Part shown: one piece after another, positions 1 to 64,000 of the stretch
Layout of the letters: each line of letters opens with the position of its first letter
How positions within the stretch are numbered: the stretch's first letter is position 1
Origin: Actinomycetota bacterium
GTDB lineage: Bacteria; Actinomycetota; Thermoleophilia; BMS3ABIN01
DNA length: 64,000 nucleotides
Reading direction: 5' to 3'
Assembly (NCBI GenBank): GCA_016235065.1
Contig: JACRMB010000010.1
Coordinates: 134,281 to 198,280, forward strand
Program-made: the position numbers and the translations under genes
Notes under the pieces: model-generated
The model's database searches: none
Told to the model about the DNA's origin: nothing
Seen by the model: the letters and a program-made list of their open reading frames with translations, nothing else

Positions 1-187
1 CCAGCTTGCCATCCAGGTCCTGGTAAAACTGGCCCATGAGCGTAGTCTTCCCGTACCCAGCGTCGGCGCATAAGATTGTGACGCGAACATCGTTCTGCCC
101 GAAGTCGTCCACCAGCCTTGCCCTTGGCAGCATCCGGCTGCAATCCGGCGGCATCAACTTCGTTTCAAGGATAAACGGTTTCTTCAT
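1..187 (-). CDS. MalT/LuxR-type ATP-binding regulator, N-terminal fragment
   Basis: Partial gene: the ATG lies at 185-187 on the minus strand and the reading frame runs off the left edge. The 62 visible residues begin MKKPFILETKLMPP, pass through PRARLVDDF and reach a Walker A P-loop ADAGYGKTTL. This layout (a short 'TKL-PP-PR-RL' lead followed at once by a P-loop) is typical of large STAND ATPase regulators of the MalT/LuxR family, which sense a ligand and bind DNA with a C-terminal helix-turn-helix. The sensor and DNA-binding parts are outside the window, so the target is unknown. The family call rests on the N-terminus only. Confidence 0.6.
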   Translation of the reverse strand, partial: MKKPFILETKLMPPDCSRMLPRARLVDDFGQNDVRVTILCADAGYGKTTLMGQFYQDLDGKL

Positions 188-365
188 CGCTTCTTATGTT
201 GTGGTGGTGGAAAATTACACTATTACGGCGGCCAGACGTTTAGCGTGGGTAAGTCGAGTAGGTATACAACTATAGTGTGATTTGGTTAATAAGTCCATCA
301 TACTTTGGTTGTATTCTGATTAATCAAAAGTCGTACTTTTTTAGCGTTCAATAGAAATTCAGGTC

Positions 366-406
366 AATCAAAAAGAACCCCGCCGTCATTCGACCAGCGG
401 GGTTCT
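366..406 (-). terminator. Rho-independent terminator after the cold-shock gene
   Basis: A perfect 10-bp inverted repeat (arms 374-383 and 397-406) with a 13-nt loop is followed on the minus strand by a T-rich run. It lies 25 bp past the stop of the cold-shock gene. The 190-431 gap holds nothing else that I recognise and is clearly more AT-rich than its surroundings. Confidence 0.85.
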
Positions 407-431
407 CAGGTATTCGATTTTTCGCGAAAAA

Positions 432-632
432 CTATTGTGGGACGACGTTGGAAGCCTGCAGGCCCTTCGCCCCTTCAGTAACTTCGAATTCGACTTTCTG
501 ACCTTCGTTGAGGGTCTTGTAGCCCTCGACCTGGATCTCGGAGAAGTGGACGAAGAGATCTTCGCCGTCTTCCCTCTCGATAAAGCCGTAACCCTTCTCG
601 TTACTGAACCATTTTACGGTTCCTTCTGCCAA
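432..632 (-). CDS. cspA: Cold-shock domain protein (CspA family)
   Basis: This 66-residue single cold-shock domain protein has the RNA/ssDNA-binding motifs KGYGFI (RNP1) and LFVHFSEI (RNP2), in the usual AEGTVKWF...VVPQ frame. Such proteins bind single-stranded RNA or DNA in the cytoplasm and act as RNA chaperones. I place the start at the TTG at 630-632: the family begins M(A/S)xGTVKWF, and a GGAGGG ribosome site sits 8 nt upstream. An in-frame ATG 57 bp further up would add 19 non-family residues. The gene is monocistronic with its own terminator. Confidence 0.93.
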
Positions 633-767
633 CCTTCTACCCTCCCATCTGCTTGCCCGTGCAGCCGCAGGTGCGACCGCACTTTTCACACTGCCCGAGA
701 ACCTGTGACAGCCTCAAGCAGACCTGATACGGGAAAACAGTACTACAACATCAAAGGGTTGTAAAGT

Positions 768-2408
768 ATGGAAAAAGGCATTATACAGACCAGTTTCGTT
801 GTAAATGGACGGATCGCTCGGTATGGTTATTCCGTGCGCCGTTGTCAACGGCGGACAGTCACCCGCCCGGGAGCCAGGGAGGTAGAAATCAGCACCAGCC
901 GAAACCGGTATATCGCCCTGTCTGTGTTGTGCGCTGGTGTTTTCCTGGCGGCCATCGACCAGACAGTAGTGGTCACGGTCCTGCCCAGGATCATCGATGA
1001 CCTCGAGGGGGGCTTCAGTCCTGCGGGTGTGGAGCGCGCCGGCTGGATCATTACTGCTTACCTGTTCGGCTTCGCAGTCGTGCTGCCGTTGATGGGACGC
1101 GTTGCCGACCTCTACGGCCACCGGCGCACCTACGGGCTGGCTATGGCGATCTTCGCGCTCGGTTCACTGCTTTGCGCCGTCAGCGACAGTCTTTACGCGC
1201 TGGTCGGTTTCCGGGCTCTCCAAGCCATCGGCGGCGGGGCGGTAGTCCCGATCTCCATGGCCGTCGTAGGCCACAATTTCCCTATTGGCAAGCGGGCGCT
1301 TGCTCTTGGCATCATCGGCGCAGCCGGCGAGGCCGGTGGAGTGCTTGGTCCACTTTACGGCTCATTCGTCGGCCAGTATATCGGCTGGCGCGCGATCTTC
1401 TATCTCAACATCCCGCTGGTGCTTGTGATCCTCTGGCTCTTATGGCGTTTCGTCGGCGAGAGCAGACGCTACAGTGTAACTATAGACTACCGCAGCGCGG
1501 CTTTGATGGCGCTGGGGCTGGGGCTGATCACTGTTGGAGTATCGGGAGGACGTGAGGCTGGCTGGTATGATTTCGGGCTGCCGCTGGTGGGACTGGGCCT
1601 CGCATTGATAGTAGCCTTTATTCTCAGCGACCTGCGGGCGGAGCACCCCCTGGTCAATTTTCAGCTGTTCGCCAGCCGTTCATTCGCCTCGGCTAACATC
1701 GCCCATTTCCTGGTCGGCATCGCCCTGATCACGGCGCTGGTGCAGGTGCCTTCCTTCGCTTACAGCTCCGGCTGGCCCGCATCATCATACAGCGATCCGA
1801 TGACTGGTGGCCTGCTGCTGATCCGCCTGACTCTGATGATTCCGATTGGCGCAGTCATCGGCGGCGTGCTGTGCGGCCGGCTTGGTGGACGTTTTCCCGC
1901 TATCACAGGTTTCGCTCTTTCTGCATTCGGCCTCTGGCGGATGAGCCTCTGGAGCATTGACGTGGGAAGTCTGAGGCAGACGACCGACCTGCTGATAGCA
2001 GGCTTCGGATTCGGCCTGGTGATAGCGCCGATCAGCCTCGCGGTCGTGAACTCGGTCCGGCGCCGTCGGATGGCTTCAGCTTCGGCGGTACTGACGACGA
2101 GCCGGATCATCGGCATGATGGTGGGACTGGCAGCGCTCAACAGCTGGGGCATCAACAAGTTTTTGAGGATGCAGGATGCAGACCCGGCGCCTCTTCCCCG
2201 GCGGGGGATCAACATCGGCGAGTACCTGGATGAGCTGAGACTGTGGGAACACCGCAGCGTGGAAGCTATCCTCGGAGTCCTTAGCGATTTCTTCCTGATT
2301 GCCGCCGTGATATGCGTGATCGCGATCGTCCCGTCGCTGCTTCTGTTCGGCAAAGGCCGGGCCGGCAGCAGCGGCCAGGCCGGAGAAAGCGACACGCCGT
2401 CTGTGTGA
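768..2408 (+). CDS. MFS drug:H+ antiporter, DHA2 (EmrB/QacA) family
   Basis: A 546-residue inner-membrane exporter with about 14 hydrophobic segments. Family motifs are visible: AAIDQTVVVTVLP in TM1, the loop 2-3 motif A as GRVADLYGHRRTYG, and the TM5 antiporter region GAAGEAGGVLGPLYG. This subfamily uses the proton gradient to expel lipophilic drugs or other small molecules; the substrate cannot be read from sequence. The first ~45 residues are basic and not family-like, so the true start may lie downstream, although no better ATG/GTG with a clear ribosome site is visible. It is divergent from the cold-shock gene and convergent with the next lipoprotein gene. Confidence 0.85.
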   Translation: MEKGIIQTSFVVNGRIARYGYSVRRCQRRTVTRPGAREVEISTSRNRYIALSVLCAGVFLAAIDQTVVVTVLPRIIDDLEGGFSPAGVERAGWIITAYLFGFAVVLPLMGRVADLYGHRRTYGLAMAIFALGSLLCAVSDSLYALVGFRALQAIGGGAVVPISMAVVGHNFPIGKRALALGIIGAAGEAGGVLGPLYGSFVGQYIGWRAIFYLNIPLVLVILWLLWRFVGESRRYSVTIDYRSAALMALGLGLITVGVSGGREAGWYDFGLPLVGLGLALIVAFILSDLRAEHPLVNFQLFASRSFASANIAHFLVGIALITALVQVPSFAYSSGWPASSYSDPMTGGLLLIRLTLMIPIGAVIGGVLCGRLGGRFPAITGFALSAFGLWRMSLWSIDVGSLRQTTDLLIAGFGFGLVIAPISLAVVNSVRRRRMASASAVLTTSRIIGMMVGLAALNSWGINKFLRMQDADPAPLPRRGINIGEYLDELRLWEHRSVEAILGVLSDFFLIAAVICVIAIVPSLLLFGKGRAGSSGQAGESDTPSV

Positions 2409-2470
2409 CCAGAGTGCACTGAACTCAGCGAATGAAAAACGACACTCGGTCCGGACGCGCCGGCCCCTCG

Positions 2471-3094
2471 CTATGGCTTGGTGATATCAACCACTATTCT
2501 GCCTGGCGAACCGAGGCCGGCCAGCGAATAAGTACCTGGCGAGGCCAGTTCGATCGAATAGACCAGCGCCTGGTCGTCGGCTTCCGGAAGCCGCTTTATG
2601 GATGTGACGAATGGGTCTCCCGGATCGAGGGAGGTGGAGGTCACACTCGCATTGGAGCTCATTGATCTGATCCCGCCGAGGATGACCTTGATCTGTTTGC
2701 CGTCCGCGGACATGGTGGCATCAGCATGCGGGACCTGGAGGACCAGCTCACCCTCCGGTGTTCCCATCTCAAACACAATGCGGTAGTAAGTGCCGTGGTC
2801 AGACCAGCGGACATCGCGAAGCTGCAGGCCGTCGATCAGAGTGCCCACCGACTGGCTGCCGGTCAGACCGGCTCCATAGGGTAAAGGCTGTTCTTCGGGT
2901 ACAGTCTGTGTGGGTTCTGGCGTGGTGTATGGCACCGGTGTCTCTACTGGCGCTGTCGCGGTGGTCACGCCGCCGGCGCCCGAATCCACGGTAGTGGAAG
3001 AATCGTCGTTGCAGCCGGCCAGAAAAGCTGAAGACAGCACCAGTGCCGTCAATACCACGGCAGCCGTGAGCTTTCGCATTCCAGTCAGTCGCAT
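2471..3094 (-). CDS. Lipoprotein with C-terminal AMIN-like domain
   Basis: A 207-residue predicted lipoprotein. The signal peptide ends in the lipobox LAGC (Cys about residue 28) and is followed by a Ser/Thr/Pro-rich linker to about residue 85. The C-terminal ~120 residues form a beta-rich domain with the pattern YYRIVFEMG ... GRIVVDI, resembling the AMIN-like domain found in actinobacterial envelope lipoproteins. AMIN domains generally attach proteins to cell-wall polymers, so a role at the cell surface is inferred. It stands alone and converges on the exporter gene. Confidence 0.7.
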   Translation of the reverse strand: MRLTGMRKLTAAVVLTALVLSSAFLAGCNDDSSTTVDSGAGGVTTATAPVETPVPYTTPEPTQTVPEEQPLPYGAGLTGSQSVGTLIDGLQLRDVRWSDHGTYYRIVFEMGTPEGELVLQVPHADATMSADGKQIKVILGGIRSMSSNASVTSTSLDPGDPFVTSIKRLPEADDQALVYSIELASPGTYSLAGLGSPGRIVVDITKP

Positions 3095-3710
3095 CGCGCA
3101 CCTCCGGACGGGGCAAGTGAGGAAAATCTACAGTCCCAAGGAACCTTGGATCAATTTATCCCCATCGCGAATGGGAATTCCCCGGCTGGCTCCGTACTTC
3201 GCGAGCTCAAGGCACCGCGTTTCCGTACCAGGGAAGGCTCCCGGAGTAACCCGGGAATGGATCGTCCGATTCCTTGGGACCAGGATAGATTCTAGTCCAA
3301 GATTTTAACAACAGCAATAGCATCAGGAGGGGTAAAAAGATTTTCAGCGGAATTTGCGAGGATTTCCGGCGGGCTTCCTGCGTGTGAATCTCCTGCGTTT
3401 TCGGGCACAGAAAAGTCCCAAGAAACCTTCTGTGCCTGCCTTCTCAGATCCTGCTTCACCTGATTTCCCCGTACTTTGCGACTTTTTACTTTCGCATTTC
3501 CTCTATCAGGCTTCTTTGCATTCTCTCCAGCAAGCCCTTCCGACTTCTTGGGACCTATATAAAGTATAACCCTTTATCCCTGGATAGCAAGGTCTGCAGC
3601 TCAGGCTTAACATTGAAAATGACTGCAAATTGCGGCTTTTTTGTTTTAATTCAGCGTGCAGGTGGTAGATAACGCCAACGCTGGCAATCAAGCGACCGAA
3701 AGGAAGCCAA
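3095..3710. other. Gene-free region upstream of the multiheme cytochrome
   Basis: There is no credible coding region in these ~616 bp. Visible structures are small: a 6-bp palindromic stem with an AA spacer (3136-3149), a 9-bp inverted repeat (3404-3412 with 3428-3436), and an AT-rich TATATAAAGTATAA stretch near 3555-3570 that could hold a -10 element for the cytochrome gene. I compared it with the c-di-GMP (GEMM) riboswitch often found before multiheme cytochrome genes and did not find its conserved core. Confidence 0.5.
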
Positions 3711-5018
3711 ATGAGGCTTTTCGCGCTCTCGACGACGACGATTATCCTGCTGTCTGTGGCTTCATTCTTCGTCACATCCTGCGGTGATTCGGGCACGACC
3801 ACGACATCATCGGAGGCAAAAACCTCGACCTCGGCAATGACGCCCAGGTTCAAGTCCACCGATTTCACAGACCCGACCATGTGCGGCAACTGCCATACAG
3901 AGATTTACGCCCAGTGGAACGGGTCCATGCACAGCAACGCCTTCCAGGACAAGTTCTACCTCAAGATGCACGAGGAGGCCAGCAAGGACACCGGCGGAGC
4001 CGTCGACGCTTTCTGCACCGGCTGCCATACGCCGATCGGGACTTATTCCGGCGAGGTCCCTCCCACTTCGGGACCGCAGATCAACGAGATATCCAAAAAG
4101 GGAGTGCAGTGCGATTTCTGCCATACGGTCACCGCCACGGATTTCACCTTCGCGCCCAGCAAGATAAAGCAGGGGCCGTTCACGGACGCCGTCTCCACCT
4201 TCCACGACACCGCTTATTCAGAGCTGCTCACAAAGTCGGAGTTCTGCGGCATGTGCCACGACGTCACCCATCCGGATAACAGACTGCCGCTCGAAGCCAC
4301 CTACACGGAATGGAAGGCCAGCCCGTATGCGGCGCAGGGAATCCAGTGCCAGGACTGCCATATGACGCCGGGGCCCGGCGTCACCAAACCGAATCCGGGA
4401 ACTGCGGTGCTGGGCGGACCACAGCGGCCGATGATCTACACCCATCAGTTCGTAGGTGGCAACGCCACCTCGCTGGCATCGCCGGAGCATCAGAAACTGG
4501 CGACGGCCCAGCTGCAGGCGGCGGCGAGCCTGTCCATAGCTTCTCCGCCGAACGCAACCGCGGGCGGCAATATGGATGTTCAGGTGACCGTCAACAACAA
4601 GGGAGCCGGCCACTATCTGCCCACCGGCCTCACCGAGGTCAGGGAGATGTGGCTGGACGTCACCGTTACCGATGCCAATGGCAAGACGATCTACCGGTCG
4701 GGTGAGATAGGCGAGGATGGAACGGTTGATCCGAAGGCAGTGATGTATCAGACCCTGTTCAAGGACAAGGACGGCCAGACGACCCACAAGCCGTGGCTTG
4801 CCGACCAGATCCTGTCTGACAACCGGATTCCGCCCATGGGCAGCGTGACTGAGAAATACAGCATGCCCGTGCCGGCCGGCGCTTCCCTGCCGCTTACGGT
4901 CAAGGCGACCCTGCGCTATCGAACGGCTTCACAGGCCGTGGTCGACGAGCTGATGGGAGACGAGGCCATCGACATCCCGGTGATCGATATGGCGAGCGCG
5001 ACGTCTGAGGTGAGATAG
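3711..5018 (+). CDS. Five-heme c-type cytochrome lipoprotein (cytochrome c554-like)
   Basis: A 435-residue exported electron carrier. The signal peptide ends in the lipobox VTSC (Cys 24). Five CxxCH heme motifs follow: CGNCH (~58), CTGCH (~102), CDFCH (~134), CGMCH (~179) and CQDCH (~213). The C-terminal ~170 residues form a beta-sandwich-like domain containing GAGHYLPTG and VREMWLDVTV, which often follows the heme part of cytochrome c554-type proteins. The product is probably membrane-anchored on the outer face and passes electrons to or from an extracytoplasmic acceptor; the redox partner is unknown. No cytochrome maturation gene lies nearby. Confidence 0.85.
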   Translation: MRLFALSTTTIILLSVASFFVTSCGDSGTTTTSSEAKTSTSAMTPRFKSTDFTDPTMCGNCHTEIYAQWNGSMHSNAFQDKFYLKMHEEASKDTGGAVDAFCTGCHTPIGTYSGEVPPTSGPQINEISKKGVQCDFCHTVTATDFTFAPSKIKQGPFTDAVSTFHDTAYSELLTKSEFCGMCHDVTHPDNRLPLEATYTEWKASPYAAQGIQCQDCHMTPGPGVTKPNPGTAVLGGPQRPMIYTHQFVGGNATSLASPEHQKLATAQLQAAASLSIASPPNATAGGNMDVQVTVNNKGAGHYLPTGLTEVREMWLDVTVTDANGKTIYRSGEIGEDGTVDPKAVMYQTLFKDKDGQTTHKPWLADQILSDNRIPPMGSVTEKYSMPVPAGASLPLTVKATLRYRTASQAVVDELMGDEAIDIPVIDMASATSEVR

Positions 5019-5057
5019 CGCGGGCTGGCTGGGGCTAACAGCGCAGCCAAGGCAAAG

Positions 5058-6668
5058 CTAGCGAGCAGCCTGTGCGGAATCCTGGCGGCTGAAGGTGTAT
5101 TGTCCCACCTTCAGCCTGCCTTCCGGCGGGAAGTCGACTATCCCCGACTGAAGCAGGGCTGCTCCATCGTCGGTGACCGGGCTTAGCTGGACCGGGTACC
5201 CGTCGGGCTGGCCCAGTTCCACGAACAGAACCTGTGTGTATTGCTCCGGCACGGTGACAAGCGGAGCGCCCGATTCCATGTAGACGTGATTCTCGCCTTC
5301 CAGGAAGCCCTTCCAGATACCGGTCTTGATCATGACTATCCGGTATTCGGGGAGGTAGTACATCAGGCGCCGCCAGTCGGCAGCGAACGGGGAAAACGGT
5401 TCCACACTGGTCACGACGAGGGTGCGTTCGGGATCGTGGATGCTGACTGCCGAGATGGCGATGTCGATCTCATCGTCGGCGTCCTGGATCCCTGAAGCGC
5501 TGAACGCTCCAAAAATCCCTGAAAGCGGACCCGTGGTCGGCAGGCTCCAGTCGATGTTAGCGGCATTGACGAAGAGATAGCTGTTTATGGCGGCGATCAG
5601 CACGAGGGCGGTCACAAGCAGCCCCCGGCCGGAATCGGCGCCGGCCCGCCCACGGGCATACCGGCGGCTGATGCTTTCAGCGGCGACAGTGAATCCACGG
5701 GCTACGAGCAGGACCAGCGGCGTCACATAAACGAGCAGATACCCCAGTGGATCGAACAGGAAAAGGAAGAAGAAGGCACAGGGAATCACCATCAGCAGAA
5801 GCAGGAAGACAACGACGAGCCTTTCGTCCTTCGGCGCCTTCGGGTGGAGGAAGAGCCCGGCCGGATACAGAAGGCCGATGCACGCCGGACCGAACATCCA
5901 GAAGACGGCCTGGATCACGCGCTTCACGTTGGTGATGAGAGCCGTCAGGCCCAGGGCGAAGACAGACGATGGCCGGACACCGGAAGTATATTGATCGTTA
6001 CTTATCTGCCGGTAAGCCGAGATGCCGCCTTCCATATAAACCAGCGGCGCCAGCCAGGCCATCACCGAGACCCCCAGGGCTCCCCATGCCAGCAACATCG
6101 TCCGCCTGTCGATCCGCAGGGTGCCATACAGCCAGAATGGGCCGAGGAAGATCAGGACATCCTGACGGAAGCCGGCGGCTATACCCATCGCCACCGCTGA
6201 GAGCAGAGGAAACCTTTTGTTGAACACCAACTCGTAGATCAGCCAGGTGACCAGCATCACCAGCAGCATCTTGAAACCATAAGGCAGGGCGATCTCGCTG
6301 TAGAACCAGGCCAGCGGGGAGAACATCAGCAGGATCGCGGCCACCAGGCCGGTCGCGCGATTGAAGATCTTGTTGCCGACCAGGTAGATGACGGCGACGG
6401 CGGCAGCGCTGCCGAAGATGCTGATCGCCACGAGGGCGCTGTTGGGATCGCCCAGCAAAGCCTGCAACACGCGGCCCAGGCCTATATAGAGGATATATCC
6501 GGGGGCGTGCGGCTGATGCTCGGCCACGCTGAAGCGCTCCAGGGCGAGGGCGAAATTGATGGAGTCCCAGTTATAGAGCGTCTTGCTGATAAATGGGGTA
6601 CGCGTCGCCAGGGCGGCAGTATAGAGCACAGCACTGATTATAAGGTCCTGTTTAAAGCGCCGTTTCAG
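5058..6668 (-). CDS. Polytopic membrane glycosyltransferase-like protein (GT39/DUF2723-like)
   Basis: About 536 residues with roughly ten hydrophobic segments in the first 360, then a soluble C-terminal domain. A short periplasmic loop (NWDSINFALAL, then HQPHAPGYI) follows TM1, as in dolichyl- or undecaprenyl-phosphate-sugar dependent transferases of the GT-C fold, where acidic residues in this loop are catalytic. A role in sugar transfer to lipid or protein on the outer face is inferred. The first GTG (6627-6629) would cut into TM1. The CTG at 6666-6668, with AGGAGA 9 nt upstream, restores a basic lead KRRFKQ and a full TM1, so I prefer it. It follows pgk in the same direction. Confidence 0.65.
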   Translation of the reverse strand: MKRRFKQDLIISAVLYTAALATRTPFISKTLYNWDSINFALALERFSVAEHQPHAPGYILYIGLGRVLQALLGDPNSALVAISIFGSAAAVAVIYLVGNKIFNRATGLVAAILLMFSPLAWFYSEIALPYGFKMLLVMLVTWLIYELVFNKRFPLLSAVAMGIAAGFRQDVLIFLGPFWLYGTLRIDRRTMLLAWGALGVSVMAWLAPLVYMEGGISAYRQISNDQYTSGVRPSSVFALGLTALITNVKRVIQAVFWMFGPACIGLLYPAGLFLHPKAPKDERLVVVFLLLLMVIPCAFFFLFLFDPLGYLLVYVTPLVLLVARGFTVAAESISRRYARGRAGADSGRGLLVTALVLIAAINSYLFVNAANIDWSLPTTGPLSGIFGAFSASGIQDADDEIDIAISAVSIHDPERTLVVTSVEPFSPFAADWRRLMYYLPEYRIVMIKTGIWKGFLEGENHVYMESGAPLVTVPEQYTQVLFVELGQPDGYPVQLSPVTDDGAALLQSGIVDFPPEGRLKVGQYTFSRQDSAQAAR

Positions 6669-6751
6669 AGCGGTTGGTCTCCTGGGGATGGAATGCCAGA
6701 CGCTTGCAGCCTATATGGATAATGATAACACGAACAGTGGTTCTGCTTAGT

Positions 6752-7936
6752 TCAGGCGTCCAGCAGCACGGCGATGCCAGGCAGGTCTTTTCCTTCCAGG
6801 AATTCCATGGCAGCGCCGCCACCGGTTGACACATGGTCGAGATTGTCGGCCAGGCCATAACGGTTGAGCGCAGCTACCGTATCGCCGCCGCCGGATACCG
6901 TGAGGGCATCTTCGGCACTTGCCACGGCGGATGCGACGGCGCGGGTCCCTGATGAGAACGGTTCCATCTCGAACGCGCCCATGGGTCCGTTCCAGAAGAT
7001 GGTGCGGGCCATCTGGATCTCCCTGACAAAGTGCGCCGAGGTGGCCGGGCCGATGTCTAGGCCCATCCAGCCTTCTGGGATCTGCTCGACCCGAACGATC
7101 TTCGCATTGGCATCTTCTGCGAATGCGTCAGCGATGACAAGGTCTGTCGGCAGCATGATGCGGCACTTGGTGCTCTTTGCCTTCTCCAGGGCGGCGGCGG
7201 CCACACCGATGGCCTCTTCCTCAACCTTGGAGGCGCCGATGTCGATGCCCTGGGCTTTGAGGAATCCGAAGCACATGGCGCCGCCGATGATGATGGCGTC
7301 GGCGAAATCCAGGAACCGGTCGATGACCCCGATCTTGTCCGAGACCTTGACTCCACCGAGGATGGTCACGAACGGATGGTTCGGCTTGTCGATCAGGTGC
7401 GAGAGCTGTAGCAGCTCGTTCTCAAGCAGGAATCCGGCGACTGCGGGAAGATGAGCGGCGACGCCTGCGGTCGAGGCATGTGCCCGGTGGGCGGTGCCGA
7501 AGGCGTCGTTGACGAAAATATCCGCGAGACTAGCCAGTGCGGTGGCGAACTCGGGGTCGTTCTTCTTCTCTTCCGGATGAAAGCGGCTGTTCTCGAGAAG
7601 CGCAACATCGCCTGCAGCAAGCTCCGCAAGCCGAGCCTCTACCTCGGGGCCGACGCAATCGTCGAGCTTCATGACATCGACGCCGAGCAGATCGGAGAGC
7701 CGCGCCGCGACCGGGTCCATCCGCAGAGAGTCATCGGGGCCATCCTTGGGCCGGCCCAGGTGCGAGATCAGGATGACCTTGCTCCCAGCCTGTCTCAGAT
7801 AATTGATAGTGCCCAAAGCCGCCCGGATGCGAGTGTCGTCGGCTACGGTGCCGTCATCGTTCAGCGGCACGTTGAAGTCGACACGCACGAGCACGCGCTT
7901 GCCGACAACATCTATTTCCTTGACTGTTTTCTTCAT
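6752..7936 (-). CDS. pgk: Phosphoglycerate kinase
   Basis: A 394-residue cytoplasmic glycolytic enzyme making ATP and 3-phosphoglycerate from 1,3-bisphosphoglycerate. The N-terminal substrate signature RVDFNVPL, the basic-patch region (HLGRPKDGPDDSLRM) and the C-terminal nucleotide motif GGGDTVAAL are all present, and the length is normal. The ATG at 7934-7936 is chosen because it gives the family N-terminus MKKTVKEID and has AGGGGA 4 nt upstream; an earlier in-frame start adds 22 unrelated residues. It lies downstream of gap in the same direction, separated by a large hairpin. tpiA, which often follows, is absent here. Confidence 0.97.
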   Translation of the reverse strand: MKKTVKEIDVVGKRVLVRVDFNVPLNDDGTVADDTRIRAALGTINYLRQAGSKVILISHLGRPKDGPDDSLRMDPVAARLSDLLGVDVMKLDDCVGPEVEARLAELAAGDVALLENSRFHPEEKKNDPEFATALASLADIFVNDAFGTAHRAHASTAGVAAHLPAVAGFLLENELLQLSHLIDKPNHPFVTILGGVKVSDKIGVIDRFLDFADAIIIGGAMCFGFLKAQGIDIGASKVEEEAIGVAAAALEKAKSTKCRIMLPTDLVIADAFAEDANAKIVRVEQIPEGWMGLDIGPATSAHFVREIQMARTIFWNGPMGAFEMEPFSSGTRAVASAVASAEDALTVSGGGDTVAALNRYGLADNLDHVSTGGGAAMEFLEGKDLPGIAVLLDA

Positions 7937-8097
7937 GGAGTCCCCTAAAGAATTTACGAACTTAATACGGCACGAGCCTGCAATGAGATACGACACGAAC
8001 ACACTTGAGAACGATGCCCAATATGGGCAAAGAGCGATCGAATGGCGTTATATCACCACCCGGTACCGCCTTATAAAACGGGTAGCAAAAAGTTTAT

Positions 8098-8177
8098 GGG
8101 CCCGGGGCGGGATGTTTCCGCCGCAGCGTCTTGTCGAAGACGCTTAAGCGGAGGCGGGAACATCCCGCCCCGGGCCC
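8098..8177 (-). repeat. Large intercistronic hairpin between gap and pgk
   Basis: Arms 8098-8122 and 8153-8177 form a 25-bp stem with a single non-Watson-Crick position. Inside the loop is a second 8-bp hairpin (agcgtctt pairing with aagacgct around 8125-8143). It starts 12 bp beyond the gap stop and ends about 160 bp before the pgk start. There is no T-run on the minus strand, so it fits an RNA-processing or mRNA-stabilising element better than a plain terminator. Confidence 0.75.
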
Positions 8178-8189
8178 TGCACAGACTTA

Positions 8190-9270
<1,081 letters not shown>

Positions 9271-9353
9271 CCCGGTGGGCTGTTGAGAAGACCTACTGAC
9301 CGGCTATCTGGCTGGATGGTTAACGAAAGCGTGGCGACTAAAGCAAAAAAAGC

Positions 9354-9644
9354 TCAGCTGGCGGAGTTCCCGTAGCGAAAGATGCTCCAGACCGTCTTTA
9401 GTACCTGCTTCCTGGGTGTATTCCTGATTATGCCGGCGGTTTCCTTTCCGGCGAGATAGGCGCCGAACAACCCGATGATCGTCTGTACTGTCATGATGAC
9501 CACCGTGACCACGGCTGTTAACGATTCCTCGTTCGAAGGGTTGATGAGCGAGGCGATGTACGGTGAGAGAAGCCAGAACGGTAGAAACCAGAGCAGTAGC
9601 ATTATCACTCCGATGCGCAGCCGGAGGCTTGATTTAGCTGACAT
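9354..9644 (-). CDS. Small two-TM membrane protein of unknown function
   Basis: A 96-residue protein with two clear transmembrane helices (about 11-34 and 43-65) joined by a short loop, and a basic C-terminal tail containing KQVLKTVW. I recognise no family. Its ATG overlaps the stop of the preceding lipoprotein gene by one base (TGATG), so the two are probably translationally coupled and may work together in the envelope. Confidence 0.6.
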   Translation of the reverse strand: MSAKSSLRLRIGVIMLLLWFLPFWLLSPYIASLINPSNEESLTAVVTVVIMTVQTIIGLFGAYLAGKETAGIIRNTPRKQVLKTVWSIFRYGNSAS

Positions 9645-11413
9645 CAGCTCGAAGTACAGGTTTCCGGAGGAGCTTCATTGATATCGAAGCTTTCCGAGTC
9701 TGAGAAATTTTCATTGACCTGGGAGCAGGTGATGTTTCCCGAAATGTTTTCCGTGATTGTGCCCGATTTCTCGTCATCGGAAAGGTTGACCGTATAGGTG
9801 CCGGTTCCCGATTCTGTACAGCCACTGCCGGAACCAGAGTAACTCATGGAACCTGCCTTCGCGTTGGAAGGCGTAAATGTAAAAGCATATGCGATCCCGT
9901 TCTGCCCCACGGCAGAGAGCTTGAATCCTGCTTCCAGATCGCAAATGGTGCCCGACATGACCATCTTTGAACCGCCGCTGGCGATGTATGGCTTATCTTT
10001 TTTCGTCCTGAAGGTGATGGCCTTCCTGGCGGCGCCGCGTTTGGAGCGGGTCTCCAGGTTGACTGTCGCCTTTTTGTCCTCTTCATCGGGCGCTACATAT
10101 GTGTAGGAGACCGGGGTTTCTTGCTTCTCGGTGGGCTTCAGGTCTTTTTCGCCGGAAAGCCCGGCCTTCATGCCCATCACGGTCAGGAAACCACCCTCGA
10201 ACTTGTGCCGCACCTTTCCCTTGAACTGTTTTGTCTCGGAGAGTTCGACCTCGTTCGAATCTTCCACTCCTTCGACGACGATTTCCACGCAGTAACCGTT
10301 GGACCAGGACTCCTGGGCCTTGTTCAGGACTACCATGAACATCATAGGCAGCAATTTGCCTGATTCCTGCGCTGTCTTCATGAAGCTGTCGCTGACGCCG
10401 CTTGAGCTGCGGGTTGGCTCTGAGGTACCAGTGGTGACAACATTATCAGTGTCGAAGCCCGAAATTTTAACATCCGCCCGGAATTCGCCAAACATGTTTC
10501 CAGTCTCGCCGGCGCCGTATAGCGCGCCTTGATGAGATTGTTTGGTTGTGACGTCATAATCAAGGCCGCTGATGGCTGCCTCGTCGTTCACATGGCCGGT
10601 TGCCTTGCCGGACGACTCCCACTGGAAGGCACCATTATTACCGGGCCCTTTCATTTCCTTGCTCATACTTAAGCTAAAGGTCATGGGCACTTCGCCTTGC
10701 TCATCGGGGCATATCTCCATCTCGATCCTACACTTCGCCTTCTCGGTGTAAACCTGTCCATCTTTGCTTGTTGTGGTGAAGCTGGCCTCCAGCTCGGCCG
10801 TCATCCTGGAGCCGGACTTGGAATAAGCGCCGGTCATATGACCGGTGGTATTCCCGTCGGAATATTGTTGGTCTATGGGAATCGTGCCATCCCCCTCACC
10901 CATGGATGACGCGTTCATGATATACATCAAAGCAGCTATAAAGACACCGGCGATTACGTCCCCCTCCTGCTTGTGTTTCGGATGTATTGAGCTGGCGAGG
11001 ACATTGCCGGAGGGAAGTCGCGTCTGTGAAATATTGCTGCCCGCGGTGTTCTGTTCCTGTTGCTGTAACCGAGCCTGCGCCTGCAGAAGCATCGTATTCC
11101 GGACTTTATCCGTCTGAGCAAAAATCTCGTCAGCTCCGGGTCCGAGTTCTTCCCTGAAATCAGCGCGTGCGTCTGTGTTGATCCGGGATTCGGCGTCATT
11201 GATTGCACTGATCAGGGCTTCGGCCGGGAGCTGTAAGTCGATATTCAGTGCTCCCTGAACGGTGCTGGAAGCCTGCTGATCATCGCCGCAGCCGGCAGGC
11301 ACAAAAATGATGCAAAAACCAATGACGAGGGCTAACGGGAATGCCAGTGTGCGGCCAGCGTCGCTGATACTTTTTCGAATTCCCCGATTTCCTGTTTCCG
11401 TTTGAAGTCTCAT
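9644..11413 (-). CDS. Large lipoprotein with a shared C-terminal domain (paralogue A)
   Basis: A 589-residue predicted lipoprotein whose signal sequence ends VPAGC (Cys about 42). The middle is Ser/Gly/Thr-rich with few recognisable motifs. The last ~110 residues, from GGSKMVMSGTICDLE to DSESFDI, are closely similar to the end of the neighbouring lipoprotein at 11437-12810 and contain four conserved Cys. The ATG at 11411-11413 is chosen for its GGGAGG ribosome site 8 nt upstream; a start 30 bp earlier would overlap the previous gene. Function unknown, surface location inferred. It lies in a three-gene run with the 11437 gene and the two-TM gene. Confidence 0.7.
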   Translation of the reverse strand: MRLQTETGNRGIRKSISDAGRTLAFPLALVIGFCIIFVPAGCGDDQQASSTVQGALNIDLQLPAEALISAINDAESRINTDARADFREELGPGADEIFAQTDKVRNTMLLQAQARLQQQEQNTAGSNISQTRLPSGNVLASSIHPKHKQEGDVIAGVFIAALMYIMNASSMGEGDGTIPIDQQYSDGNTTGHMTGAYSKSGSRMTAELEASFTTTSKDGQVYTEKAKCRIEMEICPDEQGEVPMTFSLSMSKEMKGPGNNGAFQWESSGKATGHVNDEAAISGLDYDVTTKQSHQGALYGAGETGNMFGEFRADVKISGFDTDNVVTTGTSEPTRSSSGVSDSFMKTAQESGKLLPMMFMVVLNKAQESWSNGYCVEIVVEGVEDSNEVELSETKQFKGKVRHKFEGGFLTVMGMKAGLSGEKDLKPTEKQETPVSYTYVAPDEEDKKATVNLETRSKRGAARKAITFRTKKDKPYIASGGSKMVMSGTICDLEAGFKLSAVGQNGIAYAFTFTPSNAKAGSMSYSGSGSGCTESGTGTYTVNLSDDEKSGTITENISGNITCSQVNENFSDSESFDINEAPPETCTSS

Positions 11414-11436
11414 TTTACCGGCCTCCCTACCATGCC

Positions 11437-12810
11437 CTAGCACGACCCCGGTGGTGGCGGCGCGATATCGAAGCTTTCCGAGTCTGAGAAATTTTCATTG
11501 ACCAGAGGGCAGGTGATGTTGCCCGAAATGTTGCTGGTAATCGTGCCAGTCTTGGAGTCACCGGAAAGCTTGACTGTGTAACTCCCTTCACCACTTTCAA
11601 CGCAGCCGCTACCCCCGCCCTCATAAGTCATCCGGCCAGACTTCGGGCCTGACGGCGTGAAAGAGAATTGATAGGTTATCCCGTTCTGGCCCGCGCCAGT
11701 CAGTTTGAAAGGCTTCTCGAGGTCGCAGATCAGGCCTGACATCTTCATCTTGGAGCCGCCGGTGGCCTGATAACGTGCGAGACAGATGCTCTTCGCTTTC
11801 TCGACCATATTTTCGAGATCAGGACCGCTGGAAATGCCCAGAAGCTGACGTTGGCGCTCGGCTCCCAGCCAGAAGGCGATCAGGATGCTGGGGTCCTTCT
11901 TCGCTTTGCATTTCTTGATGGCTTCCTCTTCGCACCTCTGGTAAGCGATATTGACAAATGAATCAAACTCGGCTGCGGTGATGCCGCCCCCGGTGGCGCC
12001 CAGAAGCTGTCTCTGCCGCTCAGCGCCGAGAATCTTGGTGATCGTCTGCTGAGCTTCTTCACAACTTGATGCACCCGCCTGCATCAGCGGCCGTATTACC
12101 TGATCCTCGTATTCGCTGATCGTGCCTTCAAAATCCATCGAGGAGCCATCGTCCTCTTCCCCCGACAGCTGCTTCTGCCGCTCGTTCGCCAGCTCTTCAC
12201 CCGCCCGCTGGCTTATCCGACGCTCCGCGTCGGCTGCCTGTTGCTTCAGAAATGCCGAGCGCTCGGCATGGTTGGTCCGGCTGATGCCGAAACCGCTGAA
12301 ATGGCCGACCAGGATCTTGAGGTCGGCGGAAGCGACCACCGGAAGCGCCGGGTCGACGGTTTTGCCGTCATCGCTGAACTGGAAAAATACCTGATCATCG
12401 ATGGGAATTGCGCCATCACCATTACCACCCGCGGCTGGAAGCGTGATCGTCAGCGTGGCAAAGTCGTAGAAAAACAGGCCTTCCGGCGCAAATTCGACTG
12501 ACCAGGAAGGCCCCGAGAATGGCAAGCCGGTCATGGTCTTTACCGGCGTCATGGTGATCTCGGTCTCTCCGGGGAGCGCGCCTGTGGGGATTTCGAGACT
12601 GAATTTCGTGCCGTCCGCGCCGGTTGCCGCGATAACGCCACCTTCGATGGAGATAGTCGACTTGACGGCATGCTCTGTATCGAGGGTGATTGCGAGGTTC
12701 GCATCGGGAGTGTCGGTCGCTGTTGAGGAGCCGCAACCGGGGGCGGCGACGATCAATGTCATCGTGATAAGGATGATGATCGAACGAATCAGCTTCGATA
12801 AGCGTGTCAT
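11437..12810 (-). CDS. Lipoprotein with ZU5-like region and shared C-terminal domain (paralogue B)
   Basis: A 457-residue predicted lipoprotein; the signal sequence ends VAAPGC (Cys 26, a somewhat poor lipobox). Residues ~55-120 resemble a ZU5-type beta domain (GTKFSLEIPTGALPGETEI). Residues ~175-340 are helical and carry the repeated motif ERQRQLLG twice, with the related ERQKQLSG earlier, together with regularly spaced Cys. The last ~110 residues (GGSKMKMSGLICDLE to DSESFDI) duplicate the end of the next gene. Together this suggests an exported adhesin or scaffold protein. Function unknown. Confidence 0.7.
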   Translation of the reverse strand: MTRLSKLIRSIIILITMTLIVAAPGCGSSTATDTPDANLAITLDTEHAVKSTISIEGGVIAATGADGTKFSLEIPTGALPGETEITMTPVKTMTGLPFSGPSWSVEFAPEGLFFYDFATLTITLPAAGGNGDGAIPIDDQVFFQFSDDGKTVDPALPVVASADLKILVGHFSGFGISRTNHAERSAFLKQQAADAERRISQRAGEELANERQKQLSGEEDDGSSMDFEGTISEYEDQVIRPLMQAGASSCEEAQQTITKILGAERQRQLLGATGGGITAAEFDSFVNIAYQRCEEEAIKKCKAKKDPSILIAFWLGAERQRQLLGISSGPDLENMVEKAKSICLARYQATGGSKMKMSGLICDLEKPFKLTGAGQNGITYQFSFTPSGPKSGRMTYEGGGSGCVESGEGSYTVKLSGDSKTGTITSNISGNITCPLVNENFSDSESFDIAPPPPGSC

Positions 12811-12885
12811 CTTTCCCCCGTCAGGACAATTGTCATTTGATCAACAATATCCCACGCTACCGACGTTGGCAATCAGGTTATAATG

Positions 12886-13809
12886 CTACCCATTCGCCAG
12901 GGCGATCAGACGCCTCAACCTGTGGTTGACCGCCGATTTTCCCAGCGGTGGGTCGGCCATCTGGCCCAGTTCGGCGATCGTCGCCGATGGATGCTCCAGG
13001 CGTAGTTCGGCGATCTCGACCATACTGCCGCTGAGCCGCTCCCATCCCCCACTTCGCTGGAGCTTCTCAATCGCCTGTATCTGTCTCGCGGCGGCGCGCG
13101 AACAGCGGGCGGCGTTTGCCTGGTCGCAGTTGGCGCGGCGATTGGCTTCCTCGCGCATGCCGCTCATGACCGAGCGCTCCTCGAACTTTAGTGCGGCCTG
13201 ATGAGCGCCGACCGCGACCAGAAAATCAGTGATCGTCCCCAGTTTTTTTGTATATGCCGCCGGGTGACGTCTGCGGCGGGTGAGTGACAGCTTGATCCCA
13301 ATGCCGGCGGCAGCGCTGCGCACAGTCTCGAGGAACGCCTCGCTGTCTGAATAGATCTCGAGGTGAGCTGACGATCCAGGCTCGCTCACCGAGCCTGATG
13401 CGATGAAAGCTCCCCGCAGGAACGAGGACTGGCAGCAGGGTTTGCGGATTATGCGCTGTGGCAGCCTCTCCTGAAGCGACATGGAGTCCGAAAGTACCCC
13501 GATCTCGTTGAGGAACTGGACCAGTCGCGCCCCACCTTCGATATGGATCTCATAGCGTTTGTGCGGTCCCAGGCGGCGTTCGTCGAGAACTCGCACTTCC
13601 AGGGGAAGATCGAAGGACCTCACCAGCGATACCGCGGTTCGTGCCGTTGCCGAGAGCCCGAAGGAGGCATGAAGGCCATACTCGCCCCGGGCCTTGATGT
13701 GAAAGCTGCCGGCGGCGCGGAAGAGAGCGGCCAGCTCGGCCGTGCGGCAGCAATGACGCTTGCGGGCGACGCGGTTGAGTTCCTGCTTTACTTCGGTGGT
13801 GAAGGACAT
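12886..13809 (-). CDS. whiA: DNA-binding protein WhiA
   Basis: A 307-residue protein with an N-terminal LAGLIDADG-like homing-endonuclease fold without nuclease activity and a C-terminal helix-turn-helix (TIAELGQMADPPLGKSAVNHRLRRL). WhiA controls sporulation or cell division genes in Gram-positive bacteria. The start at 13807-13809 gives the family N-terminus MSFTTEVKQELNR; longer in-frame starts add non-family residues and run into yvcK. It is the last gene of the uvrC-rapZ-yvcK-whiA string, the order typical of Actinomycetota and Firmicutes. Confidence 0.95.
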   Translation of the reverse strand: MSFTTEVKQELNRVARKRHCCRTAELAALFRAAGSFHIKARGEYGLHASFGLSATARTAVSLVRSFDLPLEVRVLDERRLGPHKRYEIHIEGGARLVQFLNEIGVLSDSMSLQERLPQRIIRKPCCQSSFLRGAFIASGSVSEPGSSAHLEIYSDSEAFLETVRSAAAGIGIKLSLTRRRRHPAAYTKKLGTITDFLVAVGAHQAALKFEERSVMSGMREEANRRANCDQANAARCSRAAARQIQAIEKLQRSGGWERLSGSMVEIAELRLEHPSATIAELGQMADPPLGKSAVNHRLRRLIALANG

Positions 13810-13879
13810 GACACGAATGCGGAATTTGAGCGGAGTGATGGCCGTACCAGCGTCATGGCAGGTAACATCATCACAGCTG

Positions 13880-14839
13880 TCACAGCAGCGACATGACCGC
13901 GGTTGCCAGCTTGCCGCTGTCGTGACGGAAGTAATTGCCGCCGGATGCAACATCGTCGTAGATAACGTTGATACTGGAGCTTTCCAGCCGCTCGCGGTCG
14001 ATAACAACCGGTAGCGCGCCCTTGGCGCGGTAGAACTCCACCACTGGCGCCGGCGGCTCAGCTGTATTCACCAGCATGTTGTCGACGATACCTGGCTGGG
14101 TGTGTTTAATCAGCGCCTCCAGGTGATCAGCCGCCGTGAACCCCATCGTCTCCCCGGGCTGGGTCATCACATTACAGATGAAGACGCGAGGACATCCGGC
14201 CGTTGCTACTGCCTCGGCGATCTCCTTAATGAGAAGATTAGGCAGGATGCTGGTGAACAGGCTGCCGGGACCGGCGACGATGATATCGGCTTTGGCTATG
14301 GCCTCGAGCACAGCACTGGTGGGACGTGCGTCTTCGGGTTCCAGCCAGATGTGTCGGCAGCAGCGGTTGGAGCCGGCGATAGCCGATTGCCCCTCGACCA
14401 GGGTGCCGTCATCGAGTTCGGCCTTGAGCCAGACCAGGTCGAGCGATGCAGGCAGCACCGTACCACGGGTCTTGAGGATCTTGCTCGACAGGCGTACCGC
14501 TTCCTCGAAGTCGTCCGTGACTTTCGTGAGGGCCGCCAGGAAAAGATTGCCGAAGCTATGGCCGGAAAGAGGCCCCTCTCCTTCCTCGAAACGGTACTGG
14601 AACAGCCGTCCCATGAGCGATTCGTCCTCAGCCAGCGCCACCAGGCAGTTACGGATGTCGCCCGGTGGCAGGATGCCCATCTCTCGCCGCAGACGTCCTG
14701 AGCTGCCGCCGTCGTCGGCGACAGTGACCACCGCGGTCAGGTCGGTGGTGAAATTCTTGAGTCCGCTGAGGAGAGTCGCCAGGCCGGTGCCGCCGCCAAG
14801 GACGACGATTGCAGGATTATCGGTAGAGGCGCCGGTCAT
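13880..14839 (-). CDS. yvcK: YvcK/GlmR (CofD-like) protein
   Basis: A 319-residue cytoplasmic protein of the YvcK family, related to CofD, which binds UDP-sugars and supports cell-wall precursor supply during growth on gluconeogenic carbon. It shows the nucleotide-binding lead VVLGGGTGLATLLSGLK, the VADDGGSSGRLRRE motif and PPGDIRNCLVAL. It sits between rapZ and whiA, the conserved position. The start ATG gives a standard N-terminus. Confidence 0.95.
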   Translation of the reverse strand: MTGASTDNPAIVVLGGGTGLATLLSGLKNFTTDLTAVVTVADDGGSSGRLRREMGILPPGDIRNCLVALAEDESLMGRLFQYRFEEGEGPLSGHSFGNLFLAALTKVTDDFEEAVRLSSKILKTRGTVLPASLDLVWLKAELDDGTLVEGQSAIAGSNRCCRHIWLEPEDARPTSAVLEAIAKADIIVAGPGSLFTSILPNLLIKEIAEAVATAGCPRVFICNVMTQPGETMGFTAADHLEALIKHTQPGIVDNMLVNTAEPPAPVVEFYRAKGALPVVIDRERLESSSINVIYDDVASGGNYFRHDSGKLATAVMSLL

Positions 14840-14911
14840 GGTCTGAGTGCAGTCGAATTCACGCCGGTCGCAAACGAAGATATGGAACGAAAGAGCGGCA
14901 CCGTGACCAGC

Positions 14912-15790
14912 TCAGTCCTTCCCCAGATCCCGGTGCCGGGTGATCACGTTATAGTTGTATTTGCTGGCGCGGTAGCGTTTTGCCAGCCATTCGGCGATGG
15001 CGACCGAGCGATGGCGGCCACCGGTGCAGCCGATACTGACGACCAGGTTCGATTTTCCTTCGGCCACGTAAAGCGGCAACAGGTAATCAAGCAGAGGTGT
15101 CAGCCGGTCAAAGAATTCTTTTGCCTGCTTCTTCCTCACCACATAATTGCTGACAGCCACGTCCAGGCCCGAAAGCGGCTTGAGTTCCGGCACGAAATGC
15201 GGATTGGGCAGGAAGCGGACATCGAACACCAGATCAGCATCCAGAGGCGTACCATACTTGAAGCCGAAAGAGACGAAGGTGACGATGAACTCGCCGGAGC
15301 CCTCGGGGACGACATCCTTGACGATGTCCGCCCGCAGCTCGTGTATGTTGAGCGAGCTGGTATCGATGACCCAGTCGGCCCGGGCCTTGAGGGCGGAAAG
15401 CATCTCCCGCTCACGGCGGATGCCCTCAGGTATGTCGCCTGAGGCCGAAAGCGGATGCGGCCGGCGAGTCTCCTTGAACCGGCGCAGCAACACCTCATCG
15501 GATGCCTCCATGTATAGCAGCCGGTAGCTGATTCCCTTACTGTCGAGCTCATTGAGGCAGCCGTCGATCTCGTCGAAGTATTTGCCGCCGCGCACATCGC
15601 TGACCACGGCCACGCGCTCGACCTTGCTGCCCTCGAGCCCAAAGAGGTCAGCGGCGGCAGGTATCATCTGGGGCGGCAGGTTATCGATACAGAAGAAACC
15701 GGCGTCCTCAAAGGCAGCCATGGCGTGGGACTTGCCCGCGCCCGAGAGGCCGGTAATGATGGTGAACTCTATTTGATGGTTTGCTTCCAT
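14912..15790 (-). CDS. rapZ: RNase adapter protein / nucleotide-binding RapZ (YvcJ)
   Basis: A 292-residue P-loop protein with Walker A GLSGAGKS near residue 14 and the conserved C-terminal block IGCTGGRHRSVAIAEWLA. In E. coli RapZ guides RNase E to the GlmZ sRNA and senses glucosamine-6-phosphate; in Gram-positives YvcJ binds and hydrolyses GTP. The exact role in this lineage is not shown. It precedes yvcK, about 70 bp apart. Confidence 0.95.
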   Translation of the reverse strand: MEANHQIEFTIITGLSGAGKSHAMAAFEDAGFFCIDNLPPQMIPAAADLFGLEGSKVERVAVVSDVRGGKYFDEIDGCLNELDSKGISYRLLYMEASDEVLLRRFKETRRPHPLSASGDIPEGIRREREMLSALKARADWVIDTSSLNIHELRADIVKDVVPEGSGEFIVTFVSFGFKYGTPLDADLVFDVRFLPNPHFVPELKPLSGLDVAVSNYVVRKKQAKEFFDRLTPLLDYLLPLYVAEGKSNLVVSIGCTGGRHRSVAIAEWLAKRYRASKYNYNVITRHRDLGKD

Positions 15791-15912
15791 GATGTTGGTG
15801 GCCTATCGGCCGGGCGCCATGCATTCTGGAGCCGAGCCTCACGAAAAAGCCATTCTCTTCCCAGAGTCTATTCGATTAACCGATTCCGGGGAAGGGCAGA
15901 CCGCCCATCACC

Positions 15913-16392
15913 TCACTCCGGAACCGGCAGGCCTTCAAGACCGAGCAGCCTGGCCTTCCACTCGATACCGGCAGAGAAACTACCCAGGCTGCCGCCGCTT
16001 TTAACCACCCGGTGACAGGGGATGATGACTGGATACGGATTCGCGGCCATGCAGTTGCCAACTGCGCGGTATGCCAGGGGATAGCCAGCTGCGGCGGCGA
16101 GTTCGCTGTAGGTGACAGTCGTGCCATAGGGAACGGCGGCGAGCGCCTCTGCCACCCTGGTCTGGAACGGCGTCCAGAGCGAGCGGTCGAGGGGGATCTC
16201 AGCGATTTCGAAAGCCGTTTTATTCCCCGAGAAATAGTTTTCGAGCTGGCGGACGAGCTTTTTCTCGGCGCGGCTGCGCGGTGGGGTGCTGCCCGAAGCC
16301 TCTGCCGCCGCGGAACCGGGAAGTTCATGCGCCACCAGCACATCCCCGCGCCAGATCAGGATCCCCGGACCATATGGGCTTTTATATATAAT
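15913..16392 (-). CDS. ogt: Methylated-DNA--protein-cysteine methyltransferase (Ogt/MGMT)
   Basis: This suicide enzyme transfers alkyl groups from O6-alkylguanine to its active-site Cys in IIPCHRVV. The preceding helix-turn-helix (YSELAAAAGYP ... AVGNCMAANPYP) is intact. Family similarity begins at RIIYKSPYGPG, right at the end of uvrC. No ATG, GTG or TTG lies at that point, so I place the start at an ATT (16390-16392), which overlaps the uvrC stop by 11 bp. The only upstream ATG (16522-16524) would add 44 residues read out of frame inside uvrC. Translation is probably coupled to uvrC. Both products repair DNA. Confidence 0.85.
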   Translation of the reverse strand: MIYKSPYGPGILIWRGDVLVAHELPGSAAAEASGSTPPRSRAEKKLVRQLENYFSGNKTAFEIAEIPLDRSLWTPFQTRVAEALAAVPYGTTVTYSELAAAAGYPLAYRAVGNCMAANPYPVIIPCHRVVKSGGSLGSFSAGIEWKARLLGLEGLPVPE

Positions 16393-18343
16393 CCGCCGGA
16401 GTCTGTCCGAATTTGTGGACAAAGGCGTACACCTCCCTGGCGACCTTGGCGGGCAGTCCGGGAACGGCCTCGAGTTCGTCGCGGCTGGCTGCCAGGAAAC
16501 GCTCGGGCGAGCCGAAATGAGCAAGGATGGCCCGTTTGCGCGCCGGCCCGATGCCGGGAAGTCCGTCGAGGATGGAGCCGGTCATGGCGCGGCCGCGGCG
16601 CTGGCGATGGAAAGTAATGGCGAATCGGTGGGCCTCGTCACGCACCCGTTGCAACAGGCCGAGCGCCGGAGAGTCTCCGGGGAGCCGTAACGGCCGCGGA
16701 TTACCCTTCATATATATCTCCTCGAACCTCTTGGCGAGGCCGATCACGGGTATATCCTTGATCCCGGCCGCGGCAAGCGCTCCCGCAGCCGCGGAAACCT
16801 GGCCGGCGCCGCCGTCGACGATGATGAGGTCGGGACGGGCTGAGAAGCTGGGGTCGATAGAGGCGGACTCATCGATAAAGTCTGCTGGTTCGCCCAGGCT
16901 TGTGGGCTCTACAGTGCTGGCAGGCTTGCCGGAGCTTGCGGGTTCGGCGCCGCCCCGCGTGAACCGCCGGCGAAGCACCTCAGCCATGCTGGCGAAATCG
17001 TCGGGTCCTTCCACATCCCTGATGGCGAATTTGCGGTAATGGGCGGGAACGGGCAGGCCTTCTTCGAATACGACCATCGAACCGACCGGATGCTCGCCAG
17101 CGGTGTTGGATATGTCATAACACTCGATCCTCCGGGGGATCTTCTTAAGGCCTAGCTCCTTCTTCAGTCCGGCCAGCGCTTTCGCCGGGCGGGATTTCAG
17201 CTCCTTTTCGCGCAGCCGCTCCTGCTCGAACGCCAGCACTGCGTTATGTTCCGCCATCGTCTGGAGTTCCCGCCGCCGGCCGCGGACAGCCGGGCGGACT
17301 TCCACTTTTGATCCTTTCAGGCCGGAAAGCAGTTCGCTCATGGAGTCAGCGCGGTCGAACTGCAGCGGGACCACTACCTCGGCCGGCAGTCCGATGGGCG
17401 AGGAATAATAGTGGATTATGAACTGTTCGAGGATATCGGCGCCCTCTTCGCCTGCCGTATTCTTGAGAAAGAAGCTCTGGCGGTCGCTTAAGGAGCCGTC
17501 GCGGACCTGCAACACCTGGACGCTCGCGGAATCACCTTCCGTGTGGATGCCGATGACGTCGAGACTGTCGAGGCCGGTGGCCGTAGCCTGCTGCTTCTCG
17601 AGCAGATGTTCGAGGGCTCGCAGACGGTTGCGAAGTGCGGCGGCCTCTTCGTATTGCTGGCTGGCGGCAGCTTCGTCCATGGCCTCCTGGATCTCCTCCG
17701 CCATGCCGTCGGACTCTCCCGAGAGCAGCAGCTCGACCCGCTTGATCATCTGGCGGTAGGTTGCCTCGTCTACCTTGCCGGCGCAGGGCGCCAGGCAGAG
17801 GCCGATGTGATAGTTGAGACAGGGCGTGCCGGTTCGCCGGCCTGGCTCCGGGCCACGGCACTTGCGATAGGGATAGATCTTCCCCAGCAGTTCGATTATC
17901 TCGCGCACCATGCCGGCGTTGGCGAAGGGCCCGAAATAGACGATCCCGGGACGGTGCGACTTGCGGGTGATCATCACCCTCGGGAAGCGTTCGTTGATGG
18001 TGATGGCGACATATGGGTAGGACTTGTCGTCGCGCAGCATGACGTTGAACGGCGGCCGGTGATGCTTGATGAAGTTCGACTCCAGCAGCAGCGCTTCGGT
18101 CTCACTGGAAGTCACGACGAAATCGAAGTCGCGCATGCGCTTGAGCATGCGGGTGATGCGGAGGTTGTCTACGGTCGGCCCTGCCTTGCGAAAGTAGGAC
18201 ATGACCCGTTTGCGCAGGGACTTGGCCTTGCCCACATAGAGGACCTTGCCGGAGGCGTCACGGAAGACGTAGATGCCCGGGCTGTCCGGCAGGGAGGCCA
18301 GGAGGTGTCTGGTGCGTTCGGTTGTTGCGGGTTCGTTATTCAC
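16382..18343 (-). CDS. uvrC: UvrABC excinuclease subunit C
   Basis: A 653-residue nucleotide-excision repair nuclease that makes both incisions at UvrB-bound lesions. The N-terminal GIY-YIG domain (IYVFRDASGKVLYVGKAKS, 3' incision), a UVR motif (~205-240), the RNase H-like domain with ECYDISNTAG (5' incision) and C-terminal helix-hairpin-helix motifs (DGLPGIGPARKRAIL) are all present. A ~35-residue Ala/Ser/Pro/Glu-rich insertion separates RRRFTRGG from PDLIIVDGG inside the RNase H-like half. It is the first gene of the rapZ-yvcK-whiA string. Confidence 0.97.
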   Translation of the reverse strand: MNNEPATTERTRHLLASLPDSPGIYVFRDASGKVLYVGKAKSLRKRVMSYFRKAGPTVDNLRITRMLKRMRDFDFVVTSSETEALLLESNFIKHHRPPFNVMLRDDKSYPYVAITINERFPRVMITRKSHRPGIVYFGPFANAGMVREIIELLGKIYPYRKCRGPEPGRRTGTPCLNYHIGLCLAPCAGKVDEATYRQMIKRVELLLSGESDGMAEEIQEAMDEAAASQQYEEAAALRNRLRALEHLLEKQQATATGLDSLDVIGIHTEGDSASVQVLQVRDGSLSDRQSFFLKNTAGEEGADILEQFIIHYYSSPIGLPAEVVVPLQFDRADSMSELLSGLKGSKVEVRPAVRGRRRELQTMAEHNAVLAFEQERLREKELKSRPAKALAGLKKELGLKKIPRRIECYDISNTAGEHPVGSMVVFEEGLPVPAHYRKFAIRDVEGPDDFASMAEVLRRRFTRGGAEPASSGKPASTVEPTSLGEPADFIDESASIDPSFSARPDLIIVDGGAGQVSAAAGALAAAGIKDIPVIGLAKRFEEIYMKGNPRPLRLPGDSPALGLLQRVRDEAHRFAITFHRQRRGRAMTGSILDGLPGIGPARKRAILAHFGSPERFLAASRDELEAVPGLPAKVAREVYAFVHKFGQTPADYI

Positions 18344-18862
18344 GGATTGCGGATACGGTTCTGAGCAGGAACTTTATGCTTGTTTAATGATAACACTGAG
18401 AAGCTGTCAGTAAGAGGGTTTGAAGCGGTCAGGTGAGGAACCAGTCTGAGGCCATCACATCAAAAATGGATAGGAAGCAGCGAAATGGGAGCCGGATGGC
18501 TCCCATTTCGCGGAGGTGGATAGCTATTAAATAGCTGTGCATCCGTCTGCGGAGAACGGGAGACGCGGCCGCCGTAGCAAATCAGTTTCCATAAAGCCTG
18601 GGCCGCGCTGGTCTCTCTTACCTGCACAACATGTTTAGTGATTTCGTCATCATGAAGGGAATCCCTGCGGCGCTTAACATTCGATTTCTGTGCCGGTTCC
18701 GCCTGCCTGCTGGCACGCGCTTCTGGCGGATTTCCTTCCATATTATTAGACGAAAAACCGCCGGGCTGGATTCAGGCTCCGGCGGCTTTTATGCAATCAA
18801 AACGGAAGCCTCCTGATTCAGGCTCCGGCGACTTTATATGGTCAGAGCAGCAGCCTCCGGAT
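18344..18862. other. Gene-free region between uvrC and the YtxH-like gene
   Basis: About 520 bp with no credible gene. It contains a perfect 14-bp hairpin (arms 18480-18493 and 18498-18511, GGAT loop) without a T-run. Near 18769-18791 and 18814-18836 there is a direct repeat of about 22 bp (gattcaggctccggcg core), whose first copy is built into the terminator at 18753-18790. A 93-codon minus-strand frame at 18460-18741 has no recognisable features and I reject it. Confidence 0.6.
18753..18790 (-). terminator. Terminator after the YtxH-like gene
   Basis: A 7-bp GC stem (18758-18764 with 18779-18785) is flanked by A-runs and T-runs on both sides, so it could work in either direction. It lies 73 bp after the stop of the small minus-strand gene at 18863-19039. 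Confidence 0.7.
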
Positions 18863-19039
18863 TCAGACCGGCAGCTTCCTGATGATCTTGTCAGATAACG
18901 CGTCAAGGGTCTCGCTGCCCGGCTTGGGCGCGAACAGCAGGCCCAGCACCAGGCCGACGAGCATCCCGAACAGCATTACCTTCATGCCGCCCTTATGCTT
19001 ACCGCTTGCAGCTGCTTTGTGTCTGGAACAACAACTCAT
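18863..19039 (-). CDS. Small YtxH-like membrane protein
   Basis: A 58-residue protein of the form MSCCSRHKAA, a basic stretch, one transmembrane helix rich in Gly/Leu (VMLFGMLVGLVLGLLFA), then APKPGSETLDALSDKI. The 'G-x-AGL-x-G-x-LFAPKSG' style helix end is characteristic of YtxH-domain proteins, small general-stress-associated membrane proteins. The start ATG (19037-19039) has GGAGG upstream. A double-Cys N-terminus (SCC) is unusual for the family. Confidence 0.65.
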   Translation of the reverse strand: MSCCSRHKAAASGKHKGGMKVMLFGMLVGLVLGLLFAPKPGSETLDALSDKIIRKLPV

Positions 19040-19065
19040 GGAAATCCGCCTCCCGATATTCTCAG

Positions 19066-19101
19066 TTTAATAAACAACGGAGACCGAAAGGCCTCCGTTG
19101 T
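19066..19101 (-). terminator. Terminator after the HNH-repeat protein gene
   Basis: A perfect 9-bp stem (19074-19082 with 19093-19101) is followed on the minus strand by TTTATT. It ends the transcript of the gene at 19131-19796. Confidence 0.8.
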
Positions 19102-19130
19102 CAGAGCTTATATGCATGACCTGCCGGCGT

Positions 19131-19796
19131 CTAGCGCCTTGCTTTGGCCTTGGCCTTCGGCTTCGCTTTGGCCTTTGGCTTTGCCTTTGCCTTGGCCTTA
19201 ACCGCGGCCTTCTTCGGCTTCGCTGCCGCCTTTTTGGCTACTGCTTTTGCCTTCGGCTTGGCTTTCGGCTTGACCGCCTTGGCTGCTTCTTTCTCCTTCA
19301 GCTTCTTGTCGATATCGCGCTTGAAGGCTTTCCAGTCGCGGCCATAGAGCCGGTAAGGATTCCAGGCGGTGACGGTCTTGGTATAGCGGTTGAACTCGTG
19401 GAAGTTCGGCGCACGGCCCAGTTTGCGGGCGATACGCGCCCCTTCATCGATATAGCGCTCACGCGTGGGCTTGCGGGGCTTCTCCAGCCCTACTGCTACC
19501 TTGAGCTCGCGCACGCTCATGCCCATGCGCAGTGCCGGATACTTGGCGTCCACCTTGCCGAGCTTGACCAGCTTTTTCATCTCGTCCTTGGTGCGACGCG
19601 CCGCAGGGATCATGCCTGCCTTGCGGACTGCTGTAGTCCAGCCGCCGAACCTGGCCCTGATGGCCTCGGCGCTCGGCTTGTTCTTGCCTGCAAGGTACCC
19701 ATGATAAGTGGGGCCCATCATCCCGTCTTTATCATGTTTCTTGCCCTCGCGTTTCAGGGCGTCCAACAGGTCCTGATCAGAATAGATTTGCTGCAT
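19131..19796 (-). CDS. Homing-endonuclease-associated-repeat protein with histone H1-like Lys/Ala tail
   Basis: A 221-residue protein. Residues ~6-60 (DLLDALKREGKK ... ARFGGWTTAVRKAG) and a diverged second copy at ~105-150 (YIDEGARIARKLGRAPNF ... YGRDWKAFKRDI) match the HNH-associated DNA-binding repeat found in homing endonucleases and some actinobacterial regulators. There is no nuclease domain. From ~155 to the end it becomes a low-complexity Lys/Ala/Pro tail of KAKPKA type, like the tails of histone H1 and mycobacterial HupB. A DNA-binding or nucleoid-organising role is inferred. It has its own terminator and is separated from coaBC by 168 bp containing a 7-bp hairpin (19844-19861). Confidence 0.7.
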   Translation of the reverse strand: MQQIYSDQDLLDALKREGKKHDKDGMMGPTYHGYLAGKNKPSAEAIRARFGGWTTAVRKAGMIPAARRTKDEMKKLVKLGKVDAKYPALRMGMSVRELKVAVGLEKPRKPTRERYIDEGARIARKLGRAPNFHEFNRYTKTVTAWNPYRLYGRDWKAFKRDIDKKLKEKEAAKAVKPKAKPKAKAVAKKAAAKPKKAAVKAKAKAKPKAKAKPKAKAKARR

Positions 19797-19964
19797 TCTC
19801 CTACCTCTCTTTTTATCGCCCCGTCCTACCGGGGTCAGGAAATGAGACTCTTGCGAGTCTCCCCTACCGTTATGCCGGCCCTGCCGGCTGCCCGATCAGT
19901 CCCCCGAGACTGTTAGTGCCGTACGATTCGTTCAATTGGCACCCCCTTGTCGACTCTGCCGATA

Positions 19965-21269
19965 TCAGTCAGACAAAAAAGTTTCTACCTGGTCGAGAAT
20001 GCGCTCCGCACATTCCCTCTTTGTGGTCTTTTCCACAAAAATATCTTTGCTACCTGGAGTCATTATTGTGATCTCGTTGTCGCTGGCTTCAAAACCGATG
20101 TCTGCGCGGGAGATGTCGTTGAAAACAATCATGTCCAGTCCCTTTTCAGCCAGCTTTTGCCTGGCACGCTCACGGTTCTGCTCGCCGTCCTCTGCCGCGA
20201 ATCCTACTCGAAGCCGTCCGTTACCGTTATGCTTCAAATTAGCCACAATATCACTTGTTGGCACCAGCTTCAAGTTATTTATCGCACCTTCCCGTTCAAG
20301 CTTTCCCCTTGTCATGCCGTCTGAAACCTTATAGTCAGAGACCGCCGCCGCCATCAACAGCACATCGCAGCCTTCGTATTCCCGCTCAATCGCTTTTTCA
20401 AGATCCGAAGCCGTTTCAACATCGATCTGTCTGATGCCTGGAATCCGCGTGGTTGTGCAGTTTGCTGCTATCAGCGTCACCCTGGCGCCGCGGTCAAGGG
20501 CTGCCTCTGCCAGAGCCATGCCCATCCTGCCACTTGACCGGTTTGTGATATATCGCACTGAATCGATCGGTTCGCGGGTACCTCCAGAAGTCACCAGGAC
20601 ACGGACGCCCGCCAGACTAGCTGCCTGGTTGATACCAGCGCCCGCCTGCCCGCTGTTTGCTCCGCCTTGGGTCTCCACATGATCGTGGGCTTCACCCGCG
20701 GCTGTATCCCCAAGAAGCCGTTGCACCTCTTCGTATATCTCACCCGGCTCGGCCATGCGCCCGGTCCCCACCTCACCACAGGCAAGCTCGCCTGAGCCGG
20801 GCTCGACGATGATGACCCCGCGGCGCCGCAGTGTCTCGACATTCTCACGCACGGCGGCATGGTCCCACATCCGCTGGTTCATCGCCGGGCACACCATCAC
20901 CGGTGCCTCAGTTGCCAGATAGGTTGAAAGCAACAGGTTGTCCGCCAGACCGGCAGCCATCTTGCCGATGGTGCCGGCGGTCGCGGGGGCGATTATCAGG
21001 AGGTCGCCCGAAGCAAGATCGATATGGCTGAAGGCAGATTCGGCGCTGGTGTCGAACATCTCGACCGCGACCGGATGGCCGCTCAGCGCCTGGAAAGTGA
21101 TCTCGCCAACGAAGCGCTGGCTGGAAGGAGTCTGCACCACCCGTACATCATGGCCTGCTGACGTGAGCAGCCGCAGCAGCTCCACAGCCTTGTAAGCCGC
21201 GATGCTGCCGGTGACGCCGAGGATGATGCGGTTCCTGGAACTGTTCATGCCATTAATGATCGATGCCAC
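19965..21269 (-). CDS. coaBC: Bifunctional phosphopantothenoylcysteine decarboxylase / phosphopantothenate-cysteine ligase
   Basis: A 434-residue coenzyme A biosynthesis enzyme. The N-terminal CoaC flavoprotein half has GSIAAYKAVELLR, the catalytic His region FSHIDL and the PAMNQRMW motif. The C-terminal CoaB half has VTSGGTREPIDSVRYI and NRSSGRMG. The two are joined by a Gly/Ala/Gln-rich linker (~185-220). It follows rpoZ by about 70 bp in the conserved mihF-gmk-rpoZ-coaBC order. Confidence 0.96.
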   Translation of the reverse strand: MASIINGMNSSRNRIILGVTGSIAAYKAVELLRLLTSAGHDVRVVQTPSSQRFVGEITFQALSGHPVAVEMFDTSAESAFSHIDLASGDLLIIAPATAGTIGKMAAGLADNLLLSTYLATEAPVMVCPAMNQRMWDHAAVRENVETLRRRGVIIVEPGSGELACGEVGTGRMAEPGEIYEEVQRLLGDTAAGEAHDHVETQGGANSGQAGAGINQAASLAGVRVLVTSGGTREPIDSVRYITNRSSGRMGMALAEAALDRGARVTLIAANCTTTRIPGIRQIDVETASDLEKAIEREYEGCDVLLMAAAVSDYKVSDGMTRGKLEREGAINNLKLVPTSDIVANLKHNGNGRLRVGFAAEDGEQNRERARQKLAEKGLDMIVFNDISRADIGFEASDNEITIMTPGSKDIFVEKTTKRECAERILDQVETFLSD

Positions 21270-21341
21270 CTGTAAGTCACGGGTGCCGCCGGGCCTTCAG
21301 ATTCACAATTCAAGACCTGCCCCCACTGCGGGTGGACTTTG

Positions 21342-21572
21342 TCAGGCGCGGTAGCGGTAGGAGATCCGCCCCGCATCTATCTCTTCGAGTGCGACGGTGA
21401 GGATATTCCGGCTGCGCGTATCCATCATCGGCGGCGGTATATCGTCGATGCTACCTTCGTCACGGTTGCGGTAATAGTTGTTTATCTGACGCGCTCGCTT
21501 GGCTGCGATCGTAACCAGAGCATACTTGGAGTCGACCTTCTCAAGCAGCGAGTCGATTCTGGGCTTGTTCAA
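21342..21572 (-). CDS. rpoZ: DNA-directed RNA polymerase omega subunit
   Basis: A 76-residue small subunit that helps assemble RNA polymerase by clamping beta'. It shows the family patterns RIDSLLEKVDSKYALV, IAAKRARQIN and TVALEEIDAGRI. It starts 10 bp after the gmk stop and is followed by coaBC. Confidence 0.95.
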   Translation of the reverse strand: MNKPRIDSLLEKVDSKYALVTIAAKRARQINNYYRNRDEGSIDDIPPPMMDTRSRNILTVALEEIDAGRISYRYRA

Positions 21573-21581
21573 CCTGGCCTC

Positions 21582-22181
21582 CTAAAGGCTGGACCTGATT
21601 AATGATTCGAGTTCATCTACCGCCTGTTCGACGGTTTTGTTAACTACAATGTAGTCAAATTCATGCTGTGACGCAAGTTCCTCCTCCGCGCGCTCCAGGC
21701 GGACTTTTCTTTCAGCGTCCGCTTCGGTATTCCTGCCGGCGAGCCTCGACCTGAGTTCTTCGACGCTGGGAGGTGCGATGAAGATCAGTATCGCCTCCGG
21801 CAACCGCTGCCTGATGTTGCGGGCGCCCTCGAGTTCGATCTCAAGTAATACATTCCTGCCCGATTCCAGCTGTCTGATAACCTCGCTGCGCAAAGTCCCA
21901 TAACGGTTGGAACCATAAGTGACGTGTTCGAGGAAATCTCCCCGGGCGATCCGCTCGTCAAATTCTTCGGGGGAGAGGAAATAGTACTCGCGGCCTTCCT
22001 GCTCTTCCGGGCGTTTTGGCCGGGTCGTGGCCGAGCGCGAAAGAGAGGTATCGTCCAGCCGCGGCAGGACCTCGTTTATGAGGGTTCCCTTGCCTACGCC
22101 TGACGGGCCTGAGACTACGAAGAGGTGACCGCGGCGTGCGGGCTGACCAGCCGGGCCTGTCGGACTAGGGGCGAAAAAAAG
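21582..22181 (-). CDS. gmk: Guanylate kinase, no canonical start codon; overlaps mihF
   Basis: This enzyme makes GDP from GMP and ATP. A complete family sequence is visible: P-loop VVSGPSGVGKGTLINEV, SRSATTRPKRPEEQEGREYYFLS, YGSNRYGTL, and the ERAEEELAS region. The open frame runs back only to a TGA inside mihF (codon after it at 22179-22181) and holds no ATG, GTG, TTG or CTG before the P-loop; the first TTG (21891-21893) would remove the P-loop. The frame is +1 relative to mihF, and the two could be joined across a 7-T run (22174-22180). A frameshifted mIHF-Gmk fusion, a rare start codon or a one-base sequence error are all possible. Coordinates give the maximal open frame. Confidence 0.85.
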   Translation of the reverse strand, partial: LFFAPSPTGPAGQPARRGHLFVVSGPSGVGKGTLINEVLPRLDDTSLSRSATTRPKRPEEQEGREYYFLSPEEFDERIARGDFLEHVTYGSNRYGTLRSEVIRQLESGRNVLLEIELEGARNIRQRLPEAILIFIAPPSVEELRSRLAGRNTEADAERKVRLERAEEELASQHEFDYIVVNKTVEQAVDELESLIRSSL

Positions 22182-22494
22182 TCACCAGCTCCCGGCGCTG
22201 CCTTTCGGAAAGACCGCCAACCGTCTTGTTGGGGCTGATGCGGCAGTGATTCAGCACCTTGGTGGATTTGACCTTGCCACAATTCGGCACGGCCAGCAAC
22301 ACATCGACGACCTTGGCGGTCTTGATGAACTCAGGCGGAGCCGCCAGGATCTCGTCGATCTTGATGTTGCCCTGTTTCAGGTCCTTCTTGAGCCGCGCAC
22401 GTTGCGAGCGGATGTCATTAGCCCGCCGTAGCGCATCGAGGCGCTGCTCGAGAGTCCTTATAGGGGTAGCGGATGTCGGTTCGGAAGGAGACAT
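22165..22494 (-). CDS. mihF: Actinobacterial integration host factor (mIHF)
   Basis: A 109-residue nucleoid protein unique to Actinobacteria, unrelated to E. coli IHF. It has the family region RLKKDLKQGNIKI and the helix-two-turn-helix block VVDVLLAVPNCGKVKSTKVL, ending NKTVGGLSERQRREL. In Streptomyces and Mycobacterium it binds and bends DNA and affects sporulation, phage integration and growth. The ATG at 22492-22494 has no ribosome site but lies a few bases after a -10 box, so it may be leaderless. It is first in the mihF-gmk-rpoZ-coaBC run and is the best taxonomic marker in the window. Confidence 0.95.
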   Translation of the reverse strand: MSPSEPTSATPIRTLEQRLDALRRANDIRSQRARLKKDLKQGNIKIDEILAAPPEFIKTAKVVDVLLAVPNCGKVKSTKVLNHCRISPNKTVGGLSERQRRELVTFFRP

Positions 22495-22502
22495 CAACGG
22501 CT

Positions 22503-22532
22503 ATTATATGAAGTCGGAGTCTCTGTTTGCAA
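22503..22532 (-). promoter_or_regulatory. mihF promoter (leaderless transcript)
   Basis: On the minus strand TTGCAA (22527-22532) and a perfect TATAAT (22503-22508) are 18 bp apart. The mihF ATG begins 9 nt past the -10 box, so transcription would start within about 0-4 nt of the start codon. No Shine-Dalgarno sequence is present. Confidence 0.7.
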
Positions 22533-22656
22533 GAAACATCCGCCGCCCGGCCTGGCGATGAAAATATACGCCTGCGCGGGAAAAAACAGATTCCCTGTGA
22601 TAATCTGTCGGGCGAATGGGCATAAGGATCGGACAAGCCGAAGAGAAAGGACGGGC

Positions 22657-23373
22657 ATGAGCAAGAAGCTGATCATAGCAATCATCATGTTGGTGGCAGG
22701 TCTTGGAGCGACGTTCCTGCTGACAGGCTGCGGCGAAGAGAAGTCCATGGAGCAGCCGCAGTTGCCCGATTTCTCCTCAACCCGGGCTGAAGCAGACCTG
22801 GACCAGAAGATAGAGGAACTCAAGAAGAAAGAGATGTCGGTGGAAGTCATCGTAGACGGCAAAAGCCAGGGCAAGTGGACCCAGGATGGCAAGGGCAGCT
22901 GGCGCCAGGACGACGCATCCTCGACTACTTCCTACACGATCTATAACGCTGACAAGAAAAAGGGCTGGACTGTTTCGGGGAAGACCGCGACCGAGATCGA
23001 TCCCAGCCTGATGCAGATGTACGAAGTCAGCAGCCCGCTGCTGCTTCTTAGCGCTTATTCCTCGTTCTCGAACCTTCCCAGGACCGGGGGCAGCGATGAT
23101 GTCTGGGAATGGAATGTGCCGGGACTGGGTTCTCTCAAGATCGAGTTCAAGGGACCGGACGGCGTTATCTCCAAGATAACTTCTGAGGATTCCACCTCGG
23201 GCGATTCGGTCATCGAGTTCAAGTACAGCGATGTCGGTGACGTGCCAGCGAGTACGTTTGAACTGCCCAGCGACGTCACGGTCGATACTTCCGGAACCGG
23301 AGGATTCAGTGGCGGCAGCATCACGGTGCCTGACACATCAGGAACTTCCACCAGCCTGACGCCACAGTATTAG
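22657..23373 (+). CDS. LolA/LppX-like lipoprotein
   Basis: A 238-residue predicted lipoprotein: TM-like signal sequence, lipobox LTGC (Cys 26), then an Asp/Glu/Lys helix and a beta-rich domain. The domain pattern (VEVIVDGKSQGKW, WEWNVPGLGSLKIEFKG, VIEFKYSDVGDVPASTFELP) resembles the LolA/LppX fold, which binds lipid acyl chains. Lipid or envelope-molecule carriage is inferred. The start at 22657 is chosen for its AAAGGACGG ribosome site and normal signal peptide. It is divergent from mihF and occupies the place where many Actinobacteria carry pyrF. Confidence 0.65.
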   Translation: MSKKLIIAIIMLVAGLGATFLLTGCGEEKSMEQPQLPDFSSTRAEADLDQKIEELKKKEMSVEVIVDGKSQGKWTQDGKGSWRQDDASSTTSYTIYNADKKKGWTVSGKTATEIDPSLMQMYEVSSPLLLLSAYSSFSNLPRTGGSDDVWEWNVPGLGSLKIEFKGPDGVISKITSEDSTSGDSVIEFKYSDVGDVPASTFELPSDVTVDTSGTGGFSGGSITVPDTSGTSTSLTPQY

Positions 23374-23381
23374 AAAAGTAT

Positions 23382-24329
23382 TCAGGCGGTCCCGATAAGC
23401 TCGCCCATGGAGCTCATACCTCGTATTTCCATGAGGTCCCTGAGCTCCCCGGCGAGCCGGGGTGCCAGCAGGGGGTCGCGGAAGCTGGCGGTGCCCACCG
23501 CCACCGCCGAGGCTCCGGCAGCAAGGAATTCGAGAACATCCTGCGCAGTCGTCACCCCACCCATTCCTATGACCGGCAGGTCCAGCGCCCTGCTTACCAT
23601 ATAGACCGCCCGCAAGGCGACTGGTTTGACCGCCGGCCCGGAAAGGCCGCCGGTCGTGTGGCCGAGCACCGGTTTGAGGGTCCAGGGATGAAGGGCCATG
23701 CCGTGGACCGTGTTGATGACTGACAGGCAGTCGGCGCCCCCGGCGGCAGCCGCTTTCGCCAGCTCCACGATATCCGTGACATTGGGAGTGAGCTTGACGA
23801 TGAGATACTTTGATGTGGCCGCCCTGGCCAGTGCGGTCGCTTTCTCGGTGCGGCCCGGATCGCAGCCGAGCGCCTTGCCGTCAAGCTCGACGTTGGGGCA
23901 GGAGATGTTCAGTTCGACCGCGGTGACCTCGTCGCAGCCATCCAGTAGCTTGCAGCAGCGGCCGTAGTCGGCGGTGTTCTCGCCGGCAACGCTGGCGATG
24001 ATCGGCGCCGGCAGCTCCGCCAGGCGCGGCAGGTCCTTGGCAATAAAATTCTCTATCCCCTTGTTGGCCAGCCCTATGGAGTTGAGCAGGCCGGCTGCCG
24101 TCTCATAGAGGCGTGGCGGCTCGTTACCTGTGCGCGGCTGCAAGGTGACCGTCTTGGGGACGTAGGCGGCAAAGGGGAACTCCTCGAATATGTCCGCCTC
24201 GAGGACGGCATCAGCTTCAAGAACATCAAAGGTCCCCGAGGCATTGATGATCGGATGCTTGAGGGGGATGGACCCCAGGGTGGTTTCCAGTGAAGCTGTC
24301 ATGGGCGGCTCCTCACTATTGCTGTTCAT
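23382..24329 (-). CDS. pyrD: Dihydroorotate dehydrogenase, class 1B catalytic subunit
   Basis: A 315-residue FMN enzyme oxidising dihydroorotate to orotate in pyrimidine synthesis. The catalytic base is Cys within NISCPNV, as in NAD-linked class 1B enzymes, and the FMN motifs GMGGV and VAVGTASF are present. It is the last gene of the pyr operon, right after its electron-transfer partner pyrK, which confirms the 1B assignment. Confidence 0.95.
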   Translation of the reverse strand: MNSNSEEPPMTASLETTLGSIPLKHPIINASGTFDVLEADAVLEADIFEEFPFAAYVPKTVTLQPRTGNEPPRLYETAAGLLNSIGLANKGIENFIAKDLPRLAELPAPIIASVAGENTADYGRCCKLLDGCDEVTAVELNISCPNVELDGKALGCDPGRTEKATALARAATSKYLIVKLTPNVTDIVELAKAAAAGGADCLSVINTVHGMALHPWTLKPVLGHTTGGLSGPAVKPVALRAVYMVSRALDLPVIGMGGVTTAQDVLEFLAAGASAVAVGTASFRDPLLAPRLAGELRDLMEIRGMSSMGELIGTA

Positions 24330-24362
24330 GTTCGCTCATCATCGCCACAGCTCATTCTTCAC

Positions 24363-25194
24363 TCACCACTCGATGTCAGCAGCCGGGAAGACCGGACCCT
24401 CACTGCAGGCGCGGCGATAACCGTCTACCGTCCTGATGACACAACCCTGGCAGGCTCCGACTCCGCAGGCCATGTGGGCGGCTACTGAGACCTGGGCGGT
24501 AGCTCCACAATCAGAGCACAGGCGGGCTACGGCGGCGAGCATGGCGTCGGGGCCACAGGCGAATATCTCGGGAAACTCGTCGGGCGCGCACTTATCCTCA
24601 TCTCCGCTTGAATCAGCACCCTCCGGAATAGCATTCCCGGATGAATCATTCGTTTCTTCCAAAGCACAGAGTATCTCCGACAGCGGCTCGCTGACCAGAC
24701 CCTTCCTTCCCATGCTACCGTCCTCGGTATAGACCTCCACCGGCAGGTTACGGAACAGCTCGGCGGCCACCGCCTGCCCCCTTGTCCTGAAGCCCAGCAG
24801 ACAGCGGACGTCTCTCCCCCGCGCCGCGAGAGCGCGGGCTGTGAACGCCAGCGGTGCCGCGCCGATGCCGCCGCCGACTACCAGAGCCGGCCCTTCCCCG
24901 GTCAGGTCGAAGCCGTTCCCCAGGGGGCCCAGCACGCTCAGTCTGTCGCCGACCCTCATGCCGGCCAGCGAGATGGTGCCGCGGCCTACAGGTTCGATCA
25001 ATATTTTTACCAGGTCGGAATCGATCTCGTGGACGCCGAGGGGCCGGGGAAGCAGTGGATCTAGTGATTGTCCGGCAGCGCGTACCATCAGGAACTGCCC
25101 CGGCCGGGCGAGCGCCGCGACTTCCCGGGCGACGAAAGATACAAGACGATACGCCCCCACGGGCCGGCTCTCGACCACGGGGCAGTCGTGAAGG

Positions 25195-25220
<26 letters not shown>
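24363..25220 (-). CDS. pyrK: Dihydroorotate dehydrogenase electron transfer subunit
   Basis: A 285-residue FAD/[2Fe-2S] protein that passes electrons from PyrD to NAD. It has a ferredoxin-reductase-like FAD domain ([24 protein letters not shown]), an NAD domain ([21 protein letters not shown]) and the C-terminal cluster CGVGACQGC...C. A ~35-residue Ser/Gly/Asp/Glu-rich insertion precedes the IFACGP motif, absent from typical members. The start overlaps the carB end by 26 bp. Confidence 0.93.
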
Positions 25221-28404
<3,184 letters not shown>

Positions 28405-28444
28405 CAGGCATCCTTTTCCCTGGAATTATTTTTGAAGCGCGCCG

Positions 28445-29704
28445 TCATGACTTCTTCAACTTGTTGATGACGATGTCGTTCACGAAATCGTCGAAAAGAT
28501 AGCGTGAATCGTGCGGCCCCGGGCTCGCCTCCGGATGATACTGCACCGAGAAGGCCTGAACGTCCCGGCAGCGGATACCCTCGACAGTGCCGTCGTAGAG
28601 GTTCAGGTGACTGATCCGGGCTTCGCCGAAGGCGGTATCGAGCTTCAGTTCCTCCGCCGGCGGCGCCTCGAAGAAAGTCTTCGCGGGTCCGGGGGCAGCG
28701 CCTTCCGAATCGCCGGAAGCATCGGCGCCGGCGCTGATGGAAGCGTCCAGCCGCTCTGCGATCACTTCAGGCAACTCGACCGCGAAGCCGTGGTTCTGGG
28801 AGGTGATCTCCACCTTGTCTGTGTCGAGGTTCTTCACCGGGTGGTTGACCCCCCGGTGGCCGAACTTCAGCTTGTAAGTCTTCAGCCCGAGCGCCATGCT
28901 CAGGATCTGATGGCCCAGGCAGATGCCGAAGACCGGCACCTTGCCCAGCAATCCCTCGACGCAGCTGACCGCATAATCCAGCGGCGCCGGGTCGCCCGGG
29001 CCGTTGGAGAGGAAGACACCCTCGGGCTCCAGGGCCAGCACGTCTTCCGCGGTGGCCCAGGCAGGCAGGACGGTGACATTGCATCCCGCGGCGCCCAGCT
29101 GCTTGAGGATGGAGCGCTTGATGCCATAGTCAATCACGACAACACGGTAGATCCCCTTGAGGAACTCTATCTCGTAAGGTTCGGCGCAGGTCACGCGGCT
29201 GGCGAGATCGAGGCCGGCCATCGATGGCGTGGATTCGAGACGGGCTGCTATATCTTCTTCCGTGAAATCTCCCCAGAAGACGCCGGCGCGCATGGCGCCC
29301 ACGCTGCGGATACGCCGGGTAAGTGCCCGGGTGTCAATACCGGCTACGCCGGTTACCTGCTGCTCGATTAGCCAGTCGACCCAGCCCATCTCGGCCCTGC
29401 AGTTGCGTGCCAGGTTGTGGGCTTCCCTGACAATAACAGCGCGGGAATGGACTGTATCCGACTCGTTGACCGCGAAATCGATACCGTAGTTGCCGATCAG
29501 CGGATAGGTGAAGGTGACCATCTGGCCGTGATATGAAGGATCGGTGAGGACCTCCTGGTAGCCGGTCATGCCGGTGTTGAAGACGGCTTCACCGAAAACG
29601 GCTCCCGGCGCGCCGAAGCCCTGACCGCGATAGATGGTGCCATCCTCGAGAACGACGGCTGCGGGCATCTCTTTTGAAGCATTCGAATTCGACTGGTTCA
29701 TCAA
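28445..29704 (-). CDS. carA: Carbamoyl-phosphate synthase small subunit
   Basis: A 419-residue glutaminase subunit. The class I glutamine amidotransferase nucleophile lies in GICLGHQIL, with the catalytic His-Glu in FSVQYHPEASPG. It is about 40-50 residues longer than usual because of an Ala/Gly/Ser/Pro-rich insertion (~335-372) between ITSQNHGFAVEL and ISHLNLYDG. It precedes carB with a 40-bp gap. Confidence 0.97.
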   Translation of the reverse strand: MMNQSNSNASKEMPAAVVLEDGTIYRGQGFGAPGAVFGEAVFNTGMTGYQEVLTDPSYHGQMVTFTYPLIGNYGIDFAVNESDTVHSRAVIVREAHNLARNCRAEMGWVDWLIEQQVTGVAGIDTRALTRRIRSVGAMRAGVFWGDFTEEDIAARLESTPSMAGLDLASRVTCAEPYEIEFLKGIYRVVVIDYGIKRSILKQLGAAGCNVTVLPAWATAEDVLALEPEGVFLSNGPGDPAPLDYAVSCVEGLLGKVPVFGICLGHQILSMALGLKTYKLKFGHRGVNHPVKNLDTDKVEITSQNHGFAVELPEVIAERLDASISAGADASGDSEGAAPGPAKTFFEAPPAEELKLDTAFGEARISHLNLYDGTVEGIRCRDVQAFSVQYHPEASPGPHDSRYLFDDFVNDIVINKLKKS

Positions 29705-29726
29705 GGCTGGTTCCTCTTTATCTGGT

Positions 29727-31040
29727 TCATAGAATATTGTGAGCCATGCGGCCGGCGGCGATTGTCAGCAGCACCCGGCCCCTGACCTTGCGCCCCGCGA
29801 AGGCAGTGTTGCGTGACTTGCTGTAAAAAGCGGCCGGATCGATCTCGTACTCCTCATCGATGTCGACCAGGCAAAGGTTTGCTTCCTGTCCCTCAGTGAT
29901 AGCCGGCACCGGCAGGCCAAACGCCCGCGCCGGATTGGCAGACATCGCCTGCACCAGGACTTCCAGGGAAACCGCGCCGGGCGCTACCAGTTCGCTGAAA
30001 AGTACCGCAAACGCCGTCTCCAGACCGACGACGCCAAAGGGCGCCTCTTCGAAGGGCGTTTCCTTTTCCTGTGAAGCGTGAGGCGCGTGGTCGGTGGCAA
30101 TGCAATCTATCACGCCAGAGGCCAGTGCTTCCACCAGCGCCTGCCGGTCGGCCTCGCCGCGCAGCGGCGGATTCATCTTGAAGCCGGTGTCGAGGCTGCG
30201 CACAGATTCATCATTCAGTACCAGATGGTGCGGGGTGGCCTCGCAGGTGACCCTGCCGCCGGCCCTGCGCGCCTGCTCGACTGCGGCCACGGAACGGGCG
30301 CAGCTGACATGGGCGATATGGACCCGCGCGCCCTCGTACAATGCTATCTCCAGATTGCGGGCCACATCGGCTGATTCGGCGGTCGCGGGAATGCCGGCCA
30401 GACCCAGCTGGGCCGAGACCGTCCCCTCGTTCATGACGCCAGCTCCGGCTAGGTCGAGGTCCTCACAGTGAAGACTCAAGGGGAGGTCGACGTTTCTGGC
30501 AGCCTGGAATGCGGCGCGCAGAAGACCAGCGTCGGCAACCGGGCGGCCATCATCAGTAAAGCCGGCGGCGCCGGCTCCGGCCATGTCCCACATGTCGCTC
30601 AGATGCTCGCCTTTCTCACCACGGCTTATGGCGCCGAGGAATGCGACCCGGACCAGCGCTTCTGCCTCGGCCACCTCGGCAAGGGAAGCTATGACCGCGG
30701 CGTTGTCCACCACGGGATCGGTGTTGGGCATGGCGCAGATGGTCACGTAACCACCTGCCGCTGCGGCTCGTGTTCCGCTCGCCATGTCTTCCTCGTCCTC
30801 ACGGCCGGGGGAACGCAGATGCGCGTGCAGGTCGACAAAGCCAGGAAGCAGCAGCCTGCCGGCGCCATCGACGACCTGTGCGTCACCCACATTTCCCTTC
30901 CCGGGGGCTATGCGGGTGATCTGGCCTTTCTCGATGAGCACGTCAGTTCGCGTGTCGATGCCGGAAGCCGGGTCGAAGACCCGTGCGTCCCGGATGACGA
31001 GCGTGGCTTTTGTCCCTTTTTTGGCGATGGTCGTGGTCAT
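29727..31040 (-). CDS. pyrC: Dihydroorotase (class I)
   Basis: A 437-residue zinc hydrolase closing N-carbamoyl-aspartate to dihydroorotate. Metal-binding HAHLRSPG (HxH), LHCEDL, HIAHVS and the catalytic DHAPH are visible. The N-terminal beta part (VIRDARVFDP...DVLIEKGQI) is typical of the amidohydrolase superfamily. It lies between pyrB and carA. Confidence 0.97.
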   Translation of the reverse strand: MTTTIAKKGTKATLVIRDARVFDPASGIDTRTDVLIEKGQITRIAPGKGNVGDAQVVDGAGRLLLPGFVDLHAHLRSPGREDEEDMASGTRAAAAGGYVTICAMPNTDPVVDNAAVIASLAEVAEAEALVRVAFLGAISRGEKGEHLSDMWDMAGAGAAGFTDDGRPVADAGLLRAAFQAARNVDLPLSLHCEDLDLAGAGVMNEGTVSAQLGLAGIPATAESADVARNLEIALYEGARVHIAHVSCARSVAAVEQARRAGGRVTCEATPHHLVLNDESVRSLDTGFKMNPPLRGEADRQALVEALASGVIDCIATDHAPHASQEKETPFEEAPFGVVGLETAFAVLFSELVAPGAVSLEVLVQAMSANPARAFGLPVPAITEGQEANLCLVDIDEEYEIDPAAFYSKSRNTAFAGRKVRGRVLLTIAAGRMAHNIL

Positions 31041-31097
31041 TTGGCGATATTGCCTTCTGGTTTCGTGATAGCCGTGTTCATGCGCGAGGGCCTGATC

Positions 31098-32123
31098 TCA
31101 TCCCACCGCGTGGATATTCTTGACAGCTTCATCGATATTGGAGCCGGATTTGCCGCCGGATTTACCGCTTGAGGCCTTGCCGGCCACCGGCTCGCTATCA
31201 GCGGCCGTGTCGGCGGCGGCATTGTCGACGATGATACGGTAAAGAACCGCCATACGGACCGCCAGCCCGGCCTCCACCTGCTGCAGGATCAGGTTCTCCT
31301 GCGAATCCGCCAGGGCACCCTCGATCTCGACTCCACGGTTGATTGGTCCCGGGTGCAGCACCCGTTGACCCTTGCCTACGTGACGCAGGCCGACCTGGTA
31401 GGCGGCGATATACTCGCGCAGGGAAGGCAGGTAGTTGGCGCCCTCATGGCGCTCCTTCTGCATCCTCAGCAGGTAGATGACGTCCATGCCAGCGAGGGCA
31501 TCCAGGCTGTGGGCGGCTTCCACGCCGAATGCCTCTACGCCGCGCGGGAGCAGCGAAGGCGGCGCCACCAGCGTCACCTTCATGCCCATCTTCTGGAAAC
31601 CGATCAGGTTCGACCGGGCGACGCGGCTGTGGAGGATGTCGCCGACGATCGCCACTTTGAGGCCCTTCAGCTCCCCGAACTCCTGCTGCAGGGAAAAGAT
31701 GTCGAGCAGGCTCTGGGTGGGATGCTCTCCCATGCCATCACCGGCGTTGATCACATGCGCTTCGGTGAAGCGTGATACGAACGCCGCCGCCCCCACATGG
31801 GGATGGCGGATGACGATGATGTCCGGCCGGTAGGCGTTCAGGGTCAGGGTCGTATCCTTGAGCGACTCGCCCTTGCCGACAGCGCTGGAGTCGGCCTTGA
31901 CGTTTATGACATCTGCGGAAAGCCGTTTGCCCGCCAGTTCGAACGAAGTGCTCGTGCGGGTGCTCTTCTCATAGAAAAGGTCAATTACGGTACGGCCGCG
32001 AAGCGTCGGCACCTTTTTGATGTCGCGCTTGGAAAGATCGAGGAAGTCCACGCGCGCCGTCGCCAGCAACGATTCGATATCCTCATGGGAAAGGTCATTC
32101 ATGGAGAGCAGGTGGCGGTTCAT
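31098..32123 (-). CDS. pyrB: Aspartate carbamoyltransferase catalytic subunit
   Basis: A 341-residue enzyme joining carbamoyl phosphate to aspartate. The carbamoyl-phosphate loop STRTSTSFELAGKRL, GEHPTQSLLDIFSL and HPGPINRGVEI are present. The last ~35 residues form a low-complexity Ala/Gly/Ser/Lys tail beyond the normal family end. No pyrI regulatory subunit is seen. It follows pyrR. Confidence 0.97.
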   Translation of the reverse strand: MNRHLLSMNDLSHEDIESLLATARVDFLDLSKRDIKKVPTLRGRTVIDLFYEKSTRTSTSFELAGKRLSADVINVKADSSAVGKGESLKDTTLTLNAYRPDIIVIRHPHVGAAAFVSRFTEAHVINAGDGMGEHPTQSLLDIFSLQQEFGELKGLKVAIVGDILHSRVARSNLIGFQKMGMKVTLVAPPSLLPRGVEAFGVEAAHSLDALAGMDVIYLLRMQKERHEGANYLPSLREYIAAYQVGLRHVGKGQRVLHPGPINRGVEIEGALADSQENLILQQVEAGLAVRMAVLYRIIVDNAAADTAADSEPVAGKASSGKSGGKSGSNIDEAVKNIHAVG

Positions 32124-32154
32124 GACAACACCCCCATGATCGGTTCGTTCCGGT

Positions 32155-32739
32155 TCATGACTCTACCCCCTCGCGGGTCGCTTCCAGGACGATCTCGTCC
32201 TCCCCGTCGACCTCGGAGAGCCGCACGTTGATGCGCTCGTCCGTCGCGGTGGGAAGGTTCTTGCCGACAAAATCCGGCCGGATGGGCAGCTCGCGGTGAC
32301 CGCGGTCGACCAGCACCGCCAGCTGGATGCTCGACGGCCGGCCGTAATCGAAAAGCGCGTCGATGGCGGCGCGGATGGTGCGTCCGGTGAAAAGCACGTC
32401 ATCGACCAGCACGATGGTCATGTCGTCGATACTAAAAGGCAGGTTGGTTCCCTTGATCTCCGGCTGCGCCAGCCGCGAGCGCACGGTGAGGCTGCCCCGG
32501 GCGGCGACGTCGTCACGGTAGAGGGAGATATCGAGTTCGCCCACGGCAATCTCCTGGCCGGTGAACTGCTCCATGAGTTTGGCGAGGCGATGCGCCAGAT
32601 GGGCGCCGCGGGTGTGGATGCCGACCAGAGCCAGCTGCCCCGGCTCCTGGTCTTTCTCGAGGATCTCGTGGGCGATGCGGACGATAGTGCGCCCGAGCTG
32701 ATCGGCGGAGACTACTGTCTTGACAAAAATACCGCTCAC
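32155..32739 (-). CDS. pyrR: Bifunctional pyr operon regulator / uracil phosphoribosyltransferase
   Basis: A 194-residue PRTase-fold protein. The PRPP-binding loop is IVLVDDVLFTGRTIRAA. PyrR binds a stem-loop in pyr mRNA when UMP/UTP is high and reduces expression; it also has weak UPRTase activity. The start is a GTG (32737-32739) with a weak ribosome site, which suits control at the translation step. It is the first gene of the operon pyrR-B-C-carA-carB-K-D. Confidence 0.96.
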   Translation of the reverse strand: MSGIFVKTVVSADQLGRTIVRIAHEILEKDQEPGQLALVGIHTRGAHLAHRLAKLMEQFTGQEIAVGELDISLYRDDVAARGSLTVRSRLAQPEIKGTNLPFSIDDMTIVLVDDVLFTGRTIRAAIDALFDYGRPSSIQLAVLVDRGHRELPIRPDFVGKNLPTATDERINVRLSEVDGEDEIVLEATREGVES

Positions 32740-32807
32740 ACGCGGGTCCAGGATGCGGACACGCTGTGGCGGCTATGGAGGAATTTACCTTTTATCAGGC
32801 TCATCTT

Positions 32808-32832
32808 GCTCCCTTGTCAGCCTCACTGGGCG
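32808..32832 (-). promoter_or_regulatory. PyrR-binding loop in the pyr operon leader
   Basis: On the minus strand the leader reads CCCAGTGAGGCTGACAAGGG, matching the known PyrR RNA site (CCxGxGAGGCU, then AAGG). It lies about 70 nt upstream of the pyrR GTG. No terminator hairpin with a T-run follows it, so translational control, as reported for mycobacterial pyrR, is more likely than attenuation. The rest of the 32740-33040 gap holds no gene. Confidence 0.75.
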
Positions 32833-33040
32833 TGAATTAAAGGGTGATGCACAAGCACTGGTAGTCTATCGGAAGGAATGGGCGGGAGTCAAATGGGACG
32901 TCGCGAGAACAGCGGGCGTAATCATATAAAGCGGCTCCAGGCATTATCAGACACTGATGCGGATGAATCCACAATCAAGTCCTGACCCCGCTCTAGCCTT
33001 CCAGCCTGAAGCTCACTATTTTAGGAACGCCCCCAAAACC

Positions 33041-33157
33041 CTAAAAAGTAAAGCTCCCCTGACATTCCCAGCACTCTTGTGCAGTAAGCTCCTTGAGAGC
33101 GCCGAGCTTGATCAGCTCTGGCTGTTCATACGGTTCCCGTACTTCCTTTTCCGTCAT
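33041..33157 (-). CDS. 38-residue RiPP-precursor-like peptide
   Basis: The peptide begins MTEKEVREPYEQPELIKLG and ends in a CWECQGSFTF tail. The pattern Y-x-x-P-x-L-x-x-LG-x-L-x-x-LT is the leader signature recognised by PqqD-like (RRE) proteins in lasso-peptide and related RiPP pathways. The ATG at 33155-33157 has AGGGAG 6 nt upstream; another in-frame ATG lies two codons earlier. The possible core has a CxxC pair but no Asp/Glu in the place a lasso ring would need. No modifying enzyme is within the window. It starts 34 bp after the secreted Ig-like gene, in the same direction. Confidence 0.55.
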   Translation of the reverse strand: MTEKEVREPYEQPELIKLGALKELTAQECWECQGSFTF

Positions 33158-33191
33158 CTCCATCTCCCTAATACCACAATTAGACAACGAT

Positions 33192-35171
33192 TTATGGATA
33201 AAAGTATTCAGTGAAGCACTGATCAAATGCGCACGCGGTGTTGGTGAATGTATAAGCTGATGTGCCCACCGGCCAAAAGTACTTCACCGAGAACGAAACC
33301 GACCCGCCTGGAGCGATATTGCCAAGCGCTGGCAACGGCGACGGACTGGCAAGGTAAATGCCATTCGTCGCCGTCATGCTTAACATGCTGACATTATAAG
33401 CGGCTGGTCCAATATTATCCATTCTGTAATCTACTGTCACCCACCTGTAAGGATCTCCAGCTACGAGGTAAGGTCCCCTGACCTTGAACAGTGTGAGACT
33501 TGGCCTGCCGCTGCTCTTGCAGAAGGTGCCTGCAGCTGATCCGGTGTTGCCGGCAGCATCGGTAGCGGTTATCACAACAGAATGCGAGCCGTAGTCAACA
33601 CCGGCGGTCGGGCAGCTGACAATCCCCGCCATATCAACAGTGCAGGCGATTTCCGGGCCGCTATCGATGCTTGCAACGGCTGAGACTACGCCGACTGCGT
33701 CCAAAGCCGTGCCGGTTATCGTCGGGCTGTCGCTTGTATAGATAGTGTCACTGGGACCGCCATAAGTCACGACCGGTGCCGTTGTATCGACTACGGTTAT
33801 CGTCATGGTGACCGTGCCGGTATTGCCGGCGACATCGATGGCCGAGCAGTTGACGGTCGTAGCGCCAATCGGGAAGGTCGAGCCGGAAGCCGGGGTGCAG
33901 GTGGGTACACCAGCTACGCCACTCAAGGCGTCAGTGGCGCTCACTGTGAAGTCTGCAACGGCACCCGATGGACCTGTTGCCTCAACGATCATGGAACCTG
34001 AAGTGGTCACATCCGGAGGAGTCTTGTCGATCATGACTGTTGCTGTCTTGTCTGCCTCCACATTTCCGGCAACATCGGTGGAACGGTAAGTGATCGTATG
34101 TATTCCATCACCATAAACAGCCACTGCCGCGCCATTCTGGGATGCGCCGGCATCCAGCTCATAAGTCGTGGAAGCGCAACCACTGCCCGCATCGGTGCAG
34201 GTCAGGTTGACAGTCACATCGGTGTTCTGCCAGCCGGCAGGAGCGTTGTCTGTGGTTGCCGGCGGAGTACAATCGGCGCCGCTGTTCACCGTCGTGGTGC
34301 TTGTCGCCGAGTTGCCGGCCTTATCGGTGACTACGACTGTTACTGTATGGTCGCCGCAACCAAGGTCACCATTGATCGGGCAGGTGAAGCCGGTGGAACT
34401 GGTCCCGCCGCTATCTGAATCCGAGCTGTTGTAATAACCGTCGGAATCATGGCTGCCAGTCGAGTCGCTATAGTAGAAATCATGATCGACGTCGGCGCCG
34501 TCATGGTCATCGTCGTAGCCGTCGTGATCGTCATCATAGTCATCGCGATCATAGTCATATCCATCGTGATCGTCATCATACTCATCATGATCATTGTCAC
34601 AACCGCCGCCGCCCGTACTGCAGTTGAGCTTGACGCCATCAAGGTAGACTACCACCGAGGCGATGCCGCTCGATGGAGCCGGATCGTGATACTTCACCGA
34701 AACGCCCTGGGGCGTCGCGGAAACACTGTCGATGATCGGCGCTACATTGTCGGTCACTTCAAAGGTGTGCTCGCGCTCGCTACGATTACCGTACCTGTCC
34801 TTGACCGATACACGCATCGAATGCTTGCCGGATTTCATCCCGGAAGCCTTGCAGTTGATCTTGCGGTTGGTCTTCACACAACCGGTGACCATTGCTTCGG
34901 TTACCTGTACAGTGTCGCTTTCAGCGTCAACGTCGCTATCAACGTCGAGGAACTCAGCTTCTACCGTAGCTGAACTATGGTCGTCGTCCTCCCTCGCGTC
35001 AACGCGGGTGAAAAGTGGAGGAGTCGCATCGTAGCCAGTCAGGCTGGTGGTAGAGGTTGGGAAGGTCTGAGCGCTGGCGGCCCCTGCAAACAGGCCAAGA
35101 AAAATCACAGTCCCTATTGCTACTAAAGACATGCAGAACAACAGTTTTCGTGTGGATGTGCTGGTATTCAT
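33192..35171 (-). CDS. Secreted Ig-like/HYR-repeat protein with Asp/His/Tyr-rich tract
   Basis: A 659-residue exported protein with a Sec signal peptide (residues 1-35, cleavage after ASA). Several bacterial Ig-like domains follow, recognisable from repeats such as DKAGNSATSTTTV, STDVAGNVEADKTATV, IDVAGNTGTVTMTI and TDAAGNTGSAAG. One matches the HYR type (FTVSATDALSGVAG...TFPIGATTVNC). Between the first and second Ig units is a ~50-residue tract of DDHDGY-like repeats, likely to bind metal ions. The C-terminal ~110 residues resemble a CARDB-type adhesive domain. No LPXTG or membrane anchor is visible. Surface or matrix role inferred. Confidence 0.75.
   Translation of the reverse strand: MNTSTSTRKLLFCMSLVAIGTVIFLGLFAGAASAQTFPTSTTSLTGYDATPPLFTRVDAREDDDHSSATVEAEFLDVDSDVDAESDTVQVTEAMVTGCVKTNRKINCKASGMKSGKHSMRVSVKDRYGNRSEREHTFEVTDNVAPIIDSVSATPQGVSVKYHDPAPSSGIASVVVYLDGVKLNCSTGGGGCDNDHDEYDDDHDGYDYDRDDYDDDHDGYDDDHDGADVDHDFYYSDSTGSHDSDGYYNSSDSDSGGTSSTGFTCPINGDLGCGDHTVTVVVTDKAGNSATSTTTVNSGADCTPPATTDNAPAGWQNTDVTVNLTCTDAGSGCASTTYELDAGASQNGAAVAVYGDGIHTITYRSTDVAGNVEADKTATVMIDKTPPDVTTSGSMIVEATGPSGAVADFTVSATDALSGVAGVPTCTPASGSTFPIGATTVNCSAIDVAGNTGTVTMTITVVDTTAPVVTYGGPSDTIYTSDSPTITGTALDAVGVVSAVASIDSGPEIACTVDMAGIVSCPTAGVDYGSHSVVITATDAAGNTGSAAGTFCKSSGRPSLTLFKVRGPYLVAGDPYRWVTVDYRMDNIGPAAYNVSMLSMTATNGIYLASPSPLPALGNIAPGGSVSFSVKYFWPVGTSAYTFTNTACAFDQCFTEYFYP
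34481..34599 (-). repeat. Degenerate 21-bp tandem repeat encoding (Y)DDDHDG units
   Basis: A stretch of GAT/CAT-type codons repeats with a period near 21 bp and encodes DDDHDGY-like heptads in the secreted protein. It looks like the product of replication slippage. Confidence 0.7.
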
Positions 35172-35436
35172 CCCTCACCCTTCCCTATGAAATTTGCTGG
35201 GGTCAAATCCGCCCGCTGGCACTTATCATGCCCAACCTAAAAAATCAGGTTAGTAATGATACAGCTTTCGACTATATTTGTCATCTTTTTTTTATATGTG
35301 TCAGCAAATTGTTGGATGAAGCGTGTCATTACATAATTCATTTTCAATATTGGATGCGTGGATATGCGGCGGATAAACCATGGAATTGGCTGAAATCCAG
35401 GCAATCCTTCGCCGGGACCTCAGGAAGGATCGAACC
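35172..35436. other. Gap with short direct duplication
   Basis: No gene seen. A perfect 17-bp direct repeat (acctcaggaaggatcga) occurs twice in tandem at about 35417-35450, spanning the stop codon of the glycoside-hydrolase-like gene. Confidence 0.5.
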
Positions 35437-36858
35437 TCAGGAAGGATCGATATATACAGGCGACTCTGTCAGCCTGATATCCTCCGCGTCTGTCTTCTTC
35501 TGCTGACCGTAGATATCAGTGATAGTGACCTTGCCGCTGATTTCAGATGGCAGCGGCTGGCTTCCCCAGAGCACGTAGACGCTCCGCCCGTCGATAGTGA
35601 AGCGGTACTGGCCTTCGGCCAGCTTTTCAGCGGAATCGAAATAATCGATCTTATCGACCATCGTTTTGAACGCGTAGAAAGGCTTCTGCCTCTGACAGAG
35701 CGCCGGATCGAAGGGGTCACCGCGCACCGCGCCAGGGCTTGCCTCACATCTCACCAGAAGCGAGGTCTCTTCCGTGGGAGTCGAGTTATCCAGTCCCAGG
35801 TAGAAGAGCTTGTCGGCGCCACGGCCGAAGGCCTCTACAAAAGACCTGACCAGCACAGCTGACCATTCTTCCTGAGAGAGACCATGCAGGCCGGTAGGGT
35901 TGATCTCGGACTCTTCGTCAGGAACGATGCCTCGCGCCTGGAAGAAAGCTGTGGACTTGGCGTACTGGATCTCCGTGACCCAGACAGGCTTGTCCAGGCC
36001 CAGCTCATCCATCAACCGGTTGAGGGCCTCCAGCTGCAGCCCCTCCCCCTGAGTGATGGAATGGATCGTCAGGATATCTATATAGTCCGCGCCGGAGCCG
36101 CCCAGGATCGAGCGCCAGAATGGCAGCTCCTTTTCCGTGAGGTAGGCGATGCCGCCGTTGAGTATCTTTGCGCCCGGATCCGCCGCCTTGACCGTGTCAT
36201 GGGTCGCCGTCAGGACTTCGAGGTAGTCGGCGTCCTGGGGATCGCCTTTGAAGAACGAGCCATTGTCGATATCGGGTTCGTTGATGACTTCCCAGTATTT
36301 GATGGGATAGACGAGGCCGGGCATGTCGTCTTCGCCGTCGCCGTCATAGCGCTCGACCATAGACTGGACGAAGCGCCGGTAAGCCTCCGGGTCGCAGGGC
36401 TTGCCGCGATATTCGCCGAGGATGGAAAAAAGCCGGCGGCCTTCAGGGAGTTTCTCGTGACAGCGCACCTGGTCCCAGTTGGCGTAGGGCCAGATGGTGG
36501 CCACCAGCAGCATCCCGTATTCCTGGGACTGGCCGACGTACTCGTCGATGACGCTCCAGTCGTAAGTTCCCTCTTCCTTTTCTACCTCGCCCCAGATGAA
36601 CGGCCCGGGATGGGGTCGTTCCCAGTGGACGCCCAGTTCGCTGACGAACTGATAAGAGCTGAGGGCGCGGAAGAAGCCGAAGTGGCTGCGTTCGTATTGC
36701 TGGAATTCGGGGGATTGGTAGAGGGTGGTCCGGGTGCCGTCAAGGCTGACGCCGCAGCCGGCCGTGGCCAACATCATAGCGGTCAAGGTCGCGAACAGAG
36801 CAGCCGGAAAGACTGTTGAGATTATCCTGAGAAATCTGCAGCCTGGATCTAACATCAT
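35437..36858 (-). CDS. Glycoside-hydrolase-like lipoprotein (clan GH-A TIM barrel)
   Basis: A 473-residue predicted lipoprotein. A hydrophobic lead ends in the lipobox ATAGC (Cys about 35). The catalytic domain shows the clan A layout: acid/base Glu in YWEVINEPD after strand 4 and nucleophile Glu in PVWVTEIQY after strand 7, with an HWERPHPG region early on, most like GH39/GH5-related enzymes. It would hydrolyse beta-linked sugars at the cell surface; the substrate is unknown. The C-terminus is a small beta domain. Confidence 0.7.
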   Translation of the reverse strand: MMLDPGCRFLRIISTVFPAALFATLTAMMLATAGCGVSLDGTRTTLYQSPEFQQYERSHFGFFRALSSYQFVSELGVHWERPHPGPFIWGEVEKEEGTYDWSVIDEYVGQSQEYGMLLVATIWPYANWDQVRCHEKLPEGRRLFSILGEYRGKPCDPEAYRRFVQSMVERYDGDGEDDMPGLVYPIKYWEVINEPDIDNGSFFKGDPQDADYLEVLTATHDTVKAADPGAKILNGGIAYLTEKELPFWRSILGGSGADYIDILTIHSITQGEGLQLEALNRLMDELGLDKPVWVTEIQYAKSTAFFQARGIVPDEESEINPTGLHGLSQEEWSAVLVRSFVEAFGRGADKLFYLGLDNSTPTEETSLLVRCEASPGAVRGDPFDPALCQRQKPFYAFKTMVDKIDYFDSAEKLAEGQYRFTIDGRSVYVLWGSQPLPSEISGKVTITDIYGQQKKTDAEDIRLTESPVYIDPS

Positions 36859-36938
36859 AAGCAGAGGATACCCCTGGATTCGGCATCCTAAAGCCGCCCC
36901 GCCTGCTGCTGGCTACTCCGCCTGCCTGCATCCGCTGG

Positions 36939-39008
36939 TTACAGGCGCCCCGTCACGATGTCGTCCACCACTTCCGGGTCTGCCAGGGTCGAGGTGTCGC
37001 CCAGGTCTTTCGGTTTGGTCTGGCCGGCGGCTATCTTCCTGAGGATGCGCCGCATGATCTTGCCGCTGCGGGTCTTGGGAAGGCCGGCGACGAACTGGAG
37101 TTTGTCCGGTTTGGCGATGGGACCGATCTCTTCCTGCACATGGGCGCGCAGGACCTTGCGCATGTCTTCGGAACCGTCGTAGCCCTCGGCCAGGGTCACG
37201 TAGGCGTAGATCCCTTCCCCCTTCACATCGTGGGGAAATCCGACTACTGCAGCCTCTGCGACGGCCTCATGGGAAACCAGCGCCGATTCGATCTCGGCGG
37301 TGCCCATGCGATGGCCGCTGACATTGACCACGTCGTCGATTCGTCCCTGGAGCCAGTAATCCCCTTCGGGGTCGATGCTGGCGCCGTCACCGCTGAAATA
37401 CTTCCCGGGGAAGCGCTCGAAATAGACTTCCTTTACCCGCTTGTGCTCGGGGTCGCCATAGGTACCACGGATCATCCCCGGCCAGGGCTTGTCGATGACC
37501 AGGTAGCCGCCCTCGTCGACGCCGGCGGGAGTGCCGTCCTGGCGCACGACCTGGGGGACCACGCCGGGGAACGGCCGGTTGGCTGAACCCGGTTTCATGG
37601 TCATGGCTCCCGGCAGCGGTGTAATCAGGATGCCACCGGTCTCTGTCTGCCACCAGGTGTCGACGATCGGCAGTTTCCCGTGGCCGACCTGTTCGTAGTA
37701 CCACATCCAGGCTTCGGGGTTGATCGGCTCGCCGACGCTTCCCAGCAGCCGCAGGCTTTTCAGCGGATGCTTCGCCACCCAGTCGTTGCCTTCGCGCATG
37801 AGCGCCCTGATCACTGTCGGCGCCGTGTAGAGGATATTCACCTGGTGCTTGTCGCAGATGTCCCAGAGGCGGTCGGGCTCGGGGTAGTTCGGCACTCCCT
37901 CGAACATGAGGCTGGTGGCGCCGTTGCTCAGGGGGCCGTAGACGACATAGCTGTGGCCGGTTATCCAGCCGATGTCGGCAGTGCAGAAGTGCAGGTCTTC
38001 CTCGTGGTAATCGAAGATCCACTTGAAGGTCAGGTGAGTAAAGAGCAGGTATCCCGCCGTGGTGTGCAGGACACCCTTGGGCTTACCGGTGGAGCCGCTG
38101 GTATAGAGGATGAACAGCGGGTCCTCGGCGTCGAGCTCCTCCGGCGGGCAGTAGTTCTCGATGTCATCGGCGGCCATCTCCTCGTGCCACCAGTGGTCAC
38201 GGCCTTCCTCCATGGCAGTTCCGGCGCCGCCGATACGGGCGACGACGATCATGCTGTCAACCGTCGGGCAATGTCGCAGAGCCTCGTCGGCGTTGGCCTT
38301 GAGCGGCACTACCCGGCCGCCGCGCATGCCGCCGTCGGCGGTGATCAGCATGGAGGCGCTGCAGTCGCGGATGCGGTCGGAGAGTGAACCGGCGCTGAAG
38401 CCGCCGAAGACGATGCTGTGGATGGCGCCGATGCGGGCGCAGGCGAGCATGGCGATGGCCAGCTCGGGGATCATCGGCAGGTAGATGCTGACGCGGTCAC
38501 CACGGCCGATATTGTGTTTCTTCAGCACGTTGGCGAAGCGGTTGACCTCGTAGGCGAGCTGCTCGTAGGTGAAGGTACGGTAGCTGCCGTCGTCGGCCTC
38601 CCAGATAAGCGCCGCCTTGTTGCGCCGCCAGGTGGTCAGGTGCCGGTCAAGGCAGTTATGGGAGACATTGAGCTGGCCGCCGATGAACCAGGCGATCTCG
38701 GGCTTGTGGAAATCGTACTCGAGGACCTTGTCCCACTTGCGGTACCAGTCCAGGTGCTCCTCGGCCATCTCAGCCCAGAAGCCTTCGGGATCTTCCACCG
38801 AGCGCTTATATATCTGCTCGTACTGCTCCATGCTGCTTATGTGCGCCTGCTCGCTGAATGCGGGCGGCGGCGGAAAGTGACGCTTCTCGTGCATGAGCAC
38901 GTTGATGGCGATCGGGTCGATCGTGGTTTCTTCGGTGGGAGCCTGGCCGGTGGCTGCCGGGTCTCCGGTGGCTGCCTGTGGATCAGTCTGTCTGCTGTCG
39001 TCTGGCAC
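36939..39008 (-). CDS. acs: Acetyl-CoA synthetase (AMP-forming)
   Basis: A 689-residue enzyme that activates acetate to acetyl-CoA with ATP. It has P-loop [15 protein letters not shown], the WWQTETGG motif, [14 protein letters not shown] and the acetylatable Lys in [14 protein letters not shown]. The GTG at 39006-39008 is chosen because AGGAG lies 7 nt upstream; an in-frame GTG 39 bp earlier lacks a ribosome site. The first ~40 residues are Ala/Thr/Pro-rich and not conserved. It stands alone. Confidence 0.97.
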
Positions 39009-39233
39009 GCTTGGACTCCTTGTTATTGGCCCTCGGACTAAAACCACTGCTTCTTATACCCGGTTGACCGCGTCTAAACGCGCAGGCCGTTGATTTGCAT
39101 TCCGCGCAGCACGGTCCGGGGTCCAAGAATTCTAACAGGGCATGGGAACAGGCGCCACAATCTTATTGAACACAGCCTGCCGATTTGAAAAGATGAGCCA
39201 GGTACCAGGATCAAGCGGCCAGGAAGACCTTCA

Positions 39234-40868
39234 TTGCAGAAAAGTGACTCGCGAAAAGCAATGCGAACTCCACACCCGTTCACCTCGGGTCATACAATGG
39301 CGCTCGCCCTGATTGTTTTTCTTGCGCTTAATATCTTTTTTGAACTGATCATGATCTCGATCACCCTGGCTGACAGCGAAACATTGCGCATGTACCTTCA
39401 GCCACAACTGACCGGCGTGATGCTTGTGATACTGACGGCGCTTGCTTTTCTCACCTGGTCGTTCCGCGTACATCGAAACCTGGCCGCGCTTGGCGCCCGT
39501 GACGTGAAGGGCATGTCGATCTGGGCGATCGCCTGGTTCTTTATCCCCTTTGCGAACCTGTTTGTCCCTTATTTCTTTTTACGGGAGATATGGAGAGGCA
39601 GCGATCCCAATGCGGATATGTCCAATGCCTTCGCCTGGAAGAACGCGAAGGTGCCCTACTGGGTGATTACGTGGTGGGTATCGTGGGTGCTTTCGGTATA
39701 TGTCGTCTGGTCTGTCTGGTACATATCATCCACCCTCAAAATCGAAGCGGCCGTTCTGGCTATCCTCTTTGTCGGCAGGATCGATATCTGGCAGGTGAAG
39801 AAGTACGGACGGCTGTTGGAAAAGGGTGATACGGATCTGAAGACCGCCCCGATTGAGATGGGACGGGCCGACCCTGTCATGGTCAGGAACAGCCCTTCGG
39901 TGGCACAGCCTGTCTGGAATCAAAAGACAGCGGGAGAGATAGTATCTTCGCCGGCGGTTGCCGGTGGAAGGGTTTTTTTCGGCAGCGGCGATGGATATTT
40001 CTATGCCCTGGATGCCGCCACCGGCGAAATCATATGGCGTTCGAAGGGAGACGGACCGATGGACTCCAGCCCAGCCGCCGCCGGTGACGCCGTCTGTTTC
40101 AGTGGCAGCTCTTTCGTCACAGCAGTCGATGCTGCATCAGGACATGAGAAGTGGAAACTAACGATCGAGAGAGCGATACCTCCTTCTCTCGCGGTCGACG
40201 GGGGCAGACTCTATTTCGGTACTTACGACAAATGCCTGCATGCTCTTGACGTGTCGACGGGGCATGAGCTGTGGCGCTTCAAAGCCGGTGACATCATTGA
40301 CTGCTGCCCGGCAATCGCAGATGGCATCGTTTTTGTGGGGTGCTTTGATAAGACTCTCTACGCGATCGAGACTTCCAGCGGCATCCTCAGATGGAGCGTA
40401 AAAATCAAGGGGGCAATAGACGGCCCCCCGGCAGTAAATGGCTCGCGCATCTTCTTCGGCAGCCATGACTGCTTCCTCAGGGCCGCGGATATCGAAACTG
40501 GTTCGATACTGTGGGAGTTCAAGACCGGCAGCCCGATATCCACTCGCCCGGCGATCGACCTGGGTCTGGTCGTTTTTGGCAGCTACGATAATTACGTCTA
40601 CGCCCTGGACGAAGAAACGGGAGTGCAGAAATGGGAGTTTCAGACTGAGAATTCGGTGGCATCATCACCTGTGATTGCGGATGGAGCCGTCTATTTCGGG
40701 AGTTTTGACCGGATGATGTATTCGGTAGATCTGGCTACTGGAACAGAGCGGTGGCGTTACCCCTCTCTTGACTGGGTCCAGTCCTCGCCGGCGATTGTAG
40801 GTGGAGTCATCTATTTTGGCAGCAAGGACGGCCATTTCTATGCAATCAGGGATACAGTCAGATCCTGA
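39234..40868 (+). CDS. DUF4328 membrane domain fused to a PQQ-type beta-propeller
   Basis: A 544-residue protein. Residues 1-190 hold about four transmembrane segments and the DUF4328 pattern FRVHRNLAALGARDVKG ... SIWAIAWFFIPFANLFVPYF ... EIWRGSDP. Residues ~225-540 contain seven PQQ-like repeats (SSPAVAGGRVFFGSGDGYFYALDA and similar, each with a TG-W step) forming a closed beta-propeller, probably extracytoplasmic. No catalytic residues are evident; a scaffold or sensing role is inferred. The start is a TTG with AGGAAG upstream. Confidence 0.8.
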   Translation: MQKSDSRKAMRTPHPFTSGHTMALALIVFLALNIFFELIMISITLADSETLRMYLQPQLTGVMLVILTALAFLTWSFRVHRNLAALGARDVKGMSIWAIAWFFIPFANLFVPYFFLREIWRGSDPNADMSNAFAWKNAKVPYWVITWWVSWVLSVYVVWSVWYISSTLKIEAAVLAILFVGRIDIWQVKKYGRLLEKGDTDLKTAPIEMGRADPVMVRNSPSVAQPVWNQKTAGEIVSSPAVAGGRVFFGSGDGYFYALDAATGEIIWRSKGDGPMDSSPAAAGDAVCFSGSSFVTAVDAASGHEKWKLTIERAIPPSLAVDGGRLYFGTYDKCLHALDVSTGHELWRFKAGDIIDCCPAIADGIVFVGCFDKTLYAIETSSGILRWSVKIKGAIDGPPAVNGSRIFFGSHDCFLRAADIETGSILWEFKTGSPISTRPAIDLGLVVFGSYDNYVYALDEETGVQKWEFQTENSVASSPVIADGAVYFGSFDRMMYSVDLATGTERWRYPSLDWVQSSPAIVGGVIYFGSKDGHFYAIRDTVRS

Positions 40869-40958
40869 TCTGGAGCTACGCTACTGACTTGAAGCTGCGG
40901 TCCTGACTTGAAGCTGCGGTCCTGACTTGAAGCTGGGGTGTCCTGACTTGAAGCTGTA
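40863..40958 (+). repeat. 19-bp tandem direct repeats upstream of the molybdopterin gene
   Basis: A core of tcctgacttgaagctgcgg recurs at 40884-40900, 40903-40919, 40922-40938 and 40943-40958, after a degenerate copy at 40863-40881. Copies are 19-21 bp apart, about two helical turns, and end 18 bp before the next start codon. They lie just where a promoter or leader would be. Confidence 0.8.
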
Positions 40959-40976
40959 CTACTACAGGAGGAATCG

Positions 40977-41660
40977 ATGAGCTCACGCGTCGTCAGGATA
41001 TTGAAATTCGAGACAGCCGCGGCGCTGGTCCTGCTGGGGCTTTCTTTATTCCCGCTCGGCTGTGGCGATGAAGAGCCCGTCAAGCTCGAGGGCGTGGAGG
41101 TACGCGAGTATCAGGGTAAGGACCTCTCCTCGGTCGCCACCGATTTCGTCGAGAACTCGATCAAGGGCCCGCAGTATATCGATCAGGAAAGTTACAGGCT
41201 TGAGGTCGGCGGACTGGTAGACCGGCCCCGCGAATACACTTACGACGAAGTGCTGTCCCACCAGAGTTATTCCAAGGTCTCCACCCTGGAGTGCGTGGAG
41301 GGCTGGAAGGTGGATATCCTCTGGGAGGGGATGCTGGTGCGCGACCTTTTCCAGGAGGCGGGCGTGAAGCCGGAAGCCAACACCGTGGTCATGTACGCGG
41401 CGGATGGCTATACCTCTTCGTATCCGCTGTCGTGGTTCTATGACAGGGATATCATCATGGCCTGGAAGATGAACGATATCACCATCCCCTCTGAACGCGG
41501 CTTCCCCTTCCACCTGGTCGCCGAGGACAAGTGGGGCTACAAATGGATCAAGTGGATCACGAAGATCGAGCTGACCAGCGACCCTAGCTTCCGCGGGTAC
41601 TGGGAGTCGCGCGGATATAACCAGGATGGAGCGAGGACGGGGCCGAAGTTCGGGTTCTAG
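40977..41660 (+). CDS. Sulfite-oxidase-like molybdopterin oxidoreductase lipoprotein
   Basis: A 227-residue predicted lipoprotein (signal ends in FPLGC, Cys 29). It has a molybdopterin-binding oxidoreductase domain of the sulfite oxidase/MsrP type: YRLEVGGLVDRPREYTYDE, the Mo-ligand Cys in STLECVEGWKVD, and YTSSYPLSWFYD. It is about the size of the domain alone and lacks a heme or dimerisation domain. It probably acts outside the membrane on a small oxo-compound or sulfoxide; the substrate is unknown. A strong AGGAGG is 5 nt before the ATG. Confidence 0.85.
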   Translation: MSSRVVRILKFETAAALVLLGLSLFPLGCGDEEPVKLEGVEVREYQGKDLSSVATDFVENSIKGPQYIDQESYRLEVGGLVDRPREYTYDEVLSHQSYSKVSTLECVEGWKVDILWEGMLVRDLFQEAGVKPEANTVVMYAADGYTSSYPLSWFYDRDIIMAWKMNDITIPSERGFPFHLVAEDKWGYKWIKWITKIELTSDPSFRGYWESRGYNQDGARTGPKFGF

Positions 41661-41714
41661 CAGGCGCTGGACCCATGGGCTTGTTCCGTCTTGGGGGTGT
41701 GATAGGCTCATCCC

Positions 41715-43052
41715 ATGATGGATCTCATCGTTATAACAAGCCTTGTTCTATCGCTTGCGACCCTGTTTCTGCTGGTTGTCGTCCTGCGCAGACTCCCGGC
41801 TGGAGATGGTGTTGACACCGGAGCAGCGATCAGGCAGGAACTCCGGCTGAGCCGTGAAGAAGCTTCGAACGCGGCCCGCGAGTTGCGCGAAGAAGTAGCC
41901 CACACTCAGAAAGCCTCAGCTGACACTATCGTCCGAACCATGGGCGCCATGGGCACGAGTCAGCAGGAGCAGCTTCAGGGAGTCGCTGCCGGCATCGGCA
42001 GGCTCACCGACTCGAATGCAGAACAGCTGGCGAAACTGCGTGATACCGTCGACGGCCAGCTGAAGGTCCTGCAGGAAAGCAACGAGCGGAAGCTCGACCA
42101 GATGCGCGTCACCGTGGATGAAAAACTCCACAGTACCCTGGAAAAACGGCTGGGCGAGTCGTTCCGACTGGTCAGTGAGAGGCTGGAGGCTGTCCAGAAA
42201 GGGCTGGGCGAGATGCAGAACCTGGCCACCGGGGTCGGCGACCTCAAAAGAGTTCTAACCAACGTCAAGGCGCGCGGCACCTGGGGCGAAGTCCAGCTTG
42301 GAGCCATCCTCGAACAGATCCTGACTCCGGACCAGTATGCCGCGAACGTCCAGACCAGCGACTGCTCTTCAGAGAGGGTCGAATATGCGATAAAGCTGCC
42401 GGGTAGGGAAGACCAGCCTGAAGCGGTGGTCTGGCTGCCGATTGATGCCAAGTTCCCACATGAGGATTATGCCAGACTGGTGGACGCCACCGAGCAGGCA
42501 GATGCAGAAGCTGCGAGAGTGGCCCTGTCGGCCCTTTTGCGGGCGGTTGAAAAAGCGGCCGGGGATATCCAGAACAAGTATCTCAATCCGCCGAAGACCA
42601 CTGATTTCGCCATCATGTTCCTGCCCACTGAAGGGCTGTATGCTGAGGTCCTGCGCCATCCCGGCATGGTCGAGAAGATGCAGCAGAAATACCGGGTGGT
42701 AGTCGCCGGCCCAACCACTCTCTCCGCTATCCTCAACAGCCTCTGGATGGGATTCCGTACCCTTGCTATCGAGCAGCGCTCAAGTGAAGTCTGGCAGGTG
42801 CTGGCGGCGGTCAAGACGGAGTTCGGGAATTTCGGCGACGTGCTGGCGAAGGTCAGGAAGCAGTTGCACACCGCTGAGAAGACCATCGGCGACACCGAGG
42901 TGCGCACACGGGCGATGAAGCGCAAGCTGCGCGAGGTCGAGCAACTGCCATCTGAATCGGCGGCGGAGATCCTCAATCTCACCCTGCCCGATGAGGAAGA
43001 AGGCGGAGATACCAGCGATACTGGAGAAAGCGACGATGCCGGCGACCGCTAA
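41715..43052 (+). CDS. rmuC: DNA recombination protein RmuC
   Basis: A 445-residue protein with an N-terminal TM helix (5-25), a long coiled coil (~40-170) and the RmuC nuclease-like core (VKARGTWGEVQLGAILEQIL, VWLPIDAKFPHEDY, AIMFLPTEGLYAEVL, VVAGPTTLSAIL). RmuC limits DNA inversions at short repeats and belongs to the PD-(D/E)XK group. Its end overlaps the next gene by 17 bp. Confidence 0.95.
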   Translation: MMDLIVITSLVLSLATLFLLVVVLRRLPAGDGVDTGAAIRQELRLSREEASNAARELREEVAHTQKASADTIVRTMGAMGTSQQEQLQGVAAGIGRLTDSNAEQLAKLRDTVDGQLKVLQESNERKLDQMRVTVDEKLHSTLEKRLGESFRLVSERLEAVQKGLGEMQNLATGVGDLKRVLTNVKARGTWGEVQLGAILEQILTPDQYAANVQTSDCSSERVEYAIKLPGREDQPEAVVWLPIDAKFPHEDYARLVDATEQADAEAARVALSALLRAVEKAAGDIQNKYLNPPKTTDFAIMFLPTEGLYAEVLRHPGMVEKMQQKYRVVVAGPTTLSAILNSLWMGFRTLAIEQRSSEVWQVLAAVKTEFGNFGDVLAKVRKQLHTAEKTIGDTEVRTRAMKRKLREVEQLPSESAAEILNLTLPDEEEGGDTSDTGESDDAGDR

Positions 43053-44331
43053 AGTCGCCCTTTTCTGGGACGAGTCGTTCCTCTGGGGTCTTATCGCTTA
43101 CGATACGTTCCGGGAACTCGGTATTGATTTCGACCTGCTTGCGTCGAAGGAGATCCGGCAGGACATGCTGGATGGCTACGATATTCTCTTTGTACCTGGG
43201 GGCTGGGCGAGTGACAAGATCGTGGCGCTGGGAGAAAGGGGGCGTCAGAAGATCCGCGCCTTCGTCGACTCTGGCGGCAGCTATCTCGGAATCTGTGGAG
43301 GAGCCGGCCTCGCGCTCAGCCACGAGACCGGCCTGGCGCTGGCACCAGTCAGCAGGGTGCCTACACGGATCCGGCTACCAAGTTTCAGTGGCGGCATCAG
43401 CCTTCGTCACGCGGTTGCTGATCACCCAATCTGGCGGGGCATACCGGAGGGCGCCGAATGTCACGCCTGGTGGCCCGGACAGTTCGCGCTGGAAGACGCG
43501 GACGATGTCACAGTACTGGGCATTTATGGCACCCCGGCAACGAATTCCTGCGTCACCGATCTGCCGGTGCTTCCTGATATGGACTGGATGGCCTGGGAGC
43601 GGAATTACGGGATCAACCTGAATCCGGAGCGAATCATCGGCGAGCCCGCCGTGATCGAGACCAGTTTCGGCAAGGGCAAGGTCCTGCTGTCATACCTCCA
43701 TTTTGAGACCCCTGGAGACGAGACCGGGCATCGGATACTGCTGAATATCCTCCAGTACCTTGCGGGGGCAAAGACAGTTACGAGACCTGTTCCGGTGGCC
43801 GTCACGAAAACCGGCAGATCTCGCGCTGCCGGGGATGTTGCCAAAGCCGGCTCTGCTCACTGGAAAGAAGCAATGACTATTGCGGACGGCCTCCGGGATT
43901 CCGCTGATGGGCTGATCTCGTTCGGAACAGGGAACTTTCTCTGGTATCAGCGCAACGACTGGATCCTGCAATGGCGGCGCGGTGTCAGGGGTGTCGAGTG
44001 TTCGACTCTTGCTGCCATGCTCAGAAGGCTGTCCGCCAGCCTTGCTGCTATCGATGATGTGGACGAGGAGGTTATCGATGACCTGCGGCGCTTGAAAGAT
44101 GTGTCCCTGACCTTCTTCGAGGACGCCCCGAAGCTGCTGCTGCTGGAGCGCGATGCCATGGGCGAAGGCCCGATCAGCCCGCTTAAATCCGGCGATGAAC
44201 GAATCCTGTCTCTCAGGAGGAAACTGTTTTCTGAATCCCGGCGCTGTGGCGGACTTTATAAGGAGATAATCGAGCTCACGGACTGGATCCTGCTGCCCTT
44301 GCTGCGTAAAGAGCTACGGGAATTCAGGTGA
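43036..44331 (+). CDS. BPL_N-type glutamine-amidotransferase-like protein
   Basis: A 431-residue cytoplasmic protein. Residues 1-240 resemble the N-terminal domain of eukaryotic biotin-protein ligases, a class I amidotransferase-like fold: VALFWDESF, FVPGGWASDK, GSYLGICGGAGLAL (nucleophile Cys region). The C-terminal ~170 residues are helical and unrecognised. The reaction is unknown. The start (43036) lies inside the rmuC end, so expression is probably coupled. Confidence 0.7.
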   Translation: MPATAKVALFWDESFLWGLIAYDTFRELGIDFDLLASKEIRQDMLDGYDILFVPGGWASDKIVALGERGRQKIRAFVDSGGSYLGICGGAGLALSHETGLALAPVSRVPTRIRLPSFSGGISLRHAVADHPIWRGIPEGAECHAWWPGQFALEDADDVTVLGIYGTPATNSCVTDLPVLPDMDWMAWERNYGINLNPERIIGEPAVIETSFGKGKVLLSYLHFETPGDETGHRILLNILQYLAGAKTVTRPVPVAVTKTGRSRAAGDVAKAGSAHWKEAMTIADGLRDSADGLISFGTGNFLWYQRNDWILQWRRGVRGVECSTLAAMLRRLSASLAAIDDVDEEVIDDLRRLKDVSLTFFEDAPKLLLLERDAMGEGPISPLKSGDERILSLRRKLFSESRRCGGLYKEIIELTDWILLPLLRKELREFR

Positions 44332-44380
44332 AGGATCAGGTGAAAATGGTCGGAGATGAACCGGGGAGAAATGGGCAGGA

Positions 44381-44510
44381 AAATAACCCGGGGGACACAA
44401 ATAACCCGGGGGACACTTTACTTAATTGGAATTAAGTAATGTGTCCCCCGGACTGCTAATTAAGTAATGTGTCCCGCAGGTTATGCGCCGCAGGTTATGT
44501 GTCCTGCAGG
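44381..44510. repeat. GTGTCCC-type repeat cluster downstream of dsrH
   Basis: The cluster contains two exact 18-bp tandem copies (aaataacccgggggacac at 44381-44398 and 44399-44416), then a near-perfect 21-bp hairpin (44407-44427 with 44430-44450, one mismatch). Further copies of aattaagtaatgtgtccc and gcaggttatg follow. The hairpin could end transcription from both sides. Related sequence lies between dsrM and dsrC. Confidence 0.75.
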
Positions 44511-44527
44511 GCTTTAACCAGCAAGTT

Positions 44528-44818
44528 TTACCAGCTGGCGGTCTTGCTCTCCTCGACCAGGCCCACAAAGCCAGCGTAGTCGACCTCAGTGATGCCATCC
44601 ATCACCTTGTCGACGCCGCGTAACTGCATGTCCTCCTTGAGGACGTAGACCTTGTAGTCACTGGCGGCGGCAGTCATTCTTTCAGCGACTGCGGTGCCTG
44701 GCATTGCCGCATAGATGCCATCCTCGTAAAGCAGGATGGACGAGCCCTTGTTAGCATACTTGAGGCAATCCTCAAGTGACATTGATTCGAATGGTGATTT
44801 ATTAATCAGGTGAAGCAT
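44528..44818 (-). CDS. dsrH: Sulfur relay protein DsrH (TusB)
   Basis: A 96-residue member of the DsrH/TusB family. In Allochromatium DsrE2F2H2 hands sulfane sulfur to DsrC. The conserved single Cys region appears as Cys 18 in MSLEDCLKYA. Last gene of the dsr operon, 11 bp after dsrF, with AAAGGAGC before the ATG. Confidence 0.9.
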   Translation of the reverse strand: MLHLINKSPFESMSLEDCLKYANKGSSILLYEDGIYAAMPGTAVAERMTAAASDYKVYVLKEDMQLRGVDKVMDGITEVDYAGFVGLVEESKTASW

Positions 44819-44829
44819 GCCGCTCCTTT

Positions 44830-45198
44830 CTAGAACATGAAGAAGTTCTTCTGCTCCTCCATCATCTTCTCGACTGCGTCGGCTTCGATGATCTCGGGTT
44901 CGATGACCAGGTCCTCGAGCGTAAGCCCGCGGGATTCCATGGATGTCCTGTCGATATAGATCTTTTCGATATCATAGGCTTCAAGGGCCCTGAAGGTTGG
45001 CGAGAAGTTCTTGATGCCGGTGCTGGAATTATCCATGCCGTTCTTGATGGCAAGCACGCCGTCATCGATGAAGAGCACGCTGACATCCTGATCGTACGCG
45101 CCCATGATGAGCACGTTCTCCAGGCCTTCAAAAGAATAGATCGATCCGTACGGAGCCGTGCGGAATACGACCATAAGTTTTGCCATTTCTTCACTCAC
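44830..45198 (-). CDS. dsrF: Sulfur relay protein DsrF (TusC)
   Basis: A 122-residue DsrE/F-fold protein (VVFRTAPYGSIYSFEGLENVLIM, VSVLFIDDGVLAI). It contains no cysteine, so sulfur transfer must use DsrE and DsrH. Starts with GTG; an ATG 12 bp later is possible. It lies between dsrE and dsrH. Confidence 0.9.
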   Translation of the reverse strand: MSEEMAKLMVVFRTAPYGSIYSFEGLENVLIMGAYDQDVSVLFIDDGVLAIKNGMDNSSTGIKNFSPTFRALEAYDIEKIYIDRTSMESRGLTLEDLVIEPEIIEADAVEKMMEEQKNFFMF

Positions 45199-45215
45199 TT
45201 GTAGTCACCTCTTCC

Positions 45216-45575
45216 TTAGGCTCTGAATTCAACGAGGCGGTCCGCCTCGATCGCAAGTTCTGTTAGCATTCCCAGGCCGCCGATCTTGAAGCCTTCGGCG
45301 ATGACGTCATCGTTGATGCCGCGCCGCTTGGCTGCGGCTACGCAGACGATGACATCGATGTTGTTGCTGGTCGCCAGCTCGGTCCACTGCTTCTGGATGT
45401 GACGGTCATCCGCCTGCGGATCCATCAGCTTGGTGGAGTTGAGTACGCCATCCTGATAAAAGAATACGCGCAGGATCTCGTGACCCTTGGCCAGCGCTGC
45501 CTTGGCGAACTGGTAGGCGCTGTCCGAAGCCTCGTGCTGATATGGCCCTTCCGTGATCAATAATCCAAATCTCAC
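45216..45575 (-). CDS. dsrE: Sulfurtransferase DsrE (TusD)
   Basis: A 119-residue subunit with the active Cys at position 78 (DVIVCVAAAKRRG), the same place as the catalytic Cys 78 of Allochromatium DsrE. It begins a dsrE-F-H trio with small gaps. The GTG start has AGGAAGGAG upstream. The trio is cut off from dsrL by a strong terminator-like hairpin, so it may be less expressed or have its own promoter. Confidence 0.93.
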   Translation of the reverse strand: MRFGLLITEGPYQHEASDSAYQFAKAALAKGHEILRVFFYQDGVLNSTKLMDPQADDRHIQKQWTELATSNNIDVIVCVAAAKRRGINDDVIAEGFKIGGLGMLTELAIEADRLVEFRA

Positions 45576-45673
45576 TTCCTCACTCCTTCCTGAATATCGT
45601 TTGACGATTTCACTTACTTTTCAACACCCTCCCGGCACAACTGCACTCCAGCCGCGCCTATGCCCGTGATGCT

Positions 45674-45725
45674 GATAAAAGGCGGCTGCCCCGGGAGAAT
45701 CCCCGGAAGACAGCCGCCTTTGAAA
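45674..45725 (-). terminator. Intrinsic terminator between dsrL and dsrE
   Basis: A perfect 11-bp stem (45678-45688 with 45711-45721) with an inner CCGGGG/CCCCGG stem and T/A-runs on both sides. On the minus strand it falls after the dsrL stop and before dsrE. Confidence 0.8.
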
Positions 45726-45756
45726 AACCAACCGTAAAGGCGATCCGCCTACGGCA

Positions 45757-47445
45757 TCAGGCCATATCGATGTAACCGCACGGGCATTCCTCTGCGCACT
45801 TGGCGCAGCCCACGCAGACTTCGAGCCTGAACTTGTACGGGTTGCCTTTCTCATCACGCTCGTCGAGTTTCTTGACGGCGCTGTAGGAACAGAACGAGTA
45901 GCAGTTACCGCAGTCGAAGCACATGCCGCAGCTCATGCAGCGGATGCTCTCTTCCTTGCACTGGTCATCTGTCCAGGTGGAGACGACCTCGTTGAAGTTA
46001 CCCTTGCGATCGTCGACGGGGATATGCTGCTTCTCCACCCTCGACGCCTCGGCATAGTAATTCAGCGCCATCTGGTCGGACTTGATGACCTTCAGCGGGA
46101 ACTCCTTGGGGATCTCCTCGCCGCGGATGTGATGATCCATGGCGTTGGCAGCCTTGCGGCCGAGGCCGATAGCCTCAGTCACGGTGCCAAGCCTGTTGGT
46201 CACATCGCCGCCGGCCCAGACTCCGTCTTCGCTGGTGGCTCCGGTGGCCTCATCTACGGTGATCCAGCCCTTCTCATCCTTGAAGGTGTCGAGTCCATCG
46301 AACTGGGCGCCCTGGCCGATGGCCGGCAGCACCATGTCGCAATCGATGACGAACTCGGAACCTTCGACGGGCTCCGGACGCCGGCGACCGCTGTCGTCAG
46401 GCTCGCCCAGCTCCATCTTGATGCACTTGAGACCGGTGACCTTGCCACCGTCGCGCACTATCTCGACCGGAGCAGTCAGGTACTGGATGTTGATTCCCTC
46501 CTCGAGGGTATCGTCGATCTCTTCTTCCTCAGCCGGCATCTCGTCGCGAGTACGCCGGTAGATGATCTCGGAATCCGCGCCCATGCGCCAGGAGACGCGG
46601 GCGGCGTCAACGGCGCTGTTACCGCCACCGATGATCAGCACTTTCTTGCCGCTGACGTCCATACTCTCGCCAGCGTTGACCTTGTTGAGGAACTCGACGG
46701 CGCTCATGACGCCTTCGCCTTCCTCGCCGGGGATGCCCATGGTCCAACCTTCGTGGGCGCCGATAGCGAGGTAGATCCCGTCATAGTCCTTCTTGAGATC
46801 GTCCATGGAGACATCGGTGCCAACGCGGGTGCCGTACTTGATCTCGACTCCCAGGTCGGTGATCGCCTTTACTTCGGCGTCCAGGATGTCTTCCGGCAGA
46901 CGATAGCTCGGGATACCATAGCGGAGCATACCGCCGGACTTCTCGAATGCCTCGAAGATGGTCACCGGATAACCCCGGCGGGCCATCTGGAAGGCAGCCG
47001 AAAGGCCAGCCGGACCCGAACCGACGACGGCGATCTTCTCACTCTTTGTCTCGTCGGTTAGCTTCTCGTGCTTCAGGTTATGCTTGAGTCCGAAATCACC
47101 CAAGTAACGCTCTACCTGGTTGATCGATACGGCGCCGTCCTTGGCGTTGCGGTTACAGTCTGTCTCACAGAAGTGCGGGCAGACACGGCCGATGATGGAC
47201 GGCAGCGGATTGGTCTCAGTCAGCAGGCGCCATGCCTGCTCGAAGGACTCGTCATATTCGCGCTTGAACATCTCCGTCTGGGAGACGGTCGTCAGGAAGC
47301 CGCGGATATCGTTACCTGCAGGGCAGGCGTTGCTGCAAGGCGGCGTCTTCTTGACGTAAGCCGGACGCAGGTGTGAACCTTCGCCGCCGCGGCTGTAACT
47401 GGCCGCGCCGATCTCTCGCTTTCTGATCTTTAATACTACTGCCAT
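45757..47445 (-). CDS. dsrL: DsrL-like NAD(P)H:acceptor iron-sulfur flavoprotein
   Basis: A 562-residue protein related to the small subunit of glutamate synthase. An N-terminal Fe-S region (PPCSNACPAGNDIRGFL...CPHFCETDC), an FAD motif VVGSGPAGLSAAF, an NAD(P) motif IIGGGNSAVDAAR and a C-terminal double [4Fe-4S] ferredoxin (CMSCGMCFDCGNCYSFC, then CVGCAKCAEECPCG) are visible. DsrL links NAD(P)H to DsrAB. It is essential in sulfur oxidisers and also occurs as a second type in some reducers or disproportionators. Here it follows dsrD. Confidence 0.9.
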   Translation of the reverse strand: MAVVLKIRKREIGAASYSRGGEGSHLRPAYVKKTPPCSNACPAGNDIRGFLTTVSQTEMFKREYDESFEQAWRLLTETNPLPSIIGRVCPHFCETDCNRNAKDGAVSINQVERYLGDFGLKHNLKHEKLTDETKSEKIAVVGSGPAGLSAAFQMARRGYPVTIFEAFEKSGGMLRYGIPSYRLPEDILDAEVKAITDLGVEIKYGTRVGTDVSMDDLKKDYDGIYLAIGAHEGWTMGIPGEEGEGVMSAVEFLNKVNAGESMDVSGKKVLIIGGGNSAVDAARVSWRMGADSEIIYRRTRDEMPAEEEEIDDTLEEGINIQYLTAPVEIVRDGGKVTGLKCIKMELGEPDDSGRRRPEPVEGSEFVIDCDMVLPAIGQGAQFDGLDTFKDEKGWITVDEATGATSEDGVWAGGDVTNRLGTVTEAIGLGRKAANAMDHHIRGEEIPKEFPLKVIKSDQMALNYYAEASRVEKQHIPVDDRKGNFNEVVSTWTDDQCKEESIRCMSCGMCFDCGNCYSFCSYSAVKKLDERDEKGNPYKFRLEVCVGCAKCAEECPCGYIDMA

Positions 47446-47544
47446 ACGCTTCTCCTTTTCTCAGGCGTCACCGCACCTGGTGATCAAGAGCCTTTTTTAA
47501 GTTGTCCTATCGCCCGGTGCGTTTTCGCCTAAGCGACTTTGCGA

Positions 47545-47790
47545 TTACTCGTTTGCGGAACCCTCTACGCGCGGAAGCTCGATGGAGCTGCCGCCGAAGT
47601 AACCATACACACACCGGCCGGAGTCGATGAGCGACTTGATGGCGGCTTTCGTGTCCGCGCGGGACACGTCGCCGTACTTTTCCTTCATCGCCTTGGTCAG
47701 GTCGCCGGCCTTGAGTTTCTTCTGGCCCGCTACGCTGGCGACGAGCTCATACATGTCATCAGCCAACTGCTCTACTGTGACTTCAGCCAT
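47545..47790 (-). CDS. dsrD: DsrD winged-helix protein
   Basis: An 81-residue winged-helix protein (KLKAGDLTKAMKEKY, DTKAAIKSLIDSGRCVYGYF). DsrD is found mainly in sulfate and sulfite reducers, where it activates DsrAB. The start at 47788-47790 has TAGGAGG upstream and gives the normal length. It is 13 bp after dsrB. Confidence 0.9.
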   Translation of the reverse strand: MAEVTVEQLADDMYELVASVAGQKKLKAGDLTKAMKEKYGDVSRADTKAAIKSLIDSGRCVYGYFGGSSIELPRVEGSANE

Positions 47791-47803
47791 TCTGCCTGAC
47801 CTC

Positions 47804-48880
47804 CTAGTATCTGTTGTGTAGAGACCTTCTGTAGGTCGTACCCGCGTGACGGAAGTCATCGAGGTGGTACTTGGTGAACTCTATACCGCTCATGTCGAAG
47901 AATTTCTCCCAACCGATGCGGTTGATCCACTCGCCTACACGCTCGAACGGACGGGCGTTAGCGGCGTACAGCTCGACAATCGACTTGACCGCGTCGGTGA
48001 CTTCAGGCCAGCGCGGCGGATTGTTCGGCAGGTACGGTATTGCCAGCTTCGTGAACATGGGTTCGCTTCTGGCGTTGGAGATCTTTCCTCCGACCCAGAT
48101 GGAGACGCCGTCGTTGATTGGATCGGCCAGCGGCATCGCCGGGCATACGGTGAAGCAGTTACCGCAGTACATGCACTTGTCTTCGTCGACCTTGACCGTC
48201 GTCTTACCATCAACCGAAGTCGGCCGGATGGCGTTGTTCGGACAGGAAGCGACAGTGGTCGGGATCTCGCACTGTTTCGGCAACGCTTCGTTGTCGATAC
48301 GAGGCGGCGTGCGGTGCAGACCGAGGATGGCGATGTCAGAGGCGTGGACGGCGCCGCACATGTTCAGGCAGCAGGCCACAGCCACGCGCAGTTTCGCAGG
48401 CAGCTTCTCTGATGTGAAGTACTCGGACAGCTCATCCATGACTGCCTTGACCAGACCCGAGGCATCGGTAGCCGCCGAATGGCAGTGTACCCAGCCCTGG
48501 GTATGGACCGGGTTGGAGATGGCGTTGTTGGTGCCGCCTACCAGGGTGCCCATCGCGTTCAGGTCGGCGATCAGCGGATCGATGTTCTCTTCCTTGGCGA
48601 GCAGGAACTCGATGTTGTTACGGCTGGTGAAACGGAAGTAACCGTCGCTGTACTTGTCCGCCAGGTCCATGATGTTGTTGAGGAAGTTTGTGCTCACAAG
48701 CCTCGGTGAAGCACAACGCACGGTGTAGATCGTTCCGGACGGCCCAGTATGGGAGAGTACGCCCGGTTTGATCGAGTCGTGGTACTGCCACTTGCCGTAG
48801 TTCTCCTTGATGATCGGATGCAGGAACTGCTCGTAATGAGGCGGTCCGATATCCGTGACTCTCTTTGCTTCAGTCGCCAT
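47804..48880 (-). CDS. dsrB: Dissimilatory sulfite reductase subunit beta
   Basis: A 358-residue subunit binding siroheme and [4Fe-4S]. Cluster/siroheme Cys are in [11 protein letters not shown] and [11 protein letters not shown], and the ferredoxin insert [12 protein letters not shown] follows. It is the active-site subunit that reduces sulfite to the DsrC trisulfide, or runs the reverse reaction. Paired with dsrA, 78 bp upstream. Confidence 0.98.
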
Positions 48881-48958
48881 AAATATAACCTCCTGTAACT
48901 GTCAAAGTTGACTCAGGACAATCCGCGAGGAATCGCGGGCCCTGCTTGGATCGCTTGA

Positions 48959-50167
48959 CTATTCCTCGCTTGCGCCTTCTCCCTCTTCTTCGTAGTACTC
49001 TTCGTAGAAGATGTAGGGATTGTCCCTCGGGGCCTTGACCATCTTCGGCGACGGATCTTCGCCGATACCTTCCAGGAAGGTCGCGAGGCTGATGCGCTCG
49101 ATGAACTCGCCGATGCGCTCGCGGGCGGTGCCGTGCTCATCCCAGAACTCCCAGATGCGCTCGAGCAGGTCGTGCAGCGGCTCGTAGTCGCCATCCTCGA
49201 TCTTCATGAAGGGGATGATGACCGAACCGAAGAGCGCGCCTTCCACGATCGGAGCCTTGGCTCCGAGGCAGATCGCGAAGCCCCTGTCGTCGCCCGGTGA
49301 AAGAGCCTTGGGCAGACGGTTGAGGCAATGCATGCACTTGACGCAATCGCTGTCGTCGATATTGATCTCCTTGCCCTCGACCGTGATGCAGCTGGTCGGG
49401 CAGAGGTCCACGACAGCGCCCTGGATGTCCATGCCGCTATCGACATACTCGGCAAAGGCAGCCTGGTCGACCTTGATCGCGTCGCGCCAGATACCGATGA
49501 TGCCCATGTCCGAGCGGGCGATGGCGGCGGTGCAGTCGTTCGGGCAGCCGGACATCTTGATCTTGTACTTGTAGTTGAACATGGGGCGGTGCAGCTCGTC
49601 CTGATAACTCTTCGTCAGGTTGTAGGTCATGTCCATCGTGTCATAACAGGCCATCTCGCAACGGGCGGGGCCGTTGCAGCAGCTGGGCGTACGGAGGTCA
49701 GAACCGGAGCCGCCAAGGTCCCAGCCTTTTTCCGTCAGGGCCCTGAAGATGGGCTCCAGCTCTTCCGTGCGGGTTCCGAGAAGGACCATGTCACCGGTGG
49801 AGCCGTGCATGTTGGTGAGGCCTGAGCCGTGCTCGTCCCAGATCTGCATGATCTCGCGGAGCGCGTCCGTGGTATAGAACCAGCCGGAAGGCTGATTCAC
49901 ACGAACAGTGTGAAAATGTGAAACGCCGGGATACTCTTCCGGCAGGGCTGAGTAACGGCCGATAACGCCACCGCCATAGCCCATGACGCCTACGAGGCCG
50001 CCGTGCTTCCAGTAGCCACGCCTGTCCTCATAGGACTTTTCCAGCTGACCCAGAAGGTCTTTGCACATGTCAGACTTGTCTACGCAAGTCTTGATGTCCG
50101 TGACAAAGCTGGGCCAGGGTCCCTTTTCCAGCTCGTCTAGGAGCGGAGTCTTGAGATCATCTGCCAT
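48959..50167 (-). CDS. dsrA: Dissimilatory sulfite reductase subunit alpha
   Basis: A 402-residue subunit with the siroheme-cluster motif SCCNGPARCEMACYDT and GCPNDCTAAIARSD, plus a ferredoxin region DDSDCVKCMHCLNRLPKAL. It forms the A2B2 enzyme with DsrB. Phylogeny of DsrAB could decide between reductive and oxidative type. It follows the dsrMCKJOP group in the same operon. Confidence 0.98.
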   Translation of the reverse strand: MADDLKTPLLDELEKGPWPSFVTDIKTCVDKSDMCKDLLGQLEKSYEDRRGYWKHGGLVGVMGYGGGVIGRYSALPEEYPGVSHFHTVRVNQPSGWFYTTDALREIMQIWDEHGSGLTNMHGSTGDMVLLGTRTEELEPIFRALTEKGWDLGGSGSDLRTPSCCNGPARCEMACYDTMDMTYNLTKSYQDELHRPMFNYKYKIKMSGCPNDCTAAIARSDMGIIGIWRDAIKVDQAAFAEYVDSGMDIQGAVVDLCPTSCITVEGKEINIDDSDCVKCMHCLNRLPKALSPGDDRGFAICLGAKAPIVEGALFGSVIIPFMKIEDGDYEPLHDLLERIWEFWDEHGTARERIGEFIERISLATFLEGIGEDPSPKMVKAPRDNPYIFYEEYYEEEGEGASEE

Positions 50168-50243
50168 TCCTGCTCTCCTTTGCTTTGATTGCGGTTGCTA
50201 GTCCTGCGGTTGCTTGATGTGAATATCAGGCGGTAAAAAAGCT

Positions 50244-51515
50244 TTAGGCCTGGGCTCCCTCTGCCAAACCTTCTACTGCCCCAACGCTCTCTTCTTCCTC
50301 AGTCTCCTCTACTGGCTCCTCAGCGTGGACGGGCTTCACGAAGATGCCCTCCCTCGGCATGAGCGGCAGCAGCTTCAGACCCATGAGGTATACGAGCCCA
50401 ATGAGAGCGAAAATACCAGCGAACTGGACCCATTCGACCAGACGCGGGATATAGGTGACGTTGATGCCGTCCTGGAAACCACTGGACAGCTCGTACCCGG
50501 GCAGGATCGGCTGAGCCAGCACCTGTCCGGGAAGGATGAACAGCATGCGCTCGCCGAGCACTCCGATGACGTGCATGACCGATGCGCCCAGGATCCAGCC
50601 GATCTTGTTCCTCGTAGCCGGGTTGAAGAGGATGAATATGGGGATGAAAAGCCCCACCAGGTACAGCTGCACCCAGAAGACGAAGGTAAAGAAATTGCCT
50701 CCGAACATGACGAACATCTCACCGTGCTGGAACTCGGGATCATACAGGTGAGTCAGGTGCTCGATGGTCACCAGGTAGAAGACGAAGATCATCAAAGCCA
50801 GCATGATCTTGGAAAGCTGCAGGTAGAAACGCGGGTCGATATAGCGCTTCGTGTATTTGAAAGTCAGGAAAAGCATCACCATCGCCAGCGCGGTTCCCGA
50901 AGAAAGGGCCGCGACTACAAAAGCGAGCGGCGTGATCGACGAGAAGTACATGTCGCGACCGTTGATGATACCGAAGATGAAGCCGGTGCCGGAGTGCACG
51001 AAGACGGCGGCTACGACCGCGGCGGTTCCCATGACATTGGTCCAGCGATCGCTCTCCTTGAACTGCGCCCAGAGGTAGAGCACACCGATGGTCATGTAAC
51101 TCATATAGATGAAAGCGTTCAGTGAGAGCATCGAACGCGGATTGATCATGTAGAAGGGAAGGAACAGGCGATCCGGGCGGCCCCAGTCGGAGATGAGGAT
51201 GGAGAGCGCGCCCACCATGAACAGCACCGAGTTGAAAGCGGCTACCCTGGAAAGCACCTTGTATTCCTTCTGCTTGAAGATTACCGCGAGTCCCGAGATC
51301 ATCAGAGAACCGGCGCTAAGACCCACGAACAGCACAAAGATAACCTTGGCGCCGCCCCAGGTCACCGAAGTGCTCTGGCCGGTCAGATAGAAGCCCTGCG
51401 TGAACCTGATGAGAGTTGCCACAAGCCAGCCGAGTACCAGGCCCGCGCAGATAGCGCTGGCGGTCCAGAAACCCGCGCTTTTACCATCGATTCTGGAGAA
51501 ATAGTAATTCGCCAC
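50244..51515 (-). CDS. dsrP: DsrP, NrfD-type quinol-interacting membrane subunit
   Basis: A 423-residue integral membrane protein with about ten TM helices of the NrfD/PsrC family. It exchanges electrons between the quinone pool and DsrO/DsrJ in the DsrMKJOP complex. The acidic C-terminus (PVEETEEEESVG) is cytoplasmic or linker-like. Next to dsrO. Confidence 0.95.
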   Translation of the reverse strand: MANYYFSRIDGKSAGFWTASAICAGLVLGWLVATLIRFTQGFYLTGQSTSVTWGGAKVIFVLFVGLSAGSLMISGLAVIFKQKEYKVLSRVAAFNSVLFMVGALSILISDWGRPDRLFLPFYMINPRSMLSLNAFIYMSYMTIGVLYLWAQFKESDRWTNVMGTAAVVAAVFVHSGTGFIFGIINGRDMYFSSITPLAFVVAALSSGTALAMVMLFLTFKYTKRYIDPRFYLQLSKIMLALMIFVFYLVTIEHLTHLYDPEFQHGEMFVMFGGNFFTFVFWVQLYLVGLFIPIFILFNPATRNKIGWILGASVMHVIGVLGERMLFILPGQVLAQPILPGYELSSGFQDGINVTYIPRLVEWVQFAGIFALIGLVYLMGLKLLPLMPREGIFVKPVHAEEPVEETEEEESVGAVEGLAEGAQA

Positions 51516-51558
51516 TACGACCTCTCAGTCCCTGAATTAGAAGTTGCTGTAATCACGA

Positions 51559-52368
51559 TCATCCCAAGACCTTCTCGAGAACGCCCTCGTTCTTGGACAG
51601 GCCCAGATAGAACACGTTCGGCTCGAGCTCCATGTTCGGCCTCAGCGTCAGCGTCTGGCCGTCGGCGATCATCCGGGTCACTTCCTGCCGCTTCTCGTTG
51701 CGGTTGCCGAACTTGAGAGCGCCCATCGGGCATTTCTCGACGCAGGCAGGTTTCTCGCCGGCTTCGAGGTCCTTGTGAGCGCAGAAAGTACACTTGGTGG
51801 CGACGCCCAGCATCATCGCGGGCACCTTGGTGTTCTGGTCTTCCGGCGGGATCGGGTTCTCGCGGAACACGATGGTCCTGGCCCGGAAGGGGCAGGCTAT
51901 GACGCAATACCGGCAACCGATGCAGCGGTGCTCATCGATGAGGACGATGCCGTCCTTTTCCCGACGGAAAGAAGCCTTGGTGGGGCATACATCGACGCAT
52001 GGAGGCTTCGTGCAGTGCTGGCACAGCAGCGGGATCGGCCGTGCGTCGATCTCGGTGTCGGAGACTTCCTGCTCCATCTCCCCTACCCTGATCCAGTAAG
52101 GCGTGTAGCGCTTGGCGTCCTCGCCATAGACAGCCTCAAGATTGGGGACGTTGTTCTCCTCGCGGCACGCCTCTTCGCATTTCTTGCAGCCGTCGCACTT
52201 GTTGAGATCGACGGTCATGGCGTACTGTATGGAATCCTTTTTCGAGCTCCCGGAGGAGGCCATGGTCGACGTCACCAGCAGCTGTGACGCCGGCAGCGCG
52301 GCGCTTGCCGCAGCAACCAAACCACCCAGCTTCAGAAACGCTCTTCTATCCATTCCTTCGTTAGCCAT
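51559..52368 (-). CDS. dsrO: DsrO, Tat-exported iron-sulfur subunit
   Basis: A 269-residue ferredoxin-like protein. The twin-arginine signal is MDRRAFLKLGG. Four [4Fe-4S] cluster groups follow: CDGCKKCEEAC, CQHCTKPPCVDVCP, CIGCRYCVIACP and CTFCAHKD...CVEKCP. Periplasmic or outer-face partner of DsrP and DsrJ. Confidence 0.95.
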   Translation of the reverse strand: MANEGMDRRAFLKLGGLVAAASAALPASQLLVTSTMASSGSSKKDSIQYAMTVDLNKCDGCKKCEEACREENNVPNLEAVYGEDAKRYTPYWIRVGEMEQEVSDTEIDARPIPLLCQHCTKPPCVDVCPTKASFRREKDGIVLIDEHRCIGCRYCVIACPFRARTIVFRENPIPPEDQNTKVPAMMLGVATKCTFCAHKDLEAGEKPACVEKCPMGALKFGNRNEKRQEVTRMIADGQTLTLRPNMELEPNVFYLGLSKNEGVLEKVLG

Positions 52369-52431
52369 TGCTTGACCTTTTCTCCCTTTGTCTTTTTAGG
52401 CCGCGGCCCGGTCAGGGTAATCCAGGTTGAA

Positions 52432-52866
52432 CTATTCCTTATAGCCTTCGGGACGGAACGAACGGGGCTGGTCCTCGGTCGAGTGGCAGCCGCCTGTCTG
52501 ATCCATACACCCGGGCTGAACGCCGTTGTAGTTATGGCACTCTTTGCAGAAGTCCTCGTACTTGTGGCAGCTGAAGCAACGCTCGATCTGGAAACGCTCG
52601 TCGCGCTCGCCCTCACGTACCACCTTGACGCGCTCGTTCTTGAGCTCTTTCATGTGGTTGACGCGCATATAGTCCTTGGTTGATTCCGGCGTGCCACCCC
52701 GGGCGCCGCCGTCCGTGGCGACACAGATTGTCGTGTCGGCCTCGGTGCCCTTGGTCAGGTCCGGAGCCTCTTCGGGGCTGCCGAGCTTGCCGCTGGCGGC
52801 ATTGACCAGCACCGGTGACGCCAGGACCAGCAGGAAGATTATTGTTGCGATAACGGCTTTTTTCAT
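52432..52866 (-). CDS. dsrJ: DsrJ, multiheme cytochrome c subunit
   Basis: A 144-residue exported cytochrome with a signal peptide (1-23). Two canonical motifs, CFSCH and CKECH, are present. The third, usually CxxCH after the Y/N-GVxP block, here reads CMDQTGGCH (CX6CH). The start overlaps the dsrK stop by four bases (ATGA), so translation is coupled. Confidence 0.9.
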   Translation of the reverse strand: MKKAVIATIIFLLVLASPVLVNAASGKLGSPEEAPDLTKGTEADTTICVATDGGARGGTPESTKDYMRVNHMKELKNERVKVVREGERDERFQIERCFSCHKYEDFCKECHNYNGVQPGCMDQTGGCHSTEDQPRSFRPEGYKE

Positions 52867-54446
52867 TCTTTTGCTCCCAGTTCAATGGCGCTGGCGACTA
52901 ACTGATGGACGCCGCCAGCCACTTCCATGCTGACACCGTACTTCGGAAGGATCTTGGTGAACTGTGCCTTGCAGATGGCGCAGATCAGCGCCAGGAAGTT
53001 GACTCCGTGCGATTCCTGCACCTTGCTGAAAGCCTGCATCCTGGGCATTGCGCCCTGGACGCGCAGTTCCAGCAGGTCGTCGGTCAGTAGACCGCCGCCG
53101 CCGCCGCAACAGAAGGTCCTCTCCTTGATGGTATCCTCATCCATCTCCACGTAATTGTTGCAACTCGCCTTGATAAGCTCGCGCGGGATGTCAAACTGGC
53201 CGTTGGGCCTGCCGCCCATACCGGCGCCGCGGGCAACATTGCAGGAATCATGGAAAGTGACGACGCGGTCGTCGTTCTGGGATTTATCTAGCTTGATGGC
53301 CCCGCGGTTCACGAGGTCCAGAGTGTATTCACAGATATGCTGCGGGCGGGGAAAATTCGGATCCAGCGAATCGAATGGTCCGATCAGCGTGTTCCAGAAG
53401 GAATACGCAACCCTCCAGGCGTGGCCGCACTCGCCGACGATCACTCGCTTGGGCTTGATCTCGCGGATCGCGTCAGTCAGCCGTGATGCGACTTTCTGCA
53501 TCTGGCCGTAGTTACCGATGAACATGCCGAAGTTGCCGGCCTCGGAGGCGGCGGAGCTGAATGTCCAGCTTACTCCTGCCTGATGGAAGACCTTGGCGTA
53601 ACCAAGTAACGATTCCACGTGCGGTGAGGCGAAGAAATCGGCTGAAGGAGTGATCATGAGTACCTCAGCGCCCACCTCATCGAGTGGCAGCCTGATCTTC
53701 TTGCCGGTCTCTTCCTCCAGGTCCTCTTCAGTGGACTCGAGAGTCGCGCCAAGGGCTTTGGGGTTCATACCCAGGTTGTTGCCGACGTCGTGGACCTTGA
53801 CAATGATGTCGTTCACATACTTCTGGCCGACTCCGATGTGGTCCATGATCTCGCGGGCCGCCATGGAGATCTCAGCGGTATCAATGCCGTAGGGGCAAAA
53901 GACCGAACAGCGGCGGCACTGGGAGCATTGGTGGAAGTAGCTGTACCACTCACCAAGCAGCTCCAGGTCGAGCTTCTCGGCGCCTGCAAGCTTGCCGAGT
54001 ATCTTGCCCTCGGTGGTGAAATATTTGCGGTAGACTTTGCGGAAAAGCTCGGCGCGGGCGACCGGCATGTTCTTGCCGTCCTCGGTGCCAATGAAATAGT
54101 GGCACTTGTCGGTGCAGGAGCCGCACTTGACGCAGATGTCCATATAGACCTGAAGGGACTTGTACTTCTCCAGCAGGTCGCCCATCTTGGCGATGGCCGC
54201 GTCGTGCCAGTCCTCGCGCAGATCGGTGGGAAAACCCAGCTTCTCCATGGCTTCAGGCTTGCAGAGGTACGGCTTGTTGCCGGCTGCTGAGCCTTCCTTC
54301 ACCTTGGGGATCTTTATGGAACCCGTCAGCTCGTCAGGATGGATCTCGTTCGGCTTCTTCCTGGGAACTGAGGGTTCGCCGACCTTCTCCAGGTCGGTCA
54401 AAACTTTTGGTTCTTCTTCGGTTGCTGTTGCCTCTTTATCTGCCAT
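52863..54446 (-). CDS. dsrK: DsrK, heterodisulfide-reductase-like subunit
   Basis: A 527-residue cytoplasmic iron-sulfur protein related to HdrD. A ferredoxin pair (CVKCGSCTDKC, CSQCRRCSVFCP) and CCG-type domains (GECGHAWR, SCNVARGAG, TFCCGGGGGLL) hold the special catalytic cluster that is thought to reduce the DsrC trisulfide. It pairs with DsrM. Confidence 0.97.
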   Translation of the reverse strand: MADKEATATEEEPKVLTDLEKVGEPSVPRKKPNEIHPDELTGSIKIPKVKEGSAAGNKPYLCKPEAMEKLGFPTDLREDWHDAAIAKMGDLLEKYKSLQVYMDICVKCGSCTDKCHYFIGTEDGKNMPVARAELFRKVYRKYFTTEGKILGKLAGAEKLDLELLGEWYSYFHQCSQCRRCSVFCPYGIDTAEISMAAREIMDHIGVGQKYVNDIIVKVHDVGNNLGMNPKALGATLESTEEDLEEETGKKIRLPLDEVGAEVLMITPSADFFASPHVESLLGYAKVFHQAGVSWTFSSAASEAGNFGMFIGNYGQMQKVASRLTDAIREIKPKRVIVGECGHAWRVAYSFWNTLIGPFDSLDPNFPRPQHICEYTLDLVNRGAIKLDKSQNDDRVVTFHDSCNVARGAGMGGRPNGQFDIPRELIKASCNNYVEMDEDTIKERTFCCGGGGGLLTDDLLELRVQGAMPRMQAFSKVQESHGVNFLALICAICKAQFTKILPKYGVSMEVAGGVHQLVASAIELGAKE

Positions 54447-54569
54447 TAAATGCTTTCCTTTCGGAGACTAAAAGTGCCACTGCCGGCACTTATAAAGCAG
54501 CCTGAGCCGCTTCCGCACAAAGGAATTAACGCCCGCCCGTACTGAAACTTTCCTTATTGAAACTGGATC

Positions 54570-54607
54570 AGAGGCCGGCCGCGCCGGAAACCGCCCGGCC
54601 GACCTCT
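54570..54607 (-). repeat. Hairpin between dsrC and dsrK
   Basis: A GC-rich 12-bp stem (54570-54581 with 54596-54607, one mismatch) lies 30 bp after the dsrC stop. There is no T-run. It may stabilise or process the dsrMC part of the transcript. Confidence 0.6.
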
Positions 54608-54638
54608 GGATAAACGCCCTAAAACAAGCTGATCCGGA

Positions 54639-54974
54639 TTAGACGCAGCCGGTCGGCTTCGGGAGCCCGGCGATCTTGCAGGCCTGGAGGGCCGGACCGG
54701 CGGGATACAGGTCATAGAGGTAGGCGCTGTTGCCCTTCTCCGGACCGAACATCTTCTTCATTTCCTTGATGAGGATCTTGATTGCGGGAGCGATGTTGTA
54801 CTCGCTGTAATAGTTGCGCAGGAAGTTGATGACTTCCCAGTGCGCCTCGGTCAGATCCACACCCTCGAGGTCGGCGATGTACTTGGCGACGTCCTCGTTC
54901 CACTCGTTGAGGTCTACCAGATAACCGTCATCATCTGTCTCATATGTCTTGCCGTCGATATCGAAGCTACCCAT
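54639..54974 (-). CDS. dsrC: DsrC sulfur carrier protein
   Basis: A 111-residue protein with the flexible C-terminal arm LQACKIAGLPKPTGCV. Both conserved cysteines are present: Cys 99 (CysB) and the penultimate Cys 110 (CysA). These form the trisulfide product of DsrAB, so this is a true DsrC and not TusE. It lies between dsrM and dsrK, an unusual place. Confidence 0.97.
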   Translation of the reverse strand: MGSFDIDGKTYETDDDGYLVDLNEWNEDVAKYIADLEGVDLTEAHWEVINFLRNYYSEYNIAPAIKILIKEMKKMFGPEKGNSAYLYDLYPAGPALQACKIAGLPKPTGCV

Positions 54975-55103
54975 TTTGCATTTCCTCCTGTTTGTATGAC
55001 TTGCCTTGGTCCCCGGGGCCCTGATCGCCTGTCCCCGGCCTATATTAAGAGAGCAGTCTGCTCGGTGGAGCGCCTCTCACTTAACCACTACCACTATGTC
55101 CCG

Positions 55104-55180
55104 GGGACATAATTCTTTGTGTCCCCGGACTAATACTCTGCGCGGGACATGATCATTCGTGTCCCTGGAGTAATACTCTT
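55104..55180. repeat. Duplicated GTGTCCC-type element between dsrM and dsrC
   Basis: Two ~38-bp units (55104-55140 and 55143-55180), each built as gggacat-a/gat-tgtgtccc followed by gga-taatactct. Each unit can fold on itself. The same gggacaca/tgtgtccc theme occurs in the cluster at 44381-44510. The rest of the dsrM-dsrC gap (54975-55184) holds no gene. Confidence 0.7.
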
Positions 55181-55184
55181 GCTT

Positions 55185-55970
55185 TTACGCCTTTGCTGGT
55201 GCCTCCGCGACCTCTTCTTTTACCGTGACAACAGTGTTGCCTGAGATATCCGCGGCCCACGGGGCTACCAGCCGCTTTTCGCGCGGATTGTCTACCTGGT
55301 TCCTGGTCGGGCTGAAGAAGACACCGGCTGCGTGCATCAGCTTGCTGAACGGGAAGTATGCCAGCAGGAACAGCACCAGGCTGAAATGGATGATAAAGAT
55401 CGTCTCCGAAGGGAAATCAGTCGCCATCGGCTTGAAGGCGACCAGGCCCATCATGAACTCCTTCACCTGGGTGATGTCGACCCGGTAGAAGTGCTTGGCC
55501 AGGGTACCGGTGAGCGCGATGGAGATGAGCAGGATGATGAGGATGTAGTCGGTCATGACTGAGATGAACATGTTACGGTCGACCACCAGGCGCAGCAGGA
55601 AAAGGAGGCCGAGGCCGCCCATCATGATGATGCCCGGATACATCTCGAAAGTGTCGAAATAGCTGAGGCCGGCGGGGACGCTGGCGAAGAGAAAACGGTA
55701 GTGCTTGACGAGGACTAGCAGAAGGCCGATGTGGAAGACGTATCCGGCCAGCCAGATGACCCGGTTGCTCTTGAAAAGGCTCTTGAAGAGCACTACTTCG
55801 GAAAGCACCCGCACGGGAACACCGGTAGCGGTCACAGGGGCTGGCGTCTGCGGGATCTTCAGTGGCGCCGGAGTGGTGCCATATTTCCAAACCTTGGCGA
55901 GAACGCCTACCAGAAAGATCGCTAGTGCCGCGTAACCGAGAACCACGAATAATGCTGTCAAACCGCTCAC
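55185..55970 (-). CDS. dsrM: DsrM, NarI-like cytochrome b subunit
   Basis: A 261-residue membrane protein with about six TM segments and conserved His residues (YVFHIGLLLVLVKHYRF, IIHFSLVL) that bind heme b. DsrM passes electrons from menaquinol to DsrK. It is the first gene of the operon, starting with GTG preceded by AGGAAGAGG. Confidence 0.95.
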   Translation of the reverse strand: MSGLTALFVVLGYAALAIFLVGVLAKVWKYGTTPAPLKIPQTPAPVTATGVPVRVLSEVVLFKSLFKSNRVIWLAGYVFHIGLLLVLVKHYRFLFASVPAGLSYFDTFEMYPGIIMMGGLGLLFLLRLVVDRNMFISVMTDYILIILLISIALTGTLAKHFYRVDITQVKEFMMGLVAFKPMATDFPSETIFIIHFSLVLFLLAYFPFSKLMHAAGVFFSPTRNQVDNPREKRLVAPWAADISGNTVVTVKEEVAEAPAKA

Positions 55971-56320
55971 ACCTCTTCCTGTTCAATGGAGAGTTCGCAC
56001 TCTACGGACTGACTTGGAAAGGAACAACCGCGTGAAAAAGCACACTGGCGCAGAAATCCCCACCCGGTACCCCCCGGGGCATTGGCAAAGATATCACGCT
56101 GATTCGGAATGTGTCAAACTAAAAGAGACAAACCCGCCCGCCCAGCGTGATTCGAAGACCTTAATACCTTAGAGGGTATACGGAGCAAGAGGAAATCTAC
56201 ACCCGATTCTGGCTCTTGTCAATAGTGATTTTTGATTCAATCTGAGTGGTGGCGGGGTGGGGTCTATCCAGCGGTGGTATTACGTGGAACCAGCGGGTTA
56301 ATCCGGCTTGATATTCACTT
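55971..56320 (-). promoter_or_regulatory. dsr operon promoter region with two candidate promoters and a long leader
   Basis: Distal promoter: TTGACA (56217-56222), 17-bp spacer, TAGATT (56194-56199), giving a leader of about 215 nt before dsrM. Proximal candidate: TTGACA (56112-56117), 18 bp, TATCTT (56088-56093). The region is AT-richer than the genes and contains a small dyad (ATACC/GGGTAT, 56164-56180). No gene is seen here. Confidence 0.65.
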
Positions 56321-56885
56321 CTAACGTATCTCGGTGAGCTCCCATTCATCGATTTCCATAATTTCTAGACCCCTTCTTGCTTGTTCGGCAGTCCTGCGTG
56401 GCATGTTGTTTGATATTCCGATGTATTTGACTTTACCCGCCTCATCTAAGGCCGCATACTGAGAGGCCGTTTAAGTCATATCTGGTTAAGGGATTATTAG
56501 TGGCGTAGGCGTAGCGGTTTCTTTGCTGGGGATCGGTGGGGGCGCCCTTTAAGGGGTCCATGCTGGTGAAGCGGCCCAGTGCCGGGTCATACTCTCTGGC
56601 TCCCATCCGGATAGTGCCGGTTACGCTGTCCTTGTCTCGTTGCCATTTACCGGTGTAGCCGTTAGTGAGGCTGGCTGAGTTTATGGCGTTACCGAAGGCG
56701 TCGTAGCGGTATGAGGCGGTTACGGCGCCGTTTTCGTCTGTTAGGGCGCTGGTGTCGCCATGGGGGTTATAGAGATGGTAGCTGGTTGCCGGCGTCTGGC
56801 CGGTGTAGTCGGTCTGGCTGATGAGGCCGTCGGAGCCCTGGAGGTAGGAGCTGGTGAGGGTGGCGGTGGCGTTGGTTTCGTAGTC
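56321..56885 (-). pseudogene. Displaced RHS-tip fragment (orphan toxin cassette), frameshifted
   Basis: The minus strand encodes DYETNATATLTSSYLQG and continues through the RHS core end (NPHGDTSALTDENG, RMGAREYDPALGRFTS, RNRYAYATNNPLTRYDLNG). This is nearly the same as the large gene at 57484-64000. After NGLS the frame stops. In another frame it continues as AALDEAGKVKYIGISNN, then RRTAEQARRGLEI, the start of a GIY-YIG toxin tip, and ends at 56321. It lacks a start, the pre-tip linker and the catalytic Glu, so it is a remnant of an earlier or alternative toxin end. Confidence 0.85.
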
Positions 56886-56989
56886 AGAGCGGCTAGTGAA
56901 AAGCTATTTAGTTTTCAAAGATCAGCGGGAACGATTCAGTAAATCTGCATTTTTTCGTACGTCTAGACAGCATACCTATCCAATATTTA

Positions 56990-57475
56990 TTAAGCTTTGT
57001 AAAGAGGGTCGCTCTCACTTGTCCATCCAGATTCAATTCTGTGGACGAGCATGATGTCGTTCCAAGTACCCGGCATTACCGGAAGCTTCTTTTGTTCTGG
57101 TGTTAGTTCGCCGACTTTCCGGTCGTTTTCGCCATCCCAAAGCCACCAAACCGAAACCTGGCCGGTTTCGGGATCTATAATACCATCCCTGAATAGCGGA
57201 AGCTCTTTCCATTCCTCTGGCACTGCTTCATTTCCCACGACAGTAACAACTTGACGGTTTACATATATGGCGAGCGGAAAAAAAGCGATAAAGCGTTCCT
57301 TTTCCTTTACCAATTCAGAGAATGAGCTGGGTCTCTTTTTGAAAAAACCTGGGAGGATTCTAATAAGCGCACCGTATCTGGGCGGCTTGTCGTGCTTAAA
57401 CGTAAACTGCGCGTAAGCAAGCCCTTTTTTTGTTTTGATCTCAATGACATCGCCTATCTTTACTCTCTTTGGCAT
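56990..57475 (-). CDS. Putative immunity protein for the RHS nuclease toxin (Imm26-like)
   Basis: A 161-residue cytoplasmic protein beginning MPKRVKIGDVIEIKTKKG, with YGALIRILPGFF, FIAFFPLAI, VSVWWLWDGEN and LPVMPGTWNDIMLVHRIESGW. The beta-rich opening 'GDVIEI-x-GLAYAQ' resembles Imm26-type immunity proteins. It starts 8 bp after the toxin stop, the standard toxin-immunity layout, which is the main support. Family membership is from memory and needs a profile search. Confidence 0.6.
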   Translation of the reverse strand: MPKRVKIGDVIEIKTKKGLAYAQFTFKHDKPPRYGALIRILPGFFKKRPSSFSELVKEKERFIAFFPLAIYVNRQVVTVVGNEAVPEEWKELPLFRDGIIDPETGQVSVWWLWDGENDRKVGELTPEQKKLPVMPGTWNDIMLVHRIESGWTSESDPLYKA

Positions 57476-57483
57476 ATCTTCTC

Positions 57484-60400
57484 CTAAAATCCTGAATAGC
57501 TTGCCGATTTCAGCAACTCTCTACCTCGAATGACAGATTCCTCGTAGATAGGATTGTTTCTTGAAATACTATTGATTTTATTCAGAAGAGTGCCTCCATT
57601 TTTCTGAAGACCATGATGTTCTATCAATAGCTGCTCAGCAGCCCGTGCTTCGGATCGGGGTAGATCGACGAGACCAGGAATTCTTTTAATATTTAGACCC
57701 CTTCTTGCTTGTTCGGCAGTCCGACGTTCGATGTTATTAGTTATACCGATGTACTTGACCTTGCCGGCCTCGTCTATTGCCCTGTAAACTGTTGCAAGCT
57801 TACCTTGGGCTCGTTCAATCTTCGCAATCTTCGCAAGTTTTCCTAACTTCCCCAGCTTCCCCCCGGGTACGAAATTCAGCGCGATGAACCCCATGGCCCC
57901 GAATCTCTCATTAAGGCTCGCGTCAGCCGAGAACAGCACCTTGAAGTCCTCGATGAAGAAGTCGTTGGCGAACTGGCCGGTGGCGTCCCAGAGCATCGAA
58001 GGGTTGTTGTAGCCGATCTGAACTCCATTCCACCACTCGCCAGCAGCGTCGCCGGTCCAGCTGGCGGCGTCCTTGATGTTATCCCCTATGCCGGGGCCGC
58101 AGGTAGAAAGGCCGGTTAAGTCGTACCGGGTCAGCGGGTTATTGGTAGCGTAGGCGTAGCGGTTTCTTTGCTGGGGATCAGTGGCAGATCCTTTTAACGG
58201 ATCTGCACTGGTGAAGCGGCCCAGGGAGGGGTCGTACTCTCTTGCTCCCATCCTGATAGTGCCGGTCAGGTTGTCTTTGTCTCGCTGCCATTTACCGGTG
58301 TAGCCGTTAGTGGGGCTGGCTGAGTTAATGGCGTTACCGAAGGCGTCGTAGCGGTATGAGGCGGTTACGGTGCCGTTATCGTCTGTTAGGGCGCTGGTGT
58401 CGCCATGGGGGTTATAGAGATGGTAGCTGGTTGCCGGTGTCTGGCCGGTGTAGTCGGTCTGGCTGATGAGGCCGTCCGCGCCCTGGAGGTAGGAGCTTTT
58501 GAGGGTGGTGGTGGCGTTGGTTTCGTAGTCTGCTACGTCGCTGCCGGGGCTTAGGTGGTAGTTGGTTGTGTTTGCACCCTCGCTTCTTTGTATCCTTCTG
58601 CCCTGGGCATCGTAGGCGTAGCTCACAGTGGCGGTGGGTGTGGCTACTTCGGTCAGTTTGTCGAGGCCGTTATAGGCATAGGTGGTGGTTTCGGAGCCGG
58701 TGGTTTTCTGGGTCAGGGCGCCAATGGGGTTGTAGGAGAAGTCAGTGATTTCCTGCCCGTTGGTCAGCTGGGTTAGCTGGTTGGCCTGGTTATAGCTGTA
58801 GCTGGTAAGGCCGGAAGTTGGTTCTGATAGAGTCGAACGATTGCCGGCTGGGTCATATGAATAGCCTATCGCGCCGTAGCCGGTTATATTCTCAGAGGTG
58901 AGGCGATTCAGGGCGTCGTAGGAGTAGGCGATCGAACCAAGGCCAACCTGATCCATGGCCGTGATGTTTCCAGCGGCATCATAGGTCTGGGTGAACGATT
59001 GCAGTGTCTGACCGCCCATTGTCGACTGCAGGGCGGTGAGTCGGTTGGCTACATCGTAGCTATAGCTTGTTGCGACACCGTTGGCATATGTCTTGCCCGC
59101 GAGATTGCCCGCCGCGTCAAAAGTGAAGCCGTTTGTCTCGGCGCCTCTGGTCACGCTCTTTAGCTGGCTTCTTGGAGTGTACTGATATGAAGTGATGAAG
59201 CTCTCTCCGGCAACGCTATCCTGGCGCTGGGTCAGATTGGCTGCGTCGTCGTAGGTGAAGCTCTCGATGGCGCCGTGGGCGTCGGTCGACTGGGTGAGCA
59301 GGCCCATGGAGTTGTAACTGGAGCTGACAGTCTTTAACGTCGCTTCCTCAGTCGCAGTCAGCTGGTTCTGATTGGCGTCATAGGTGAAGCTGTATGTGGC
59401 GCCCTGACGGTCGGTTACTGCAGTGAGATTGTAGACATCGTCGTAACCGAAGCTAATCGAGCCATCAGCAGTCGTGTCTTTGACCGGATTGCCGGTCTTG
59501 TTATACAAGTAGCTGCGCTCAAGCAGATAAGAGCCCGAGCCGGCGTCAACCTTCTCACTGATCAGTCTGCCAAGCTCGTCATATTCGTATGCGGTTGAAT
59601 GACCGTTGGCGTCTATCTGCCCGGTGCGGTTGCCATTATGGTCGTAGGAGTAGGAAGTGACGCCGCCAGGTGCATCGGTAACCCCAATGAGCAGATCGCT
59701 GGCGCTATAGCTCATATCAGTCTCGTAACCGCGCTGGTCCCTGACCCTGACCGGATTGCCGACGCCGTCATAGCGGTAGCTGACGCTGCCTCCGAGCGGA
59801 TCGGTCGCTGTCTGCAGCCGTTTCAGGGTGTCGTAAGCATAGCTATAGCTGTGTCCGGCAGGGTCGGTGCTCGACAGCAGGTTATCGGACTGGTCATAGG
59901 CGTAGTTTGTTATCCTCAGGGCGCCGCCTTCATCGGGCTCGGTCAGCGAGATCTGCCTGCCGAGTGCGTCATAATTACTGGTCACGGTCTGGCCCAGGGG
60001 ATCGGTAGCAGAAGTCTGGTTTCCTTCAGCGTCATAGGAGAACGTTGACTCGTGGGCTTCGGGATCGATGACCGAGACCAGCCGGTCGTTCTTGTCATAG
60101 CCGAAGTAGGTCCAGTTGCCATTACGATCTTTGGTGGCGGTTTGTTTATAGACAGCGTCGTAGGTGTTTTCAATGGTATTTAGCCTGGCGTCGGTGATCA
60201 GGCTCAGCTTATCCATCGCCGTATAGGCAAACGAAGTTGTCTTGCCTTCGGGGTCGATGACCATGGTTTTGTTGCCGGCGCCGTCGTAGCGGTATTCGGT
60301 AACAAGGTCTTCCGGAAGCTGTGTCTCGGGATTGGTTACCTGGGAGCGCACGAACCTCAGATTGCCGATGGGATCGTACTCGAAGGTGGTCTCGTGACCG

Positions 60401-63400
60401 TTGCCGTCGACCAGGGCTGTCCTTCTTCCCATCAGATCAAAATCGAGATCGATCGTCGCCTGCTCTGCCTGGGGCCTGTTGGTATTCTTGGTCACCTGGT
60501 CGGGATAACCATGGGCGTCGTAGCTATATGTAGTCACATCCCCGTTTCGATCCGTGGCAGAGGTCACAAGGCCGTCTGTGTTATAGAAAAATGACTGCGA
60601 GTAGTTCGAGACGCTTCCATCGTAATTGGTGACTGATGGATATGTCTTTTCGGTAAGCAGCGAACCGGATGCATCATAGGCGAAGGTCGCCGTGTAGCCA
60701 CGGGCGTTTGTGACGGCTATGGGATGATTATTCGCGTTATAGACGGTATGAGTGTGCTGCTGCTCAGGTCGACCATAGGCCAGATAGACATCAGCAATGT
60801 TGCCGTCGGCGTCAAAGATCTGTCTGGTGGATATGCCAAGCCGGTTGGTGACGCCATCCTGATTTCCCATGGCGTCATAAGTGTATGAGGTCTGGTTTCC
60901 GTAGGAATCCTCTTCCCTCACCAGCCGGCCATCGGCGTCGTGATAGAAGATATTCGTGTGATCTTTTGAGGGGTCACCGGGATCCATATGGTTGGTCGCA
61001 GTTGTCTTGTGGAGCGCCGTATCATAATCGAACGTCATCAGGTTGGCTTCGGCATCGGTCTGGCTAACGACCCGGCCTTCCAGGTCGTAAACGTTGTTCA
61101 CGAATGAGTGGCCGTTTGGATCAGTTGCCGAAATGACCCGGTGGTCCGCGTAGGTGAAAGTGGTGACCCCGCCGTTTTGATCAGTGACTGTGGCGAGGTC
61201 TCCCTCGGGTGTATAGCCGAAGGAGACGGTATTTCCAACCGGGTCGGTAATCTCATTTATCAAGTTGTCTATATAATATGTGAACGAAAGCGTCCTGCCG
61301 CTGGGATCGGATACAGTTAGCAGCCGGCCATTGCCATCATAACCTAGATGCGTTAACTGGCCTGTCTCTGATGCCAGTGAGATAAGGCGATGATTGGCAT
61401 CGAACTGGTAGATAACGTTTTCATGGGTTGTTAGAGTACAGGTCTGATCGGGATTCATTACGAGAGTGTCGTACCGGCCCGCGGGCGCCCGGTACGAATT
61501 ATCCGGATTTCTGACAAACAGGTCCGCTCTGCCATCTTCCCTTAATACAGCGATATCGCCATTAGACATGGGACTAACGCTCACCTGCCAGTTATATGAC
61601 CAGCCATAGCCAAGGGGACCGTGCACTGAATCGTTTGAATTGTAGGTCCTTGAGAAAGCAAGCGGCACGCCTCTGGTCAGGATATTGATGTCCTGGTGCT
61701 CATAGACAAAGGCGCCGGTGGCCATATTGACTGGCTCACCGGCCAGGGCAGCGTAAGTATCCATGCCCTTATCGATCGCTGCCTGGCCAAAAGAGGTCTG
61801 GGCCACATCGGCACAGGGATCGTAGTCGAGATTACCGCTGACCCTGTTTTCACTGTTGATGTTGGGGCCATTGGTATCGTTCCAGAAATTGTCAGTGACA
61901 TCTAGCTGGGGAGTACCGCTATATGTTAATGCATACCAGCCGGAACCGTTGGCAAAGATATCATTGTGATGGATGCTCGGCTCACCTGAATAGACGACTA
62001 AGCCCGAGTACTCAGAAGCCATGACGGCAGTCTCGGAAATGTTGGGTGATGCAGCGCTGATTACCAGCTCGCCTGAATCGGAATCATCGCCGCCATAACG
62101 TATAAGGCTCTTGGTGATGCTGCCGTTGCTGCCCGCCTCAAACCTGATACTCCTCCAGTCGCCGGGTCCTGCGCCACTTGTAGCCGGATCATTGTCAGCA
62201 TCGCCGCCGAACTCGTCATCATAGAAAGAGGTGAATACAGCTCCAGTAGCGTTAAGAACACCCTCTACCAACAGCGTCCTGTTGGTGTTGACGTGAAAAG
62301 AGCCATTCGCGTCTGCCTTGAACTTAACAACCGCGCGATCGTCAACGGTCAGTGTTATCCCCTGCATTACCTTGGTCTGCATGACCTCTGCGCCTGGATT
62401 GGGTGGTATACCCTCAAGCACGTAGGGCGAATTGGAAGCCGGCCAGGTCGTGTCCATGGTTACGTGGTCGGTCAGATACATGGCGTTCATGCCGTTGCCT
62501 GAATAAGTATTGCCGGTCACAGCCGCGCCAATGGTTGCCGGCAGTTTGACGGCTATGTCGCTGTTGTCAGTAAAGGTGTTTGAGGCAAGATTTGAAAGAG
62601 ACGTCTGGGAAAAAAGCCCATCAGAGCCATTCCTGACTATGAAGCAGTTGTTGATTGTGGGATCCCCGGAATATATATCGATTCCGCGGCCAAGGGAGTC
62701 GCTGATGCTTGAACCTGTAATGCTCAGGGAGGAGCCATCGATTGCAAGCATGCTCCCATCTATAGCGCCGCCACCAAAGCTGATTGCCGAATTAGTGATG
62801 CCGCCAGTGCTGCCACTGGTGAACCTGATTTCGTACCAGTCCCCGGGAAGCGGTTCGACAGCGCTGCCATAGCCATCGGTATCACCACCATGAGAATCGT
62901 CAAAGAACGAGGTAAAGACGGACCCGGTTGCATTTAGGGCGCCGCTCACCTGCAGATAATGAGTTGTGTTGACATGTCTGCCATCTGACAGGCCGGCAAG
63001 GAACTTCACGGTGGCCCCCGGCTCTACATTCAGGGTGGCTCCAGCCGCTACATTCGTGCGAGTGGGATTGTAGAGGCCCGAATCGCCGGCTAGAACATAT
63101 GGAGCGTTGCTGGCCGGCCAATTGGAATCAGCATCAACATCGCCGCTCAGGTACATGGCGTTATAGATATTTCCGGAATAAGTGTTATTGGTGACGCCGT
63201 TGCCAAGAGTGGCCGGTATTTTTACAGCTATGCCATTGTTGTCACTGAATGTATTGTTTGCCAGCGTCCCGACGACTGAATTGGAGAGAAGTCCGTCGGA
63301 ACCGTTGCGAGTGATGGTTGAGCCGGTGATGACGGGCCTGTCCGCAAAAGTAGTTATGACGCCGCGTGTAAACGAGTCGGATATCGTGGAATTGATAATA

Positions 63401-64000
63401 GCCGTCGAGCCCGCGCTAAGCTGAAGCTGGGCTTCGCTGCCGGCAATGCCCGAGCCTCCGAACGATATCTGGCAGGCATCCACGGTGGCTGCAGGGCCGT
63501 TGAGACTGATCAAGGCCCAATCGCCAGGAATGGGAACACTGGCATCCGCGTCTGAATTGGTATCGCCCCCATGAACGTCATCAAAATATGATGTGAATAT
63601 GGCGCCACTGGCAAGAAGCGAGCCATGCACCTCAAGTGATCGATTGGTATTTACATGGTTTCCCTCATTGAGGTCTGCCATAAATTTGACTACCGCACCC
63701 TGCTCGATAGTCAGAATCACGCCAACATCGACGTTTGCGCTTGGAACTGTGTCTTTCCCTTCAAGCACGTACGGCGAGCTTGAAGCTGGCCAGGTGCTAT
63801 TGGAGATAATGTCGTCCGACAAAAACAAACCGTCACCGGTATTTCCCGAGTAGGTGTTATTGAACACTCCGGTGCCGGTTGTTGCCGGGATTCGGACGGC
63901 TACACCGCCGTTACCAGTAAATGAATTACCCGAAAGGACACTCATAATTAACTCGGACTCGAGACCCACCCCGGCGTTACCGGTTATCGTGTTGCCTGAC
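57484..64000 (-). CDS. RHS polymorphic toxin with beta-helix N-terminus and GIY-YIG nuclease tip (5' end outside window)
   Basis: At least 2171 residues, open through the right edge. Residues to ~740: three to four ~165-residue parallel beta-helix repeats (LTVEPGATVKF, HVNT, GDW and GNTYSGN motifs). ~745-800: DUF6531 (GEPVNMATGAFVYEH, FSRTYNS). ~800-1890: tandem YD/RHS repeats forming a cage. ~1890-2000: RHS core end (GAREYDPSLGRFTSADPL). The last ~102 residues are a GIY-YIG/URI-type nuclease tip: VYRAIDEAGKVKYIGITNN, Arg, catalytic Glu in AAEQLLIEHH, Asn in LLNKIN. The toxin is probably delivered to competitors and cuts DNA. The secretion route is not visible. It is followed by its likely immunity gene. 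Confidence 0.88.
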   Translation of the reverse strand, partial: SGNTITGNAGVGLESELIMSVLSGNSFTGNGGVAVRIPATTGTGVFNNTYSGNTGDGLFLSDDIISNSTWPASSSPYVLEGKDTVPSANVDVGVILTIEQGAVVKFMADLNEGNHVNTNRSLEVHGSLLASGAIFTSYFDDVHGGDTNSDADASVPIPGDWALISLNGPAATVDACQISFGGSGIAGSEAQLQLSAGSTAIINSTISDSFTRGVITTFADRPVITGSTITRNGSDGLLSNSVVGTLANNTFSDNNGIAVKIPATLGNGVTNNTYSGNIYNAMYLSGDVDADSNWPASNAPYVLAGDSGLYNPTRTNVAAGATLNVEPGATVKFLAGLSDGRHVNTTHYLQVSGALNATGSVFTSFFDDSHGGDTDGYGSAVEPLPGDWYEIRFTSGSTGGITNSAISFGGGAIDGSMLAIDGSSLSITGSSISDSLGRGIDIYSGDPTINNCFIVRNGSDGLFSQTSLSNLASNTFTDNSDIAVKLPATIGAAVTGNTYSGNGMNAMYLTDHVTMDTTWPASNSPYVLEGIPPNPGAEVMQTKVMQGITLTVDDRAVVKFKADANGSFHVNTNRTLLVEGVLNATGAVFTSFYDDEFGGDADNDPATSGAGPGDWRSIRFEAGSNGSITKSLIRYGGDDSDSGELVISAASPNISETAVMASEYSGLVVYSGEPSIHHNDIFANGSGWYALTYSGTPQLDVTDNFWNDTNGPNINSENRVSGNLDYDPCADVAQTSFGQAAIDKGMDTYAALAGEPVNMATGAFVYEHQDINILTRGVPLAFSRTYNSNDSVHGPLGYGWSYNWQVSVSPMSNGDIAVLREDGRADLFVRNPDNSYRAPAGRYDTLVMNPDQTCTLTTHENVIYQFDANHRLISLASETGQLTHLGYDGNGRLLTVSDPSGRTLSFTYYIDNLINEITDPVGNTVSFGYTPEGDLATVTDQNGGVTTFTYADHRVISATDPNGHSFVNNVYDLEGRVVSQTDAEANLMTFDYDTALHKTTATNHMDPGDPSKDHTNIFYHDADGRLVREEDSYGNQTSYTYDAMGNQDGVTNRLGISTRQIFDADGNIADVYLAYGRPEQQHTHTVYNANNHPIAVTNARGYTATFAYDASGSLLTEKTYPSVTNYDGSVSNYSQSFFYNTDGLVTSATDRNGDVTTYSYDAHGYPDQVTKNTNRPQAEQATIDLDFDLMGRRTALVDGNGHETTFEYDPIGNLRFVRSQVTNPETQLPEDLVTEYRYDGAGNKTMVIDPEGKTTSFAYTAMDKLSLITDARLNTIENTYDAVYKQTATKDRNGNWTYFGYDKNDRLVSVIDPEAHESTFSYDAEGNQTSATDPLGQTVTSNYDALGRQISLTEPDEGGALRITNYAYDQSDNLLSSTDPAGHSYSYAYDTLKRLQTATDPLGGSVSYRYDGVGNPVRVRDQRGYETDMSYSASDLLIGVTDAPGGVTSYSYDHNGNRTGQIDANGHSTAYEYDELGRLISEKVDAGSGSYLLERSYLYNKTGNPVKDTTADGSISFGYDDVYNLTAVTDRQGATYSFTYDANQNQLTATEEATLKTVSSSYNSMGLLTQSTDAHGAIESFTYDDAANLTQRQDSVAGESFITSYQYTPRSQLKSVTRGAETNGFTFDAAGNLAGKTYANGVATSYSYDVANRLTALQSTMGGQTLQSFTQTYDAAGNITAMDQVGLGSIAYSYDALNRLTSENITGYGAIGYSYDPAGNRSTLSEPTSGLTSYSYNQANQLTQLTNGQEITDFSYNPIGALTQKTTGSETTTYAYNGLDKLTEVATPTATVSYAYDAQGRRIQRSEGANTTNYHLSPGSDVADYETNATTTLKSSYLQGADGLISQTDYTGQTPATSYHLYNPHGDTSALTDDNGTVTASYRYDAFGNAINSASPTNGYTGKWQRDKDNLTGTIRMGAREYDPSLGRFTSADPLKGSATDPQQRNRYAYATNNPLTRYDLTGLSTCGPGIGDNIKDAASWTGDAAGEWWNGVQIGYNNPSMLWDATGQFANDFFIEDFKVLFSADASLNERFGAMGFIALNFVPGGKLGKLGKLAKIAKIERAQGKLATVYRAIDEAGKVKYIGITNNIERRTAEQARRGLNIKRIPGLVDLPRSEARAAEQLLIEHHGLQKNGGTLLNKINSISRNNPIYEESVIRGRELLKSASYSGF

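Follow-up and report, generated by a model that had tools for sequence, protein, structure and literature searches.

The window analyzed, a stretch of 64,000 nucleotides from an Actinomycetota genome (GCA_016235065.1, contig JACRMB010000010.1), contains 13 dsr genes between positions 44528 and 55970, all of them (13/13) open frames on the minus strand in the order M-C-K-J-O-P-A-B-D-L-E-F-H, as given in the preliminary description of this DNA. That description had also called the genes a single run, which is qualified here by a strong hairpin inside the 181-nt dsrL-dsrE gap, and had called the order unusual, which is only partly right since a near-identical one was published in 2020 for SURF_19 (PMC7596348). 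A chimeric contig, named there as an objection, was rejected: the DeMMO3_11 MAG (G399; loci L037 and L133) has the identical 13-gene order and the same L-E junction, and the G+C of the cluster was 0.576 vs. 0.582 in the window (0.54 in dsrEFH and 0.53 in the right flank). Upstream of dsrM, a consensus scan detected two promoter-like sites on the minus strand (TTGACA-17-TAGATT, 56194-56222, and TTGACA-18-TATCTT, 56088-56117), and a similar site was present in 7 of 7 genomes examined, including that of the window (8 loci, two from one genome). Promoter-like and terminator-like sites were no more frequent across the region than in shuffled sequences, so that single sites of either kind rest on their conservation. 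At the other end, a convergent BPL_N-like gene (42991-44331, plus strand; PF09825) adjoins dsrEFH; it is a conserved neighbor, present at 11 of the 12 dsrEFH-bearing loci, and a gene 52% identical to it adjoins dsrEFH in the f24 genome L149.

The genes for DsrMKJOP matched their models to varying degrees. DsrK (52863-54446; NF045796, 563 bits, cut-off 400) and DsrO (51559-52368; NF045797, 230 bits, cut-off 200) scored over the cut-off, while DsrM (55185-55970; NF038037 cytob_DsrM, 178 bits, cut-off 300), DsrJ (52432-52866; NF038038, 50 bits, cut-off 100) and DsrP (50244-51515; NF045798, 78 bits, cut-off 350) scored below it; the third haem motif of DsrJ is CX6CH, not CXXCH. As previously described, dsrC (54639-54974; PF04358, 152 bits) lies between dsrM and dsrK, and its product has both C-terminal cysteines (C-terminal ACKIAGLPKPTGCV). 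For DsrC and DsrK, two alphaproteobacterial oxidiser-type sets were closer than the Desulfobacterota: DsrK grouped with the two alphaproteobacterial DsrK (98/99), with the rival grouping not rejected (p-AU 0.07), and the DsrC tree had just two starred branches. As a separate observation, the f24 sequence L071 fell with Desulfobacterota in the DsrK tree.

Both dsrA (48959-50167; TIGR02064, 555 bits) and dsrB (47804-48880; TIGR02066, 480 bits) passed the NCBIfam curated cut-offs. In the phylogeny that had been proposed as a check, the window's DsrAB fell outside the oxidative-type clade when the tree was unrooted (split 100 by SH-aLRT; 51 of 52 pairs, row L108_1, with its DsrA cut at the locus end, having been dropped before counting, and the second set of G402, the unpaired pieces L131 and L132, not being part of the DsrAB trees). 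Rooting by DsrA/DsrB gave a less clear-cut result. In the careful rooted tree (24 pairs) DsrA stood with Desulfobacterota (100/99), yet its grouping with the oxidative-type clade was not rejected (p-AU 0.29), and the oxidative DsrA were themselves split rather than forming one clade; in the quick paralogue-rooted analysis (32 pairs), likelihood was higher for the tree that unites the oxidative sequences and the window's set (p-AU 0.70 for DsrA and 0.75 for DsrB). The quick tree had at one point seemed decisive for DsrA, before the AU tests gave the other grouping the higher likelihood. Because the AU tests favor trees with that other grouping, the unrooted split is relied on here for DsrAB, and since the union with the oxidative clade was not rejected under rooting, the window's DsrAB may be transitional. 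In terms of sequence affinity the operon is a mosaic, with DsrAB of one affinity and DsrC and DsrK of the other, the latter two being nearer to the alphaproteobacterial oxidiser-type sets. A sulfur oxidiser with oxidative DsrAB or SoxB was rejected, and with it the combination of oxidative DsrAB and sox genes that the preliminary description had set against its own reading: the sole dsrB over cut-off in the genome lies outside the oxidative clade (unrooted), which does not correspond to an rDsr-type oxidiser, and SoxB, the one Sox protein searched for, was not found in the genome of the window (0/1).

Between dsrB and dsrL lies a divergent gene for a protein of 81 aa (47545-47790), previously taken for dsrD. 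Its product had no match to PF08679 up to E 10 (a canonical DsrD control scored 74 bits), and neither Pfam nor NCBIfam nor the PDB sequences gave a match relevant to DsrD. Profile-profile comparison by hhalign gave a probability of 94 against seven canonical DsrD, which rose to 96 when three intermediates were included and was 81 for the intermediates alone. The predicted model (pLDDT 86) is a winged helix, which aligned to DsrD 1wq2 with a TM of 0.77 by target length, at rank 24 behind Fur-type regulators and with no PDB match of E under 0.001. The identification as DsrD thus fails the family model and is kept as putative, on position, profile-profile comparison and predicted fold. The adjacent dsrL (45757-47445) passed the NAD(P)-binding model PRK12771 (638 bits), with no hit to a DsrL-only model, and contains the YRR motif (IIYRRTRDEMP) in the NAD(P)-binding domain; the question of DsrL-1 vs. 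DsrL-2 is answered in favor of type 2, with NADPH as the predicted cofactor. In the DsrL tree the sequence grouped with DsrL from f24, apart from DsrL2.

Downstream, dsrE (45216-45575; TIGR03012, 136 bits), dsrF (44830-45198; TIGR03010, 115 bits) and dsrH (44528-44818; TIGR03011, 95 bits) were all over the curated cut-offs and correspond to DsrEFH of type I. Their cysteines are retained: DsrH has its sole cysteine at position 18, and DsrE its sole one at position 78, that of the catalytic cysteine (Cys78). Pairwise dN/dS between the window and G399 was 0.12, 0.07 and 0.09 for E, F and H, respectively, as simple estimates to which the period preceding the loss of an oxidative set (see below) may contribute; the pair G399 and G402, with a low dS, gave 0.32 (F) and 0.34 (H). 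In the dsrL-dsrE gap, a terminator-like hairpin (45678-45721, minus strand) was detected by folding only, being absent from the listing of the consensus terminator scan; the folding energy of the 106-nt stretch is -49.1 kcal/mol (z -4.5), a stability reached by 0 of 200 shuffles, and the hairpin is common to the window and L133. In the window and one other MAG, dsrEFH directly follow dsrL without a promoter-like site, while such a site precedes dsrE in the 9 other readable loci. Since the hairpin may uncouple dsrEFH from the operon, it counts in favor of an explanation in which DsrEFH would be TusBCD-like, supplying sulfur for tRNA thiolation, and would stand beside dsr as a relic of a lost oxidative set. 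The passing of TusC-only and TusD-only models (NF001238, 87 over 79 bits; NF001237, 124 over 92) and the presence of one DsrE-type gene over cut-off in the genome agree with it, but the TusB-only model failed (NF010035, 53 under 104), of 24 Actinomycetota genomes with dsr, 21 had DsrE over cut-off (only dsr-bearing genomes being counted), and the f24 gene has an SQR-like gene nearby; we regard this explanation as improbable. Among the dsr-bearing f24 genomes with one dsrB over cut-off, 9 of 10 had DsrE.

Comparison of 12 genomes (7 of the family and 5 close by DsrL) showed that 10 carry, intact or fragmented, an additional dsrAB-L set of the oxidative type. The arrangement L1-A2B2L2-EFH was found on one contig in five (L061, L062, L063, L064 and L066), and L035 has L1 followed by the start of A2. 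The window genome (G000) and G399 have one dsrB over cut-off each and no second set, and their L-E junctions (that of G399 in L133) are identical in 85 of 94 aligned columns. The window and the dsrL tail of G403, a genome that has the oxidative set, share only 8 bases, and the two genomes group together for DsrAB (99), DsrL (87) and DsrEFH (90/97); the BPL_N neighbor of the window is 70% identical to those of G399 and G402 and 60% to that of G403. Judging by these relatives, the lineage seems to have kept the DsrEFH module and lost the oxidising enzyme that matches it. Two independent losses would fit, as would a single loss with later recombination in G403; acquisition of the oxidative set by the remaining genomes would be a less simple history. 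As breaks around the two dsrAB sets are frequent in MAGs of this group (L059/L060, L125/L126, L129/L130), the set could instead be present in the organism and have fallen out of the assembly, which is highly improbable given a completeness of 98.87% in 10 contigs, a single dsrB over cut-off, dsrL and dsrE joined on one contig, and the same junction in L133. The window thus lacks the oxidative set but conserves dsrEFH, and DsrEFH are therefore not tied to the oxidative enzyme alone. The absence of the relatives' oxidative set from the window genome and one MAG, while dsrEFH stay, is new here: no description of such a loss with retained dsrEFH was found in the open-licence PMC literature, as far as listed and excerpted.

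The genome search confirmed that apr, sat and qmo lie outside the window: sat and aprA each matched once in the genome, both on contig C5 and thus not in the window, and are adjoined there by aprB and qmoABC (QmoC over cut-off; QmoA and QmoB by position and an HdrA2 match below cut-off), so that the genome holds Sat, AprBA and QmoABC for dissimilatory sulfate reduction. On balance, we consider it probable that the cluster is an NADPH-linked sulfite/sulfate-reduction operon in which DsrEFH load sulfane sulfur onto DsrC. Sat would activate sulfate and AprBA with QmoABC would reduce it to sulfite; DsrAB would reduce sulfite, drawing on NADPH via DsrL-2 and assisted by the DsrD-like protein, and the product would leave on DsrC, to be released by DsrMKJOP. 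Sulfane sulfur of polysulfide or thiosulfate would reach DsrC by way of DsrEFH, which would connect zero-valent sulfur with that carrier too. A CdhC/AcsB-type gene in the genome, the low dN/dS of DsrEFH and the frequency of DsrE among dsr-bearing genomes were counted for this explanation; the affinities of DsrC and DsrK, the rooted DsrAB results, the SQR-like and bd oxidase genes described below and the failed Pfam match of the DsrD-like protein were counted against it. Among the options of the preliminary description (a reversible pathway, disproportionation, or reduction with NAD(P)H through DsrL), the last is the best supported, by the YRR motif, DsrAB outside the oxidative clade (unrooted), sat-aprBA-qmoABC and the missing SoxB.

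The genome also contains cytochrome bd oxidase genes and tandem SQR-like genes (below the model cut-off), which together would permit sulfide oxidation; a haem-copper oxidase was rejected, the sole COX1 match being a protein of 156 aa. With sulfide and traces of oxygen, DsrABL-2 might run in reverse: SQR would form polysulfide, DsrEFH would load DsrC, DsrAB would yield sulfite with NADP+ through DsrL-2, and AprBA-Sat would yield sulfate. The type I DsrEFH kept with their cysteines and the affinity of DsrC and DsrK to oxidiser-type sets agree with such bidirectional use, and a role of this kind is proposed for type II DsrEFH with reductive DsrAB in Plum-Jensen 2026 (PMC13293266). It is nevertheless unlikely, as the lineage is without the dedicated oxidative set of its relatives and without a detected SoxB, and it retains the DsrD-like protein. 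A broader scheme is put forward tentatively, as a doubtful possibility: after deletion of dsrA2B2L2, type I DsrEFH behind the reductive operon would supply DsrC, and either a single DsrABL-2, working with the oxidiser-like DsrC and DsrK, would serve both sulfate reduction and sulfur oxidation, or zero-valent sulfur would pass to DsrMKJOP as a DsrAB-independent sulfur respiration.

Beside the favored reading of an NADPH-linked reductive operon, close relatives that differ by one cassette, the oxidative dsrAB-L set, and keep dsrEFH form a naturally occurring deletion series. With it, what DsrEFH do next to a reductive DsrAB can be tested directly, and it cautions against reading pathway direction off gene presence alone. 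The mosaic of DsrAB vs. DsrC/DsrK bears on the transition from sulfite reduction to sulfur oxidation proposed in Klier 2024 (PMC11406059). Type I DsrEFH are commonly taken as a sulfur-oxidation marker (PMC7596348, PMC10591310, PMC13293266), and of the genomes that have type I DsrEFH only 2.4% carry reductive dsrAB (PMC13293266), as stated in excerpts of these papers.

The mixture of reducer and oxidiser markers noticed at the outset is real (DsrEFH type I with DsrAB outside the oxidative clade, unrooted), but the mixture and nearly the same order were already published for Actinomycetota, and the comparisons that follow are limited to the excerpted text of each source. The Gaiellales bacterium SURF_19 (Löffler 2020, PMC7596348), which from the descriptions we infer to be the same genome as GCA_003599855, has dsrNMCKJOPABDL-2-hyp-dsrEFHABL-2. 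It shares with the window dsrMCKJOPABDL-2 followed by dsrEFH (in SURF_19 with one hypothetical gene between), DsrL-2 (PMC7596348, PMC10591310) and an origin among Actinomycetota of the deep subsurface, and differs in its number of dsrAB sets, which is three, one more dsrAB-L-2 lying behind dsrEFH, against one in the window; its first dsrAB set is oxidative in Löffler 2020 (PMC7596348) and reductive in Diao 2023 (PMC10591310). The pit-lake Thermoleophilia MAGs ACT_02 and ACT_11 from Cueva de la Mora (PMC9326234) are probably of the window genome's family: L043, from isolate B_ACT_02, equated with ACT_02 by its name, is identical to G381 of family f1. Like the window they have a reductive copy near dsrMKC, and they have DsrEFH as well, which are expressed in ACT_02/ACT_11; unlike it, they hold an additional dsrAB copy, of the oxidative kind, close to dsrEFH. 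Aquicultor, an actinomycetotal lineage for which two genomes are named (Diao 2023, PMC10591310), combines reductive DsrAB, DsrD, DsrL-2 and DsrEFH in one genome, a likeness in gene content, co-location of dsrEFH with the reductive operon being undescribed in that text. Cable bacteria (PMC13293266) likewise pair a sulfurtransferase with reductive DsrAB, but theirs is DsrEFH of type II, whereas the proteins of the window match the TusBCD/DsrEFH (type I) models.

The genome carrying the window (2.37 Mb in 10 contigs, completeness 98.87%, contamination 0.57%) has its nearest named relatives, based on DsrL identity, among Thermoleophilia MAGs (95%, 92% and 92%) and Actinomycetes MAGs (85% and 84%). 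Its dsr genes lie on the minus strand, from 55970 down to 44528, in the order dsrM, C, K, J, O, P, A, B, a dsrD-like gene, L, E, F and H, with neighbors separated by anything from a 4-nt overlap to 210 nt; the widest gaps were found between dsrM and dsrC (210 nt), dsrC and dsrK (192 nt), and dsrL and dsrE (181 nt). Two promoter-like sites upstream of dsrM had counterparts in all seven genomes inspected, the window's included. The gap between dsrL and dsrE contains a strong hairpin with U's after it, and co-transcription of dsrEFH with the genes ahead may therefore be partial. Convergent with dsrEFH is a BPL_N-like gene (42991-44331, plus strand), which was located alongside dsrEFH in 11 of 12 loci (with ~3 kb between them in L126; L128 stops at dsrH), and a gene 52% identical to it was also found beside dsrEFH in a genome from f24, another dsr-bearing Actinomycetota family (L149:9252-10577, minus strand). 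Beyond the other end of the cluster, a 2161-aa ORF rich in RHS repeats (57484-63969, minus strand; C-terminal GIY-YIG match weak and below the cut-off) is followed by a 161-aa ORF without match in a Pfam search (56990-57475, minus strand); the pair resembles a polymorphic toxin of the Rhs type and a possible immunity gene.

In an unrooted DsrA plus DsrB tree of 51 pairs, the window's pair fell on the non-oxidative side together with ten pairs of the same type from relatives (hereafter the first set), pairs from eight f24 genomes and two genomes of a further family (f26), and 19 from Desulfobacterota. The oxidative side comprised 11 pairs, namely three alphaproteobacterial sets and a second set from the relatives; support for the split was 100 (SH-aLRT). 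When the root was placed by the DsrA/DsrB duplication, window-type DsrA grouped with Desulfobacterota (100/99); a clade joining the window's set to the oxidative type was not rejected for rooted DsrA (p-AU 0.29), and had the higher likelihood in a quick rooted tree (p-AU 0.70 for DsrA and 0.75 for DsrB). These results agree with the transitional position that Klier 2024 (PMC11406059) describes for such genomes. The window's DsrL carries the YRR motif that marks DsrL-2, tied to NADP(H) in Loffler 2020 (PMC7596348). DsrK grouped with two alphaproteobacterial sequences (98/99), away from Desulfobacterota (alternative grouping, p-AU 0.07), the exception in this tree being one f24 sequence (L071) placed among Desulfobacterota, and DsrC shared 58-61% identity with two alphaproteobacterial and 48-54% with seven Desulfobacterota proteins. 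These alphaproteobacteria are termed oxidizers by their dsrAB-EFH-CMKL gene content rather than by known physiology.

The dsrD-like gene sits between first-set dsrB and dsrL in every locus read that spans this point in f24 and in the window's own family, and in one genome of Desulfobacterota (L113) a related gene comes after dsrB. A PF08679 search gave no match to the product of the window's gene (74 bits for canonical DsrD as control). In hhalign it returned probabilities of 94 against seven canonical DsrD, 96 with three intermediate forms added, and 81 against the intermediates alone. The predicted structure is a winged helix (pLDDT 86), among whose structure matches DsrD 1wq2 came 24th, after Fur-type regulators, and was not significant. 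The gene is probably, though not provenly, a divergent dsrD.

In DsrJ of the window type, the third haem motif was CX6CH in 9/9 sequences (window 52435-52866, minus strand; L133, L127, L129, L059, L067, L069, L070 and L073), compared with CXXCH in 10/10 other three-motif DsrJ inspected; the explanation would be a non-canonical haem c site or else loss of the third haem. Only two CXXCH, with the third motif absent, were present in 4/4 DsrJ from one related genus (L061, L062, L063, with L065 counted too), and dsrO and dsrP were not detected between dsrJ and dsrA in L061, L062 and L063.

Twelve genomes were compared, seven from the window's family (all of its members in a 396-genome sample) and five with DsrL 84-95% identical to the window's. 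The oxidative-type second set, dsrA2-B2-L2, was present, whole or in pieces, in ten of them, and was not found in the window genome nor in MAG DeMMO3_11. The order dsrL1-A2-B2-L2-E-F-H was contiguous in five genomes (L061, L062, L063, L064 and L066); in G403, which sits closest to the window in the tree of DsrAB, dsrL1 reaches the start of A2, where the contig ends, and in G402 the second set is on other contigs, with gene fragments separating dsrL1 and dsrE. In G400, an IS110-like transposase gene identified by eye (L127:2301-3407, plus strand) adjoins dsrL, and may have broken its link with the second set. A TTGACA-N17/18-TACGAT site was detected upstream of dsrE in 9/12 loci, being absent from the window and from the DeMMO3_11 locus L133 (in L130 the sequence is masked at this point); the dsrL-dsrE spacer is common to these two, with 85 of 94 aligned columns identical. 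Most simply read, these arrangements mean that dsrEFH has kept its ancestral position while dsrA2B2L2 and the promoter of dsrE disappeared. The loss may have happened twice, or once with subsequent recombination in G403; a gain of the set in the other genomes would be a less simple history.

Pairwise dN/dS between the window genome and DeMMO3_11 was 0.12 for DsrE, 0.07 for DsrF and 0.09 for DsrH, comparable to dsrA, B, L and C (0.05-0.09); values between DeMMO3_11 and G402 were 0.32 (DsrF) and 0.34 (DsrH), at low dS. The sole cysteines of DsrE (E78) and DsrH (H18) are retained. Among 24 Actinomycetota genomes with dsr genes, 21 had a DsrE above the cut-off; one f24 genome and both f26 genomes did not. 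Nine of the ten dsr-bearing f24 genomes had DsrE and a single dsrB over the cut-off, which, together with the window genome and DeMMO3_11, makes 11 genomes with DsrE in which no oxidative dsrB was found. Two Aquicultor genomes with this combination are named in Diao 2023 (PMC10591310). In one f24 genome, an SQR-like gene identified by eye (L149:10967-11968, minus strand) lies ~3 kb from dsrE and ~47 kb from dsrAB, and a gene 83% identical to it occurs near dsrE in another genome (G137).

Elsewhere in the window genome, contig C5 holds a sat-aprB-aprA-qmoA-qmoB-qmoC cluster with an adenylate-kinase-like gene upstream (identified by eye), and a 734-aa CdhC/AcsB-type gene is suggestive of the Wood-Ljungdahl pathway. 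A bd oxidase is indicated by a CydA match with a CydB-like ORF (by eye) after it. On contig C3, two genes in tandem matched the type III SQR model at 252 and 230 bits, well under the 525-bit cut-off, and SoxB, the sole sox gene searched for, was not found. Judged by its genes, the overall set is that of a putative sulfate reducer with possible means of meeting oxygen and sulfide.

Because DsrAB lies outside the oxidative clade and is accompanied by the DsrD-like protein, DsrL-2 and Sat-AprBA-QmoABC, the simplest reading is that DsrAB would reduce sulfite with NADPH supplied via DsrL-2. DsrEFH would most likely put sulfane sulfur onto DsrC, and the bound sulfur could then be reduced through DsrMKJOP or oxidized by DsrAB in reverse, two fates between which the sequence does not choose. 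Gene content, gene types, the missing set and conservation were observed; all fluxes and transfers we infer. The mixed gene set, in nearly the same order, is already in print in accounts of SURF_19, ACT_02/ACT_11, Aquicultor and SAR324. The novel part, of which no description was found in the literature searched, is that the oxidative set was probably lost and dsrEFH retained behind the reductive operon.

What the first reader, a model, noticed from the sequence alone, without database searches (positions are those of the whole stretch)
57484..64000. RHS toxin with a beta-helix front end and a URI nuclease tip
The combination of a beta-helix of repeated ~165-residue units, a DUF6531/RHS cage and a short GIY-YIG tip in an actinobacterial-type genome is notable. 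The beta-helix may act as a stalk or receptor binder.
Basis: partly seen in the sequence, partly recalled or inferred. Interest (0 to 1): 0.6.

Follow-up and report, generated by a model that had tools for sequence, protein, structure and literature searches.

The report
Beta-helix-stalked RHS nuclease toxin
This is an intact, secreted bacterial weapon protein of a known kind (an RHS polymorphic toxin with a predicted DNA-cutting tip and its own antidote gene); what is less usual is that, in this whole bacterial family, the toxin is carried on a long beta-helix of variable length instead of the wall-binding domains normally seen.

Summary
The open frame at 57484-64000 (minus strand) is the 3' 71% of one uninterrupted 3041-codon gene. 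Its start lies 2.6 kb beyond the window and has a strong ribosome-binding site and a Sec-type signal sequence. Order of parts: signal sequence, seven beta-helix units of about 224 residues (not 165), DUF6531, RHS core, PxxxxDxxGL boundary, linker, GIY-YIG (URI) tip with all Tox-URI1 active-site positions. Eight bases downstream lies the immunity gene (56990-57475). In all six plasmid records carrying a tip homologue (Rhizobium, Sinorhizobium, Paraburkholderia, Simkania), a homologue of this immunity protein follows directly, although the carriers differ; in another RHS protein of the same phylum the URI tip is followed by Imm26. Relatives in the same family keep the signal-helix-DUF6531-RHS body but swap the tip, and decayed or orphan tip cassettes lie downstream, one inside this window. 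This is therefore a Sec-exported, WapA-like RHS polymorphic toxin with a Tox-URI1 tip. New aspects: the beta-helix presentation module (2 to 7 units) is universal in this family and rare outside it; the immunity family is Imm26-like but uncatalogued. Toxicity, receptor binding and delivery are untested.

The parts
61810..64000 (-). Right-handed beta-helix stalk, C-terminal part (residues about 871-1600 of 3041); the signal sequence and the first units lie beyond the window (G000:C10 up to 200889)
   Evidence: Pfam Beta_helix 1.1e-20; seven units of about 224 aa in the full protein
61519..61740 (-). DUF6531 domain, start of the RHS module (residues 1624-1697)
   Evidence: Pfam PF20148 E 4.1e-20
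58108..61518 (-). RHS/YD-repeat core (cage) ending in the Rhs-associated core and the PLTRYDLTGL boundary motif (58108-58137)
   Evidence: RHS_repeat 8.6e-115, TIGR03696 1e-15; PxxxxDPxGL boundary motif as in PMC3150448, with L in place of the second P
57811..58107 (-). Variable linker (pre-toxin) between core boundary and tip, with a hydrophobic, glycine-rich stretch
   Evidence: sequence; unrelated in the family members with other tips
57487..57810 (-). GIY-YIG/URI nuclease tip (Tox-URI1 type), 108 residues; Y9, YIG 20-22, R30, RAAE 56-59, N77 in tip numbering
   Evidence: Pfam GIY-YIG 24.7 bits; conserved columns; Foldseek best hits UvrC GIY-YIG 1yd6, prob 0.95-1.00
56990..57475 (-). Cognate immunity gene, 161 aa, 8 bases after the toxin stop codon
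   Evidence: homologue directly downstream of the tip homologue in 6 of 6 plasmid records; Imm26-like
56450..56885 (-). Decayed orphan RHS-core fragment (89% identical DNA to the core end of the main gene)
56359..56448 (-). Decayed second URI-tip fragment (82% identical DNA), out of frame with the core fragment and cut short

Best explanation
A Sec-exported RHS polymorphic toxin for competition between bacteria, working like Gram-positive WapA. Steps: (1) the signal sequence sends the 3041-residue chain out through Sec (inferred); (2) the beta-helix of seven units folds outside the membrane as a long rigid stalk and/or adhesin that holds the RHS cage away from the cell and may touch the target's surface (inferred; it takes the place of the LysM/DNRLRE wall-binding region of WapA); (3) the DUF6531-RHS barrel encloses the C-terminal tip, and the aspartyl-protease-type plug cuts at the PxxxxDxxGL boundary (inferred from family; motif present); (4) the released tip, a GIY-YIG/URI metal-dependent endonuclease, enters the neighbour and cuts its DNA (inferred from fold and residues); (5) the 161-residue neighbour protein protects the producer (strongly supported by linkage, not assayed). 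The tip-immunity pair is an exchangeable cassette: other family members carry the same body with different tips, and displaced cassettes lie downstream (shown).
For: Intact 3041-aa gene with Sec-type N-terminus and SD. Domain hits. Tip passes the GIY-YIG cut-off, has the Tox-URI1 signature Y, YxG, R, [RK]xxE, N given in PMC3482391; model matches UvrC and I-TevI. Tip homologues in 6 plasmid records, carriers being filamentous haemagglutinins, an RHS-like protein or unknown; 6/6 followed by an immunity homologue, about 38-51% identical. In G460 an RHS-URI protein is followed by Imm26, 57.1 bits. Orphan copies of the immunity family sit among Imm53, Imm8, MafI and CDI immunity genes. Family comparison: core 46-77% identical in every pair, tips unrelated except G002/G013 (76%, above their 52% core) and a 48-residue stretch shared by G001/G013. 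The C7 tip plus immunity type reappears as an orphan cassette in G013. No WXG100, Omp85 or YadA anchor, but three sortases in the genome: monoderm, no T7SS sign, so Sec.
Against: No assay of toxicity, nuclease activity, immunity or export. The tip model is only moderate (mean pLDDT 71, TM about 0.5, E 0.03). Signal sequence judged by hydropathy, not by a trained predictor. No wall anchor recognised, so surface retention is unproven. The immunity protein itself has no family match in Pfam/NCBIfam above cut-off; only one homologue reaches Imm26, below cut-off (20.5 < 23.3 bits).
Confidence: 0.85

Rival explanations
1. The protein is a structural or adhesive surface protein (YD-repeat plus beta-helix), and the GIY-YIG tail is a passenger with no toxic role.
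For: Beta-helix and YD repeats occur in adhesins; no activity was measured; a beta-helix protein without RHS exists in the class (G027).
Against: Tips swap between otherwise conserved bodies, orphan tip cassettes lie downstream, and the tip travels with the same immunity protein across phyla and carriers.
Confidence: 0.06
2. The locus is a decaying remnant rather than a working weapon: the downstream duplicate is broken and the tip may be unused.
For: Decayed RHS plus URI fragment at 56359-56885; several plasmid tip homologues are broken (Simkania stop, K102 and S. chiapasense frame breaks).
Against: The main gene has no stop in 3041 codons, a good ribosome-binding site, an intact active-site pattern and an intact immunity gene.
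Confidence: 0.06
3. The tip acts on RNA or another nucleic acid (for example tRNA) rather than on chromosomal DNA.
For: B. subtilis WapA tips are tRNases (stated in PMC12704120); URI toxins lack attached DNA-binding domains (PMC3482391).
Against: Characterised GIY-YIG domains such as UvrC and I-TevI cut DNA, and these are the nearest folds.
Confidence: 0.15

Closest known systems
WapA/Rhs toxins of Gram-positive bacteria (B. subtilis, S. suis; PMC12704120)
   Same: Sec signal, N-terminal surface module, RHS barrel, pre-toxin, swappable C-terminal toxin, immunity gene next to it; monoderm host without T7SS markers
   Different: The N-terminal module is a beta-helix with seven units instead of LysM/DNRLRE wall-binding domains; one RHS core rather than the two of S. 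suis WapA; no srtB or secF-like gene seen next to it
Tox-URI1 polymorphic toxins (PMC3482391)
   Same: URI/GIY-YIG fold with Y, YxG, R, [RK]xxE, N; RHS or filamentous-haemagglutinin carriers; Imm26 among its listed partners
   Different: This branch uses an Imm26-like immunity protein not recognised by the Imm26 model
[quoted passage not shown]
   Same: Displaced C-terminal cassettes downstream; the same tip-immunity pair on different carriers; boundary motif PxxxxDPxGL
   Different: Boundary reads PLTRYDLTGL; the stalk is a right-handed beta-helix of another repeat type and there is no TPS transporter
T6SS Rhs toxins (Rhs1 of Photorhabdus, PMC8636562)
   Same: RHS barrel with C-terminal plug and toxin inside
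   Different: No PAAR or EagR-binding N-terminus; Sec signal and beta-helix instead; host is a monoderm

Membership tests
RHS/WapA-type polymorphic toxin | YD/RHS repeats with Rhs-associated core domain | tested here: met
   RHS_repeat 8.6e-115, TIGR03696 1e-15
RHS/WapA-type polymorphic toxin | Conserved body with unrelated, swapped C-terminal tips in relatives | tested here: met
   core 46-77% identical in all pairs; tips unrelated except one pair
RHS/WapA-type polymorphic toxin | Boundary motif PxxxxDPxGL before the tip | tested here: met
   PLTRYDLTGL, one deviation (P to L)
RHS/WapA-type polymorphic toxin | Cognate immunity gene directly downstream | tested here: met
   6 of 6 plasmid tip homologues followed by an immunity homologue; function not assayed
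RHS/WapA-type polymorphic toxin | Orphan tip cassettes downstream | tested here: met
   window 56359-56885; G013 and G002 loci; C7 locus
WapA proper | N-terminal signal peptide | tested here: met
   hydrophobic stretch within residues 13-46, then AQA-A, second copy likewise; no trained predictor run
WapA proper | N-terminal cell-wall-binding domain (LysM, DNRLRE or similar) | tested here: not met
   Pfam scan of residues 871-3041 shows only beta-helix before DUF6531; residues 1-870 were not Pfam-scanned but are signal plus further units of the same repeat by self-alignment
Tox-URI1 | URI/GIY-YIG fold | tested here: met
   24.7 bits above cut-off 22.6; Foldseek to UvrC 1yd6 prob 0.95-1.00 with a moderate model
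Tox-URI1 | Residues Y, YxG, R, [RK]xxE, N | tested here: met
   Y9, Y20-I-G22, R30, R56-A-A-E59, N77
Tox-URI1 | Nuclease activity and toxicity | not testable with these tools
   needs bench work
Imm26 (PF15428) | Score above the Pfam cut-off | tested here: not met
   no match for the window protein; one homologue 20.5 bits against 23.3; collinear with the true Imm26 of G460 but weak: hhalign E 0.02, probability 2%
T7SS-delivered Rhs | WXG100/T7 partners in the genome | tested here: not met
   no WXG100 match in the 98.9% complete genome
Two-partner CDI (CdiA) | Omp85/TpsB-type transporter | tested here: not met
   no Omp85 match in the genome

The most novel reading that the evidence does not exclude
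A lineage-wide alternative presentation module for Sec-exported RHS toxins: a right-handed beta-helix whose number of about 220-residue units changes from gene to gene (2 to 7 seen), acting as an adjustable stalk and receptor-binding element in a monoderm, in effect an analogue of the CdiA stick built onto an RHS toxin.
Probability: 0.45. Interest if true: 0.55.

Novelty: new variant of a known kind. Interest (0 to 1): 0.4.

Why it matters
It gives an intact toxin-immunity pair from a little-known lineage, shows that one URI tip and antidote pair has moved between RHS and CDI-type carriers across phyla, points to a widespread, uncatalogued Imm26-like immunity family, and offers a natural length series of beta-helix stalks with which to ask how Sec-exported RHS toxins get across a thick cell wall, which is an open question for WapA.

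Tried and rejected
PADLOC: no hits. PDB sequence searches with tip and immunity protein, single and profile: nothing meaningful. Fold search with the immunity model: no match below E 0.1, weak SH3-like barrels only; not used. Imm26 model against the genome: no match. The first-pass beta-helix pattern and a plus-strand-only scan missed units and loci and were redone. Viral-contig search for the tip gave one distant GIY-YIG protein, not a toxin. Distant immunity homologues in Phaeobacter (one locus read, in a metabolic operon) were not counted as support. No Pfam name was found for the tips or antidotes of the relatives.

Full report
What was checked. In the assembly that holds the window (G000, 2.37 Mb, 98.9% complete; window = C10:134281-198280) the frame continues 2.6 kb past the window without a stop to a TTG at C10:200889, preceded by GGGGAGGAAAC. 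The full product is 3041 residues. Its N-terminus has a basic start and a hydrophobic stretch (19-residue scanning windows starting at residues 13-28) ending ...SAQA-ATT; it is the only such stretch in the protein.

Anatomy. Signal region (1-45); seven beta-helix units anchored on '(S/N)PYV' at 60, 272, 495, 718, 944, 1168 and 1393 (spacing 212-226, mutual identity 37-53%); DUF6531 at 1624-1697; RHS core to 2834, ending GRFTSADP...NNPLTRYDLTGL; a linker of about 100 residues; and the tip from 2934 to 3041. Pfam and NCBIfam support each part. The tip's GIY-YIG match is sub-threshold in the whole protein but above the curated cut-off when the tip is scanned alone (24.7 against 22.6 bits), and all five homologous tips match the same model. 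The columns V-Y, Y-x-G-I-T, R and E are invariant, with N77 after them, which is the signature Zhang et al. give for Tox-URI1: Y, YxG, R, [RK]xxE, N (PMC3482391). A shallow AlphaFold model (mean pLDDT 71; the N-terminal 70 residues at 73-89) finds the UvrC GIY-YIG domain as its first four PDB matches, with I-TevI sixth. E-values are modest (0.03), so this is support, not proof.

Immunity gene. The 161-residue protein starts 8 bases after the toxin's stop. A tblastn of the tip against 72,556 plasmids gave six records: Rhizobium leguminosarum, R. brockwellii, Rhizobium sp. K102, Sinorhizobium chiapasense, Paraburkholderia caribensis, Simkania negevensis. In all six a homologue of the window's 161-residue protein follows the tip directly, although the carriers differ: haemagglutinin-repeat or FHA proteins in R. 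brockwellii and P. caribensis, an RHS-like end (NDPVNKSDPNG) in R. leguminosarum Norway, and an unannotated carrier in Simkania, which has two immunity copies. Only 37 plasmid records carry any homologue, so a chance 6 of 6 adjacency is not plausible. Some tips are broken (an in-frame stop in Simkania, frame breaks in K102 and S. chiapasense) while an immunity gene remains. Homologues without a toxin lie among other immunity genes in Rhizobium sp. N324 (Imm53, Imm8), R. leguminosarum 3B (MafI) and Pannonibacter (CDI immunity). In another genome of the phylum (G460) an RHS protein with a related URI tip is followed by a true Imm26 (57.1 bits). The window's protein is not recognised as Imm26, one homologue comes close (20.5 against 23.3 bits), and the alignment with G460's Imm26 is collinear but weak. 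I therefore call it Imm26-like, not Imm26.

Polymorphism. The genome has a second RHS gene (C7:144298-149967) with the same signal, helix, DUF6531 and core layout (core 64% identical) but an unrelated tip and its own downstream gene. In the same GTDB family, G001, G002, G007 and G013 show the same body with tips that do not match this one; cores are 46-77% identical in every pair, while the only near-full-length tip match is G002/G013 at 76%, above their core identity of 52%, a sign of tip exchange. The C7 tip type plus its immunity type turns up as an orphan cassette behind the main gene of G013 (32% and 30% identity). In the window itself, behind the immunity gene, lies a broken second copy of core end plus URI tip (56359-56885). 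These are the marks described for rhs-CT/rhsI orphan modules (PMC3150448).

The beta-helix. A profile built from the helix units was run on 30 loci fetched around DUF6531 in 299 genomes of the class. All seven loci from the window's own family have helix units next to DUF6531; of the 23 others only G229 and G023 do. Flanks were 1.5 kb or less, so helices further off would be missed, and the profile came from this family. On plasmids, matches to the last helix unit plus DUF6531 cover only the DUF6531 part. Unit number varies by the anchor count: two in the C7, G002 and G007 proteins, three in G001, four in both G006 genes, at least four in G013, seven here. The literature found lists lectin, wall-binding, transglutaminase-like and SpvB modules before RHS repeats (PMC3482391), and LysM/DNRLRE in WapA (PMC12704120); I found no description of a beta-helix in that place, but the library holds open-licence papers only.

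Export route. The genome lacks WXG100, Omp85 and YadA anchors and has three sortases: most likely a single-membrane cell without T7SS or two-partner secretion. With the signal sequence this leaves the general Sec route, as shown for S. suis WapA (PMC12704120). The phylum name is not given by the tools; 'actinobacterial-type' fits but was not proven.

Verdict. It is an RHS polymorphic toxin with a Tox-URI1 tip and an Imm26-like antidote; the uncommon parts are the beta-helix presentation module and its variable length. Shown: gene integrity, domain content, tip-immunity linkage, tip swapping, orphan cassettes. Inferred: export, stalk function, cage, autocleavage, DNA cleavage, immunity.

Noticed in passing
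56359-56885: Decayed orphan RHS core end plus a second URI-tip fragment behind the immunity gene, out of frame; evidence of past cassette duplication or displacement.
   Followed up: yes
L013 4299-9968 (G000:C7:144298-149967): Second beta-helix RHS toxin of the genome, different tip without a Pfam name, 145-residue neighbour protein, and a broken RHS fragment behind it.
   Followed up: partly
L061 4001-4330 (Simkania plasmid pSn): URI tip homologue is split by an in-frame stop, yet two immunity homologues follow.
   Followed up: partly
L056 640-1152 (G001): Behind another family member (different tip) lies a transposase-like (IS3-type integrase, by eye) frame, possibly linked to tip exchange.
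   Followed up: no
48959-55970: Adjacent cluster of dsr-type sulfur respiration genes (siroheme reductase-like subunit, NrfD-like, ferredoxin, cytochrome, HdrD-like, DsrC-like, DsrM-like) on the same strand; judged by eye from the translations.
   Followed up: no
L058 3833-7630 (G027): A related beta-helix protein in the same class lacks RHS repeats and has an unassigned globular C-terminus, so the helix module is also used elsewhere.
   Followed up: no
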